The notes beneath the pieces were generated by a model that was not told the origin of the DNA, searched no databases, and saw only the letters and a program-made list of their open reading frames with translations. This document shows, in pieces, positions 1 through 41,485 of a stretch of 41,485 bases of DNA; position 1 is the first letter of the stretch, and each line of letters starts with the position of its first letter. This DNA comes from Magnetococcales bacterium (GTDB lineage: Bacteria > Pseudomonadota > Magnetococcia > Magnetococcales > DC0425bin3). A program made the translations under genes and the position numbers. The stretch is from contig JADGBZ010000026.1 of assembly GCA_015231175.1 (NCBI GenBank), forward strand, positions 1-41,485. Reading direction: 5' to 3'.

Positions 1-1512
1 TGAGGTCTCTGTCTCGCTGTAACGACGGGTGGTCAGATTGAATTGATTGGTCTTGTTGATCAATTGTACGATACGGCCCATGCTGGTGGCATCAAAGGGG
101 GCAAACCGGACCCGCATCTCCAGGGATTGGAGGAAGAGATCGAGGTTGCCGGAGTGTTGTTGCCTGATCTGGTCCAGTTGTATCCGGTTGCGATAACCGG
201 CGGCCCTGGTTCTGTCCTCGGCGGTCAAGGCGGTGGTTTCAAAATAACCTGCCGCCATAACCCACCTGGGGATCAGGGCGGGATCCCGTGGCAACTCCGG
301 CGTCGCCACCCTGGGCAGGGCCTGGCGCACCTGCGCCCGTTCCGCCGGGTTGTCATCCAGAAAAACCAGGGAATCCACCCCCAGATCCAGCATGGCGGCC
401 ATGGATGCAAGGTTGGTGGCCTTGTCGTTCCAATTGGCCATGAATACCGCAAAATCGGACTCCCGCAACAGCATGTCCGGGTGGTGGCGAAAGGGGAGAA
501 GGGCGGTATCGTGGTCGTTTTTGGAGCAGACGGCGAGCACGATGCCACGTTGGTTGAGATCCAGTGCCATGCGCTGCACGGCGAGATGGGCCTCCCCCAG
601 GGCATCCCCCTGACCGATCCGGATGCCCTCCAACCCATCGTCCCCGACCACCCCCCCCCAGAGGGTGTTGTCCAGATCCAGCACCAGACATTTGCGGCTC
701 TGCCCCCGGCTGGCTGCAATCAGACGGACGACATGTTCGGCATAGAGAGGCAGCAGGTGTGGCGCGAAAGGCAATTTGGCCCAATGCCACTGGACCGGAT
801 CGAACCACCGCTCCAATCCCACCGTGGCGGCGAGCCGCTCCACGTCCAGGATCAAGTGGGGTCCACCGGCAACCCTCTCCCGCAAGCCGGCGTTGAAGGC
901 GGCAATCCGTCGCAAAAGGGTCGCCGGTATCCGACAATCCAGATGGCCCAGGAGAGGTTCGGGAGGGGGAGGCAGCGTCTGGAAAATCAAGGTGGGCGGC
1001 TGGGATCCTGCCTGAAATCCGGCGGCGATCAGCTCCAGGTGGCGCAGAGGGGCATCCTCATCCGGACCCTCGTCGGCCAGGGGGTCGCGTGAAAAGGGCA
1101 GGCCGCGGTGATCCAAGGCCAGGAGAAGGGCATCCAGCCGGGCGTTGCGCAACGTCGAGCCAGGATGCAGCGCCTCGGATACGGCTTGATCATAGCCCCC
1201 CACGACCACCTCCAGATCAAGGCCGTGTCGGAGGGCGCTGGCTGCAAGACAGGGAAGCAAAAAATCCGTACTGCCATGAGCGGCAACACCCAAACGAAAG
1301 GGGATCAGCCCGGATGATCCTTGCTGGCTCGCAACCAGACGTTTGAGCTTCGCCAGACGGGAAAGTTGGTTGAGATCCAGGAAATGGCCCGCCAGCCGGA
1401 CCAGCTCCTGCCAACAACCCGGGTCGGTGGGATCCAGGGCCAGACAGGTCGCGGTGAAGGTCTCCGGTGGCCGGGGCAGCCAGGGCAGGGAGGCGAGAGA
1501 GTCGGGAGTCAT
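1..1512 (-). CDS. FkbH-type HAD-IIIC family protein, 3' end beyond window
   Basis: The minus frame is open for 504 codons from ATG at 1512 to the left edge, so the C-terminus is missing. The middle of the protein carries the HAD motif DLDNTLWGGVVGDDG (about 635-690) followed by a second HAD block with CSKND and FLDDNPAER. This combination is typical of FkbH proteins, which in characterised polyketide systems dephosphorylate 1,3-bisphosphoglycerate and load the glyceryl group onto an acyl carrier protein. The first 200 or so residues form the leader domain usual in this family. The gene starts 12 nt after an acyl carrier protein gene, and an MBOAT acyltransferase precedes both, which fits an ACP-loading role. 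The substrate is inferred from the family and not visible in the sequence. The usual GNAT-like C-terminal region would lie outside the window. Confidence 0.88.
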   Translation of the reverse strand, partial: MTPDSLASLPWLPRPPETFTATCLALDPTDPGCWQELVRLAGHFLDLNQLSRLAKLKRLVASQQGSSGLIPFRLGVAAHGSTDFLLPCLAASALRHGLDLEVVVGGYDQAVSEALHPGSTLRNARLDALLLALDHRGLPFSRDPLADEGPDEDAPLRHLELIAAGFQAGSQPPTLIFQTLPPPPEPLLGHLDCRIPATLLRRIAAFNAGLRERVAGGPHLILDVERLAATVGLERWFDPVQWHWAKLPFAPHLLPLYAEHVVRLIAASRGQSRKCLVLDLDNTLWGGVVGDDGLEGIRIGQGDALGEAHLAVQRMALDLNQRGIVLAVCSKNDHDTALLPFRHHPDMLLRESDFAVFMANWNDKATNLASMAAMLDLGVDSLVFLDDNPAERAQVRQALPRVATPELPRDPALIPRWVMAAGYFETTALTAEDRTRAAGYRNRIQLDQIRQQHSGNLDLFLQSLEMRVRFAPFDATSMGRIVQLINKTNQFNLTTRRYSETETS

Positions 1513-1524
1513 GGCCTGTCGGAA

Positions 1525-1770
1525 TCAGACGGTGATCTTGGCCAGGATCATCGCCACAAAATCGCCTACATGGCGGTTGGACGAAAGCTCCTGAGTGGTA
1601 AAGCGGATCTTGAAGTGTTGTTCCACAGCCACCACCATCTGGATGTTGCTCAGACTGTCCCACTCCGGCACATCGTCCGCGCACAACTCCCTGGTGACCT
1701 CCAACTGCGGATCGTCGAAGACATCCCGGAAGATGGGTGTCAACACCTGGTAGATTTTCTCTTCGGTCAT
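1525..1770 (-). CDS. Acyl carrier protein
   Basis: This is an 81-residue acidic protein with the carrier-protein signature DSLSNIQM near residue 39. The serine of DSL is the expected 4'-phosphopantetheine attachment site. Length and the predicted four-helix pattern match a stand-alone acyl carrier protein. It lies between the MBOAT gene (70 nt upstream) and the FkbH gene (12 nt downstream) on the same strand, so it is probably the dedicated carrier for the acyl or glyceryl group handled by those two proteins, and not the housekeeping fatty-acid ACP. The start at 1770 gives a canonical N-terminus; no strong ribosome binding site is visible. Confidence 0.92.
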   Translation of the reverse strand: MTEEKIYQVLTPIFRDVFDDPQLEVTRELCADDVPEWDSLSNIQMVVAVEQHFKIRFTTQELSSNRHVGDFVAMILAKITV

Positions 1771-1839
1771 GGCGAATTCCCGGGGATAAGATGAATAAAC
1801 GTGTGTGAAGGTCTGACACAGCGGGCGCTGAACAGCGAC

Positions 1840-3411
1840 CTAAAACTGAAAATAGACGTAGGGCACCGCCTGCTGGACAAAAACCGCCACGATGGAGACC
1901 AACAATACCGCACTAGCCCACCAACTCACACGCGCACGCGACCAGGGCGAGGGGCAGGTCACGGGAATCCGCGTGACCGGGTAGCCCTTGCTGGCGAGTC
2001 CCGGTTTTTGTGCGCCCAACATTTCGCAGGAGTTGGGCAGGTTCAGTACCGCCCATAGCAGAGGAGGGAACAGCAGGAAATATTGAGTGGCCGGGACATG
2101 TCCCAGAACTCCGGGAACCAGATGCAGAAAGTCGGCCAGCCCTGGCTGCACCTGGGCCAGTATCCATGGTGGCACAGCGAAGCCGTTCAATCCCGTGAGA
2201 CCGGCGTACATGTTGACGATGGCAGCAAAGTTTGTGGCCCGAAAAGGAACCCAGGAGAGATTGAGCACCAGGAAGGTTGTCAACCAGGCCAGCCAGGGTG
2301 TGAGGGGCTTGCGACGCTCCTTCCAGGCGTGGGATACCACCGCCGCCACACCATGGATCAACCCGTAGAGGAGAAAATTCCAGCCCGCTCCATGCCATAC
2401 GCCCATGAGCAGAAACGTGATCAGCAATGGCGCCGTGACGGTCATCGACCATGGTGAGAGTCGCCGTACCGCGTTGTGGGAGCGGTGACGCATGAACCAC
2501 AGGGCCAGGGAGGCGTGAAGGTGATTCATGATCAACCGGGACAGGGTGATGTGCCAGCGTCCCCAAAATTCGATGATGGAACGGGCCTTCAGGGGAGAAG
2601 CAAAATTGATGGGCAGGCGGATCCCGAAACATAAGGCACACCCCATGGCCATGTCCGAATAACCGGAAAAATCGAAATAGAGTTGGAAGGTGTAAGCGGT
2701 CACCGCCGCCCAGGACTCCAACAGGTGCGGATGGTAGCCGCCCGCAGCGGCGTCAAAAACCGGGTTGACCCATCGCCCCATGACATCGGCCACCAATACC
2801 TTTTTGCCCAAGCCAATGGCAAACAGGGTTAAGCCGGTTTCCAGGTTGTCCCAGAGGTGTGGGAGCGGATTCGCCGCAAACTGATGGTCCGTCTCCCGGT
2901 GGTACACAATGGGCCCGGAGATCAAGTATGGAAAAAATGCGATGAAAACCGCATGGTCCAGAATCCCCCGGGGTTGGTCCTGTTCCTTCAGCCGGGCATC
3001 CGACAACAGGGTGATCTGTTGGAAGGTGAAGAAGGAGATGCCGACCGGCAGGATGATGCGCTCCCACTGCCAGTTCGTTCCGAGCAGAACATCAAGGTTT
3101 TCGAGGAAAAAATGGGCATATTTGTAGTAGGCCAGAGCGCCCACGTTCGCAACCACTCCCAACCAAAACCAGGTATCCCGATGCCGGGGAAGTTGACTTG
3201 CCCGCATCCGGTTCAATACCACGGCATTGATGGACAGGTAGAGTCCCAGCAGCATGGTGTAGCGCCACTCCCAACAGCCGTAGAAAAAAAAGGAAGCGGC
3301 TGCCAGCCAATAAAGAGCAAGGCGCTGTCCCCGCCAGCGGAAAAACAGGTAGTACATGGTGAGGACGATGGGTGCGAACAGGAGGATGAATGCTGCAGAG
3401 TTGAAAAGCAT
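1840..3411 (-). CDS. MBOAT family O-acyltransferase (AlgI/DltB-like)
   Basis: A 523-residue polytopic membrane protein of the MBOAT family. The N-terminus MLFNSAAFILLFAPIVL is the standard AlgI-type beginning, so the start at 3411 is preferred over an in-frame start 33 nt further upstream. The conserved central block includes FSGYSDMAMGCALCFG, then FWGRWHITLSR, and the catalytic histidine in LLMGVWHGAGWNFL. Characterised relatives move acyl groups from a thioester donor across the inner membrane onto alginate, teichoic acid or other surface polymers. The downstream acyl carrier protein and FkbH protein suggest that the donor here is an ACP-bound group, perhaps glyceryl. No AlgJ/AlgX-type partner is visible in the window. 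The last 40 residues add one more membrane helix. Confidence 0.9.
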   Translation of the reverse strand: MLFNSAAFILLFAPIVLTMYYLFFRWRGQRLALYWLAAASFFFYGCWEWRYTMLLGLYLSINAVVLNRMRASQLPRHRDTWFWLGVVANVGALAYYKYAHFFLENLDVLLGTNWQWERIILPVGISFFTFQQITLLSDARLKEQDQPRGILDHAVFIAFFPYLISGPIVYHRETDHQFAANPLPHLWDNLETGLTLFAIGLGKKVLVADVMGRWVNPVFDAAAGGYHPHLLESWAAVTAYTFQLYFDFSGYSDMAMGCALCFGIRLPINFASPLKARSIIEFWGRWHITLSRLIMNHLHASLALWFMRHRSHNAVRRLSPWSMTVTAPLLITFLLMGVWHGAGWNFLLYGLIHGVAAVVSHAWKERRKPLTPWLAWLTTFLVLNLSWVPFRATNFAAIVNMYAGLTGLNGFAVPPWILAQVQPGLADFLHLVPGVLGHVPATQYFLLFPPLLWAVLNLPNSCEMLGAQKPGLASKGYPVTRIPVTCPSPWSRARVSWWASAVLLVSIVAVFVQQAVPYVYFQF

Positions 3412-3438
3412 GGTCCGGTGGGACTCTTTTGTTGGGGT

Positions 3439-3547
3439 AACCACTCACTACCCGGCAACGCACCGGGGTCCAGGGGGCCGGCTCCCTGGCTTGGTCCAGG
3501 GCAGCTCCCTGGCGGGTTCGGGGCGAATCCTTGACAAAGGCTCTCAT
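3439..3547 (-). repeat. Dispersed ~110 bp GC-rich repeat, copy A
   Basis: Read on the minus strand, this segment begins ATGAGAGCCTTTGTCAAGG and ends near GGGTAGTGAGTGGTT. It aligns along its whole length with 7768-7878 on the plus strand, with a few substitutions and single-base indels. The centre contains two imperfect palindromes built on CCAGGGAGC...CCCTGG, which could fold into hairpins. It is intergenic and lies directly upstream of the MBOAT gene. It starts like a small reading frame (MxAFV) in both copies, but the frames diverge, so it behaves as a DNA or RNA repeat and not as a gene. Confidence 0.75.
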
Positions 3548-3687
3548 GTCCGAGCCTCCTTCCGCTCTTCGGGAGGCGGCAGTCTAGGTCATTTTTTTCA
3601 GCATTTCCAGCAGAATCACGATGGGTGAAACAGGCTGGAGTTTCGGGCCTGCAACTGTTAGCATCCGCAGCGCGAGGCACTGCCGGA

Positions 3688-3743
3688 TGGGTCGGCTGCG
3701 GGTGGGTCGGCTGCGGGTGGGTCGGCTGCGGGTGGGTCGGCTG
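3688..3743. repeat. 15 bp tandem repeat, about four copies
   Basis: The unit GGGTCGGCTGCGGGT is repeated with a period of 15 bp; GTCGGCTG begins at 3691, 3706, 3721 and 3736. The first three units are identical and the fourth changes after GTCGGCTG. The array lies in the gap upstream of the antiporter gene. A repeat of this kind may vary in copy number by slippage; an effect on expression is only a possibility. Confidence 0.85.
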
Positions 3744-3841
3744 GCGATTGAGATCCCGATGGGTCTTGTTTCCCCGTTTGCATTGTCGTTGCATGCCGGT
3801 TATGGCAGGGGTGGCGTCGTGGTGGTTTTGCCTGTTGATTC

Positions 3842-5821
3842 ATGGATTTGTGCTTCATGGGAATTGCCGCAGATATTGTCATGATCATGGTGGCTGCCTT
3901 GATCGGTGGGGTGGTTGCGCACCGTCTTGGCATGCCTTTGATCGTCGGTTATATCATGGCCGGCGTCGCGGTGAGCCCCCATACGGGCGGTATCACGGTC
4001 TCCAACGTCCACGATATCGATTTGTTGTCGGAAATCGGGGTCGCTCTGCTTCTTTTTGCTCTGGGGCTGGAGTTTTCCCTCAAGGAGCTGCAACCGGTAC
4101 GTCGGATTGCCCTGATCGGCACTCCTATCCAGATGGTCTTGACCATGGCCTACGGCTATGGGGTGGGTTGGTATCTGGGGTGGCCGTGGTTGTCATCCCT
4201 GTGGCTGGGCGCCCTGATCGCCCTCTCCAGCACCATGGTGATCCTGAAGACGTTGATCAATCAGGGGTGGATCGGCACCCTCTCCAGCCGGGTGATGGTC
4301 GGCATGTTGATCGTGCAGGATCTGGCCGTGGTGCCCCTCATGATCATTCTGCCCAAGCTCAGCGACCCGGCTGCCGGTGTGCCCATGTTGCTCCTGGCGG
4401 CCCTCAAGGCGGGCGCTTTTCTGGCCGGCATGGTCTTTCTGGGAACCCGTTTCCTGCCCTGGGTTTTGGCCCGGGTGGCAAGATCCGGATCCCGGGAGTT
4501 GTTTCTCCTGACGGTGACCTCCATCGGTCTGGGGGTTGGCTACATTACCTACCTGGCAGGGCTTTCTCTCGCTTTTGGGGCCTTTGTGGCTGGCATGGTG
4601 TTGAGCGAATCCGACCATGGCCACCAGGCGTTGAGCGATATCGTGCCCCTGCGCGATCTGTTCGGCCTGCTGTTCTTCGTCTCCGTCGGCATGATGCTGG
4701 ATCCACGCTTTCTGTGGCAACATATGGCGGAAATAGCCGTTCTGGTTGTGGCGGTCTCCCTTGGCAAGGGGGTCATTTTTTTTCTGTTGGCCCGATTGTT
4801 TGGTTACGGCAACGTCGTGCCTCTGGCCGTCGGGCTGGGGTTGTTCCAGATTGGCGAATTTTCCCTTGTCCTGGCCAAGGTGGGGTTGGCCAGTCAGGCC
4901 ATCAGCCAGGATGTTCATACCCTGCTTTTGTCGGCTGCTGTGGTGACCATGGTCCTGACCCCCCTGGTCTCGGGCCAGACGGCGCGCATCTATGCCTGGC
5001 AAAGGCGTCATTCTCGCCGTGAACCTCTGTACGGCGTCAACCTGCCGGAGAGACGGTTCAACAAACATGTCGTCGTCATGGGGTGTGGGCGTATCGGCAT
5101 GCAGGTGGCCATGGTCCTGAAACGGCTGGAGGTGCCGTTCGTCATGATCGATCTGGACCATCGCCACATGGAGCAGGCCAAAAAGGAAGGGTTTCCCGTC
5201 ATCTTTGGCGATGCTGCACAAAAACCCGTTCTCCAGGCGGCCAGAATGGCTCAGGCCGACATGTTGCTGATCACCGCCCCGGGATTGGCCGTGGCCCTTG
5301 GGGTGATTCGCCAGGCGCACGCCATGAATCCGTCTTGCCCGATCGTCGTCCGGGCCGCCGACTTGACGCAAATGCAAATCATCCGGGAAGCCGGCGCGGT
5401 GGGGGTCATCCATCCCGAATTTGAGGCCGGCCTGGAATTTATGCGGCAAGCCCTGCTGCATCAGCATCTGCCGCTGTCGGTCATCCAAAAATACAGCGAT
5501 TCGATTCGCCAGGACATCTACGGACCTCTCTGGAACAGCGCCCTGGCCTACCAGACCCTGCTGCAAGTGCAGACCGCCCAGCCCCAATTCGAGCTGGAGT
5601 GGATCCCCCTGAGCAGAGCCAGCCCCCTGATCGACCAATCTCTCCGGCAAGGCCGTATACGTGAGCTGACCGGGGCTTCCGTCGTTGGGGTGTTGCGCGC
5701 CGGCGAACTCATCATGAACCCATCCCCGGATTTTCTCCTGGGCGCCAACGACATGGTAGCGGCGATCGGGACGACCTCAGCTTGTGAGGATCTCCGGCGT
5801 TTGGCGGGGAAAGGGGGGTGA
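3842..5821 (+). CDS. Kef/CPA2-type cation:proton antiporter with TrkA-N domain
   Basis: A 659-residue inner-membrane transporter. Residues 1 to about 385 form the Na+/H+ exchanger-like domain of about 12 helices with the CPA2 signatures [18 protein letters not shown] and [14 protein letters not shown]. Near residue 410 a Rossmann-type RCK/TrkA-N domain begins with [14 protein letters not shown], and a TrkA-C-like domain follows from about residue 570. This architecture matches KefB/KefC/YbaL-type potassium efflux systems in which nucleotide binding gates transport. ATG at 3842 or 3857 could be the start; neither has a clear ribosome binding site. No KefF/KefG-type ancillary gene is adjacent, so gating by glutathione conjugates cannot be assumed. 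The 3' end overlaps the convergent TPR gene by 45 nt. Confidence 0.92.
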
Positions 5822-7690
5822 CCACCCCTTCAACTCCTCCGTCATCTGCTGAATCACCTCCGCCCAGCCGTCAACCTGGGTCTGCCGGAAAAGGCGCATT
5901 ACCCGGGGATACCAGGCGGTATCCGGCTGATCATGCAACCAGCGCCAACTGGTGTTGCTGCGGGTCAGCATCACCCAGCACGGTTTGCCCAAAGCCCCGG
6001 CCAGGTGACCCACGGCGGAATCGACCGTGATCAGCAAATCCAGAGAGGAGAGGATGGCCGCCGTGTCGCCAAAATCCTGGATCAACCCACCCAGATGAAT
6101 GAGGGGTTGCCCCGGCGGAGAAAGGCGGGCTTCCTCTTCGCCATGGCCTTTTTGCAGGCTGAAAAAAGTGACGTTCGGCACGGTCCACAGAGGGGCCAGG
6201 AGTCGCATGTCAGGGACGGAACGGTTGGCGTCATTGATGTGCGTCGGATTGCCGCGCCAAACCAGACCTGCACGCAACCCTTTTTGCGCCAGAATGATGT
6301 CGCGACCGGTTTGGCGGTCGGGAGGGGCATGCAGATAGGGAATCTCGTCCGGAATGTTGGTGAGCGTGGTTCCCATATGGAGGGGGACGGAGAGGAGGAA
6401 GGTCCAGTAATCGTGGGGAGGAAATGTCCGGTTGTGCCCTGACAGGAGCTGGTCCACGCCGGCCAACGACTCCATCAACGTGGCAAGAGGCGGGGAACAG
6501 ACAAGGGTAAGATGCCGGACGCCTCTGGCCTTCAGAAGAACGGTGTAGCGGCAGAATTGAATCTGGTCGCCGTAACCCTGTTCCAACATGACCAGGAGAG
6601 ATTTTCCCGTCAAATCCTCTCCCTGCCACATGGGAAAGGGCACCTGGATCGGGAAAATGTCCCGGTTGCACTTGTTTTTGGCAAAGCGGGCCTCATACAG
6701 CGGCCACCCCTCTGCCAGGCGGCCATTCGAGATGTAAAACAGACTTAGATTGAACCGGGTATCGGCAGAATCCGGATCGAGCCGCAAGGCCTCCAGATAG
6801 GCTGCCTCGGCCTCTGTGTTGCGCCTGAGTTCGTCGTATAAATTGGCTATGTTATTGTGGGTCAGAGCCCGATGGGGATCCAGACGCAACGCCTCCTGGT
6901 AGGCCGCCTCCGCCTCGGCGAACCGTTTCTGCTCGTGCAAAACGTTGCCAAGGCTGTCCACGGCATCGACAAATCCCGGTTGGATGCGCAGGGCGTTCCG
7001 GAAGGCATCTTCGGCTTCGCCGGGCCGGTTCAGCAATGCCAATAAAATCCCCAGATTGTGCAGGGTTTTGGGATTGTTCGGCATGAGGCGCAAGGCCTCG
7101 CGATAGGCGATCTCTGCATCGGCGAGGCGTTTTTGCTGCTTGAAAAGCAGTCCCAGGTTGCTGTGGATCAGGGCAATATTCGGATTGATGCGCAACGCCT
7201 GCCGGTAGGCGGCCTCGGCTTCGGCAAAACGCTCCAGCTCGGTCAGGAGGATGCCCAGATTGTTGCAGGAGTTGATATGGTCAGGATGCAGCTGCAGGGC
7301 TTGCCGATAAGCGGTTTCAGCATCGACTGGCCGCTTTTGCTCGCGGTAGAGGTTGCCCAGACGGTTGAAGACATCGGCATCGTTCGGATTGATGCGCAGG
7401 GCCTGCTGGTAAGAGGTTTCGGCTTCGGCGAAACGTTTGCGTTCGGTCAAAAAGTTGCCCAGGTTGTAATAGGCATCGGCATAATTCGGATTGAGTTGGA
7501 GGGAGCGGAGGTAGGCGGCCTCAGCCCCTTGTGGATCACCTGCCATGTGGGCCAGATTGGCAGACAGATTCCATGCGGCACACGAGTTGTCGTTGGTCGC
7601 GAGGAAATCATCCAGAATCAGGCGCGCCTGATCATAGCGGCCTGCCAGATAGTGTTGGGCGGCCATTTCATAACCGTCGGGTGTTTGCAT
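5777..7690 (-). CDS. TPR-repeat protein with C-terminal glycosyltransferase-like domain
   Basis: A 637-residue protein with two parts. Residues from about 20 to 330 are nearly uninterrupted 34-residue tetratricopeptide repeats with the recurring pattern [17 protein letters not shown]. The C-terminal ~300 residues resemble the GT-B, ADP-heptose-transferase-like domain often found behind bacterial TPR arrays, with [34 protein letters not shown] and a final [11 protein letters not shown] block. Relatives are proposed protein glycosyltransferases, but the acceptor is unknown. The start at 7690 (MQTPDGYE) is preferred because a G-rich ribosome-binding-like sequence precedes it; ATG 7705 and GTG 7714 are alternatives. 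The 3' end overlaps the antiporter gene tail to tail. Confidence 0.88.
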
Positions 7691-7767
7691 GCTGGCATCC
7701 CCCATGGATGACACGGATTGAAAGTGATGAGGTAACTATTCAGCACCCTCTCAAGAAAAGCCTGGAT

Positions 7768-7878
7768 ATGAAAGCCTTTGTCAGGGCTTCGTTCCGAACC
7801 CCGCCAGGACGCTGTCTCAGGCCCTGCCAGGGAGCTGGTTCCCCGGATCCCCGGTGCGTTGTCGGGTGGTGAATGGTT
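7768..7878 (+). repeat. Dispersed ~110 bp GC-rich repeat, copy B
   Basis: This is the plus-strand counterpart of 3439-3547. It begins ATGAAAGCCTTTGTCAGGG, shares CCGAACCC and GCCAGGGAGC blocks, and ends with CCCCGGTGCGTTGTCGGGTGGTGAATGGTT, differing from copy A mainly by scattered transitions. It fills most of the gap between the aminopeptidase gene, which ends at 7888, and the TPR gene start. Both neighbouring genes are on the minus strand, so orientation relative to genes is not conserved between the two copies. Confidence 0.75.
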
Positions 7879-7887
7879 GCGGTGGAT

Positions 7888-9189
7888 TCATGTCTGGGCG
7901 AAAAAAGCCTCCAGCAGGCGCAGGAGGTCACGCATGTCCTGGCAACCGGCTGTTTCGCGAACCGAATGCATGGCCCAGGAGGGGAGTCCCAGATCCACTG
8001 CCGGGATGCCCAGACGCGCCGACAGGGTAGGACCGACCGTTGAACCACAGGGCATGTCGGCGCGCACGGTAAAATCCTGGAGAGAGACCGCCGCACGAGC
8101 GGCCAAGACCTTGATGCGGGCCGCCGTGGCCCCCTGGGTGACATAACGCTGGCCGGCATGGTGTTTGACCACAACGCCGCCATTGATATGGGGTGCGTGG
8201 TTTTCATCCTGCCGGGCAGGATAGTTGGGATGATAGCCATGAGCGTTGTCAAGCGACAGAAGGAGGGAGCCCGGCATGGCACGGGCCAGAGAGTGACCAT
8301 CCGGGTAGATGCGGAGCAACAGGCTCTGTAGAAAATTGCCGGCGGCACCGGCCATCGACAACGAGCCCGTCTCCTCATGGTCAAAAAGGGCGATCATGGC
8401 AAGGCTATGGGATGGGGTGGCAGCATGTCGGGCCAGAGCGACGACAGTGGCATAAACCGACAAGAGGTTGTCCAGCCGGCTGCCCACGATCCATTGCTGG
8501 TCAACCCCGGCCAACCTGGCTGGTTGGGTGTCGTAGAGTTGCAGATCCCAGGCGAGCAGATGAACGGGTAGGGATGTCGGGTCCAACCGGCGGATCTCAT
8601 TCACCAACAGATCGATAAAGGGCTGTTGAGGTGGGGAGTCACCGTTCTTTGCCTGGTTCAGGGTCAGCTGAAAGGGTGCGGAAAGTTCTTCGTGGGGATT
8701 GATTTTTTGCTCGTCGCCGCCAGACTTCTGCAAGTGGATGGCCAGGTTGGGGATGCGTGTCACGGGTCGAGCCATATCCAGATCGATCTGTTTCTCCGTG
8801 CCCAGATGGTCCAGATAATAAACACGCCCCGCCAGCGATAAATCCCGGTCAAACCAAGTTGACAGCAGAGCGCCCCCATACACCATGAGGTCAAGCGCCA
8901 GATAATCCTTTTTGCGCTTCAGGGGGTTGGGCTTGACTTTGAGGGTGGGGCTGTCCGTGTGAGCAGCAGCGAGGAGGAGTGGGGGAGGAGCGTTGAACCG
9001 GGTTGGCAGGGTAAAAGCGACAAGGGAAGCATCGCTGCGGGTCACAACATAGCGACTCCCCGGCGCCAAAACCCAGGGATCCTCCTCGCGCAAAAGTTGG
9101 AAACCGTGCTCCGCCAGAATTTTTCTGGCCGCTTCCACGGCATGAAACGGGGTTGGCGATGTGTTGAGAAAATGCAGCAATCGGTCCAT
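7888..9189 (-). CDS. M18 family metallo-aminopeptidase
   Basis: A 433-residue M18-family aminopeptidase (aspartyl aminopeptidase/ApeB-like), a cytosolic dizinc enzyme that removes N-terminal residues from peptides. Visible metal and catalytic motifs are AAHTDSPTLKVKP near residue 73, SRLDNL in the middle, FDHEETGS near residue 268, NAHGYHPNYP near 305, GSTVGPTLSA near 386 and the final MHSVRE histidine near 406. The start at 9189 (MDRLLHFLN) matches the family N-terminus; an upstream in-frame start at 9234 would add 15 unlikely residues. Full length for the family, no damage seen. It stands alone, with no functional link to its neighbours apparent. Confidence 0.93.
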   Translation of the reverse strand: MDRLLHFLNTSPTPFHAVEAARKILAEHGFQLLREEDPWVLAPGSRYVVTRSDASLVAFTLPTRFNAPPPLLLAAAHTDSPTLKVKPNPLKRKKDYLALDLMVYGGALLSTWFDRDLSLAGRVYYLDHLGTEKQIDLDMARPVTRIPNLAIHLQKSGGDEQKINPHEELSAPFQLTLNQAKNGDSPPQQPFIDLLVNEIRRLDPTSLPVHLLAWDLQLYDTQPARLAGVDQQWIVGSRLDNLLSVYATVVALARHAATPSHSLAMIALFDHEETGSLSMAGAAGNFLQSLLLRIYPDGHSLARAMPGSLLLSLDNAHGYHPNYPARQDENHAPHINGGVVVKHHAGQRYVTQGATAARIKVLAARAAVSLQDFTVRADMPCGSTVGPTLSARLGIPAVDLGLPSWAMHSVRETAGCQDMRDLLRLLEAFFAQT

Positions 9190-9541
9190 GGTCTCCAGGC
9201 CTCGGATACGGATGCAACAACCAGGTCGGGCCATACCCCCTTCGCAACTTTTGCGCCTGTTTGGTGATCACCCGCCTGGCTGCCGGGCTTGAACTTCCTT
9301 CCGAAGCGTGGCCAGAGTGGGTTTTTGCGTTGATATGGAAAATAGTGATTGAAGGATAGATGAAAATGATGCGATCATTGAACGCTCGACCATGTGCGCA
9401 AGCCTGACGGATGGGATTCCATGGGATTGAATGGCATGAGAATCCTGTCTGACGGTCATGGGAAGATCGGGTCGGCACGATTCCAGCATGAAAAATCACA
9501 CCATGATCGCAATGATCGGCGGCTTAACAGGAGGTGAGCGA
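9190..9541. other. Control region upstream of the hydrogenase operon
   Basis: This 352 bp gap lies between two divergent genes and must hold the promoter of the hydrogenase operon. An inverted repeat AATGAT-GCG-ATCATT occurs at 9365-9379 and could bind a dimeric regulator. At 9473-9488 the sequence CGGCACGATTCCAGCA has GG and GC separated by ten bases, like the -24/-12 elements of a sigma-54 promoter, but it deviates at three consensus positions. A strong AGGAGG ribosome binding site precedes the first gene at 9529-9534. No gene is apparent. Confidence 0.5.
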
Positions 9542-10594
9542 ATGGATGGGTTTTTGGTTCCCAAGGATGCCGTGCCGCGGTGGATACACCGGCTTGCACA
9601 AAAAAATACCGTTTATTTTCCGCAATCCTCAGGACGCTCCAGCCTCCGGTTCAAGCGCGTGCGGGAGGGATCCGAGATCCAGTTCGATCGCTACCATCCG
9701 ACCCTCGTGCCCCCGGGAAAAAAGCTGGCTCCGACACAGGAGATTCTGTTTCGTTACCGTAAAAAAGAGGGGGACGAAACGGAAATCGAGCCGGTGCTGG
9801 CGGAGGAGATCCAGATTCTGGCCGGGGTTAGGCCTTGTGATCTCAAGGGTATCCACCTGATGGACCAGGTGAACCAGGATGGGTATGGGGATCCCCACTA
9901 TCAGGCGCGGCGCGCCCACACCATCCTCATCGGCCACGACTGCCTGCGGCCTTGTGATGGGGCATGCTTTTGCGACGCGACCGGTTCCCTGCACTGGCGT
10001 CAAAACGCCGACATTTTTTTGACCTCGATGGATCATCAGGTTTTGGTGGAGATCGTGTCGGAGCGGGGCCGGGCTCTCTTGCAAGGGAGTGAGTTTCCCG
10101 TTTGCAAGGATGTGGCGGCCCAGAAGGCCCGGGCGGAGAGCCTGCGGGCCAACCCCTTCGGTCGCCAGTTGGCCGCTCCGGTGGCCCAGTTGCCTGCCCT
10201 CCTGGCCAGGCAGTGGCAATCTCCCATCTGGAGCAAGCATGTCGAGCACTGTTTCTCCTGCGGCACCTGCAACCTGGTCTGCCCAACCTGCTACTGCTTC
10301 AACGTCGAGGACGATTTTCACCTGACGGAGATCCAGGCTGGTCAGCGCACCCGAAGTTGGGACAGCTGCATGCTTCCCAAATTTTCGGAGGTAGCCGGCG
10401 GACATAATTTTCGGCCCCAGCCGGAAGCGCGCCAGCGGCATCGGGTCAAACGCAAGTTTGAATATTTGACCCATCGTTTCGAGGAAGGCAGCTTTTGCGT
10501 CGGATGTGGCCGGTGTGGCCGGCAATGTACCGCCGATATCGATATTTTCGATATCGTCAACGATCTCGTCACTCATGCGGAGGCGATGTCATGA
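9542..10594 (+). CDS. hydB: Group 3b hydrogenase iron-sulfur subunit (HydB/AsrA-like)
   Basis: A 350-residue cytoplasmic electron-transfer subunit of the HydB/AsrA family. After an N-terminal domain containing GVRPCDLKGIHLMDQV, the C-terminal third has two [4Fe-4S]-type cysteine sets: HCFSCGTCNLVCPTCYC near residues 239-256 and FCVGCGRCGRQC near 318-330. It should pass electrons between the hydrogenase small subunit and the flavin subunit coded next. ATG at 9542 is chosen because AGGAGG lies 7 nt upstream; in-frame starts before it would add a non-conserved leader. It overlaps the next gene by 4 nt (ATGA), marking the start of a tightly coupled operon. Confidence 0.92.
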   Translation: MDGFLVPKDAVPRWIHRLAQKNTVYFPQSSGRSSLRFKRVREGSEIQFDRYHPTLVPPGKKLAPTQEILFRYRKKEGDETEIEPVLAEEIQILAGVRPCDLKGIHLMDQVNQDGYGDPHYQARRAHTILIGHDCLRPCDGACFCDATGSLHWRQNADIFLTSMDHQVLVEIVSERGRALLQGSEFPVCKDVAAQKARAESLRANPFGRQLAAPVAQLPALLARQWQSPIWSKHVEHCFSCGTCNLVCPTCYCFNVEDDFHLTEIQAGQRTRSWDSCMLPKFSEVAGGHNFRPQPEARQRHRVKRKFEYLTHRFEEGSFCVGCGRCGRQCTADIDIFDIVNDLVTHAEAMS

Positions 10595-11457
10595 CCATGC
10601 CGACTGCTGCCACCCACCCGACGTTTGACAAGGCGTTGTATCTTCCCCGCATGGCCCGGATTCTTGAGGTCCGGGCCATGACGCCCCGGGAGAAATATTT
10701 CAAGATCGAGCTGCCGCAACCCCTCGGGCATCGTCCGGGACAGTTTGTCATGCTCTCGCTTCTGGGGTTGGGCGAGGCCCCCATCTCCATCTCGTGTGGA
10801 CCACGGGATGACAACATTCTGGAAATGGTCATTCGCAACGTCGGCAGCCTGACCCGGGTTCTGCACGGTTTGCAACCCGGCCAGCAGGTGGGTGTGCGTG
10901 GACCCTTCGGTTCCGGTTTCCATCTGGCCGATTTTTATGGCAAGGATGTCCTGTTTGTGGTGGGGGGGTTGGGATTGGTACCCCTGCGTTCCCTGATTCA
11001 GCCCGTACTGGCCCAGTCGGAGCGGTTCGGCACCATCACCATTGTCAGTGGCTGTCGCACCCCGGCGGACGAACTCTACCGGGAAGAGACCATCGCCTGG
11101 TCGCGCCTGGATGGTGGCCGGGGAAAAATCAACGTGATCCGCCTGGTGGATGACACCGCCAGCCTGCCGTGGGATGGGGCTGTCGGACTGGTGACAGAGC
11201 CCATCGCGGATTTGCGCATGGATGCGGGGCGCACAGTTGTGGCCCTCTGCGGCCCGCCCGTCATGTACAAGTTTGTCATCATGGAGCTGACAGCCAGGGG
11301 TATTCCCCACAGCCAGATCTTTGTTGACCTGGAGCGGCGGATGAAATGCGGTGTCGGTAAGTGTGGACACTGCCAGATCAACCATGTCTACTGTTGTCAG
11401 GATGGACCGGTATTCCGACTTGACCGTATCGAAAATCTTCCCGAGGCCTTGCAATGA
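10591..11457 (+). CDS. hydG: Group 3b hydrogenase flavin/NAD(P) subunit (HydG-like)
   Basis: A 288-residue member of the ferredoxin-NADP reductase family. The FAD-binding half contains RPGQFVMLSLLGLGEAPISI near residues 48-67. The nucleotide-binding half begins with VLFVVGGLGLVPLRSLI, followed by the substrate/pyridine-nucleotide motif CGPPVMYKFV. The C-terminus carries CGVGKCGHC and a later CC pair, forming the [2Fe-2S] site typical of PyrK/HydG/AsrB proteins. In characterised group 3b enzymes this subunit couples H2 oxidation or evolution to NADP(H). It overlaps both neighbours by 4 nt. Confidence 0.92.
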   Translation: MTMPTAATHPTFDKALYLPRMARILEVRAMTPREKYFKIELPQPLGHRPGQFVMLSLLGLGEAPISISCGPRDDNILEMVIRNVGSLTRVLHGLQPGQQVGVRGPFGSGFHLADFYGKDVLFVVGGLGLVPLRSLIQPVLAQSERFGTITIVSGCRTPADELYREETIAWSRLDGGRGKINVIRLVDDTASLPWDGAVGLVTEPIADLRMDAGRTVVALCGPPVMYKFVIMELTARGIPHSQIFVDLERRMKCGVGKCGHCQINHVYCCQDGPVFRLDRIENLPEALQ

Positions 11458-12236
11458 AACCGAAAGTCGCGTTTTTTGATTTTGCCGGCTGTGAAGGTTG
11501 CCAGTTGACCGTGCTCAACTGCGAGGATGTGTTCCTGGATCTGCTTGCCTTGGTGGATATCGTCGAGTTTCGTGAAGCCATGTCGAACAAGGCGCCACGT
11601 TATGACGTTGCCTTCATCGAGGGGAGCATCAACCGCGAAGAGGATGCCCAAAAGTTGCGGGATATTCGTGCCCGCAGCACCTATTTGGTGGCCATGGGCG
11701 CCTGCGCCTGCATGGGCAACGTCCAGGCCCGCTCCAATTTTGTCGCGCCGGCGGAAAACTTCAAACGGGTCTACGGCGAAGCGGCCCGCAACCAGGTCCA
11801 GACCGATCCCGACTATTGGCCCCTGTGGGCGCACACCCGGGTGCGGGCGGCCAAGGAGATCGTGGCCGTTGATTTTGAACTGCGCGGCTGCCCCATGGTG
11901 GCGGAAGAGTTTGTGCGCCTGGTCAAAGCCCTGGTCAGCGGTTCCCTTCCTTACTTCCCGGCCAATGCCGTATGCGTCGAGTGTAAAATGAACGAAAACG
12001 AATGCGTTTTCGATCGCGGCGAGGTTTGTATGGGACAGGTCACCTACGGAGGTTGCAACGCCGTCTGCATCACCCACGGGTATCGCTGTGACGGCTGCCG
12101 TGGAACCTTGCCCCATGCCAACATGGTGGCCCACCGGGAGTTGCTGCGGAAGAAAGGACTCTCCGCTGCCCTTATCCAGAACCGGTACCGCCTGTTTTGC
12201 AGTACGGAGCCGCCAGGACGGGAGAATCGCTCATGA
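11454..12236 (+). CDS. hydD: Group 3b [NiFe] hydrogenase small subunit
   Basis: A 260-residue small subunit without a Tat signal, so the enzyme is cytoplasmic. The N-terminus has FDFAGCEGCQLTVLNCED, the proximal-cluster ligands. Further cysteines are in GACACMGN, in RGCPM, and in a C-terminal run around residues 174-220 (CVECKMNENECVF, CMGQVTYGGCNAVC, CDGC) that can hold the medial and distal [4Fe-4S] clusters. The pattern matches the small subunits of sulfhydrogenase-type group 3b enzymes. It is translationally coupled by 4 nt overlaps to hydG and to the large subunit gene. Confidence 0.93.
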   Translation: MKPKVAFFDFAGCEGCQLTVLNCEDVFLDLLALVDIVEFREAMSNKAPRYDVAFIEGSINREEDAQKLRDIRARSTYLVAMGACACMGNVQARSNFVAPAENFKRVYGEAARNQVQTDPDYWPLWAHTRVRAAKEIVAVDFELRGCPMVAEEFVRLVKALVSGSLPYFPANAVCVECKMNENECVFDRGEVCMGQVTYGGCNAVCITHGYRCDGCRGTLPHANMVAHRELLRKKGLSAALIQNRYRLFCSTEPPGRENRS

Positions 12237-13540
12237 GAGCCGACACCAAAACCTACAGCATCGACGTTCACCACGTCACCCGTGTCGAAGGCCACGGCAG
12301 CATTCGCATCAACACACGTGATGGGGTGGTGGAAGAGGTCAAACTTTGTATCGTCGAGGCCAACCGCTTCTTCGAGAGCTTCACCCGTGGCATGATGCCG
12401 GATGAGATTCCCTGGGTGGTGGGACGGATCTGCGGCATCTGTTGTGTCGGCCACCAATTGGCTGCCACCAAGGCGGTGGAAGATGCCCAGAAAATCGTCG
12501 TCTCCCCGCAGACGATCCAATTGCGCAAAATGCTCAATGAATCCCAGTTTTTGCAAAGCCATGTCCTGCATGTCTATTTTCTGGCCGTGCCCGATTTTGT
12601 CGGAGCCCCCAGCGTATTGCCCTTGATCAAAACCCACCCGGAGGTGGTGAAACGGGCGCTGCGCCTGAAAAAATTGGCCAATGACTATACGGCGGTCATC
12701 GGTGGCCGCACCATCCACCCCATGAGCAACACCCTGAAAGGGTGGCGCGTGCTGCCGGATCTGGATCAGGTCGAGCTGTTGCGGGATCGCCTGCTGGCGG
12801 CAGTGCCGGATCTTCTGGAGACCGTCGGCATCGTCAAAACCCTGAAAATTCCCCCCTATGAGCGGGAAACCGAGTTTGTCTCCCTGAAACATCCCGATGA
12901 ATATGCCCTCTATGACGGAGAGGTGTTCAGCTCGGATACAAAGCGGGGGATACCTGTCTCCGACTACCGCTCGGCGACCAATGAATTCACGGTCACCCAC
13001 TCCACCACCAAGTGGTCGCGCTGGCACCGGGAGGCCTACGCCGTCGGCGCCCTGGCGAGGGTGAACAACAGTTTCGAACAACTCCACCCGCAGGCACAAG
13101 AAGTCGCCGTTGAATTGGGGTTGAAGGTGCCCTGCTTCAACCCCTATATGAACAATGTCGCCCAGGTGGTGGAGATCGTCCACTGCGCCTACAACAGTCT
13201 GGCCATGATGGAAAATCTTCTCAATGGCCGCTTGTTGGACGAAGATATCCACCATACCCCCATTCCGGGGCGAGGCTTTGGCGCCGTCGAGGTGCCACGA
13301 GGGATTCTCTTCCACGAATACGCCTTCGATGCCGAGGGGCGTTGTTGTGATGCCAACGCCATCATCCCCACCAGCCAGAACATCAACAATATCGAACAGG
13401 ATATGAAAGCCTTTGTCCCGCTCATGTTGCCGGAAATGTCCAAGGATCAGCTGACGCTGCACATGGAGATGCTTCTGCGCGCCTACGACCCTTGCATCTC
13501 TTGCTCGGTACACATGCTGGATATCGATTTTGTCGATTGA
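12233..13540 (+). CDS. hydA: Group 3b [NiFe] hydrogenase large (catalytic) subunit
   Basis: A 435-residue catalytic subunit. The N-terminal motif VTRVEGHGSI is followed by the L1 motif RICGICCVGH (Cys67, Cys70) and the C-terminal L2 motif DPCISCSVH (Cys421, Cys424); these four cysteines should ligate the Ni-Fe centre. Eight residues (MLDIDFVD) follow His427, the expected cleavage site of the maturation protease encoded next. DPCISCSVH and EAPRGI-like VEVPRGILFHEY place it with group 3b enzymes. An extra cysteine, Cys71, sits directly beside a nickel ligand. Start ATG at 12233 overlaps the small subunit stop by 4 nt. Confidence 0.95.
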   Translation: MRADTKTYSIDVHHVTRVEGHGSIRINTRDGVVEEVKLCIVEANRFFESFTRGMMPDEIPWVVGRICGICCVGHQLAATKAVEDAQKIVVSPQTIQLRKMLNESQFLQSHVLHVYFLAVPDFVGAPSVLPLIKTHPEVVKRALRLKKLANDYTAVIGGRTIHPMSNTLKGWRVLPDLDQVELLRDRLLAAVPDLLETVGIVKTLKIPPYERETEFVSLKHPDEYALYDGEVFSSDTKRGIPVSDYRSATNEFTVTHSTTKWSRWHREAYAVGALARVNNSFEQLHPQAQEVAVELGLKVPCFNPYMNNVAQVVEIVHCAYNSLAMMENLLNGRLLDEDIHHTPIPGRGFGAVEVPRGILFHEYAFDAEGRCCDANAIIPTSQNINNIEQDMKAFVPLMLPEMSKDQLTLHMEMLLRAYDPCISCSVHMLDIDFVD

Positions 13541-13546
13541 ACGGGC

Positions 13547-14080
13547 ATGCCAGAGTTGACCGTGGTGGGTATCGGGAGCCGGTATGGGCGCGATGATGCG
13601 GTGGGGCTGCTGCTGGTGGAGACCCTGTCGGCGTCGGCCACCCGCCACGTCAGGACGCAAGTATGGGAAAATGCCGACGCCCTGACCCTGGTGCATGACC
13701 TGCTCGAACTGACCGGTCCGGTCCTTGTCGTCGATTGCGCCGATATGGGGTTGAAAGGTGGGGAGTGGCGCTTTCTGACCTGGCAGGAGGGGCGCTGTCG
13801 GTATCACCGCAGTTCGGTCTCCACCCATGGCCTGGGCATGGCCGAGGCCCTCGCCATGGCCAGGGATCTGGGTTTTACCCACCCGATCCATCTGTTTGGT
13901 GTGCAACCATTTGATCTTTCACCATTCCAAGGTTTGACAACCGAAATGCAGGGGTTTTTTTCGGCTGCGCTGCAAGCGTTGGAGGCGACGATTTGCCGAC
14001 TTCTCGGAGTCGTGGACTCTGCCATCGCACCCATATGTCGGCGAGCAGGGAGGGAGTCATGTGTTTGGCCATCCCCATGA
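13547..14080 (+). CDS. Hydrogenase maturation protease
   Basis: A 177-residue protein of the HycI/HyaD/HybD endopeptidase family, which trims the C-terminus of the large subunit after nickel insertion. The N-terminus VVGIGSRYGRDDAVG is the family GxGNxxxxDDxxG block, with Ser-Arg in place of the usual Asn region; VVDCADMG near residue 62 supplies the second acidic site and the STHGLGMAE segment the conserved His. It lies 6 nt after the large subunit gene, whose MLDIDFVD tail is its predicted substrate. The last ~25 residues are poorly conserved in appearance and overlap the hypC start by 22 nt. Confidence 0.88.
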   Translation: MPELTVVGIGSRYGRDDAVGLLLVETLSASATRHVRTQVWENADALTLVHDLLELTGPVLVVDCADMGLKGGEWRFLTWQEGRCRYHRSSVSTHGLGMAEALAMARDLGFTHPIHLFGVQPFDLSPFQGLTTEMQGFFSAALQALEATICRLLGVVDSAIAPICRRAGRESCVWPSP

Positions 14081-14346
14081 AAATCATCGCCATCGCTGAA
14101 GATGGCCAGACGGGAACAGTTGACCTGGATGGGGTGCGCTATGCGGTTGGGTTGATGTTGTTGGACAAGCCCGCCGTGGGGGATTACGTCATCGTACACG
14201 CCGGCTATGCCATCGAAAAACTGGACACGGCGGAGGCGGATGCCCGCTTGGCGCTGTTCGTTTCCCTGGCCGAGGTGTATGAACGGGAACTGGGTCAGGA
14301 GGTGGTCTGGGTGGCTCCGTCGCCGCCACGGGGCCATGGCGCATGA
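14059..14346 (+). CDS. hypC: Hydrogenase assembly chaperone HypC
   Basis: A 95-residue HypC/HybG-family chaperone. It begins MCLAIPMKI, with Cys2 as the residue that holds the iron in the HypC-HypD complex and later contacts the large subunit. The body VDLDGVRYAVGLMLLD...VGDYVIVHAGYAIEKLD is the standard small beta-barrel. GGGAGG precedes the start at 14059. It overlaps the protease gene by 22 nt and hypD by 4 nt. Confidence 0.95.
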   Translation: MCLAIPMKIIAIAEDGQTGTVDLDGVRYAVGLMLLDKPAVGDYVIVHAGYAIEKLDTAEADARLALFVSLAEVYERELGQEVVWVAPSPPRGHGA

Positions 14347-15443
14347 ACTACATGGACGGTTTTCGCCGCCTGGAGGCTGCCGTTCACTTTCGTGCGCGCC
14401 TGGCCGGTCACGGTCGTGCGCTGGCCGGACAGGGACGCAAGGTCCATCTCATGGAGGTGTGCGGCAGCCACACCATGGCCATTGCCCGCTATGGCATCAG
14501 GGGTTTTCTTCCCGAGCAGGTGGCATTGGTCAGTGGCCCGGGTTGCCCGGTGTGCGTGACCGATCCTGGCTTGATCGACGTGGCCATCACCCTGGCCGGG
14601 CAGGGGGTGATCGTGGCCACCTTCGGGGATATGGTTCGGGTTCCCGGTTCCCATGCCACCCTGGCCAAAGCCCGGGCAGCGGGGGGACGCATCGAAATTT
14701 GTTACTCGCCGCTGCAAGCCCTGCAACTGGCGATTCACCATCCGGAAAGCGAAGTGGTCTTTCTGGCGGTGGGGTTTGAAACCACGATCGCGCCGATTGT
14801 GGCCATGCTGGATACGGCCATGCGCCAGGGCGTTGCCAATCTCTCCTTGTTGACGGCTTTCAAGCTTGTCCCGCCTGCCCTTGACGCCTTGCTGGCCGAT
14901 CCTGACATCCGCATCGATGGTCTGCTCTGTCCAGCCCATGTCAGCGCCATCATCGGCGCCGATGCCTATCGCCCCTACGCCGAACGGCACGGGGTGGCCT
15001 GCGTGGTGGCCGGGTTTGAACCCCTGGACATCCTGTATGGCCTGGATGGTCTGGTCGAGCAACTGGTGACGAACAAACCGTGTGTGGACAATCAATACAG
15101 TCGCGTCGTCAAAGCCGAAGGCAACCGGCAGGCGCAACGACTCATGGCACACTATCTGGAGCCCGCTGCCGCCGCCTGGCGGGGTTTGGGGAGCATACCG
15201 GAAAGCGCCCTGGTGCTGCGGCGGCAGTTTGCCCGATACGACGCATTGCAACGCCACGGTTTGACTCTGCAACCGGGACGGCACAATCCACGCTGCCTGT
15301 GTGGAGAGGTTCTCAAGGGCAAGATACGTCCGAGGGAGTGCTCCCTTTTTGGCGTGGCATGTTTGCCGGAACAACCTTTGGGACCATGCATGGTCAGCTC
15401 CGAAGGGAGCTGCGCGGCTGAATACAAATACGAAGAGTGCTGA
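14343..15443 (+). CDS. hypD: Hydrogenase maturation factor HypD
   Basis: A 366-residue iron-sulfur scaffold on which the Fe(CN)2CO unit of the hydrogenase is built, together with HypC. Signature motifs are MEVCGSHTMAI near residue 37, VSGPGCPVCVT near 67, FLAVGFETTIAP near 140 and CVVAGFEPLDIL near 220. The C-terminal cysteines in NPRCLCGEVLKG, RECSLFGVAC and CMVSSEGSCAAE form the [4Fe-4S] site. Full length and intact. Start overlaps hypC by 4 nt; the stop is 10 nt before hypE. Confidence 0.96.
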   Translation: MNYMDGFRRLEAAVHFRARLAGHGRALAGQGRKVHLMEVCGSHTMAIARYGIRGFLPEQVALVSGPGCPVCVTDPGLIDVAITLAGQGVIVATFGDMVRVPGSHATLAKARAAGGRIEICYSPLQALQLAIHHPESEVVFLAVGFETTIAPIVAMLDTAMRQGVANLSLLTAFKLVPPALDALLADPDIRIDGLLCPAHVSAIIGADAYRPYAERHGVACVVAGFEPLDILYGLDGLVEQLVTNKPCVDNQYSRVVKAEGNRQAQRLMAHYLEPAAAAWRGLGSIPESALVLRRQFARYDALQRHGLTLQPGRHNPRCLCGEVLKGKIRPRECSLFGVACLPEQPLGPCMVSSEGSCAAEYKYEEC

Positions 15444-15453
15444 AGTGGTCACC

Positions 15454-16458
15454 ATGAGCGAATCCATTCTGTTGGGGCATGGCGGGGGGGGTCGGTTGTC
15501 CCAACAACTGATTGCGCGGGAAATCCTGCCGCGTTTTGGCGATGGACCGCTGCGGACGTTGCCGGACGCCGCCGCACTGGAGTTATCCTCTTGCCAGATT
15601 CGTTTCTCCACCGACAGCTTCGTGGTGCAGCCCCTGGAGTTTCCCGGCGGCAACATCGGGGATCTGGCAGTACATGGCACGGTCAACGATCTGGCGGTGG
15701 CCGGCGCCGTGCCACGCTGGCTCTCCCTGGCCTTGATCCTGGAGGAGGGATTGCCCCTGGTCACCCTGCGCAGGGTGTTGGATGCCCTCCAGCGGGCCGC
15801 CCATCAGTGCGGGGTGGTTGTGGCCACCGGAGATACCAAGGTGGTCAGGCGTGGCCAGTGCGATGGCATGTACATCAACACCTCCGGCATCGGCGAGGCG
15901 TTGCCGGGTTTTTCCCTGGGCGTGGAGCATCTCGTCCCGGGCGACCGGATCCTGGTCAGTGGTACGTTGGGCGACCATGGTATGGCGGTGCTTTCGGCGC
16001 GTGAAGGTCTCCAGGTACACAACGGCCCGGTCAGCGACTCCCGGCCTCTCCATCGTCTGGTGCAAGCCGTGCAGACCTGGGCGCCGGAAATCCGCTTCAT
16101 GCGCGATCCAACCCGGGGAGGGTTGGCTGCGGTCCTGAACGAAATGGTCATGGGACGGGAGGTGGGTTTGCATGTGCGCGAGAGTGCTCTACCCTATGCG
16201 CCCGGGACCAAAGCCATGGCGGAGGTGTTGGGTCTGGATCTGCTGCATGTGGCTTCCGAAGGGTGTCTGGTGCTGCTGTGCGCCGCCGGGGTGGCGGAAA
16301 AAATATTGGCGTGTTGGCACGCCTTGCCCGAGGGGGTGGGAGCCAAAGAGATTGGCTGGGTGACGCAGCGACGTGGCCGGGTGATACTGGAAACATCCAT
16401 CGGAGGAGAACGGGTGGTCGATCTGCCCGGTGGAGAGCTTCTGCCAAGGATTTGCTGA
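15454..16458 (+). CDS. hypE: Carbamoyl dehydratase HypE
   Basis: A 334-residue member of the PurM/SelD-like ATP-dependent family that converts a carbamoyl group on its C-terminal cysteine to thiocyanate, the source of the cyanide ligands. The N-terminus has LLGHGGGGRLSQQL, and MRDPTRGGLAAVLNEM lies near residue 215. The protein ends PRIC, so the essential terminal cysteine is present. Start ATG at 15454 matches the family N-terminus; an in-frame start at 15301 would run back through hypD. HypF, which must supply the carbamoyl group, is not encoded in this window. Confidence 0.95.
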   Translation: MSESILLGHGGGGRLSQQLIAREILPRFGDGPLRTLPDAAALELSSCQIRFSTDSFVVQPLEFPGGNIGDLAVHGTVNDLAVAGAVPRWLSLALILEEGLPLVTLRRVLDALQRAAHQCGVVVATGDTKVVRRGQCDGMYINTSGIGEALPGFSLGVEHLVPGDRILVSGTLGDHGMAVLSAREGLQVHNGPVSDSRPLHRLVQAVQTWAPEIRFMRDPTRGGLAAVLNEMVMGREVGLHVRESALPYAPGTKAMAEVLGLDLLHVASEGCLVLLCAAGVAEKILACWHALPEGVGAKEIGWVTQRRGRVILETSIGGERVVDLPGGELLPRIC

Positions 16459-16802
16459 TGCACGAGTTGAGTCTGGCCACGGCCATGGTGGATCAGGTGC
16501 AGGAGATCATGGCGCGGGAGAAAGTGCGGAAGCTGGTTTCCATTACGGTGGCCATAGGGGCGTTGAGTGGAGTCGAACGTGAATCCTTCCGTTTTTGTTA
16601 TCCCCTGGCGATTGAAGGCACCCCCCTGGATGGTGCGGAACTCCATGTAGAGGAAGTGCCGCTTCGGCTCCTTTGCCTGGATTGTGGTCAGGAGTCGCAA
16701 CCGGAGGAAATTTATCTCCTGCATTGTGCAGTGTGTCGGTCGGGCCGGGTGGAGATTCTCTCCGGCCAGGATTTTGTGATTCGTTCCCTGGAGGTGCAGT
16801 GA
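16458..16802 (+). CDS. hypA: Hydrogenase nickel incorporation protein HypA
   Basis: A 114-residue nickel metallochaperone. The N-terminal MHEL provides the His2/Glu3 nickel site, and the C-terminal zinc domain has CLDCG and CAVC (near residues 74-77 and 91-94). It delivers nickel to the large subunit with HypB. The start overlaps the hypE stop by one base (TGATG) and the stop overlaps the hypB start in the same way. Confidence 0.95.
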   Translation: MHELSLATAMVDQVQEIMAREKVRKLVSITVAIGALSGVERESFRFCYPLAIEGTPLDGAELHVEEVPLRLLCLDCGQESQPEEIYLLHCAVCRSGRVEILSGQDFVIRSLEVQ

Positions 16803-17773
16803 TGTGTCGGGATTGTGGTTGCGACGCCGGTCTTGAACAACTCTCACGCACGCATGGACGTTCTCACGACCGGGGCGAGTGCCATGATGGACACCACCAT
16901 CACCATGAAGATGGGGAGCATGCCCACACGACACACCACCACCACCATCACCATGCGGATGGGGAGCATGCCCACACGACACACCACCATTCTCACGACC
17001 GGGGCGAGTGCCATGATGGACACCACCATCACCATGCGGATGGGGAGCATGCCCACACGACACACCACCATCACCTCGAAGATGATGAGCCTGTCCGTGT
17101 GGAAAGGTTGCACGAGGATCGAACCATCCATCTCGAAACCAGGGTTCTGGCCAAAAATGCGGCCATCGCCGCAGACAATCGCCAGTGGCTGGCGGAGCGC
17201 AACGTCAAGGCCATCAACCTGATTTCTTCTCCGGGTGCAGGGAAAACCCTCCTCCTGGAGCGCACCCTGGAGCGTTTGCGTGGCCGTATCCCGTGTGCGG
17301 TCATCGTCGGCGATCTCCAAACCGACAACGATGCGCGTCGCCTGCGGGGCAAAGGAGCACCCGTGCATCAGATCGAGACGGGTCACTCCTGTCACCTGGA
17401 TGCCGGACAGGTAGGGCGAATGTTGGCCCACGCCGTACCAAAGGGGACACGTCTCCTGATTATTGAAAATGTTGGTAATCTGGTCTGTCCTGCCGCCTTC
17501 GATCTGGGCGAGGAGGTGAAAATTGCCCTCCTCTCCGTCACCGAAGGTGAAGACAAGCCGCTGAAATATCCGACACTCTTCTATCAAACCCCGGTGGTGC
17601 TGATCACCAAGGTGGATTTGGCGCCCCACCTTGTCTGGGACAGGGAGCGGTGCCGCAACAACATTTTGCAAGTTCGCCCCGATGCGCATATCCTGGAACT
17701 GAGTGCCACGCAGGGCACGGGGATGGAAGTCTGGATCCAATGGCTGGAACGAGCGGTCTACCAGAATGTCTGA
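16802..17773 (+). CDS. hypB: Hydrogenase nickel GTPase HypB with His-rich domain
   Basis: A 323-residue G3E-family GTPase. It starts MCRDCGC, the high-affinity nickel motif. Residues ~20-97 are an extended histidine-rich segment built from repeated HHHHHADGEHAHTTHHH and HDRGECHDG units; the DNA is repeated too. The GTPase domain follows with ISSPGAGKT (P-loop), VGDLQTDNDA, ENVGNLVCPA and ITKVDLAPHL (base recognition). The His-rich part should store or buffer nickel, as in other HypB proteins of this type. It ends 8 nt inside the histidine kinase gene, so the regulatory pair is part of the same operon. Confidence 0.95.
   Translation: MCRDCGCDAGLEQLSRTHGRSHDRGECHDGHHHHHEDGEHAHTTHHHHHHHADGEHAHTTHHHSHDRGECHDGHHHHHADGEHAHTTHHHHLEDDEPVRVERLHEDRTIHLETRVLAKNAAIAADNRQWLAERNVKAINLISSPGAGKTLLLERTLERLRGRIPCAVIVGDLQTDNDARRLRGKGAPVHQIETGHSCHLDAGQVGRMLAHAVPKGTRLLIIENVGNLVCPAAFDLGEEVKIALLSVTEGEDKPLKYPTLFYQTPVVLITKVDLAPHLVWDRERCRNNILQVRPDAHILELSATQGTGMEVWIQWLERAVYQNV
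16862..17070 (+). repeat. Intragenic repeats coding for the HypB His-rich tract
   Basis: Within hypB, GACCGGGGCGAGTGCCATGA occurs at about 16869 and again at about 16999, and ATGGGGAGCATGCCCACACG followed by ACACACCACCA occurs three times (about 16912, 16960 and 17039). The near identity at third codon positions shows recent duplication of a histidine-coding module and not only selection for protein composition. Confidence 0.85.
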
Positions 17774-19217
17774 AGCCGAAACGCAGTCGGTGCAGGGTCG
17801 CAACCCCTTCTTCGCCGGGGAAGCCGATCACATTTGTGAAGAAGGCATGCGCGCCACGGAGATGTCCGAGCGAAGTGCCTGGTTCATTCAAACCCGTTGG
17901 ATCTCAGTGATTTTATGCTCCTTGGCAGCCATTGGGGCCACTCAGTTGCCCCTCGGGAGGATGGCTGGATGCACCATCGATTTTCGGTATTTTCTGGTCG
18001 TTTCCACACTGCTGGCTGGCAGTAACCTGATTTATCGGCGGCTGGCGAAAGCCATGGTGGCCGACCCGTCGGCCAAGAGGCCAATGTGCCGGTTTCTTGC
18101 CGTCCAGGTGGTGACGGATTTTATCAACCTGTCGATTCTCACCTACGGTTTGGGGGGTGTCGAGACGCCGGTCCTGATTCTCTTTCTGCCGCACATCATC
18201 CTTGTGACCCTGTTTTTTTCGCGATTTTACAGCTTCATCATGACGTGGGTGGGAACTTTGTTTGCCACTCTGCCCATGTTGTTGGAATATCAGGGAATCA
18301 TTCCGACGCTCTCCATTTTCGACACGGCACGGAAGGTGGCCCGTATCAGCTCCAATCCGGTGATCACGGCGGGATACACCCTGGGTATCGCGGCAGCCTA
18401 TCTTGTTTGTTGGTATCTGGTCAGCACCATCACCGCAAGCCTGCGCCTGCGCGAACAGGAGTTGGAACAGGCGTATGCGCGTCTGCAACTTCTTGCGCAG
18501 GAAAAATCCCAGGTCACCTTGCGGGCAACCCATGAACTGAAGGCGCCCTTTGCTGCCATCAAAAGTTATGTCTACACCTTGCGGGATGGCTATTGCGGCG
18601 CCTTGCCGGAAAAAGCGCAAGCGGTGGTGGTGCGGATCGGCGAGCGGTGCGATCTGCTCATGGAAAAAATTTCCGATATCATCCACCTGAGCAACCTGCG
18701 CACGGCTACACCCGCAAGCTCACCCCTGGCTGAGGTCGATCTCGGAGCTGTCGTGGGCAAGGAGGTGGAAGAGACACGGCTGATTGGACAGGTGCGGAGC
18801 ATCACGGTTCAGCTTCAGGCGGGAGAGGTGAACCATCCCATCATGGCGGCGCAGGAGCATCTGCACACTCTGGTCTCCAATCTGTTGCGCAATGCGGTCA
18901 ACTATTCCAAGCCTGGTGGTGTGGTCGAGGTTGCCCTTGACCTTCGGGAACGGCATATCGTCCTGCATATCCAGGATCATGGCATCGGCATTCCCACTGA
19001 ACATCTCGACAAGATTTTCGATGAACACTTCCGATCCAACAACGCCGTTCGCCACAACCCCAACAGCAGCGGCATGGGGCTGGCGTTGGTCAAGGAGATC
19101 GTCCGGTTGCACGGGGGCGATATTCAGGTATCCAGCCAACTTGGCGAGGGTTCACGCTTCAGCGTCACCTTCCCACGTTTGCAGCATCAACCCAAGACGG
19201 GAGACGAACATGGCTAA
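17766..19217 (+). CDS. Membrane-bound sensor histidine kinase
   Basis: A 483-residue kinase. Five or six hydrophobic helices span residues ~45-225 with very short loops, so the sensor is probably the membrane domain itself. A coiled segment leads to the H-box ATHELKAPFAAIKSYV with phospho-acceptor His256. The ATPase domain has the N-box NLLRNAVNYSKPGG, G1 QDHGIGIP and G2 SSGMGLALVKEIV. No HAMP, PAS or periplasmic domain is seen. The start at 17766 overlaps hypB by 8 nt, and the stop overlaps the response regulator start. Its place at the end of the hydrogenase operon suggests it responds to a condition tied to H2 or redox state; the signal is unknown. Confidence 0.9.
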   Translation: MSEAETQSVQGRNPFFAGEADHICEEGMRATEMSERSAWFIQTRWISVILCSLAAIGATQLPLGRMAGCTIDFRYFLVVSTLLAGSNLIYRRLAKAMVADPSAKRPMCRFLAVQVVTDFINLSILTYGLGGVETPVLILFLPHIILVTLFFSRFYSFIMTWVGTLFATLPMLLEYQGIIPTLSIFDTARKVARISSNPVITAGYTLGIAAAYLVCWYLVSTITASLRLREQELEQAYARLQLLAQEKSQVTLRATHELKAPFAAIKSYVYTLRDGYCGALPEKAQAVVVRIGERCDLLMEKISDIIHLSNLRTATPASSPLAEVDLGAVVGKEVEETRLIGQVRSITVQLQAGEVNHPIMAAQEHLHTLVSNLLRNAVNYSKPGGVVEVALDLRERHIVLHIQDHGIGIPTEHLDKIFDEHFRSNNAVRHNPNSSGMGLALVKEIVRLHGGDIQVSSQLGEGSRFSVTFPRLQHQPKTGDEHG

Positions 19218-19608
19218 GATTCTTGTGATCGATGACGATCAGGATATCATCGACACCCTGACCATGATTCTGGAGAGCCAGGGTTACACGGTGGCGACCA
19301 AGGGGGATATGGAGAACCTGATCGACGAGGTCAGGGCTATTCATCCCGACCTGATCCTCCTGGATATCATGATGCCAGAGGATTCTCAGGCTGGATTCAA
19401 GGCGGCGCGAACCCTGCACAAGGATAAAAACGTCGGAAAAATTCCTGTCCTGATCCTTTCCGCTGTCAACCAAAGGAGCAATCTCTCGTTTGGTTTTTCC
19501 GAAAGCGACATCGGGTCGGACTTTCTGCCCGTCGAGGCCTTCATCGAAAAACCTGTTGAACCAAAGATTCTGCTCCATAAAATCGAGCAGTTGCTGGGCT
19601 CGCACTAG
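19210..19608 (+). CDS. Single-domain response regulator
   Basis: A 132-residue receiver domain with no output domain. Conserved acidic residues are in VIDDDQD, the phospho-acceptor Asp52 is in LLDIMMP, and the switch residues are in LILSAVN and FIEKPVEP. The loop after the Asp, DSQAGFKAARTLHKD, is a variant in which the usual MDGLE is replaced. It overlaps the histidine kinase by 8 nt, so the two are certainly made together. With no DNA-binding domain it must act by protein contact or as a phosphorelay step. Confidence 0.92.
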   Translation: MAKILVIDDDQDIIDTLTMILESQGYTVATKGDMENLIDEVRAIHPDLILLDIMMPEDSQAGFKAARTLHKDKNVGKIPVLILSAVNQRSNLSFGFSESDIGSDFLPVEAFIEKPVEPKILLHKIEQLLGSH

Positions 19609-19691
19609 CCTCTCGGGAGCAGCGGTCATGCGGCGCCGTGCGGAAACGGAGCATCTGCGGGAGCGTGCCCCCTGGTGTGGGTGTGAGCGGG

Positions 19692-20288
19692 TCATGCCCG
19701 AAGGCTGTTGACATAACTGGTCAGGGCACTGAGGCATTGAGCGAAGGTCTCGATGCTCTGGGTGTTTTTGGCCATACCGATGCACCCTTCCAGGGCGGCA
19801 ACCAGAAACAACCCCACGGCCTCGGGGTCGATGTCGCGGCGCACTTCGCCCAGCGCCTGGGCCTGGCGCAAACCCGTGGCCAACTCTCCGCGCCACCAGG
19901 AGAAAACCCGATCCACCCGCAGACGAAACCCTTCGTCAACGGATGACATCTCCTGGGCTAGGTTGTTCAAGGGGCATCCGAGCAGGGCGAGGGTTTCGCC
20001 CCGCTCGGCCATGGCCCTCTTCATGTTCAGAAGCAGTCCGTCTATAAAAGGAAGCCGCTCCCCTTTCCGGCTGAAAAACCCCTCTTCCAGACGCGACCGC
20101 AATACTTCATCCACCACGGCATATCCCAACTCCTGTTTGCTCTTGAAGTAGTGATACATGGCCCCCTTGGTCATTCCCGCACGGGCCAGAATGTTGTTGA
20201 GGCTTGCGGCATTATAGCCGTGTCGGTGCATCTCCTCGAAGGCCGCCATCAGCAGGCGTTGTCTGGTTTCATCGGGGTTGCGGGTCAT
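19692..20288 (-). CDS. TetR/AcrR family transcriptional repressor
   Basis: A 198-residue regulator. The N-terminal helix-turn-helix is clear: RQRLLMAAFEEMHRHGYNAASLNNILARAGMTKGAMYHYFKSKQEL (residues ~8-53). The C-terminal ligand domain includes LLGCPLNNLAQEMSS near residue 102, characteristic of the TetR_C_16/YxaF-like group. It is the second gene of a two-gene unit, 27 nt after the carboxymuconolactone-decarboxylase-like gene, whose promoter has two palindromic sites. It is therefore likely to repress its own operon and lift on binding of a reactive or aromatic small molecule; the ligand is unknown. Confidence 0.92.
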   Translation of the reverse strand: MTRNPDETRQRLLMAAFEEMHRHGYNAASLNNILARAGMTKGAMYHYFKSKQELGYAVVDEVLRSRLEEGFFSRKGERLPFIDGLLLNMKRAMAERGETLALLGCPLNNLAQEMSSVDEGFRLRVDRVFSWWRGELATGLRQAQALGEVRRDIDPEAVGLFLVAALEGCIGMAKNTQSIETFAQCLSALTSYVNSLRA

Positions 20289-20315
20289 GCCGTATCACAA
20301 CGCTCCATGGATTGA

Positions 20316-20846
20316 TCAGCATGCGGTCACATCGACCTTGAAGGTGTTGAAAACGATATCTGCCGCAACGTTGTTGGCGCCATGCAGAATGGCGTCCAGA
20401 ATGTCTCTGTCCGACCATCCCTGTTGCCTTGCTGCTTCCAGATCATGGGCAGTCACGGCCAGTGGCTCAGCCACCGCTTTCAGCACCAGTTGCAACAAGC
20501 CAATCTCCTCCTTGGCCAGCGGCGCCAGGGCAGGATCCCGCCGGGCGGCGTCAATGGCTCCCGGGGAGATGCCGGACTTTTGCAGGATAGCGATGTTCAG
20601 GCCGATACAGAAGGGGGCTTGCATGCGCTCCGATACCAAAAGCCGGATGAAGGCGAGCAGTCCCATGCTCAGGCGGGGATGGTGCAGATAGTACTGCATT
20701 CCTGCCCAACGCTGTTCAAGAATCTCTGGACTGAGAGCAAAAAGCTTCATGCCCTCAGGAACTTTTCCGAAAAGGTCGCTGATGGCGTTCATGACGGCTT
20801 CGACACGGACTTCCTCACCTGCGGGGGGTTGGGGAGAAATCAACAT
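20316..20846 (-). CDS. Carboxymuconolactone decarboxylase/AhpD-like protein
   Basis: A 176-residue all-helical protein with the AhpD/CMD fold: the segment RLLVSERMQAPFCIGLNIAILQKSG resembles the family core, but it has one cysteine in place of the redox CxxC pair, so thiol peroxidase-type activity is doubtful. Related proteins often sit next to TetR regulators and are implicated in stress or detoxification. GGAGG lies 9 nt before the start at 20846, downstream of the operator pair at 20923-20968. The exact reaction cannot be told from sequence. Confidence 0.8.
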   Translation of the reverse strand: MLISPQPPAGEEVRVEAVMNAISDLFGKVPEGMKLFALSPEILEQRWAGMQYYLHHPRLSMGLLAFIRLLVSERMQAPFCIGLNIAILQKSGISPGAIDAARRDPALAPLAKEEIGLLQLVLKAVAEPLAVTAHDLEAARQQGWSDRDILDAILHGANNVAADIVFNTFKVDVTAC

Positions 20847-20922
20847 GGTTCACGCCTCCGATGTGGGTGTTGCGATGATTGGCAGGGGAGAACCTTCACG
20901 ACACGAGAGCTATGAAGGAGCA

Positions 20923-20968
20923 ATACCAACCGGTTTGTATATGCCAATTTAAACCAACCGGTTGGTTT
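20923..20968 (-). promoter_or_regulatory. Pair of palindromic TetR-type operators
   Basis: AAACCAACCGGTTGGTTT at 20951-20968 is a perfect 18 bp palindrome. A second, imperfect version, ATACCAACCGGTTTGTAT, lies at 20923-20940. The shared core AACCGGTT is centred at 20959.5 and 20931.5, 28 bp apart. This type of sequence is known from TetR-family operators, and the TetR gene lies in the operon just downstream on the minus strand, so autoregulation is very likely. Confidence 0.82.
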
Positions 20969-20975
20969 GGTGCAA
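20947..20975 (-). promoter_or_regulatory. Candidate sigma-70 promoter of the CMD/TetR operon
   Basis: On the minus strand, TTGCAC (20970-20975) and TTAAAT (20947-20952) are separated by exactly 17 bp. They match the consensus -35 and -10 only in part, but the perfect palindromic operator fills the spacer, the usual arrangement for TetR repression. Confidence 0.45.
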
Positions 20976-21212
20976 GCGCAATATCGGCATCGCCCGAAAA
21001 AAAAATGTTCCAAATGGGAACGGATCGCGGTTTACTTGCAGAAAAACAAAGGGATGGCATGGCGATGGCGATGGCCTATCTTTTTGGATCGGCAATGCGT
21101 AGAATCAGATCCCTGGAATGCTTCAGGATCATACGGGATGCCTCATGAATCTGGTCGCACCAATCGCTCGCCCGCCCATGCCAAGTCAGGCAGCCCAAAG
21201 GGAAGAAGTGGA

Positions 21213-22172
21213 ATGCCGCTCTATTTGGTGACCGGAGGCGCCGGTTTCATAGGGTCTCACTTGGTGGAGCGTTTGTTGCGCCAGGGAGACCAGGTTCGCG
21301 TGTTGGATGATCTCTCCACCGGATCCCTGGCGAATGTTCCCCCCGGAGTGGAGTTCATACAGGGTGATGTGGCGTGCGCCAAGCCGGTCAGGGAGGCGAT
21401 GTGGGGTGTTGTCGGGTGTTTCCACCTGGCAGCGGTCGCCTCGGTCGAGCAATCCAACCGGGAGTGGGTCGCCGTGCATCGCGTGAACCAGACCGGGACG
21501 ATACAGGTGTTTTCCGCCGTCCGGGATCTCTCACCCGATGCCCCCATACCTGTGGTGTATGCCTCCTCGGCGGCGGTTTATGGCGACAACCCGGTGATGC
21601 CGTTGACCGAGGCCATGTGCCCGACACCGATGACGGCCTATGGAGCCGACAAGCTGGGGTGCGAACTCCATGCCCGCGCCGCAGGCCTGGTCCATAAAAT
21701 TCCCAGTATGGGGCTGCGTTTTTTCAATGTTTATGGTCCACGCCAGGATCTTTATTCTCCCTACTCTGGAGTGATCTCCATGTTCATGGAGCGGGCGCAA
21801 CGTGGAGAGAATCTGAAGATCTTTGGGGATGGGCACCAGGTACGCGATTTTGTTTTTGTGCAGGATGTGGTGGAGATGATGATCCGGGCCATGGCACGGG
21901 CGCATATGGGTGGAGTGGTTCTCAACGTGTGTACCGGGCGGGCTACATCCATTTTGGAGTTGGCCGGCCTGGTGAACCGTCTCTGCGGGAATCCGCTCCC
22001 CGTGGTGCATCATCCGGCCCGCCCGGGGGATATACGGTTATCCATGGGGGATCCAGTCCAGGGAGAAAAAATTCTGGGTTTGCGGGCAGGAGTATCCCTG
22101 GAAGATGGGCTGCAAATCCTGCTTGACTGGCGGAAAAAGGAGCCGCAAACCCGTTTGACCTGCCCAGGGTGA
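21213..22172 (+). CDS. NAD-dependent sugar-nucleotide epimerase/dehydratase (SDR)
   Basis: A 319-residue extended short-chain dehydrogenase. VTGGAGFIGSHLVERLL is the NAD-binding site, YASSAAVYG holds the catalytic serine region and YGADK is the YxxxK motif (near residue 148). The overall look is that of a UDP-glucose 4-epimerase-like enzyme, but 4-epimerases, 4,6-dehydratases and other reactions share these motifs, so the substrate is open. The start at 21213 gives the canonical N-terminus MPLYLVTGGAG; upstream in-frame starts lie in non-conserved sequence. First gene of the glycan locus; it overlaps the next by 4 nt. Confidence 0.9.
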   Translation: MPLYLVTGGAGFIGSHLVERLLRQGDQVRVLDDLSTGSLANVPPGVEFIQGDVACAKPVREAMWGVVGCFHLAAVASVEQSNREWVAVHRVNQTGTIQVFSAVRDLSPDAPIPVVYASSAAVYGDNPVMPLTEAMCPTPMTAYGADKLGCELHARAAGLVHKIPSMGLRFFNVYGPRQDLYSPYSGVISMFMERAQRGENLKIFGDGHQVRDFVFVQDVVEMMIRAMARAHMGGVVLNVCTGRATSILELAGLVNRLCGNPLPVVHHPARPGDIRLSMGDPVQGEKILGLRAGVSLEDGLQILLDWRKKEPQTRLTCPG

Positions 22173-22801
22173 GTCAGATGCAGAAGGTCAAGGTGTTCAT
22201 TCAGGCCCGCATGTCCTCCCGGAGATTTCCGGGCAAGGTGCTGGCGCCTTTTCGCGGACGGCCCTTGATCATGAGCGTGGTTGATGCGGTGGCCCGGGTC
22301 GTGGCGAGGGATGACATCGTCGTGGTCACCAGTATCGAGGCCTCCGATGACCCTTTGGCCCTGTTTCTGGCAACTCGCCAGGTCAAGGTTTTCCGGGGTG
22401 AATTAGACCGGGTGTTCAGCCGTTTTTGCGCGGCCATCCAGGACCACCCGTGTGACTGGGTCGTGCGCATCTGTGGAGACAGCCCGCTGTTGGATCCGGA
22501 AATTCTGGCTCTGGTCTTGAATCGTGTCGACTCTCCAGCGGATGTGGTGACCACCTTGGCTCCGCGAACAGTTCCCAGGGGGCATGCCGTCGAAATGGTG
22601 CGCGCCGGGTTGTTTCAAACCCTGGACGCGCATCTTTTGACGCCCCATGAGCAGGAACACGTTACGCCCGTGTTTTACCGGGAGTCTGGCCGGTTTCGGC
22701 TGGAAAACGTCCTCCATCCGGGGGGGGATCTCTCCGGTCTGAGTTATGTCGTGGATACCGTGGAGGATTTGCACAAATTGGAGAGAGAACATGCAGGATG
22801 A
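22169..22801 (+). CDS. Cytidylyltransferase family protein (SpsF/NeuA-like)
   Basis: A 210-residue nucleotidyltransferase with VFIQARMSSRRFPGKVLAPFRGRPLI at the N-terminus, the pattern of SpsF-type cytidylyltransferases, and DWVRICGDSPLLDPE near residue 95, where the metal-binding Asp is expected. These enzymes activate sugars as CMP derivatives. With the NeuB-type synthase at 28065 it could supply a CMP-nonulosonate donor. GTG at 22169 overlaps the preceding stop (GTGA); ATG at 22178 is an alternative start. The 3' end overlaps the next gene by 11 nt. Confidence 0.87.
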   Translation: MSQMQKVKVFIQARMSSRRFPGKVLAPFRGRPLIMSVVDAVARVVARDDIVVVTSIEASDDPLALFLATRQVKVFRGELDRVFSRFCAAIQDHPCDWVVRICGDSPLLDPEILALVLNRVDSPADVVTTLAPRTVPRGHAVEMVRAGLFQTLDAHLLTPHEQEHVTPVFYRESGRFRLENVLHPGGDLSGLSYVVDTVEDLHKLEREHAG

Positions 22802-23828
22802 TACACCGCACCGCGTGGGAGCCGCTGTCGTGGGGCTGGGTGTGGGAGAACAACATGCCCTGGCCTGCCTGCGTCACCCGGCTTGCCAGTTGCGCTGGGT
22901 TTACGATTTGCTGCCGAAAAAAGCCCACGGGTTTGTGGAGAGGCACGGGGTCGGGCGGGTTGCAACCAGCTACGAGGAGATTCTGGCCGATCCAGAGGTG
23001 CAACTGGTCTGTCTTGCCAGTTTTGATGACATGCATTTCCAGCAGACCGTAGCGGCGCTCCAGGCTGGCAAGCACGTGTTTGTCGAAAAGCCTTTGTGCC
23101 GGAGTCGAACAGAACTGGCGGTCATCCATGCCCTTTGGCGGGGTGGGCAGGGGAAGTTGCATCTGTCATCCAACCTTGTGTTGCGTGCCGCCCCGCTCTA
23201 TGATTGGCTCCGCCGTGCCATCCATGCGGGTCTGCTTGGGACGGTCTATGCCATTGACGGCGATTATCTCTACGGGCGTATCCACAAGATTACCGAGGGA
23301 TGGCGCAAGGATCTTGCGGATTATTCGGTCATGATGGGCGGCGGCATCCACCTTGTCGATCTGATGCTCTGGATTTCAGGGCAGAGGCCGAGCCACGTCC
23401 ACACGGTCGGCAACAAGGTTTGCACGCACGATGTTGCCGCATTCCGCTACAACGACTTCATGGCTGCGACCTTCACGTTTGCCTCCGGCCTGGTGGGTCG
23501 CATCACGGCCAACTTTGGGTGCGTCCACCGCCATCACCATGTGTTGCGGGTGTTTGGTGATCGCGGGACTTTCGTCTATGACGATCAGGGTCCACGTCTC
23601 CACACCAGCCGCGATCCGGCCCTGCTGGCGGCCCCGTTGGCGCTGGATCCGCTCCCGTCCCATAAAGGGGTTCTCATCCCGGATTTTGTGGAGGGTTTGG
23701 TGACGGGCCGGGATGCAACCCCGTCGGTCTTGCACGAGTTTGACCTGATCAGCGCTTGTTCCGCAGCCGACGACGCGCTCGCGGCGGGTCGGGCCGTGGC
23801 GATTGACTATATGGAACCGATGCCATGA
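22791..23828 (+). CDS. Gfo/Idh/MocA family oxidoreductase
   Basis: A 345-residue NAD(P)-dependent sugar oxidoreductase. The N-terminal Rossmann domain has AAVVGLGVGEQHALAC, and the family signature GKHVFVEKPLCRS lies near residue 100; the GGGIHLVDLMLW segment near residue 180 carries the catalytic His/Asp region. Such enzymes oxidise a sugar hydroxyl to a ketone, after which an aminotransferase can act. The DegT aminotransferase gene overlaps its stop by 4 nt, an arrangement known from WbpB/WbpE and similar 3-amino-sugar pathways. Confidence 0.9.
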   Translation: MQDDTPHRVGAAVVGLGVGEQHALACLRHPACQLRWVYDLLPKKAHGFVERHGVGRVATSYEEILADPEVQLVCLASFDDMHFQQTVAALQAGKHVFVEKPLCRSRTELAVIHALWRGGQGKLHLSSNLVLRAAPLYDWLRRAIHAGLLGTVYAIDGDYLYGRIHKITEGWRKDLADYSVMMGGGIHLVDLMLWISGQRPSHVHTVGNKVCTHDVAAFRYNDFMAATFTFASGLVGRITANFGCVHRHHHVLRVFGDRGTFVYDDQGPRLHTSRDPALLAAPLALDPLPSHKGVLIPDFVEGLVTGRDATPSVLHEFDLISACSAADDALAAGRAVAIDYMEPMP

Positions 23829-24979
23829 CATCCAGACGTGATATTCCCTTCGGTCGCCCGGACATCGACGATGCCGACCGGCAGGCCGTTCTGGAGGTGC
23901 TCCAGCAGCATGTTCTGACCCATGGTCCCCAGTGCAAGGCGTTCGAGGTCGAGTTTGCGGCGTTTGTGGGCGCCCCTGCGGCAGTGACGGTCAGCTCCTG
24001 CATGGCGGCTTTGCATCTGTCCCACATGCATCTGGGCATCGGTCCCGGAGATGAGGTCATTGTGCCGGCCCAGACCCATGTGGCCACGGTGCATGCGGTG
24101 GAGCTCACCGGGGCAAAACCCGTTTTTGTCGATTGTGAGATCCATACCGGCAACGTGGATCTTGCGCTGGTCGAAAAGGCCATCTCACCCCGCACCAGGG
24201 CCGTGACCGTCGTGCATTTTGCCGGCATCCCCGCCAACATGGCGCGGTTGAGGGCCCTTGCCGATGCGCATCGACTCAAGGTCATCGAGGATTGCGCCCT
24301 GGCCGTTGGCGCCCGCTTCCAGGGTCGCCATGTGGGACTCTGGGGCAAGTCGGGTTGTTTTTCCTTCTATCCGGTCAAACATATGACGACCGGCGAAGGA
24401 GGCATGTTGATCTCATGCCACACCGATGAGCTTCAGGAGATGGCCAACTTTCGGGCCTTCAACGTGGACCGCAGCGCCAATCGGCCCCAGGCCCCGGGGG
24501 TTTACGACGTGGCCGGGGTGGGTCTGAATTATCGCATGAGCGAGATGGCCGCTGCGTTGGGGCGCTCGCAGCTGCGGAAAATGCCCCGTTTCCTTGCCGC
24601 ACGCGCTGCCAATTTCCATACCTTGCAATCGCGTCTGCGGGATATACCGGGTTTGCAGTGGCTCGATGCCGATGGCGAGGAGGCGCAAAGCAGTCACTAT
24701 TGTCTGGTGGCCATGTTGCCTGGAAAAATGGGTGACAAACGCTCTGAAGTTGTGGAAAGATTGAAAGAGTTTGGTGTTGGAGTCAGCGTGTACTACCCGC
24801 AGCCGACGCCACGCATGAGTTATTACCGGAACCGTTATGGGTACGATGCCAGGAACTTTCCTCATGCCGAAATCATCAGTGATCGTTCCATCGCCCTGCC
24901 CGTTGGCCCCCATCTCGATGCAACCGACATGCATTATATGGGCGACCGATTGGCACAACTGGCAGGAGAGATGACATGA
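23825..24979 (+). CDS. DegT/DnrJ/EryC1/StrS family aminotransferase
   Basis: A 384-residue PLP-dependent sugar aminotransferase. IPFGRPDIDDADRQAVLEVL is the usual beginning, SSCMAALHLSHMHLGIGPGDEVIVPAQTHVAT the PLP-phosphate region, IEDCALAVGARFQGRHVG contains the PLP-stacking Asp, and FYPVKHMTTGEGGML places the Schiff-base lysine at Lys185. It would convert a keto sugar-nucleotide, probably made by the preceding oxidoreductase or an SDR enzyme, to an amino sugar. It overlaps genes on both sides by 4 nt. Confidence 0.94.
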   Translation: MTSRRDIPFGRPDIDDADRQAVLEVLQQHVLTHGPQCKAFEVEFAAFVGAPAAVTVSSCMAALHLSHMHLGIGPGDEVIVPAQTHVATVHAVELTGAKPVFVDCEIHTGNVDLALVEKAISPRTRAVTVVHFAGIPANMARLRALADAHRLKVIEDCALAVGARFQGRHVGLWGKSGCFSFYPVKHMTTGEGGMLISCHTDELQEMANFRAFNVDRSANRPQAPGVYDVAGVGLNYRMSEMAAALGRSQLRKMPRFLAARAANFHTLQSRLRDIPGLQWLDADGEEAQSSHYCLVAMLPGKMGDKRSEVVERLKEFGVGVSVYYPQPTPRMSYYRNRYGYDARNFPHAEIISDRSIALPVGPHLDATDMHYMGDRLAQLAGEMT

Positions 24980-26022
24980 TCGACCTGGTTGGACGACGGA
25001 TTGTCCTCATCGGCGGGGCCGGATTTATCGGCCACAATCTGGCCCTGAGACTCAAGAAGCTGGGCGCGGAAGTCTCCATCATCGACAGTCTTCAGGTCAA
25101 CAATCTCCTCGCCTTTTCCTGTAGCAGCAATGAACTTCCCAACCGTGACCTTTACCTGACCATTCTCAACGAGCGACTCAGCCTGTTGCGCAAGGCCAAC
25201 GTGCCCCTGTTGATCCAGGATGCCCGTGATTACCATGCCCTGTCCCGCTTGATTACCCAATTGAACCCGCAGGTGATCATCCACATGGCTGCGGTTTCTC
25301 ACGCCAACCGCTCCAACAAGGATCCCTACAGCACGTTCGATCACTCCCTGCGCACCCTGGAAAATGCCCTGGATTGCCATCGGGATGTGGTTGAACACTT
25401 CATCTACTTCTCCTCCAGCATGGTCTATGGCCATTTCAAGGCGGATCAGGTCACCGAGGATACCCACTGCGAGCCCCTGGGTATCTATGGGGCCTTGAAA
25501 TTTGCCGGGGAGAAGCTGGTTATTGCCTACAGCCAAACCTTTGGATTGCCTTACACGATTATTCGGCCTTCGGCACTGTACGGTCAGAGGTGCGTGAGTC
25601 GGCGAGTGGGTCAGATATTTATTGAAAACGCCTTGTCCGGCACCGAGGTGATTATCTCGGGAGACGGGTCAGACTATCTTGATTTCACTTATATAGATGA
25701 CCTGATCGAAGGTGTCGTCAAGGTCATCCAGAATAAAAATTCCCGTAGAGAAATTTTCAACCTTACTTTTGGTGGTGCCCGGTCTTTGGCTGATATGGCC
25801 GCTATTCTCAGGGTCCATTTCCCAGAGGTAAAAATCACCTACGTCCCCAAAGATAAATTAACGCCGGACCGGGGTACGCTTTCGGTTGAGAAGGCCAAGA
25901 ATCTTATTGGTTACGTGCCTGGTTTTCCTTTGGAAGAGGCGTTTCCGGTTTACATTAAATGGTACAGGGATATCTTCGCCCAAACAGACCCAAAGGGGGA
26001 GAGGCTAGGGTTTGTTGTTTGA
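24976..26022 (+). CDS. NAD-dependent epimerase/dehydratase (SDR), second
   Basis: A 348-residue extended SDR enzyme. VLIGGAGFIGHNLALRL is the nucleotide site, FSSSMVYG the catalytic serine segment and IYGALK the YxxxK motif near residue 173. It is not a close duplicate of the SDR at 21213; the middle region (LNERLSLLRKANVPLLIQDARDYH) is distinctive. The reaction is not assignable beyond sugar-nucleotide oxidation/epimerisation. The start overlaps the aminotransferase by 4 nt; GC content begins to fall in the last third. Confidence 0.88.
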   Translation: MIDLVGRRIVLIGGAGFIGHNLALRLKKLGAEVSIIDSLQVNNLLAFSCSSNELPNRDLYLTILNERLSLLRKANVPLLIQDARDYHALSRLITQLNPQVIIHMAAVSHANRSNKDPYSTFDHSLRTLENALDCHRDVVEHFIYFSSSMVYGHFKADQVTEDTHCEPLGIYGALKFAGEKLVIAYSQTFGLPYTIIRPSALYGQRCVSRRVGQIFIENALSGTEVIISGDGSDYLDFTYIDDLIEGVVKVIQNKNSRREIFNLTFGGARSLADMAAILRVHFPEVKITYVPKDKLTPDRGTLSVEKAKNLIGYVPGFPLEEAFPVYIKWYRDIFAQTDPKGERLGFVV

Positions 26023-26068
26023 TGTGTGGCGCCATGGCCGATTCCAAGGAACGGACGAGTTAAACAGA

Positions 26069-27001
26069 ATGCGCATTGTATATTTTGGCAAAGGGGAGAG
26101 AGGGGCCGGATGTCTGGAACGTCTCTATCAGACGGGTCGTGAATTACAGTGCGTGATCGTTCACCCAGGATATTCCGCCTCAGCGATTGACCCTGTGGCA
26201 AATGTTGCACGCAGGATGGGAACGCCGGTTCTGGATCCGGTCGAGCCAAACACCGAAACTGTTGCAACCACCTTGGCCAAGATGCGACCGGATTTGTTCG
26301 TCCTGGGGGGGTACGGGAAAATATTGAAGCAAAATTTGCTTGATATTCCTCGCAAGATGACGATCAATCTGCATGGGGGAAAGTTGCCCGAGTATCGTGG
26401 TTCGTCACCCATGAATTGGGCGCTGATTCGTGGGGATCCCCGTTTTTCCATATCTATAATCAAGGTGGATGCTGGGATCGATACAGGGGACATTCTGGCA
26501 GAGAAGGCGTTTTCCATAGGTCCAGACGATACCATCCATGATTTGCACCGCATTGCAAACAGTCATTTTCCTGAAATGCTGATCGATGTTATCTCGTCCA
26601 TTGACAATAACACCATCACCTGCAAAAAGCAGGATCAGGCAAGAGCATCTTACTATCCGATGAGATTTCCGGATGATGGCGGCATTGTCTGGGATATGTT
26701 GACAGCACGTGAAATCCATAACCGCATTCGAGCCCTGACAGAACCTTACCCGTGTGCCTATGCTCTGTTTGGGGATTTAACCATCAAACTGATTGCATCC
26801 AAAATGCCGGATGTTCCCTATTATGGGGAACCTGGTCGAGTTTATCAGGTAACAGACAAGGGCCTTTTGGTGTGTGCCTCGGACCGGTGTTTGTGGATTT
26901 CACGATTCGCGGCAGTGAACAAGGATGGCGGGTCGGCACAGGTTGCGATCAAAAGATATGATCGCTTTGTTACCATGCGGCAATCGCTGTTGAAAAAATA
27001 A
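26069..27001 (+). CDS. Sugar N-formyltransferase (10-formyl-THF-dependent)
   Basis: A 310-residue protein of the methionyl-tRNA formyltransferase superfamily. INLHGGKLPEYRG gives the catalytic Asn100 and His102, and AGIDTGDI gives Asp138, so the active-site triad is complete. In surface-glycan loci such proteins formylate an amino sugar nucleotide (as ArnA, VioF or QdtF do). The substrate is probably the amino group installed by the DegT enzyme. The start at 26069 (MRIVYFGKG) fits the family; an earlier in-frame start at 26012 would overlap the SDR gene by 11 nt. Confidence 0.88.
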   Translation: MRIVYFGKGERGAGCLERLYQTGRELQCVIVHPGYSASAIDPVANVARRMGTPVLDPVEPNTETVATTLAKMRPDLFVLGGYGKILKQNLLDIPRKMTINLHGGKLPEYRGSSPMNWALIRGDPRFSISIIKVDAGIDTGDILAEKAFSIGPDDTIHDLHRIANSHFPEMLIDVISSIDNNTITCKKQDQARASYYPMRFPDDGGIVWDMLTAREIHNRIRALTEPYPCAYALFGDLTIKLIASKMPDVPYYGEPGRVYQVTDKGLLVCASDRCLWISRFAAVNKDGGSAQVAIKRYDRFVTMRQSLLKK

Positions 27002-27027
27002 AGAAGACACCTTTTAAATTTTTAGAT

Positions 27028-27173
27028 GAGTCCCCTGCAAAAAGTCCCCGGCTAGGATGTAAACATAGCAAAATCAACAGGTTATGTAGTTGCTCAGCAA
27101 TTAGTCAAATGCAATAAAATCAAGTAGTTGCGCGTGGCGGAAGTGCCCTTTCGGGACTTTTTGCAGGGGACTC
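27028..27173. mobile_element. MITE-like element with 21 bp perfect terminal inverted repeats
   Basis: The 146 bp element starts GAGTCCCCTGCAAAAAGT (27028) and ends with the exact inverse, finishing at 27173; the two 21 bp ends are perfect inverted repeats. It is flanked by the 6 bp direct repeat TTAGAT (27022-27027 and 27174-27179), as expected for a target-site duplication. The interior is AT-rich and codes for nothing. This is the structure of a non-autonomous transposable element moved by a transposase encoded elsewhere. The parent insertion sequence family is not identified. Confidence 0.88.
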
Positions 27174-27203
27174 TTAGATAGCTGCTTAACTTTGGGGTGT
27201 GTC

Positions 27204-27958
27204 ATGGAACTTCGAGACGAAGGCTTAATCCGGAACGCTGTATATGACCCTCAGATAGACATGTCCCCTTACGCAAAAATTGATCCAGAAAGATATGAAA
27301 ATGCAAAGGAAATTTTTAAAGCGATCATTTTGCGATTGCAACAGATTACGGACCCGGACAAAATATAACGTTTAGTAGATGTTGGGTGCGCCAACGGGGA
27401 GTTTCTTTATCAATTAAAAAAAGTCGTTTCTTCGGTGGGAGTTGGTTGGTGTTGAAAAGACAAGGGAGTTTATTGCGACTGCGCAGTCTCATCCCGGATT
27501 GCATGGCGCCAGGTTTGAGAATGTAGATATGTTTGACTTTAGCGGGCAATATGACTTCGTCTGTTGTTTGGGTACGTTGACGATTTTTGAGGATCCAGAA
27601 AAACCTCTCAGGAAACTGTTGGATTTATGTCAGGAAGGAGGGTGAATTTTTGTTGATGGCCAGCTAAATGAGATGGAAGTTGATGTTCGGTGTCTATAGG
27701 GATAGATCTATGAATGCTGAGAATAACGAATGGAACAGAGCTTTTAATATATTCGCGCAGAGCGCATTGCTAAATTTTTTGAATAGGCAATGTGTGTCTG
27801 TGAAATTTGAGAATATTCCTATGAATGTTGTTATTCCGAAAGATCCTGGTAAGCCACATGCATCGTGCTGGACATTTAAAGATGAATATGGTGTTAATCA
27901 TATTACGAGCGGGATGCGATTGCTGTTGGATAATACACTTATGACAATTTTGAAATAA
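27204..27958 (+). pseudogene. Degraded SAM-dependent methyltransferase
   Basis: A methyltransferase can be pieced together from three frames. Frame one starts MELRDEGLIRNAVYDPQ at 27204, is stopped by TAA at 27366, then reads on as LVDVGCANGEFLYQL, which is SAM motif I. A frameshift near 27440 leads to VGVEKTREFIATAQ...YDFVCCLGTLTIFEDPEKPLRKLL, with the post-I and motif IV regions. A TGA stop at 27643 and another frameshift between about 27670 and 27700 precede a C-terminal part ending LLLDNTLMTILK. At least two stops and two frameshifts show it is dead. It lies 30 bp after the MITE-like element and is AT-rich compared with the flanks. The gap to the next gene (27959-28064) holds nothing recognisable. 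Confidence 0.85.
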
Positions 27959-28064
27959 AGATTTTGAAAAAGGAAATTTGGTTTAGGAGATATAAGGGTT
28001 CTTACCCAAAAAATCAGGTAGAGGTTGGGGTGTTTTATACAGGAAGATGGGAGGTTGATCGGTC

Positions 28065-29078
28065 GTGCAATTATTTGGCAAATGCTTGGACGAACAAGTT
28101 GCGGTTGTGGCTGAAATTGGCGTCAACCACGAGGGAAGTGTCGGTGCTGCGTTCGATCTGCTCCGGTTGGCAGCTGGGAGCGGTGTAGATGCCGTCAAAT
28201 TTCAGACCTATACTGCAAGCCGTTTTATCTCTTCATCTGACCCGGAACGCCTCAAGAGGGTTGAAAGGTTTTGCCTTGAGTCAGAGGCATTACGCGCCTT
28301 GGCGGAGGAGGCCACAACGTTGGGGGTCACTTTTTTTTCCACCCCGGTTACGGAAGATGTGGTTCCATACCTGGATGCGATCTCTCCTGTTTTCAAGATT
28401 GCCAGTGGTGATTTAACTTTTGAACCGACCATCCGGGCTGTGGCACGAACCGGAAAGCCGACACTGCTTTCAACCGGAGCCGGTGACGAAACAGAAATTG
28501 CCCAGGCTATTGACTGGTTTGCTGCTGAGGTTGGCACGGCAAATGTGCGTGATCGACTGGTATTGATGCACTGTGTCTCATCCTATCCGGCCCCTCCGGA
28601 ACAGGCAAACCTGCTCAGCATACCTTTTCTCAGGGAAAGATTCGGGCTTCGGGTTGGTTATTCCAACCACGTTTTGGGTTCCCAGGCTTGTGAGACAGCC
28701 GTTGCCCTGGGTGCATGCGTGGTGGAGGCCCACTTTACAGACTCCAAGACGGGCCGGGTGTTCCGTGATCACGCTCTCTCCCTGGAACCATCCGAGATGG
28801 CCGCATTGACCCGTGCGATTCCAACCATTCGTGCTACCCTGGGGGAACGTGGCAGACGACCACAACCCTGCGAGGTTGACATACGTAGCTCGATTCGCAA
28901 GGGTATTGTGGCTGCGGTCAGACTGCAAGAGGGAGCGACTTTGCAACGCAGTGATTTGATGTTTGCGCGCCCAGCCACAGGGTTTCCTTCTGCGGCTATG
29001 GCCTCTTTGGTTGGACGTCGGTTGCTTCGGGATCTAGAGCCCGGAGAGGCCATTCTGCCCATGCATTTGGATGTTTAG
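28065..29078 (+). CDS. NeuB-type nonulosonate (sialic acid-like) synthase
   Basis: A 337-residue synthase of the NeuB/LegI/PseI family, which joins phosphoenolpyruvate to a six-carbon sugar to make a nine-carbon acid. VVAEIGVNHEGS begins the TIM barrel, followed by GVDAVKFQTYTASRF, FFSTPVTEDVV, FKIASGDLTF, STGAGDETEI and GYSNHVLG, all family landmarks. The C-terminal SAF (antifreeze-like) domain is present: SIRKGIVAAVRLQEGATL. GTG at 28065 is the start, with GGGAGG about 9 nt upstream. The canonical partner genes for N-acetylneuraminate, legionaminate or pseudaminate are not in the window, so which acid is made is uncertain. Confidence 0.9.
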   Translation: MQLFGKCLDEQVAVVAEIGVNHEGSVGAAFDLLRLAAGSGVDAVKFQTYTASRFISSSDPERLKRVERFCLESEALRALAEEATTLGVTFFSTPVTEDVVPYLDAISPVFKIASGDLTFEPTIRAVARTGKPTLLSTGAGDETEIAQAIDWFAAEVGTANVRDRLVLMHCVSSYPAPPEQANLLSIPFLRERFGLRVGYSNHVLGSQACETAVALGACVVEAHFTDSKTGRVFRDHALSLEPSEMAALTRAIPTIRATLGERGRRPQPCEVDIRSSIRKGIVAAVRLQEGATLQRSDLMFARPATGFPSAAMASLVGRRLLRDLEPGEAILPMHLDV

Positions 29079-29090
29079 GTCAAGCATGAT

Positions 29091-30923
29091 ATGTGCGGTA
29101 TAGCTGGATATATCGGGGACCGGCCCCTGGCAGAGGCTCGGGAACGGGAGGCGTTGCGCCTTATGCATCGCCGGGGGCCTGACCACCAAGAGGTCGAGCG
29201 GCACGCTTCCCACGGTCGGCATGCTGTTTTTCTGCATTCGCGACTCAAAATCATTGATCTTGATCGCCGTGCCAACCAGCCTTTTCATTGTGGAGAAAAA
29301 AGTTTCATATTCAATGGTGAACTCTACAACTATCTGGAACTGGCATCCACTCTGACCGCCCAAGGCCTGACCCTGCGCACCCGTTCGGATACCGAGGTAT
29401 TCCTCCTGTGGCTGGATCGCTACGGTATGGAAGGTCTTGACCAGTGTGAGGGGATGTGGGCATTTGGCCTGTTTGATGAGCGGGATGGGTCGTTGGTCCT
29501 GTGTCGTGATCGGTTTGGGGAAAAGCCCTTATATTACTATAAGGACGATTCCGGCTTTTATTTCGGGTCCGAGATCAAGTTTATTTTTGCGTTGATGGGG
29601 CGCAAGCTGCCTGTAAATGATGATCATATTGACAGGTTCCTGGTCAATGGATACAAGGCGCTGTACAAGAGTGGCATGCAATTTTTCCAGGGACTGGAAG
29701 CGGTTCCGGCTGGCGCGTGGCTCCGTTTGGATCGTTCGGGACAACTTCAAGAGTGCAAACGCTATTGGAACCCCGCCTACGATCAGGAACGAGAGATGAC
29801 CTTCGATCAGGCTGCCCTGTCTGTGCGTGAAGCCATGATCGATGCCATGAAAATTCGCTTGCGATCGGATGTGCCGCTGGCATTCTGCATGAGTGGTGGT
29901 GTCGACTCCAATACCTTGATCAGCATAGCCAAACGTACTTTTGACTATGATGTGCATGGTTTTACCATTGTCAATTCCGATGAACGCTATGCCGAGATCG
30001 ATCTGGTGGAACATGCCGTCGCGGAGTTGGGTATTCGACACACGGCCATTCCAGTGCAGACAACAGATTTTATCGATAACTTCAGGAGCCTGGTTCGTTA
30101 TCACGATGCGCCGGTTCTGACAGTCACCTATTATGCCCAATGGCTTTTGGAGCGCAGTATTGCCGAAGCAGGATATAAAATTTCCATCAGTGGTACGGGA
30201 GCGGATGAGCTTTTCTCTGGTTATTACGATCATCATGGGTTCTATCTGCACGACATCCAAAATGATGCGCCATTGTTTGAAACATCTTTGGCAAACTGGC
30301 AGACACATATCAAGCCCATTGTGCGCAATCCATACCTGCAAGATCCACAACGTTTTGTGCAAAACCCCGCTTTTCGGGACCATATTTTTTTGGATGCGCA
30401 AAAGTTTGCAGAATATTTATGCAACCCATGGAGTGAACCATTCCATGAAAATGCCTACGCAACATCATCTTTGTTGCGGCTGCGGATGTTGAATGAACTG
30501 TTTCACGAGTCGGTTCCGGTTATTCTTCACGAAGATGATTTGAACGCCATGTATTTTTCAATCGAGAATCGTTCACCGTTTCTTGATCGGAAGCTGTTTG
30601 AAACAGCGCTTGAAATTCCCATCAGGCACATGATTCGCAACGGTTCGGCCAAGGCTGTGCTGCGGGAATCCATGCGCGGCATCGTACCTGACAGGATTTT
30701 GGATAGTCGCAGAAAAGTTGGATTCAACGCGCCGTTGTTTTCTTTTTTGGATAGAAAAGATCCTGCAACCCGACGTTGGTTGTTGAGCGATAGTGAAATA
30801 TTCAACCATGTCAAGAGAGATCGCATCGAGAAATTCCTTGACCGCGATCAATTGCCTAACAGCGAGAGCAAGTTTTTGTTTTACTTTATCAGTGTAAAAA
30901 TGTTTCTGGAAGAGGTTGCATGA
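29091..30923 (+). CDS. Glutamine-dependent asparagine synthetase-like amidotransferase (AsnB family)
   Basis: A 610-residue two-domain protein. It begins MCGIAGYIG, with Cys2 as the glutaminase nucleophile; RRGPDHQ and FNGELYNY complete the N-terminal Ntn domain. The synthetase half has the PP-loop SGGVDS at residue 268, SGTGADELFSGY and ENRSPFLDRKLFE. In surface-glycan loci AsnB-like proteins usually amidate a sugar carboxylate or serve another acceptor, not aspartate. The stop overlaps the WbpG-type gene, so the two products are made in step. Confidence 0.9.
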   Translation: MCGIAGYIGDRPLAEAREREALRLMHRRGPDHQEVERHASHGRHAVFLHSRLKIIDLDRRANQPFHCGEKSFIFNGELYNYLELASTLTAQGLTLRTRSDTEVFLLWLDRYGMEGLDQCEGMWAFGLFDERDGSLVLCRDRFGEKPLYYYKDDSGFYFGSEIKFIFALMGRKLPVNDDHIDRFLVNGYKALYKSGMQFFQGLEAVPAGAWLRLDRSGQLQECKRYWNPAYDQEREMTFDQAALSVREAMIDAMKIRLRSDVPLAFCMSGGVDSNTLISIAKRTFDYDVHGFTIVNSDERYAEIDLVEHAVAELGIRHTAIPVQTTDFIDNFRSLVRYHDAPVLTVTYYAQWLLERSIAEAGYKISISGTGADELFSGYYDHHGFYLHDIQNDAPLFETSLANWQTHIKPIVRNPYLQDPQRFVQNPAFRDHIFLDAQKFAEYLCNPWSEPFHENAYATSSLLRLRMLNELFHESVPVILHEDDLNAMYFSIENRSPFLDRKLFETALEIPIRHMIRNGSAKAVLRESMRGIVPDRILDSRRKVGFNAPLFSFLDRKDPATRRWLLSDSEIFNHVKRDRIEKFLDRDQLPNSESKFLFYFISVKMFLEEVA

Positions 30924-32041
30924 TGCGCTGGTGCCAACGATGTGTGCTCCCCGACACGCGACCCAACCTGGTCATAGGCGCCGATGGGGTTTGCAACGCC
31001 TGTAAAAATCACGGCACCAAGAAGGTGATTGATTGGGAAGCGCGTGAGCGTTTGTGGCAACAGGTGGTGGCAAACGCCAAACACCGCAGTACAGGTTACG
31101 ATTGTCTGATTCCGGTCAGTGGCGGCAAAGACAGCACATGGCAAGTTGTCAAGTGCTTGGAATACGGACTGAATCCTCTTGCATTCACCTGGAAGACACC
31201 AGCCAGGACAGCATTGGGCAGACGCAATCTGGAGAACCTTGTTTCCCTCGGCGTCGATCACATGGACTATCAGGTCAACCCCAAGGTAGAGAAGCGATTT
31301 CTGCGTGAGAGCCTTGCACGCTATGGTTCCACGGCCATTCCCATGCATATGGCCATTTTCAACATGCCTCTGACCTTGGCGGTTCGTTATGCCATTCCTC
31401 TGATCGTTTGGGGAGAAAATTCCGCTTTTGAATACGGTGGCAGCGAGGAAGAAAGCACCGGTTTCAAATTGGATCGTGCATGGATGCAAAAGTTTGGCGT
31501 CACCCACGGAACCACGGCTCAGGATTGGGTCCAATTCGGTTTCGACAGAAAAGCCATGCTCCCCTATTTTGGACCTGCACCTGAAGAGTTGGCAGCCCGG
31601 GATGTGTTGGCTGTTTTTCTGGGGTATTATTTTCCCTGGGATGTTGAAATCAGTTTAAAAACGGCTTGTGAACATGGTTTCCAGGTGCGCGTCGATGGAC
31701 CAAAAACAGGGTATTACAATTATGCCGACATCGACGATGATTTCATTTCCATTCACCATTTTTTAAAGTGGTACAAATTTGGTTTTACGCGCTTATTCGA
31801 TAATCTTTCCCTTGAAATTCGCCATGGTCGCATGACCCGGGAGCGTGCTATCGATATCATCAAGCAGCAAGGTGCAGAACCTCCCCATGACGATATCGCC
31901 CTTTTTTGTGCCTTTGTGGGGATGACGCAAGATCAATTTTTTCAGGTGATTGAGCCCTTCCGCAACTTGGCCATTTGGCATGTTGACCAGGGTGTCTGGA
32001 AGATTCGTGACTTTCTTATGGAAGATTGGAACTGGAAGTGA
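30920..32041 (+). CDS. N-acetyl sugar amidotransferase (WbpG/PseA-type)
   Basis: A 373-residue ATP pyrophosphatase (PP-loop) protein. The N-terminus MRWCQRCVLPDTRPN with CNAC downstream is the zinc-like cysteine signature of this family, and IPVSGGKDSTWQ carries the PP-loop at Ser67. WGENSAFEYGG and GYYFPWDVE are further family blocks. Homologues convert an N-acetyl group on a sugar to an acetamidino group, with ammonia delivered by HisH/HisF-type partners. No such partners are present here; the overlapping AsnB gene could be the ammonia source. ATG at 30920 or 30923 could be the start. Confidence 0.88.
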   Translation: MMRWCQRCVLPDTRPNLVIGADGVCNACKNHGTKKVIDWEARERLWQQVVANAKHRSTGYDCLIPVSGGKDSTWQVVKCLEYGLNPLAFTWKTPARTALGRRNLENLVSLGVDHMDYQVNPKVEKRFLRESLARYGSTAIPMHMAIFNMPLTLAVRYAIPLIVWGENSAFEYGGSEEESTGFKLDRAWMQKFGVTHGTTAQDWVQFGFDRKAMLPYFGPAPEELAARDVLAVFLGYYFPWDVEISLKTACEHGFQVRVDGPKTGYYNYADIDDDFISIHHFLKWYKFGFTRLFDNLSLEIRHGRMTRERAIDIIKQQGAEPPHDDIALFCAFVGMTQDQFFQVIEPFRNLAIWHVDQGVWKIRDFLMEDWNWK

Positions 32042-32439
32042 AATTTATCCCTACAGATCCACCCAGACGTTTCAAGGCGACCGGAGCCGGCCTGACCATC
32101 GAGTTGTCTGATTGCGGACGGATGGCTCTGGAGCCGAATGAACAAGTAACCTTTGTTGCCAACAATGGCGGAGAATATGATGTGGCCCGCAAATCCTGGG
32201 GCTATTATGCCACGCCATCCACCAATGGGCGGCTGGCGCGATTTGGTTTCAAAACGGCACTGGTGTTGAATGCCAAGGGCCAACTCTTCGTCATGTTGGT
32301 GGAGCAGGGCGGCGAGGAAGATTTCAATGACTACATCAGGGAAGACCGTCAGAGGGTCTTGTGCTGGTTGGATGATGACCGGGAGATTGAACAATTGAAA
32401 AATTTATTTGGTGAAGAGCATGGGCAACCCGCAAAATGA
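32038..32439 (+). CDS. Conserved-looking unknown protein
   Basis: A ~133-residue soluble protein that I do not recognise. It starts most plausibly at GTG 32038, which overlaps the previous stop (GTGA); a TTG at 32026 would add four residues. It contains mostly beta-type sequence: TIELSDCGRMALEPNEQVTF, then WGYYATPSTNGRLARFG, FKTALVLNAKGQLFVMLVE, and an acidic helical end with FNDYIREDRQRVLCWL. There is no signal peptide or membrane segment. It lies between and overlaps the WbpG-type and methyltransferase genes, so a role as a small partner or accessory factor for sugar modification is likely but unproven. Confidence 0.75.
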   Translation: MKFIPTDPPRRFKATGAGLTIELSDCGRMALEPNEQVTFVANNGGEYDVARKSWGYYATPSTNGRLARFGFKTALVLNAKGQLFVMLVEQGGEEDFNDYIREDRQRVLCWLDDDREIEQLKNLFGEEHGQPAK

Positions 32440-33286
32440 ACGACCCTGGATGGCAGACCATCTCTGCCCCATGTGCCGTGGTCGGGAATTACAGCACAAG
32501 TTTACCTATGATGCACCATCGCCTGGGGAGATCGTCTTTGATTTCATGCGTGGTGTTCCTTATCGGCGCGAGTTGAAATCCTGCCGATGGTGTCGTCATG
32601 TGGTGGAGTGGATCGAACAGGACCAGTCGGCTCTGTACTCAGGCGGCGATTATGTCACGGCCACCTATGGAGACAAGGAGGGGCTGAAGCGCGCCTTTGA
32701 CAAAATTGTTGCCCTTCCCCCGGAAAAATCAGACAACACCGGTCGGGTCAGGTATGTTCTTGAATTCATGAGACGCCGCTTGGCGTCTTCTCAGGGAAAC
32801 ACGATGCAGCCCAAAATACTGGACGTGGGTTCAGGGTTGGGAGTCTTCCTGCATGCCATGAAAAAAGCCGGGTGGCGGTGCCGTGCTGTGGATATGGACC
32901 AACGGCAGGTGGATCACCTGAATCAGGTCGTTGGCGTCCACGCCATTCTGGGAGATGCAGTACTGGCTCAGGGGTTGGGTCAGTTCAATCTTGTTTCCTT
33001 CAACAAAGTTTTGGAGCATGTTGCCAACCCTGTTGAATTGTTGTCGGGGGTAGCGTGTTTGCTCGAAACGGACGGAGTGGTTTATGTTGAGTTGCCGGAT
33101 GCAGAGGGGGCTGAAAAGGAAGGGTTTCATAGAGAGGAGTTTTTCCTTGGGCATATACATGTGTTCAGTTTCGCGTCATTTTCCCATTTGGCAATGCGCG
33201 CAGGGTACCGGATGATATCGCTGGAGCGTTTGCGGGAACCAAGTGGCAAGTATACTTTGCGTGGTTTTATGGCTATAAGTGCATAG
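32420..33286 (+). CDS. Class I SAM-dependent methyltransferase with N-terminal zinc-ribbon
   Basis: A 288-residue protein. An N-terminal CPMC...CRWC pair (residues ~15-55) should bind zinc. The methyltransferase domain has motif I ILDVGSGLGVFLHAMKKAGW, an acidic post-I residue in RAVDMDQRQVD, and FNKVLEHVANPVELL with VYVELPDAEG later, typical of the methyltransf_23 group. It probably methylates a sugar in this locus. ATG at 32420 is chosen; TTG 32408 and GTG 32411 lie in frame. It overlaps the preceding gene by 20 nt. Confidence 0.87.
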   Translation: MGNPQNERPWMADHLCPMCRGRELQHKFTYDAPSPGEIVFDFMRGVPYRRELKSCRWCRHVVEWIEQDQSALYSGGDYVTATYGDKEGLKRAFDKIVALPPEKSDNTGRVRYVLEFMRRRLASSQGNTMQPKILDVGSGLGVFLHAMKKAGWRCRAVDMDQRQVDHLNQVVGVHAILGDAVLAQGLGQFNLVSFNKVLEHVANPVELLSGVACLLETDGVVYVELPDAEGAEKEGFHREEFFLGHIHVFSFASFSHLAMRAGYRMISLERLREPSGKYTLRGFMAISA

Positions 33287-33311
33287 TTATTGCTCGGTTT
33301 GGGGATTGGAT

Positions 33312-34313
33312 ATGGATACGTCAGATTTGTTATCTAAAACAGAGTTTGTGTCAAGGCGGTTTTTTGAGGATGTTCAAATTGCTCGATTTGGAGATCGGTA
33401 TGTCAAGTACAGGTCTGACTTTAAAAAGGCGATGAATCTGGAGTTTGTTACAGACTTCCCTTTATATATTATGTTGGAGCAAACTTTCAAGTGTAATCTT
33501 GGATGCGTAGGGTGCATCCAAGGAAACAAAAATGATAGAGAGAAATATGCGACCGAAACGATGTCAGATTTGTTGTTTGATAAAATCATAGACGAATCTG
33601 GTTGCCATAATCTTTGTTCAATTGCAATGCACTCTACAGACGAACCTTTATTGGTCAATAGACTATCAAAAAGGATTGAATTGGCTCGCCAGGCGGGAGT
33701 TATGGATATTATTTTGACTACCAACGGCAATCTGTTGACCAGAAATAAGTCTGAGGATATTCTGAATGCTGGCGTGACGCACATTTTATTCAGCTTGGAT
33801 GCATATACAGTTGATACCTACAACAAAGTGAGACCCGGAGGTGATTTTGATAAGGTGTTGAATGCAATAAAATATATTCGTGAAATCAGAGGAAACAAGG
33901 CGATTCCGTTGCTGAGAGCCTCTTTTGTGGAGAGCTCACTCAATAAGCATGAAAAAAAAGGGTTTGTTGATTTTTTTAGAGATATTGTTGATTTTGTGGA
34001 GATCCAAGCTTTTAGTGCGTATGGAAACGACTCAAAGACCCTTGCTCCAGAGGACTCCCTCTTCCTGGATCCGAATGAATACTCATGTTCTATGCCTTTT
34101 ACTCGCGTCATTATACGAGGAAACGGGGATGTGTTGCCATGTTGCAGTTTTTATAGTTACGATATCGTTCTCGGAAATATCAATACAGAAAGCATAAAAA
34201 ATATTTGGAGAGGCGACAAGATGAATTCTCTTCGAGCGGACTGCAAAAATCGTTCATATAGCGACCCGACATGCCGGTTGTGCATATCAAGCACGGTTGA
34301 TTTGACAGGGTGA
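33312..34313 (+). CDS. Radical SAM protein with SPASM-like C-terminus
   Basis: A 333-residue radical SAM enzyme. The CX3CX2C motif is CNLGCVGC (Cys61, Cys65, Cys68). The barrel follows with ILTTNGNLLTRNKSEDIL and THILFSLDAYTVDTYNKVRPGGDFD. The C-terminal region GDVLPCCSFYSYDIVLGNI and later CRLC resembles a SPASM/twitch domain with extra iron-sulfur ligands. Relatives modify peptides, sugars or aminoglycosides, so the substrate cannot be named. The start at 33312 (MDTSDLL) is preferred over 33279. Base composition is clearly more AT-rich than in the flanks, suggesting separate origin. Confidence 0.88.
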   Translation: MDTSDLLSKTEFVSRRFFEDVQIARFGDRYVKYRSDFKKAMNLEFVTDFPLYIMLEQTFKCNLGCVGCIQGNKNDREKYATETMSDLLFDKIIDESGCHNLCSIAMHSTDEPLLVNRLSKRIELARQAGVMDIILTTNGNLLTRNKSEDILNAGVTHILFSLDAYTVDTYNKVRPGGDFDKVLNAIKYIREIRGNKAIPLLRASFVESSLNKHEKKGFVDFFRDIVDFVEIQAFSAYGNDSKTLAPEDSLFLDPNEYSCSMPFTRVIIRGNGDVLPCCSFYSYDIVLGNINTESIKNIWRGDKMNSLRADCKNRSYSDPTCRLCISSTVDLTG

Positions 34314-34366
34314 TTTTGATTTAACGTAAAAATGTGGTTATTAGAATTTTTAAAAAAGGCTTGATA

Positions 34367-36364
34367 ATGAATCAAGATGGTCCAGCTAAAGATGTTCAGT
34401 CTGCATCAATAATGATCCGTGCTGGAAACGTGAGAGAACCGGATCAATCACATGGAATGCATCGTATTTTTGTTGAAATTGGACCATGTGATCCTTCCTG
34501 TCGTTATAAAGGTGCTCCGTCTGAATATCTTTCCGGAATGAATTACAAGGAAACTAACCAGTTTGTTGACTCGATGAGTCGTATGTTCGTAAACAGCCAG
34601 ACACTGTCTCGTTTTTCTATTTATGATCGAGCATCCATGTGGCAGTTTGTCCCGTCCTATATTTGGCCTGAAGTGTTTTTAGCTATTGAACTCATAAAAA
34701 TTGTTAAGCCTGTTATTAAAAAGATGCAACCCGGCTTGATTTTTGTTGAACCCCCTGCTGACGATGGTGCACCCATCTGGGTGGGCGCCATGCAGGGGAT
34801 TGCCGACTCTTTAGAGATTCCCATGCGCGTGATCGGCCAAAATTTTCAATTGCAAAATCGTTTCTATAATAGACCTGACCTGGTTGAGTGGGGAAGATTT
34901 TTTTTCAAGGTGGGAATAAAGCTGTTGATGAGAGTGATCATCAGCCTGGTGTCTCCAAAAGCACCAATCTGTTCATCCTTGGGTGTAAAGAAGAAACTGC
35001 TGTATGTAACTTACCCGCCGCAATGGGCCCCATCTTCACATGTATTCGGTGGGTTTCATGAAAAAAATCTCGGATGTTTCTTGCCTGCTCTGAAAAAAGA
35101 GGGCTGGGGCTGCATCCTGGCTTTGGACTCTCCACATGATTGGGTCAGAGGATTCAGAAAAATCATCAGGGTGATGAACCAGCGTCGAAAAAATGTTTTG
35201 CCAGGCGTTGAGTGGAAGAGTTATTTTTCATGCTATGGCATTTCATCCATCCTGGAGGAGTTTCGGGCAAAGATCTTTTTTGCCAAAAAATGGGACAATC
35301 TAAAAAACGATCTTGTTTTTATTAAAAATTTTCATTACGATGGCATATCCATGTGGCCTGCCCTTGATCACGTTATAGAAAAAGCCTTTTTACGGATCAT
35401 GCCAGAATGCTCAGGCATGCGCAGGACCGCCCAGGAGATTATCGAGAGAATAGAGCCATCTGCGATAATGGCCATTTATGAAACAGGACCATTTCAGAGG
35501 TCCGTTTTGTTGCAAGGCAAGCTCGCCGGTATTCCAGGTGTGGGCCTGATGCATGGCATGATATTGGACAACCACTATGACTACGTTTACCAAAACCTGA
35601 GTTCAGACCCTCAGCAGTATCCCGATACTCGTTTGATCCCGGATGTGACTTGTGTCTGGGGAAGTCTATGGAAAGACAATCTGACTAGACTTGGATTTTA
35701 TCCAGACAGTACGGTCAGGATCACAGGAAACTGGAAGTATGACGACATGGGATCGTTTTTGAAATCCGTTGATTTAAATATATTCAAGAAACATTTTAAC
35801 ATCCCGCCAGACAGGCGTGTCGTTCTCATTTTGACGGCAATGTACGATACATTAGCATATATTAATGAATGTTTAAAGGCTCTCTTGCAACGCTCTGACG
35901 TTACGCCCCTGATCAAACTGCACCCCAGTGAGGAGTCCCTGGAGTTGTCAGACCTGTTGTCCAAGGCAAACCTGCCATCGACGACCCTTGTGAACGGTTC
36001 GTTGCCCGAACTGCTGGCGATATCAGATCTGGTGATCACCCAATTATCCACGACTATCACGGAAACCGTGATTGTTGGACGGCCATTGTTGATCGTGGAC
36101 TTCATGCAGCAGGCCGGCTGGGAGCAATACACATCCATTCCAGAACTGCCTGTGGTAACCGAAGTGGACCAACTCGGTCCGGCCATCAACAGGAGTCTGG
36201 ATGATCCCGAATTCCAGGCGCCTCTGGTTCGTGCCCGGGAGAGATTGATCAGCCAGTGGTTCTACAAGCTGGATGGTCTGGCTGCTACGCGGGTGGTCGA
36301 GGTGCTGGAGGAGTTGTATGCGGGCAGCAGGGCAGGGAGGGGCGATCCTGCGGGGCGACCCTGA
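34367..36364 (+). CDS. Large GT-B-like glycan protein, function unknown
   Basis: A ~665-residue soluble protein. The C-terminal half looks like the GT-B fold of glycosyl- and polyolphosphate-transferases: GKLAGIPGVGLMHGMI, DVTCVWGSLWKDNLTRLGF, VRITGNWKYDDM, LIKLHPSEES and LAISDLVITQLSTTITETVIVGRPLL, which resemble the nucleotide-sugar-binding half of UDP-GlcNAc 2-epimerase/CDP-glycerol transferase-like proteins. The N-terminal half is unfamiliar. ATG at 34367 follows an A-rich AAGG site; GTG 34334 is in frame. Codon use grows more GC-rich toward the 3' end. Likely the transferase that adds the sugar made here, but this is inference. Confidence 0.72.
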   Translation: MNQDGPAKDVQSASIMIRAGNVREPDQSHGMHRIFVEIGPCDPSCRYKGAPSEYLSGMNYKETNQFVDSMSRMFVNSQTLSRFSIYDRASMWQFVPSYIWPEVFLAIELIKIVKPVIKKMQPGLIFVEPPADDGAPIWVGAMQGIADSLEIPMRVIGQNFQLQNRFYNRPDLVEWGRFFFKVGIKLLMRVIISLVSPKAPICSSLGVKKKLLYVTYPPQWAPSSHVFGGFHEKNLGCFLPALKKEGWGCILALDSPHDWVRGFRKIIRVMNQRRKNVLPGVEWKSYFSCYGISSILEEFRAKIFFAKKWDNLKNDLVFIKNFHYDGISMWPALDHVIEKAFLRIMPECSGMRRTAQEIIERIEPSAIMAIYETGPFQRSVLLQGKLAGIPGVGLMHGMILDNHYDYVYQNLSSDPQQYPDTRLIPDVTCVWGSLWKDNLTRLGFYPDSTVRITGNWKYDDMGSFLKSVDLNIFKKHFNIPPDRRVVLILTAMYDTLAYINECLKALLQRSDVTPLIKLHPSEESLELSDLLSKANLPSTTLVNGSLPELLAISDLVITQLSTTITETVIVGRPLLIVDFMQQAGWEQYTSIPELPVVTEVDQLGPAINRSLDDPEFQAPLVRARERLISQWFYKLDGLAATRVVEVLEELYAGSRAGRGDPAGRP

Positions 36365-36376
36365 CGCTAATCCAGA

Positions 36377-36580
36377 TCACGATGAATGCGAGGCAGTAAA
36401 CGGTGGAGCGACGAAGGTTTCCTGGGTCTGCTCGTAGGTTCCGATATCCTGCAAGACTGCCTTGGCTTCACCGCCGAGCGTAATGATCACGGGGTCGGCG
36501 CCCTCGGACAGGCCGCGAATGACCTCGGAGGCGTGGGCCTTCAGGTAACCGATGGGTTTGACCTGTGCAGATAATTTCAT
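36377..36580 (-). pseudogene. Truncated Phd/YefM-family antitoxin, orphan
   Basis: The 67-residue reading frame starts MKLSAQVKPIGYLKAHASEVIR, has VIITLGGEAKAVLQDI and then TYEQTQET, the well-known beginning of Phd/YefM antitoxins. Where the family normally continues with a toxin-binding tail, the sequence turns into VAPPFTASHSS and stops, so it has probably lost 15-20 residues. AGGAGG lies 9 nt upstream of the start. No ParE/RelE-type toxin gene follows; the glycan gene ends only 12 nt away on the other strand. It might still repress DNA, but not neutralise a toxin. Confidence 0.75.
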
Positions 36581-36836
36581 GGTTGAACCTCCTCTCCGGC
36601 CAGAATAAGGCCTTTCTCAAGCCCGATCAAGTGCAAAGACGGGGAGTTCCGCTGCTTGTTACCCATGTCGTGATGCGTCGACTCCATCTTCAATCCAACC
36701 AGATTGCCGCTGAAAGTCGTGCAGCAACTCCCAACGGCGGAGAAAAAAGGGTACCCTCCCTCCTCTATGTAATTTGGGTTGGTCAAAGGTGGGTAGCACC
36801 GCAAAAAGCAGGTCGGATAGCGGGCCAGGGAAAGGG

Positions 36837-37322
36837 TCATCCAGCCGCCTTTCTCAGCAACGCCACCGCCATGGCCGCCATTCCTTCGTTGCGTCCGACG
36901 AAGCCCATTTTTTCGGTGGTGGTGGCCTTGATGTTGACCTGGGACGCCTCGACATGCAAAAGCCCGGCGATGCGGGATTGCATGCGCGGCATATGGGGAG
37001 CCAGTTTGGGTTTTTGACAAAGGATGGTGGTGTCCAGATTGACCACCTGCCAGCCAAGTTGCGCCAACTGGACCATCACCTGTTCCACGAGGCGGGCGCT
37101 GTCGATACCCTTGTAGGCTGGATCGGTGTCGGGGAAATGGTGACCGATGTCACCCAGTCCAGCCGCGCCCAGGAGGGCATCGCAGATGGCATGCAACAAG
37201 ACATCGGCGTCGGAGTGCCCCAACAAACCCTGGGTGTGGGGTATGTGAACCCCACCAAGCATGAGAGGGCGACCTTCGACCCAGGCGTGGACATCAAATC
37301 CCTGACCGATGCGCATGTTCAC
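36837..37322 (-). CDS. ispF: 2-C-methyl-D-erythritol 2,4-cyclodiphosphate synthase
   Basis: A 161-residue enzyme of the non-mevalonate isoprenoid pathway that cyclises the CDP-methylerythritol phosphate product. Metal-binding Asp10 and His12 are in [27 protein letters not shown] and [11 protein letters not shown] are standard, and [17 protein letters not shown] gives the C-terminal conserved block. Full length and intact. It overlaps ispD by 4 nt, so both are one transcript. The 256 bp between it and the antitoxin gene show no recognisable feature. Confidence 0.97.
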
Positions 37323-38050
37323 GTGGGTTCTCCCCGCAGGTAAAAGGTGATGAGGGCTTCATCGTGGGGGTGGGTGACCTTGATGGTGCGGGCATCGCCA
37401 GGAACTACGTGAACCGGCATGCCCTGGCGCTCCAACAGCGAGGCATCGTCCGTACCGATGAACCCCTCCTGTGCGGCCTGGATGTGGGCGGCCAGGATCT
37501 GGGCGTAGCGGAAAATTTGTGGCGTCTGGGCCAGCCATATCTCCTGGCGATTCAAGGTGGCCCCAATACGATGATCGGTTGCGACTTGTTTGACGGTATC
37601 ATGCGCCGACAAAGCGGCAATCAGGGCGTCTGCGGTCTCCCGGGCTTGAAAAAGACGATCCAACAAGTCTCGTGGCACCCACGGGCGGGCGCCGTCGTGG
37701 ATACCCACCCAGGCGTCAGGGGGTAGGGTGAGGGATTCGAGGCCATGGCGCACGGAGTGCTGGCGCTCTCTGCCACCGGCAACAGGAAAAGCCACCTTGG
37801 GCAACCGATCCAGGTAGGGGTGGAGAATCTTTTCCCAGAGGGCAAAACCATCTGGAGAGATGACCGGTACGATCTGATCAATCAGGGGATGGGCGTGCAA
37901 GTGGGTCAAGGTGTGGACCAGCAGGGGCACTCCCGCTACCTCACGGTACTGTTTCGGCAGCACCCCGCCAAAACGTTGACCGCGCCCGGCTGCCACCACC
38001 AGCATGGTGCAAGGTGCCATACCCGTTATTGCCAGCGACGAATTATCCAT
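37319..38050 (-). CDS. ispD: 2-C-methyl-D-erythritol 4-phosphate cytidylyltransferase
   Basis: A ~243-residue enzyme that transfers CMP to methylerythritol phosphate. The CTP-binding motif [23 protein letters not shown], the [11 protein letters not shown] segment and [11 protein letters not shown] are diagnostic. ATG at 38050 is a reasonable start; 38020 is closer to the motif and also possible, while 38116 would add an unlikely leader. It is the first of the two-gene ispD-ispF unit. Confidence 0.95.
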
Positions 38051-38148
38051 GCGACCCCACAGGCAAGTTTGCACAACTCTGTGAGATGGAGTAGAAAATC
38101 TCCATGCCTTTGTCAATGGCCGTCACTTGAGAGAGAGAGGCAAGTTGC

Positions 38149-38964
38149 ATGGTTGATGTGTTGTTCTGGGTCTCCGTTTTGGCCTACGGCGTGGCGACCT
38201 GGATCATTGCCAGGGGGCATGTGCGGGAAATCGCGGAGGCGTCACCGACAAGTTGGTGGCTGGTGGCGACCGGGTGGACTGCGCAAGCTCTGCTGTTGGC
38301 AGCGTCTCTGTTCCGGGGCGGAGGGATGTTGTCGGTCGATCTTGCCCACTCCCTGAGTTTGGTGGCCTTGGCCATGGGGCTGCTGTTTATCGTCGGTTGG
38401 CGCATCCGGCGCAATGAGGCCCGTTCCGTTGGGCTGATCCTGCTTCCCCTCATGCTTGTCCTGCTGCTGTTGTCACGGGTCATCCCTTCGCGGCACCCCG
38501 TGTTGAGTGATATCGAGGATTCCCTGCTGATCGTGCATGTGACGCTGTCGCTGCTGGCCTATGGTTTGGTGACCATCGCAGCCATCCTGGCCATGTTGGA
38601 GTCATTCCAGGAACATGCTCTGCGCCAGAAGCGGTTCGGTCCCATGTTCAGCATGTTTCCACCCCTGGGTGTCCTGGAGGATCGCATGTTCTGGATTCTG
38701 CGGCTGGGGATGGTTTTGTTGACCTTGAGCATGGTGACGGGAGGATTTTTTTCCCATCAAAAATGGGGGGTATACTTTGTCTTCAGCCACAAGGTGGTTC
38801 TTTCCTGGGCGACGTGGTTGGTGTTTGGCGTGCTGCTGTATGGTCATGGGCGGCATGGTTGGAGGGGGCGGCGTGCGGTACGTTTCACCACTGCCGGTTA
38901 CTCTTTCCTCGTTTTGGCCTACCTGGGGGTCAAGGTGGTCACGGAGTTGATTTTGCGACGGTAG
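38149..38964 (+). CDS. CcsA/YpjD-like inner membrane protein
   Basis: A 271-residue membrane protein with about eight helices of the cytochrome c assembly (CcsA/CcmC) family, YpjD branch. The conserved histidines lie in LLIVHVTLSLLAYG (near residue 130) and FVFSHKVVLSWATWLVFG (near 215), where heme could bind. YpjD-type relatives are often annotated inner membrane proteins of unknown role, commonly near ffh. No other heme or cytochrome gene is near. It starts about 100 bp from the divergent ispD and ends 6 nt before the glycosyltransferase gene. Confidence 0.85.
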   Translation: MVDVLFWVSVLAYGVATWIIARGHVREIAEASPTSWWLVATGWTAQALLLAASLFRGGGMLSVDLAHSLSLVALAMGLLFIVGWRIRRNEARSVGLILLPLMLVLLLLSRVIPSRHPVLSDIEDSLLIVHVTLSLLAYGLVTIAAILAMLESFQEHALRQKRFGPMFSMFPPLGVLEDRMFWILRLGMVLLTLSMVTGGFFSHQKWGVYFVFSHKVVLSWATWLVFGVLLYGHGRHGWRGRRAVRFTTAGYSFLVLAYLGVKVVTELILRR

Positions 38965-38970
38965 CGGATC

Positions 38971-40542
38971 ATGGACTCGGTGCGGCATCCTGGAATCTTT
39001 GTCTCCATCGCCAGTTATCGCGATGCGGACTGCGTTGAAACGTTGGCTGACCTCTTTACCAAGGCTGCTCATCCTGAGCGGGTGCATGCCGGAGTATTAT
39101 GGCAGGTAGCCCCGGAAGATGGAGATGTTTTTACCCGGCGGCCCGAACCCTGGCGGCAACAGATTCGCGGGGAGATTGTCGATGCCGGCAAGAGCATGGG
39201 AGTATGTTGGGCACGGCACCGGATCCAAAAACATTTTTGGGATGGGGAGCCTTATTACCTCCAAATCGACAGCCATTGCCGCTTTGACCCGGAGTGGGAT
39301 GATCGACTGCTGACCCTTTTGCGGGAAGCTCCTTCTGAAAATCCGGTTCTCTCCACACACCCGCACGAGTTCAAACCACCGAATCAGCTGATCAAAAAGG
39401 GCATCCCCGTCATGCGGGCGGGACGTTTCGACAACCACGGCATCCTTATGCCCGAAGCCAAGTTGCACGCACTGGGGGATTGCCCGCGACGACCCATGCC
39501 ATCCCCTTTCGTTGGCGCCGGGTTTGTTTTTGCACCCTCTTCGATCATCCAAAAAGTTCCTTACGACCCTTTCCTTTATTTTCAGGGTGAAGAGATCAAC
39601 CTTTCCGTTCGCCTCTGGACCTGGGGCTACGACATCTTCAGCCCCAACGATGTGCTTGTTTACCACGACTACACCAGTCGCGAACGGCGCCGCCATTGGA
39701 GCGACCATGTCGATTGGACCAAGCTGAATGATCGATCCTTTGCTCGTTTGCTGCACTTGCTGAATGTTCGCAAAAGCACCGACCCTGATACCCTCCAACA
39801 GATGGAGCTTTACTCCCTCGGGGAGGTGCGCACCCTGGAAGAGTATGAGATTTTTGCCGATGTGGATTTCAGCAAACGGCGCATCGGCCCGCGTGGAAAA
39901 GATGCCCTGTTTCCCGATCCCCCTTCCACCGGACGGGATGCGGTTGCCATGCGGCAATGTTTTCGCCGGATCTACCACAACAACCAATGGGCGTCGGGCG
40001 AGACGCGCAGCGGGCCCGGATCTGCCCCCCGGGTTACGGCCACCTTGCGCGACAGTTTGACGACCCTTTGGCGGGAGCTGAGCGTGCGCACCGTGGTGGA
40101 TGCCGGTTGTGGGGATCTGCTTTGGCTGGAAGCCATTACGGTTGACCTGGGTCTTTACCTGGGATTTGATCTCGTCGAAGCTTTGGTGGTCAACAACCGC
40201 GTTTTTTACGGCGCCCGTAAAAACCATTTTTTCAACACTGCCGACATCACACGGGATGTTTTGCCCCAGGGAGATCTTCTTTTGTGCCGCAACACCCTGA
40301 CGCACCTTTCCAACAGCCTGGTTCAGGCGGCGCTGGCTCATTTTTGGGCCAGCGGGTCGCGCTATTTGCTTGCCACTACTTTTCCGGGGGCCAACAATGC
40401 GGACATCGAGGTTGGTCACTGGCGCAAGGTGGATTTGACGGCCTCTCCCTTTTCGTTGCCACCGCCTTTGCAAATGGTGCAGGATGGTGATGGCAAAAAT
40501 GGCTGTTTTCAGGGTTTATGGCTAAATCCCCACGCAGCATGA
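38971..40542 (+). CDS. GT60-type GlcNAc-transferase fused to a SAM methyltransferase
   Basis: A 523-residue fusion. Residues 1 to about 310 match the GT60 family (polypeptide/hydroxyproline GlcNAc-transferase, Skp1 GnT1-like): IFVSIASYRDADCVETLADL, CWARHRIQKHFWDGEPYYLQIDSH with a DxH metal site, FVGAGFVFAPSSIIQKVPYDP and FQGEEINLSVRLWTWGYDI. From about residue 327 a SAM methyltransferase begins, with FRRIYHNNQWASGETRSGPGSA, motif I VVDAGCGDLLW and LLCRNTLTHL. It is in the cytosol and could glycosylate and methylate the same acceptor. Start follows the CcsA-like gene by 6 nt. The last 19 codons are within a 55 bp segment repeated at the window end. Confidence 0.88.
   Translation: MDSVRHPGIFVSIASYRDADCVETLADLFTKAAHPERVHAGVLWQVAPEDGDVFTRRPEPWRQQIRGEIVDAGKSMGVCWARHRIQKHFWDGEPYYLQIDSHCRFDPEWDDRLLTLLREAPSENPVLSTHPHEFKPPNQLIKKGIPVMRAGRFDNHGILMPEAKLHALGDCPRRPMPSPFVGAGFVFAPSSIIQKVPYDPFLYFQGEEINLSVRLWTWGYDIFSPNDVLVYHDYTSRERRRHWSDHVDWTKLNDRSFARLLHLLNVRKSTDPDTLQQMELYSLGEVRTLEEYEIFADVDFSKRRIGPRGKDALFPDPPSTGRDAVAMRQCFRRIYHNNQWASGETRSGPGSAPRVTATLRDSLTTLWRELSVRTVVDAGCGDLLWLEAITVDLGLYLGFDLVEALVVNNRVFYGARKNHFFNTADITRDVLPQGDLLLCRNTLTHLSNSLVQAALAHFWASGSRYLLATTFPGANNADIEVGHWRKVDLTASPFSLPPPLQMVQDGDGKNGCFQGLWLNPHAA
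40486..40540 (+). repeat. 55 bp direct repeat, copy 1
   Basis: This segment, starting GGTGATGGCAAAAATGGC and ending CACGCAGCAT, is identical to 41431-41485. The bases before the two copies differ (T versus C). Here it encodes the end of the GT60-methyltransferase fusion. Confidence 0.95.
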
Positions 40543-40556
40543 GATCAGCACTGGGT

Positions 40557-40744
40557 GGGGTGTGTTTTGCCGAAATGCCTATAACCGATGGCTTATAGAA
40601 TTATGTTAAAATAGTGGACTATGATGCGCGCCACCGTGGTGTGGCTTGGTGGGGTGTGTTTTGCCGAAACACCTATAACCGATGGCTTATGGAATTATGT
40701 TAAAATGGTGGGTTATGATGCATGCTACCGTGGTGTGAGTGGGG
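40557..40744 (+). repeat. 94 bp tandem duplication
   Basis: Two adjacent 94 bp units, 40557-40650 and 40651-40744, share TGTGTTTTGCCGAAA, CCTATAACCGATGGCTTAT, GAATTATGTTAAAAT and CACCGTGGTGTG-like blocks, with about a dozen differences. Each has TTGCCG and AT-rich TATAGA/TTAAAAT-like elements that could be promoter parts. The 268 bp gap between the GT60 gene and the next gene holds this duplication and no other visible feature. Confidence 0.85.
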
Positions 40745-40810
40745 AATTGCTCGTGGGATGCGGTGTGACAAGTGGTGTGGTGGGTCTGCGAACTGGGAGG
40801 ATGATTCAAA

Positions 40811-41470
40811 ATGGCTGAGGACGTTGCAAATACGATCACCGCTGAGCAAAGAGAGTCTGCACAAGTCTTAGATGATTTGACCTCCCTGAGTCAGCCGAAT
40901 GCGGTGGAGTCTGGGCCCAATGATGCGATTGAGAACGCCGGTCGCGTCGAAGCGGTCGACCACTCCGATCTTGCGAATCTGCAACCCAATCACATGAATT
41001 TTGAGTCCCCGGCGCCCGATGTGCTGCGGGGTGCTCCTGATCTTCGCGGTTTAGGTGTCGTGCCCGACCAAGCGCCGCCTATTCCGACGGTGCCCCCGAT
41101 TGACAATCCAGATGGTCAAAGGCAGGAGCCGGTTCTTCCGCCACCGACCGAAATCCCTGTATACGAGCCCATTGCGTTTACGCCTCCCGGTCAGCCTGCT
41201 TCTGATGGTCAGCCCGTTCCCCAGGATCGTGTGGATCCTACTCCGTTGCCTGCTGGTCGTCCCGATGTTGAAGCTCCGGAGGGTGTGGTTCCGACTCGGG
41301 CTGCTGCTGGTCCTGCCGAGCCGTCTGTAACCAACCCACCAACGCCTGAGCCGACCCCGGCCCCGACCGAGCCCCCGGTGACAACCGAGCCTCCTGTCAC
41401 GACGGAGCCGCCTGTCACGACGGAACCTCCGGTGATGGCAAAAATGGCTGTTTTCAGGGTTTATGGCTAA
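40811..41470 (+). CDS. Pro/Thr-rich protein, start of a probable large surface protein; 3' end unreliable
   Basis: The frame begins at ATG 40811 after GGGAGG. Residues 1-75 are acidic and unremarkable (MAEDVANTITAEQRESAQVL). From about residue 80 the protein is rich in proline, and from about 175 it becomes TEPPVT repeats (residues ~186-207). A stalk or linker of this type is typical of the beginning of large secreted or surface repeat proteins. The last 13 codons come from the 55 bp repeat and give the abrupt end MAKMAVFRVYG, unlike the rest; the true gene probably continues beyond 41430. No signal peptide is seen. Confidence 0.6.
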   Translation: MAEDVANTITAEQRESAQVLDDLTSLSQPNAVESGPNDAIENAGRVEAVDHSDLANLQPNHMNFESPAPDVLRGAPDLRGLGVVPDQAPPIPTVPPIDNPDGQRQEPVLPPPTEIPVYEPIAFTPPGQPASDGQPVPQDRVDPTPLPAGRPDVEAPEGVVPTRAAAGPAEPSVTNPPTPEPTPAPTEPPVTTEPPVTTEPPVTTEPPVMAKMAVFRVYG

Positions 41471-41485
41471 ATCCCCACGCAGCAT
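41431..41485 (+). repeat. 55 bp direct repeat, copy 2, at the window terminus
   Basis: An exact second copy of 40486-40540 that runs to the last base. Its length, equal to a common assembler k-mer size, and its terminal position suggest an assembly-graph overlap at a contig end. Confidence 0.9.

Follow-up and report, generated by a model that had tools for sequence, protein, structure and literature searches.

A group 3b-type [NiFe] hydrogenase operon ending in a membrane histidine kinase and a single-domain receiver in a Magnetococcales bacterium

The operon and its products

The window, a stretch of 41,485 nt from a bacterium related to the magnetotactic cocci, contains a complete [NiFe] hydrogenase operon of the NADP(H) type (cofactor predicted). 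Twelve co-directional genes on the plus strand (9542-19608) encode the hydrogenase, a maturation peptidase, HypC-D-E-A-B, a membrane histidine kinase and a single-domain response regulator (Table 1). The successive intergenic distances are -4, -4, -4, +6, -22, -4, +10, -1, -1, -8 and -8 nt, the last two being the 8-nt overlaps at hypB/kinase and kinase/regulator when the ATG at 17766 is used as the kinase start. The first-pass annotation had described twelve tightly joined genes from hydB to the response regulator, and all of them are found in place, spaced by -22 to +10 nt; a promoter or terminator between hypB and the kinase, which would have spoken against a single unit, is also missing, since scanning of the plus strand revealed no terminator-like or promoter-like site at this join. 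Over 9200-20400 the same scan returned 3 promoter-like sites (shuffle mean 4.1) and 17 terminator-like sites (shuffle mean 10.0, sd 2.9).

Table 1. Genes of the hydrogenase operon, with positions in the window
Gene	Position	Strand	Product and features
hydB	9542..10594	+	beta subunit, 4Fe-4S; Fer4_22, best NCBIfam ShyB/HydB
hydG	10591..11457	+	gamma subunit; FAD/NAD(P)-binding with DHODB-type Fe-S domain (Pfam, NCBIfam)
hydD	11454..12236	+	delta (small) subunit (Pfam, NCBIfam)
hydA	12233..13540	+	alpha (large, catalytic) subunit; intact RICGICCVGH and DPCISCSVH
hycI/hyaD-type	13547..14080	+	maturation endopeptidase, 177 aa, C-terminal tail (Pfam, NCBIfam)
hypC	14059..14346	+	HypC (Pfam, NCBIfam)
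hypD	14343..15443	+	HypD (Pfam); sole hypD found in the genome
hypE	15454..16458	+	HypE (Pfam); C-terminal residue Cys
hypA	16458..16802	+	HypA (NCBIfam)
hypB	16802..17773	+	HypB (NCBIfam); His-rich N-terminal stretch
kinase	17766..19217	+	membrane histidine kinase; six TM helices (predicted) ahead of DHp and ATPase domains
regulator	19210..19608	+	single-domain response regulator, 132 aa, receiver only

The products match the Pfam families Fer4_22, FAD/NAD-binding with the DHODB Fe-S domain, Oxidored_q6, NiFeSe_Hases, HycI, HypC, HypD, AIRS (HypE), HATPase_c and Response_reg, and HypA and HypB are recognised through NCBIfam. HypE ends in the residue that in known HypE proteins accepts the carbamoyl group. 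The subunit set beta-gamma-delta-alpha of group 3b is present in the order hydB-hydG-hydD-hydA (Pfam, NCBIfam), and the HydA translation contains both Ni-binding CxxC motifs. Against the PDB, HydA matches a 3b alpha chain at 3.6e-62, MvhA at 1.7e-54 and the NAD-reducing hydrogenase (5xf9) at 4.6e-33; in NCBIfam the HydA/ShyA sulfhydrogenase families rank first, yet with 235 and 232 bits against equivalog cut-offs of 880 and 700, ahead of VhuA (153) and FrhA (121). HydA is thus predicted to stand nearer to group 3b than to 3a, 3c or 3d, an assignment made by PDB and NCBIfam scores. Its identity to homologues from other proteobacteria is 33-38%, as is that to the best plasmid-borne matches. In a search of the genome, no further [NiFe] large subunit carrying Ni-binding cysteines was found; the only other large-subunit match, on contig C5, lacks these residues as judged by eye.

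Six transmembrane helices are predicted in the kinase (residues 30-60, 73-98, 104-128, 135-150, 153-176 and from 198 on; mean pLDDT 81). Its HisKA domain scores just under the Pfam cut-off (24.4-24.5 versus 26.9) with a conserved H-box, and H256, N372, N376, D404, G406 and G408 are invariant in the alignment, as are Asp52 and Lys114 of the receiver in 23/23 aligned sequences. With the phospho-accepting His, the ATPase motifs and the receiver Asp and Lys all conserved, the two proteins are predicted to form a two-component system. The receiver is not a DNA-binding response regulator: its domain fills residues 6-127 of the 134 scanned, Pfam detects no DNA-binding domain, no output domain follows in a protein of this size, and the 23 aligned relatives are alike in length. 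The receiver's highest-scoring NCBIfam family is DivK-like, at 66.7 bits and thus below the cut-off of 160. In 12 Magnetococcales kinases, two DHp-domain cysteines are invariant; a thiol switch is unsupported, because they are missing from some operon-linked kinases outside this order. Among the best 50 matches of a fold search, kinase structures matched the cytoplasmic part and none the membrane sensor, and a plasmid search gave no close relative of the kinase among the matches listed.

Distribution and position of the kinase-receiver pair

Kinase orthologues occur in 13 of 48 Magnetococcales genomes (58-72% identity, at least 439 bits; the next-best matches reach about 101 bits and cover the kinase core only), and hydA orthologues (at least 78%) likewise in 13 of 48. 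The two are found together in 12 genomes, with a Fisher p of 2.4e-9 that is overstated because the genomes are related. In the 27 near-complete genomes, nine have both genes, none the kinase only, one hydA only and 17 neither. Two genomes depart from this pattern. G044 (99% complete) has hydA, and no orthologous kinase was found among the candidates scored, up to 33 per genome; G002 (76% complete) has a kinase (69%) in an unrelated neighbourhood, with neither hydA nor receiver. This orphan kinase adjoins Hpt-like and hybrid-kinase-like genes, named by eye.

Comparison of gene order in related genomes, which had been suggested as a check, showed that the pair recurs at the end of related hydrogenase operons. 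In a supported hydA clade (100/99), 17 of 24 rows have the pair behind the operon on the same contig, so that it is far from being absent from similar operons, and it also terminates such operons in acidobacterial, deltaproteobacterial and gammaproteobacterial MAGs. This count omits G003 and G043, both included in the neighbour count below, and neither count includes the small contigs L098 and L101. In G043 the contig ends on both sides; in G003 the pair, hycI and the maturation genes share one contig, with about 10 kb past hycI free of hydA, while hydBGDA lies on another, with about 2 kb past hydA free of hycI. At 19 loci the gene directly before the pair is hypB (10), hycI (5), hypE (3) or hydA (1), and at most of them the receiver start overlaps the kinase stop or lies at most 25 nt away. 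The linkage is therefore to the hydrogenase, and not specifically to hypB as first described.

Near divergent 3b operons (33-38%) with usable flanks, a kinase or receiver match was found in 0/10; L125 (G011) is counted with about 3 kb per side, and L123 (G277) is left out because its contig is only 3.3 kb long. G452 and G439 have receiver-kinase pairs of reversed order close to hydA (kinase 28%, receiver 38-39%); these were not counted as the same module, because their kinases lie far off in the tree, across a branch (100/100) from the operon kinases. Further exceptions are G494 (no orthologous kinase within about 8 kb), G404 (hydA and kinase present and unlinked) and G405 and G409 (a kinase relative, no hydA match).

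HypF in this genome and in its relatives

HypF had been reported as missing. It is indeed absent from the operon and the contig, but a genome search found a full-length hypF (703 bits) at G000:C13:19173-21383, directly 3' of a moeA-like gene named by eye, with all HypF domains present (Pfam); the implied gap in maturation thus disappears. A second hyp set, also searched for, was not found, and the genome has a single HypD. Since this full-length HypF, of a lineage different from that of the short form described below and the only form found here, could supply the cyanide precursor, maturation can be complete in this organism.

In most relatives the only HypF detected is reduced to the C-terminal carbamoyltransferase domain, and in 7 of 10 readable loci it is fused to the HycI peptidase; in G035 and G047, excluded from the ten, hycI lies outside the stretch examined. 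In nine relatives with hydA, the short form is the only one seen. Pfam analysis of six short or fused forms, covering five of the seven fusions, detected HypF_C and HypF_C_2 as the only HypF domains, with HycI added in five (in G027, one ORF has both HycI and HypF domains). These forms are not canonical HypF, lacking the acylphosphatase, HypF-finger and YrdC domains, all HypF domains being present in the full-length protein of G803. The HypF tree excludes the fragments L103, L146 and L138, and two of its rows are the same G018 gene.

A truncated HypF has a precedent in Cupriavidus necator HypF1, described in an excerpt of PMC9100943 as cut to one of three domains; the same excerpt asks what the source of carbamoyl adenylate is if HypF has no YrdC domain. 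Unlike HypF1, the short HypF of most Magnetococcales relatives is fused to HycI, and C. necator also has HypF2, closer to the E. coli protein according to an excerpt of PMC5350229, whereas the nine relatives show the short form only. A bare carbamoyltransferase as the only detected HypF, often fused to HycI, turns the carbamoyl adenylate question into a simple complementation test, and we judge this side result sharper than that on the kinase pair.

Possible modes of control and comparison with known systems

As related operons in several groups share this tail, the pair looks like a dedicated control unit and not a chance neighbour. It is proposed that it is probably a control module of one group 3b-type subgroup, inherited with the enzyme; this proposal draws on sequence features, namely the operon-end position, co-occurrence, gene overlap, predicted six-helix sensor, conserved phospho-acceptors and receiver without output. 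The kinase would read the state of the membrane or the respiratory chain and phosphorylate the receiver, which would exert its effect through protein contacts, either at the hydrogenase itself, or at a step of maturation, or by relaying the signal to a regulator encoded elsewhere. Cytosolic H2/NADP(H) exchange would then be tuned to the respiratory redox state by a route other than binding to the operon promoter, and control may be post-translational or exerted through another protein. To our knowledge, the control of group 3b hydrogenases is little understood, and a pair travelling with one 3b subgroup offers a direct handle on the signal to which such enzymes answer.

That an unrelated two-component pair came to lie behind the operon by chance is very unlikely: kinase relatives without detected hydA in G002, G405 and G409 would fit such hitch-hiking, but the linkage persists across rearranged operons and phylum-level groups, co-occurrence is near-complete, and the pair is absent from the ten divergent 3b operons read. 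The first-pass annotation had seen the linkage as a sign of self-regulation. Its picture of one co-directional unit with the pair as a real and conserved part stands, but self-regulation in the usual sense is unsupported, because the regulator is a bare receiver and the upstream regions of hydB from 13 genomes share no motif beyond chance (best 10-mer in 4/13; shuffles give 3-5). Direct transcriptional control by the response regulator of the operon itself, for which gene linkage and overlap speak, is on the domain content and uniform length of the receivers largely refuted, and we regard it as the least probable of these readings. An indirect route, in which an Hpt protein would carry the phosphate from the receiver to a DNA-binding regulator encoded elsewhere that controls the operon, is unlikely but clearly less so; bare receivers can serve as relay intermediates, the best family match is DivK-like, and the G002 orphan kinase lies beside genes of the fitting kind. 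Against it, no conserved regulator gene was found beside the operons, the TetR gene of the window and its neighbour being unmatched in the relatives' loci; the 13 upstream regions have no common motif, and FNR-like and sigma-54-like consensus patterns found nothing near hydB. The dedicated control module is thus our preferred reading. More tentatively, post-translational control of the enzyme in a kinase-linked 3b subgroup might lie with a membrane sensor together with a free receiver and, in most Magnetococcales members, cyanide-ligand synthesis and final proteolysis might reside on one polypeptide (HycI-HypF with carbamoyltransferase only); if this joint reading is true, another enzyme must provide the carbamoyl adenylate.

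The four subunits are those of the Pyrococcus/Thermococcus SHI enzyme (HydBGDA; group 3b/sulfhydrogenase), whose subunit order we take to be the same, and the best solved relatives of HydA are the alpha chains of cytosolic NiFe-hydrogenase/sulfhydrogenase 1; unlike SHI, the operon here has a kinase-receiver pair. The kinase resembles PilS/RegB-type kinases in its six helices ahead of the kinase core, with 6TM_PilS matching weakly in 19 of 27 relatives (operon kinase of the window 15.2, cut-off 27), and in a GG-containing motif, YGLGG[VI]ETP, between TM3 and TM4. The quinone motif of RegB is the heptad GGXXNPF; with YGLGG[VI]ETP in its stead, the kinase is not assigned to the RegB/PrrB redox kinases, and unlike in PilS/RegB systems its partner has no DNA-binding domain. 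The kinase linkage is unusual, as had been noted: in the excerpted HydDB account (PMC5037454), histidine-kinase-linked classes are given only for group 2b (HoxBC/HupUV with HoxJ/HupT) and [FeFe] group C1, in which the hydrogenase is likewise genetically tied to a kinase and is itself taken as the H2 sensor. The present enzyme, with its best matches in 3b, belongs to neither of these sensory groups; unlike them, it is equipped with electron-transfer subunits of its own leading to NAD(P)H, and a six-helix membrane sensor is part of the kinase itself.

Operon and enzyme

The window is the whole of contig C26 (41,485 bp) of a 3.8 Mb genome (G000; 175 contigs, 100% complete by estimate). In it, twelve genes run from hydB to the response regulator with intergenic gaps of -22 to +10 nt. 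Their domain content matches the labels of the first-pass annotation, and the proposed hydrogenase-to-regulator unit is confirmed. For HydA, group 3b is the nearest assignment among solved structures and family models, yet a distant one, and the placement derives from such matches. In the translated sequences, HydA keeps intact Ni-binding motifs and HypE its C-terminal Cys; the hydrogenase core of the operon is an ordinary enzyme. HypB carries a long His-rich N-terminal stretch made up of repeated units; often it has no counterpart in relatives, whose matches begin near residue 106. Convergent with the operon are a TetR-family gene and a 176-aa gene; the latter has no Pfam family at 0.001, and neither was found in the relatives' loci. 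A sugar-biosynthesis cluster (epimerases, cytidylyltransferase, DegT aminotransferase, NeuB, formyltransferase, asparagine-synthase-like, radical SAM) probably serves a nonulosonic-acid type glycan.

Positions of features in the window and in compared loci
Feature	Genome	Locus	Positions	Strand	Remark
Operon, hydB to receiver	G000	window	9542-19608
HypB	G000	window	16802-17773
Histidine kinase	G000	window	17766-19217
Receiver	G000	window	19210-19608
TetR-family and 176-aa genes	G000	window	19692-20846	-
Sugar-biosynthesis cluster	G000	window	21207-36364
Orphan kinase	G002	L040	2992-4437	-	69%
hydA 3' remnant	G018	L136	9176-9289	-	38 codons
Short HypF	G092	L122	5512-6585	-	382-aa frame
HycI-HypF fusion		L041	8816-10444	+
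HycI-HypF fusion		L043	7941-9563	-
HycI-HypF fusion		L044	7962-9563	-
HycI-HypF fusion		L047	7733-9349	-
HycI-HypF fusion		L048	6763-8415	-
HycI-HypF fusion		L050	6732-8324	-
HycI-HypF fusion		L098	3-1448	+	5'-truncated

The kinase-receiver pair across genomes

The control tail of the operon is conserved and so far apparently unremarked. Among 48 genomes of the window's order, Magnetococcales, the kinase orthologue occurs in 13, this hydA in 13 and both in 12 (Fisher p = 2.4e-9, inflated by the relatedness of the genomes); the 27 near-complete ones divide into 9 with both, 0 with the kinase only, 1 with hydA only and 17 with neither. Comparison of gene order across related genomes bears out the arrangement, the pair again ending the hydrogenase unit behind a varying gene (hypB, hypE, hycI or hydA in the order loci read).

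hydA was searched in the window's phylum (398 genomes, 24 with a match at 1e-70) and in those of G403 (396 genomes, 14 at 1e-110), G400 (7 genomes, 2 with a match) and G404 (377 genomes, 6 with a match). In the supported hydA clade, the pair follows the operon on the same contig in 17 of 24 members (G000, G001, G018, G024, G027, G030, G031, G036, G042, G045; G400, G401, G402, G403, G530, G588, G803). Elsewhere in the clade, contig ends break the locus in G043 and the contig ends in G757; the pair stands with maturation genes at another place in G003, elsewhere in the genome in G404 and on another contig in G406; no pair was found within about 8 kb in G494, nor a kinase orthologue among the candidates scored in the genome search of G044. 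The hydA relatives at 44-50% (n=13) include a reversed receiver-kinase pair in G452 and G439, a receiver with a kinase lacking the sensor part in G537 and a receiver in G687; neither gene was found near hydA in the stretch read in G415, G584, G776 (contig ending soon after hydA), G407, G408, G1108, G1013 (contig ending 1.8 kb after hydA), G1036 and G941, and G407 and G408 have a distant kinase relative elsewhere in the genome. Of 10 divergent 3b operons (33-38%) from beyond the clade whose flanks were usable, 0 had a kinase or receiver match nearby.

A kinase-alignment scan of named genomes gave 22 loci, with 3b genes directly upstream of the pair at one gammaproteobacterial, one deltaproteobacterial and three Acidobacteria MAG loci. 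Twelve loci, counting L098, are not from the order's own records, and eight of these are in genomes with a hydA relative; L101 has a hydA end on the kinase contig. For small contigs, L101 and L098 among them, mis-binning is possible. We hold with high confidence that the pair and the hydrogenase have a dedicated functional link.

G002 has an orphan kinase copy whose neighbours are transglutaminase-like and Hpt/hybrid-kinase-like genes; neither the hydrogenase nor the receiver accompanies it. In G018, a hydA remnant adjoins hycI and hyp genes, with an intact hydBGDA-kinase-receiver unit on a different contig; a rearrangement has apparently split this operon.

A link between a kinase and a group 3b operon was looked for in the open-access literature without a pertinent hit, which is weak evidence of novelty. 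A kinase adjoins a group C1 [FeFe] enzyme in one account (PMC8542988), and the only kinase-linked classes listed in the HydDB table, as excerpted, are 2b and C1 (PMC5037454).

Action of the pair

The kinase model (mean pLDDT 81.0, pTM 0.55) has six TM helices followed by dimerisation and ATPase domains, and 19 of 27 kinase relatives match 6TM_PilS (Pfam) weakly. RegB carries its quinone motif at the TM3/TM4 position; the YGLGG[VI]ETP motif of the kinase lies at the equivalent place, between TM3 and TM4, but differs from it. The regulator, in which Asp52 and Lys114 do not vary across 23 sequences, is a receiver domain alone, which makes direct promoter control unlikely, and a search upstream of the operons found no shared operator. 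The self-regulation first suggested is not supported in its usual form; the better reading, held with modest confidence, is that the receiver acts by contact with an operon protein or by relay.

HypF and its short and fused forms

HypF is missing from the operon, as remarked earlier, but not from the genome: contig C13 encodes one full-length HypF (703 bits) with acylphosphatase, finger, YrdC and Kae1-like domains, its gene lying downstream of a moeA-like one. Maturation of the enzyme is therefore possible in principle. The second hyp set sought in G000 was not found; HypD is present in one copy, and a search for another [NiFe] large subunit that has Ni ligands found none there. A large-subunit-like gene on contig C5 (L008), by eye without Ni-binding Cys, adjoins proton-pump-like genes and is probably part of an Ehr/Nuo-like complex.

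HypF variation in the relatives is unexpected. Of the 48 order genomes, 10 carry a full-length HypF and 11 a short one (model positions about 377-740 only), and none carries both; 9 of the 13 hydA-bearing ones have the short form only, two the full-length only (G000, G024), and neither was found in G031 and G044. The last, 99% complete, carries hydBGDA of the supported clade at L132. The short forms make one clade (100/100), near the full-length HypF of G024 and the one encoded within the operon of G803; the HypF of G000 falls in another clade. Since G003, of the same genus, has a short HypF, the simplest reading is that G000 lost the short gene and would rely on an unlinked HypF from a different lineage. 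G092, of another proteobacterial family, has a short HypF in a divergent 3b operon; it pairs with full-length HypF in the tree and is apparently a second, independent case.

Short HypF and HycI form one ORF in 7 of 10 loci with both parts readable (G036, G030, G027, G042, G045, G043 and L098), complete ones spanning 531-551 aa, and are separate in G003, G001 and G018. Full-length HypF was not found in the six order genomes with the fusion. In the G036 fusion model (mean pLDDT 81.7, pTM 0.70) the two parts match HypF and HybD structures, and the HypF C-terminal motifs QHHxAH, DGxGxGxD and GGVFxN are conserved. C. necator HypF1 has one domain only, is apparently inactive anaerobically and likely needs carbamoyl adenylate (PMC9100943); a second study, which also left its synthesis uncertain, reports it as inactive (PMC5350229). 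This single-domain HypF is a precedent for the short form of the relatives.
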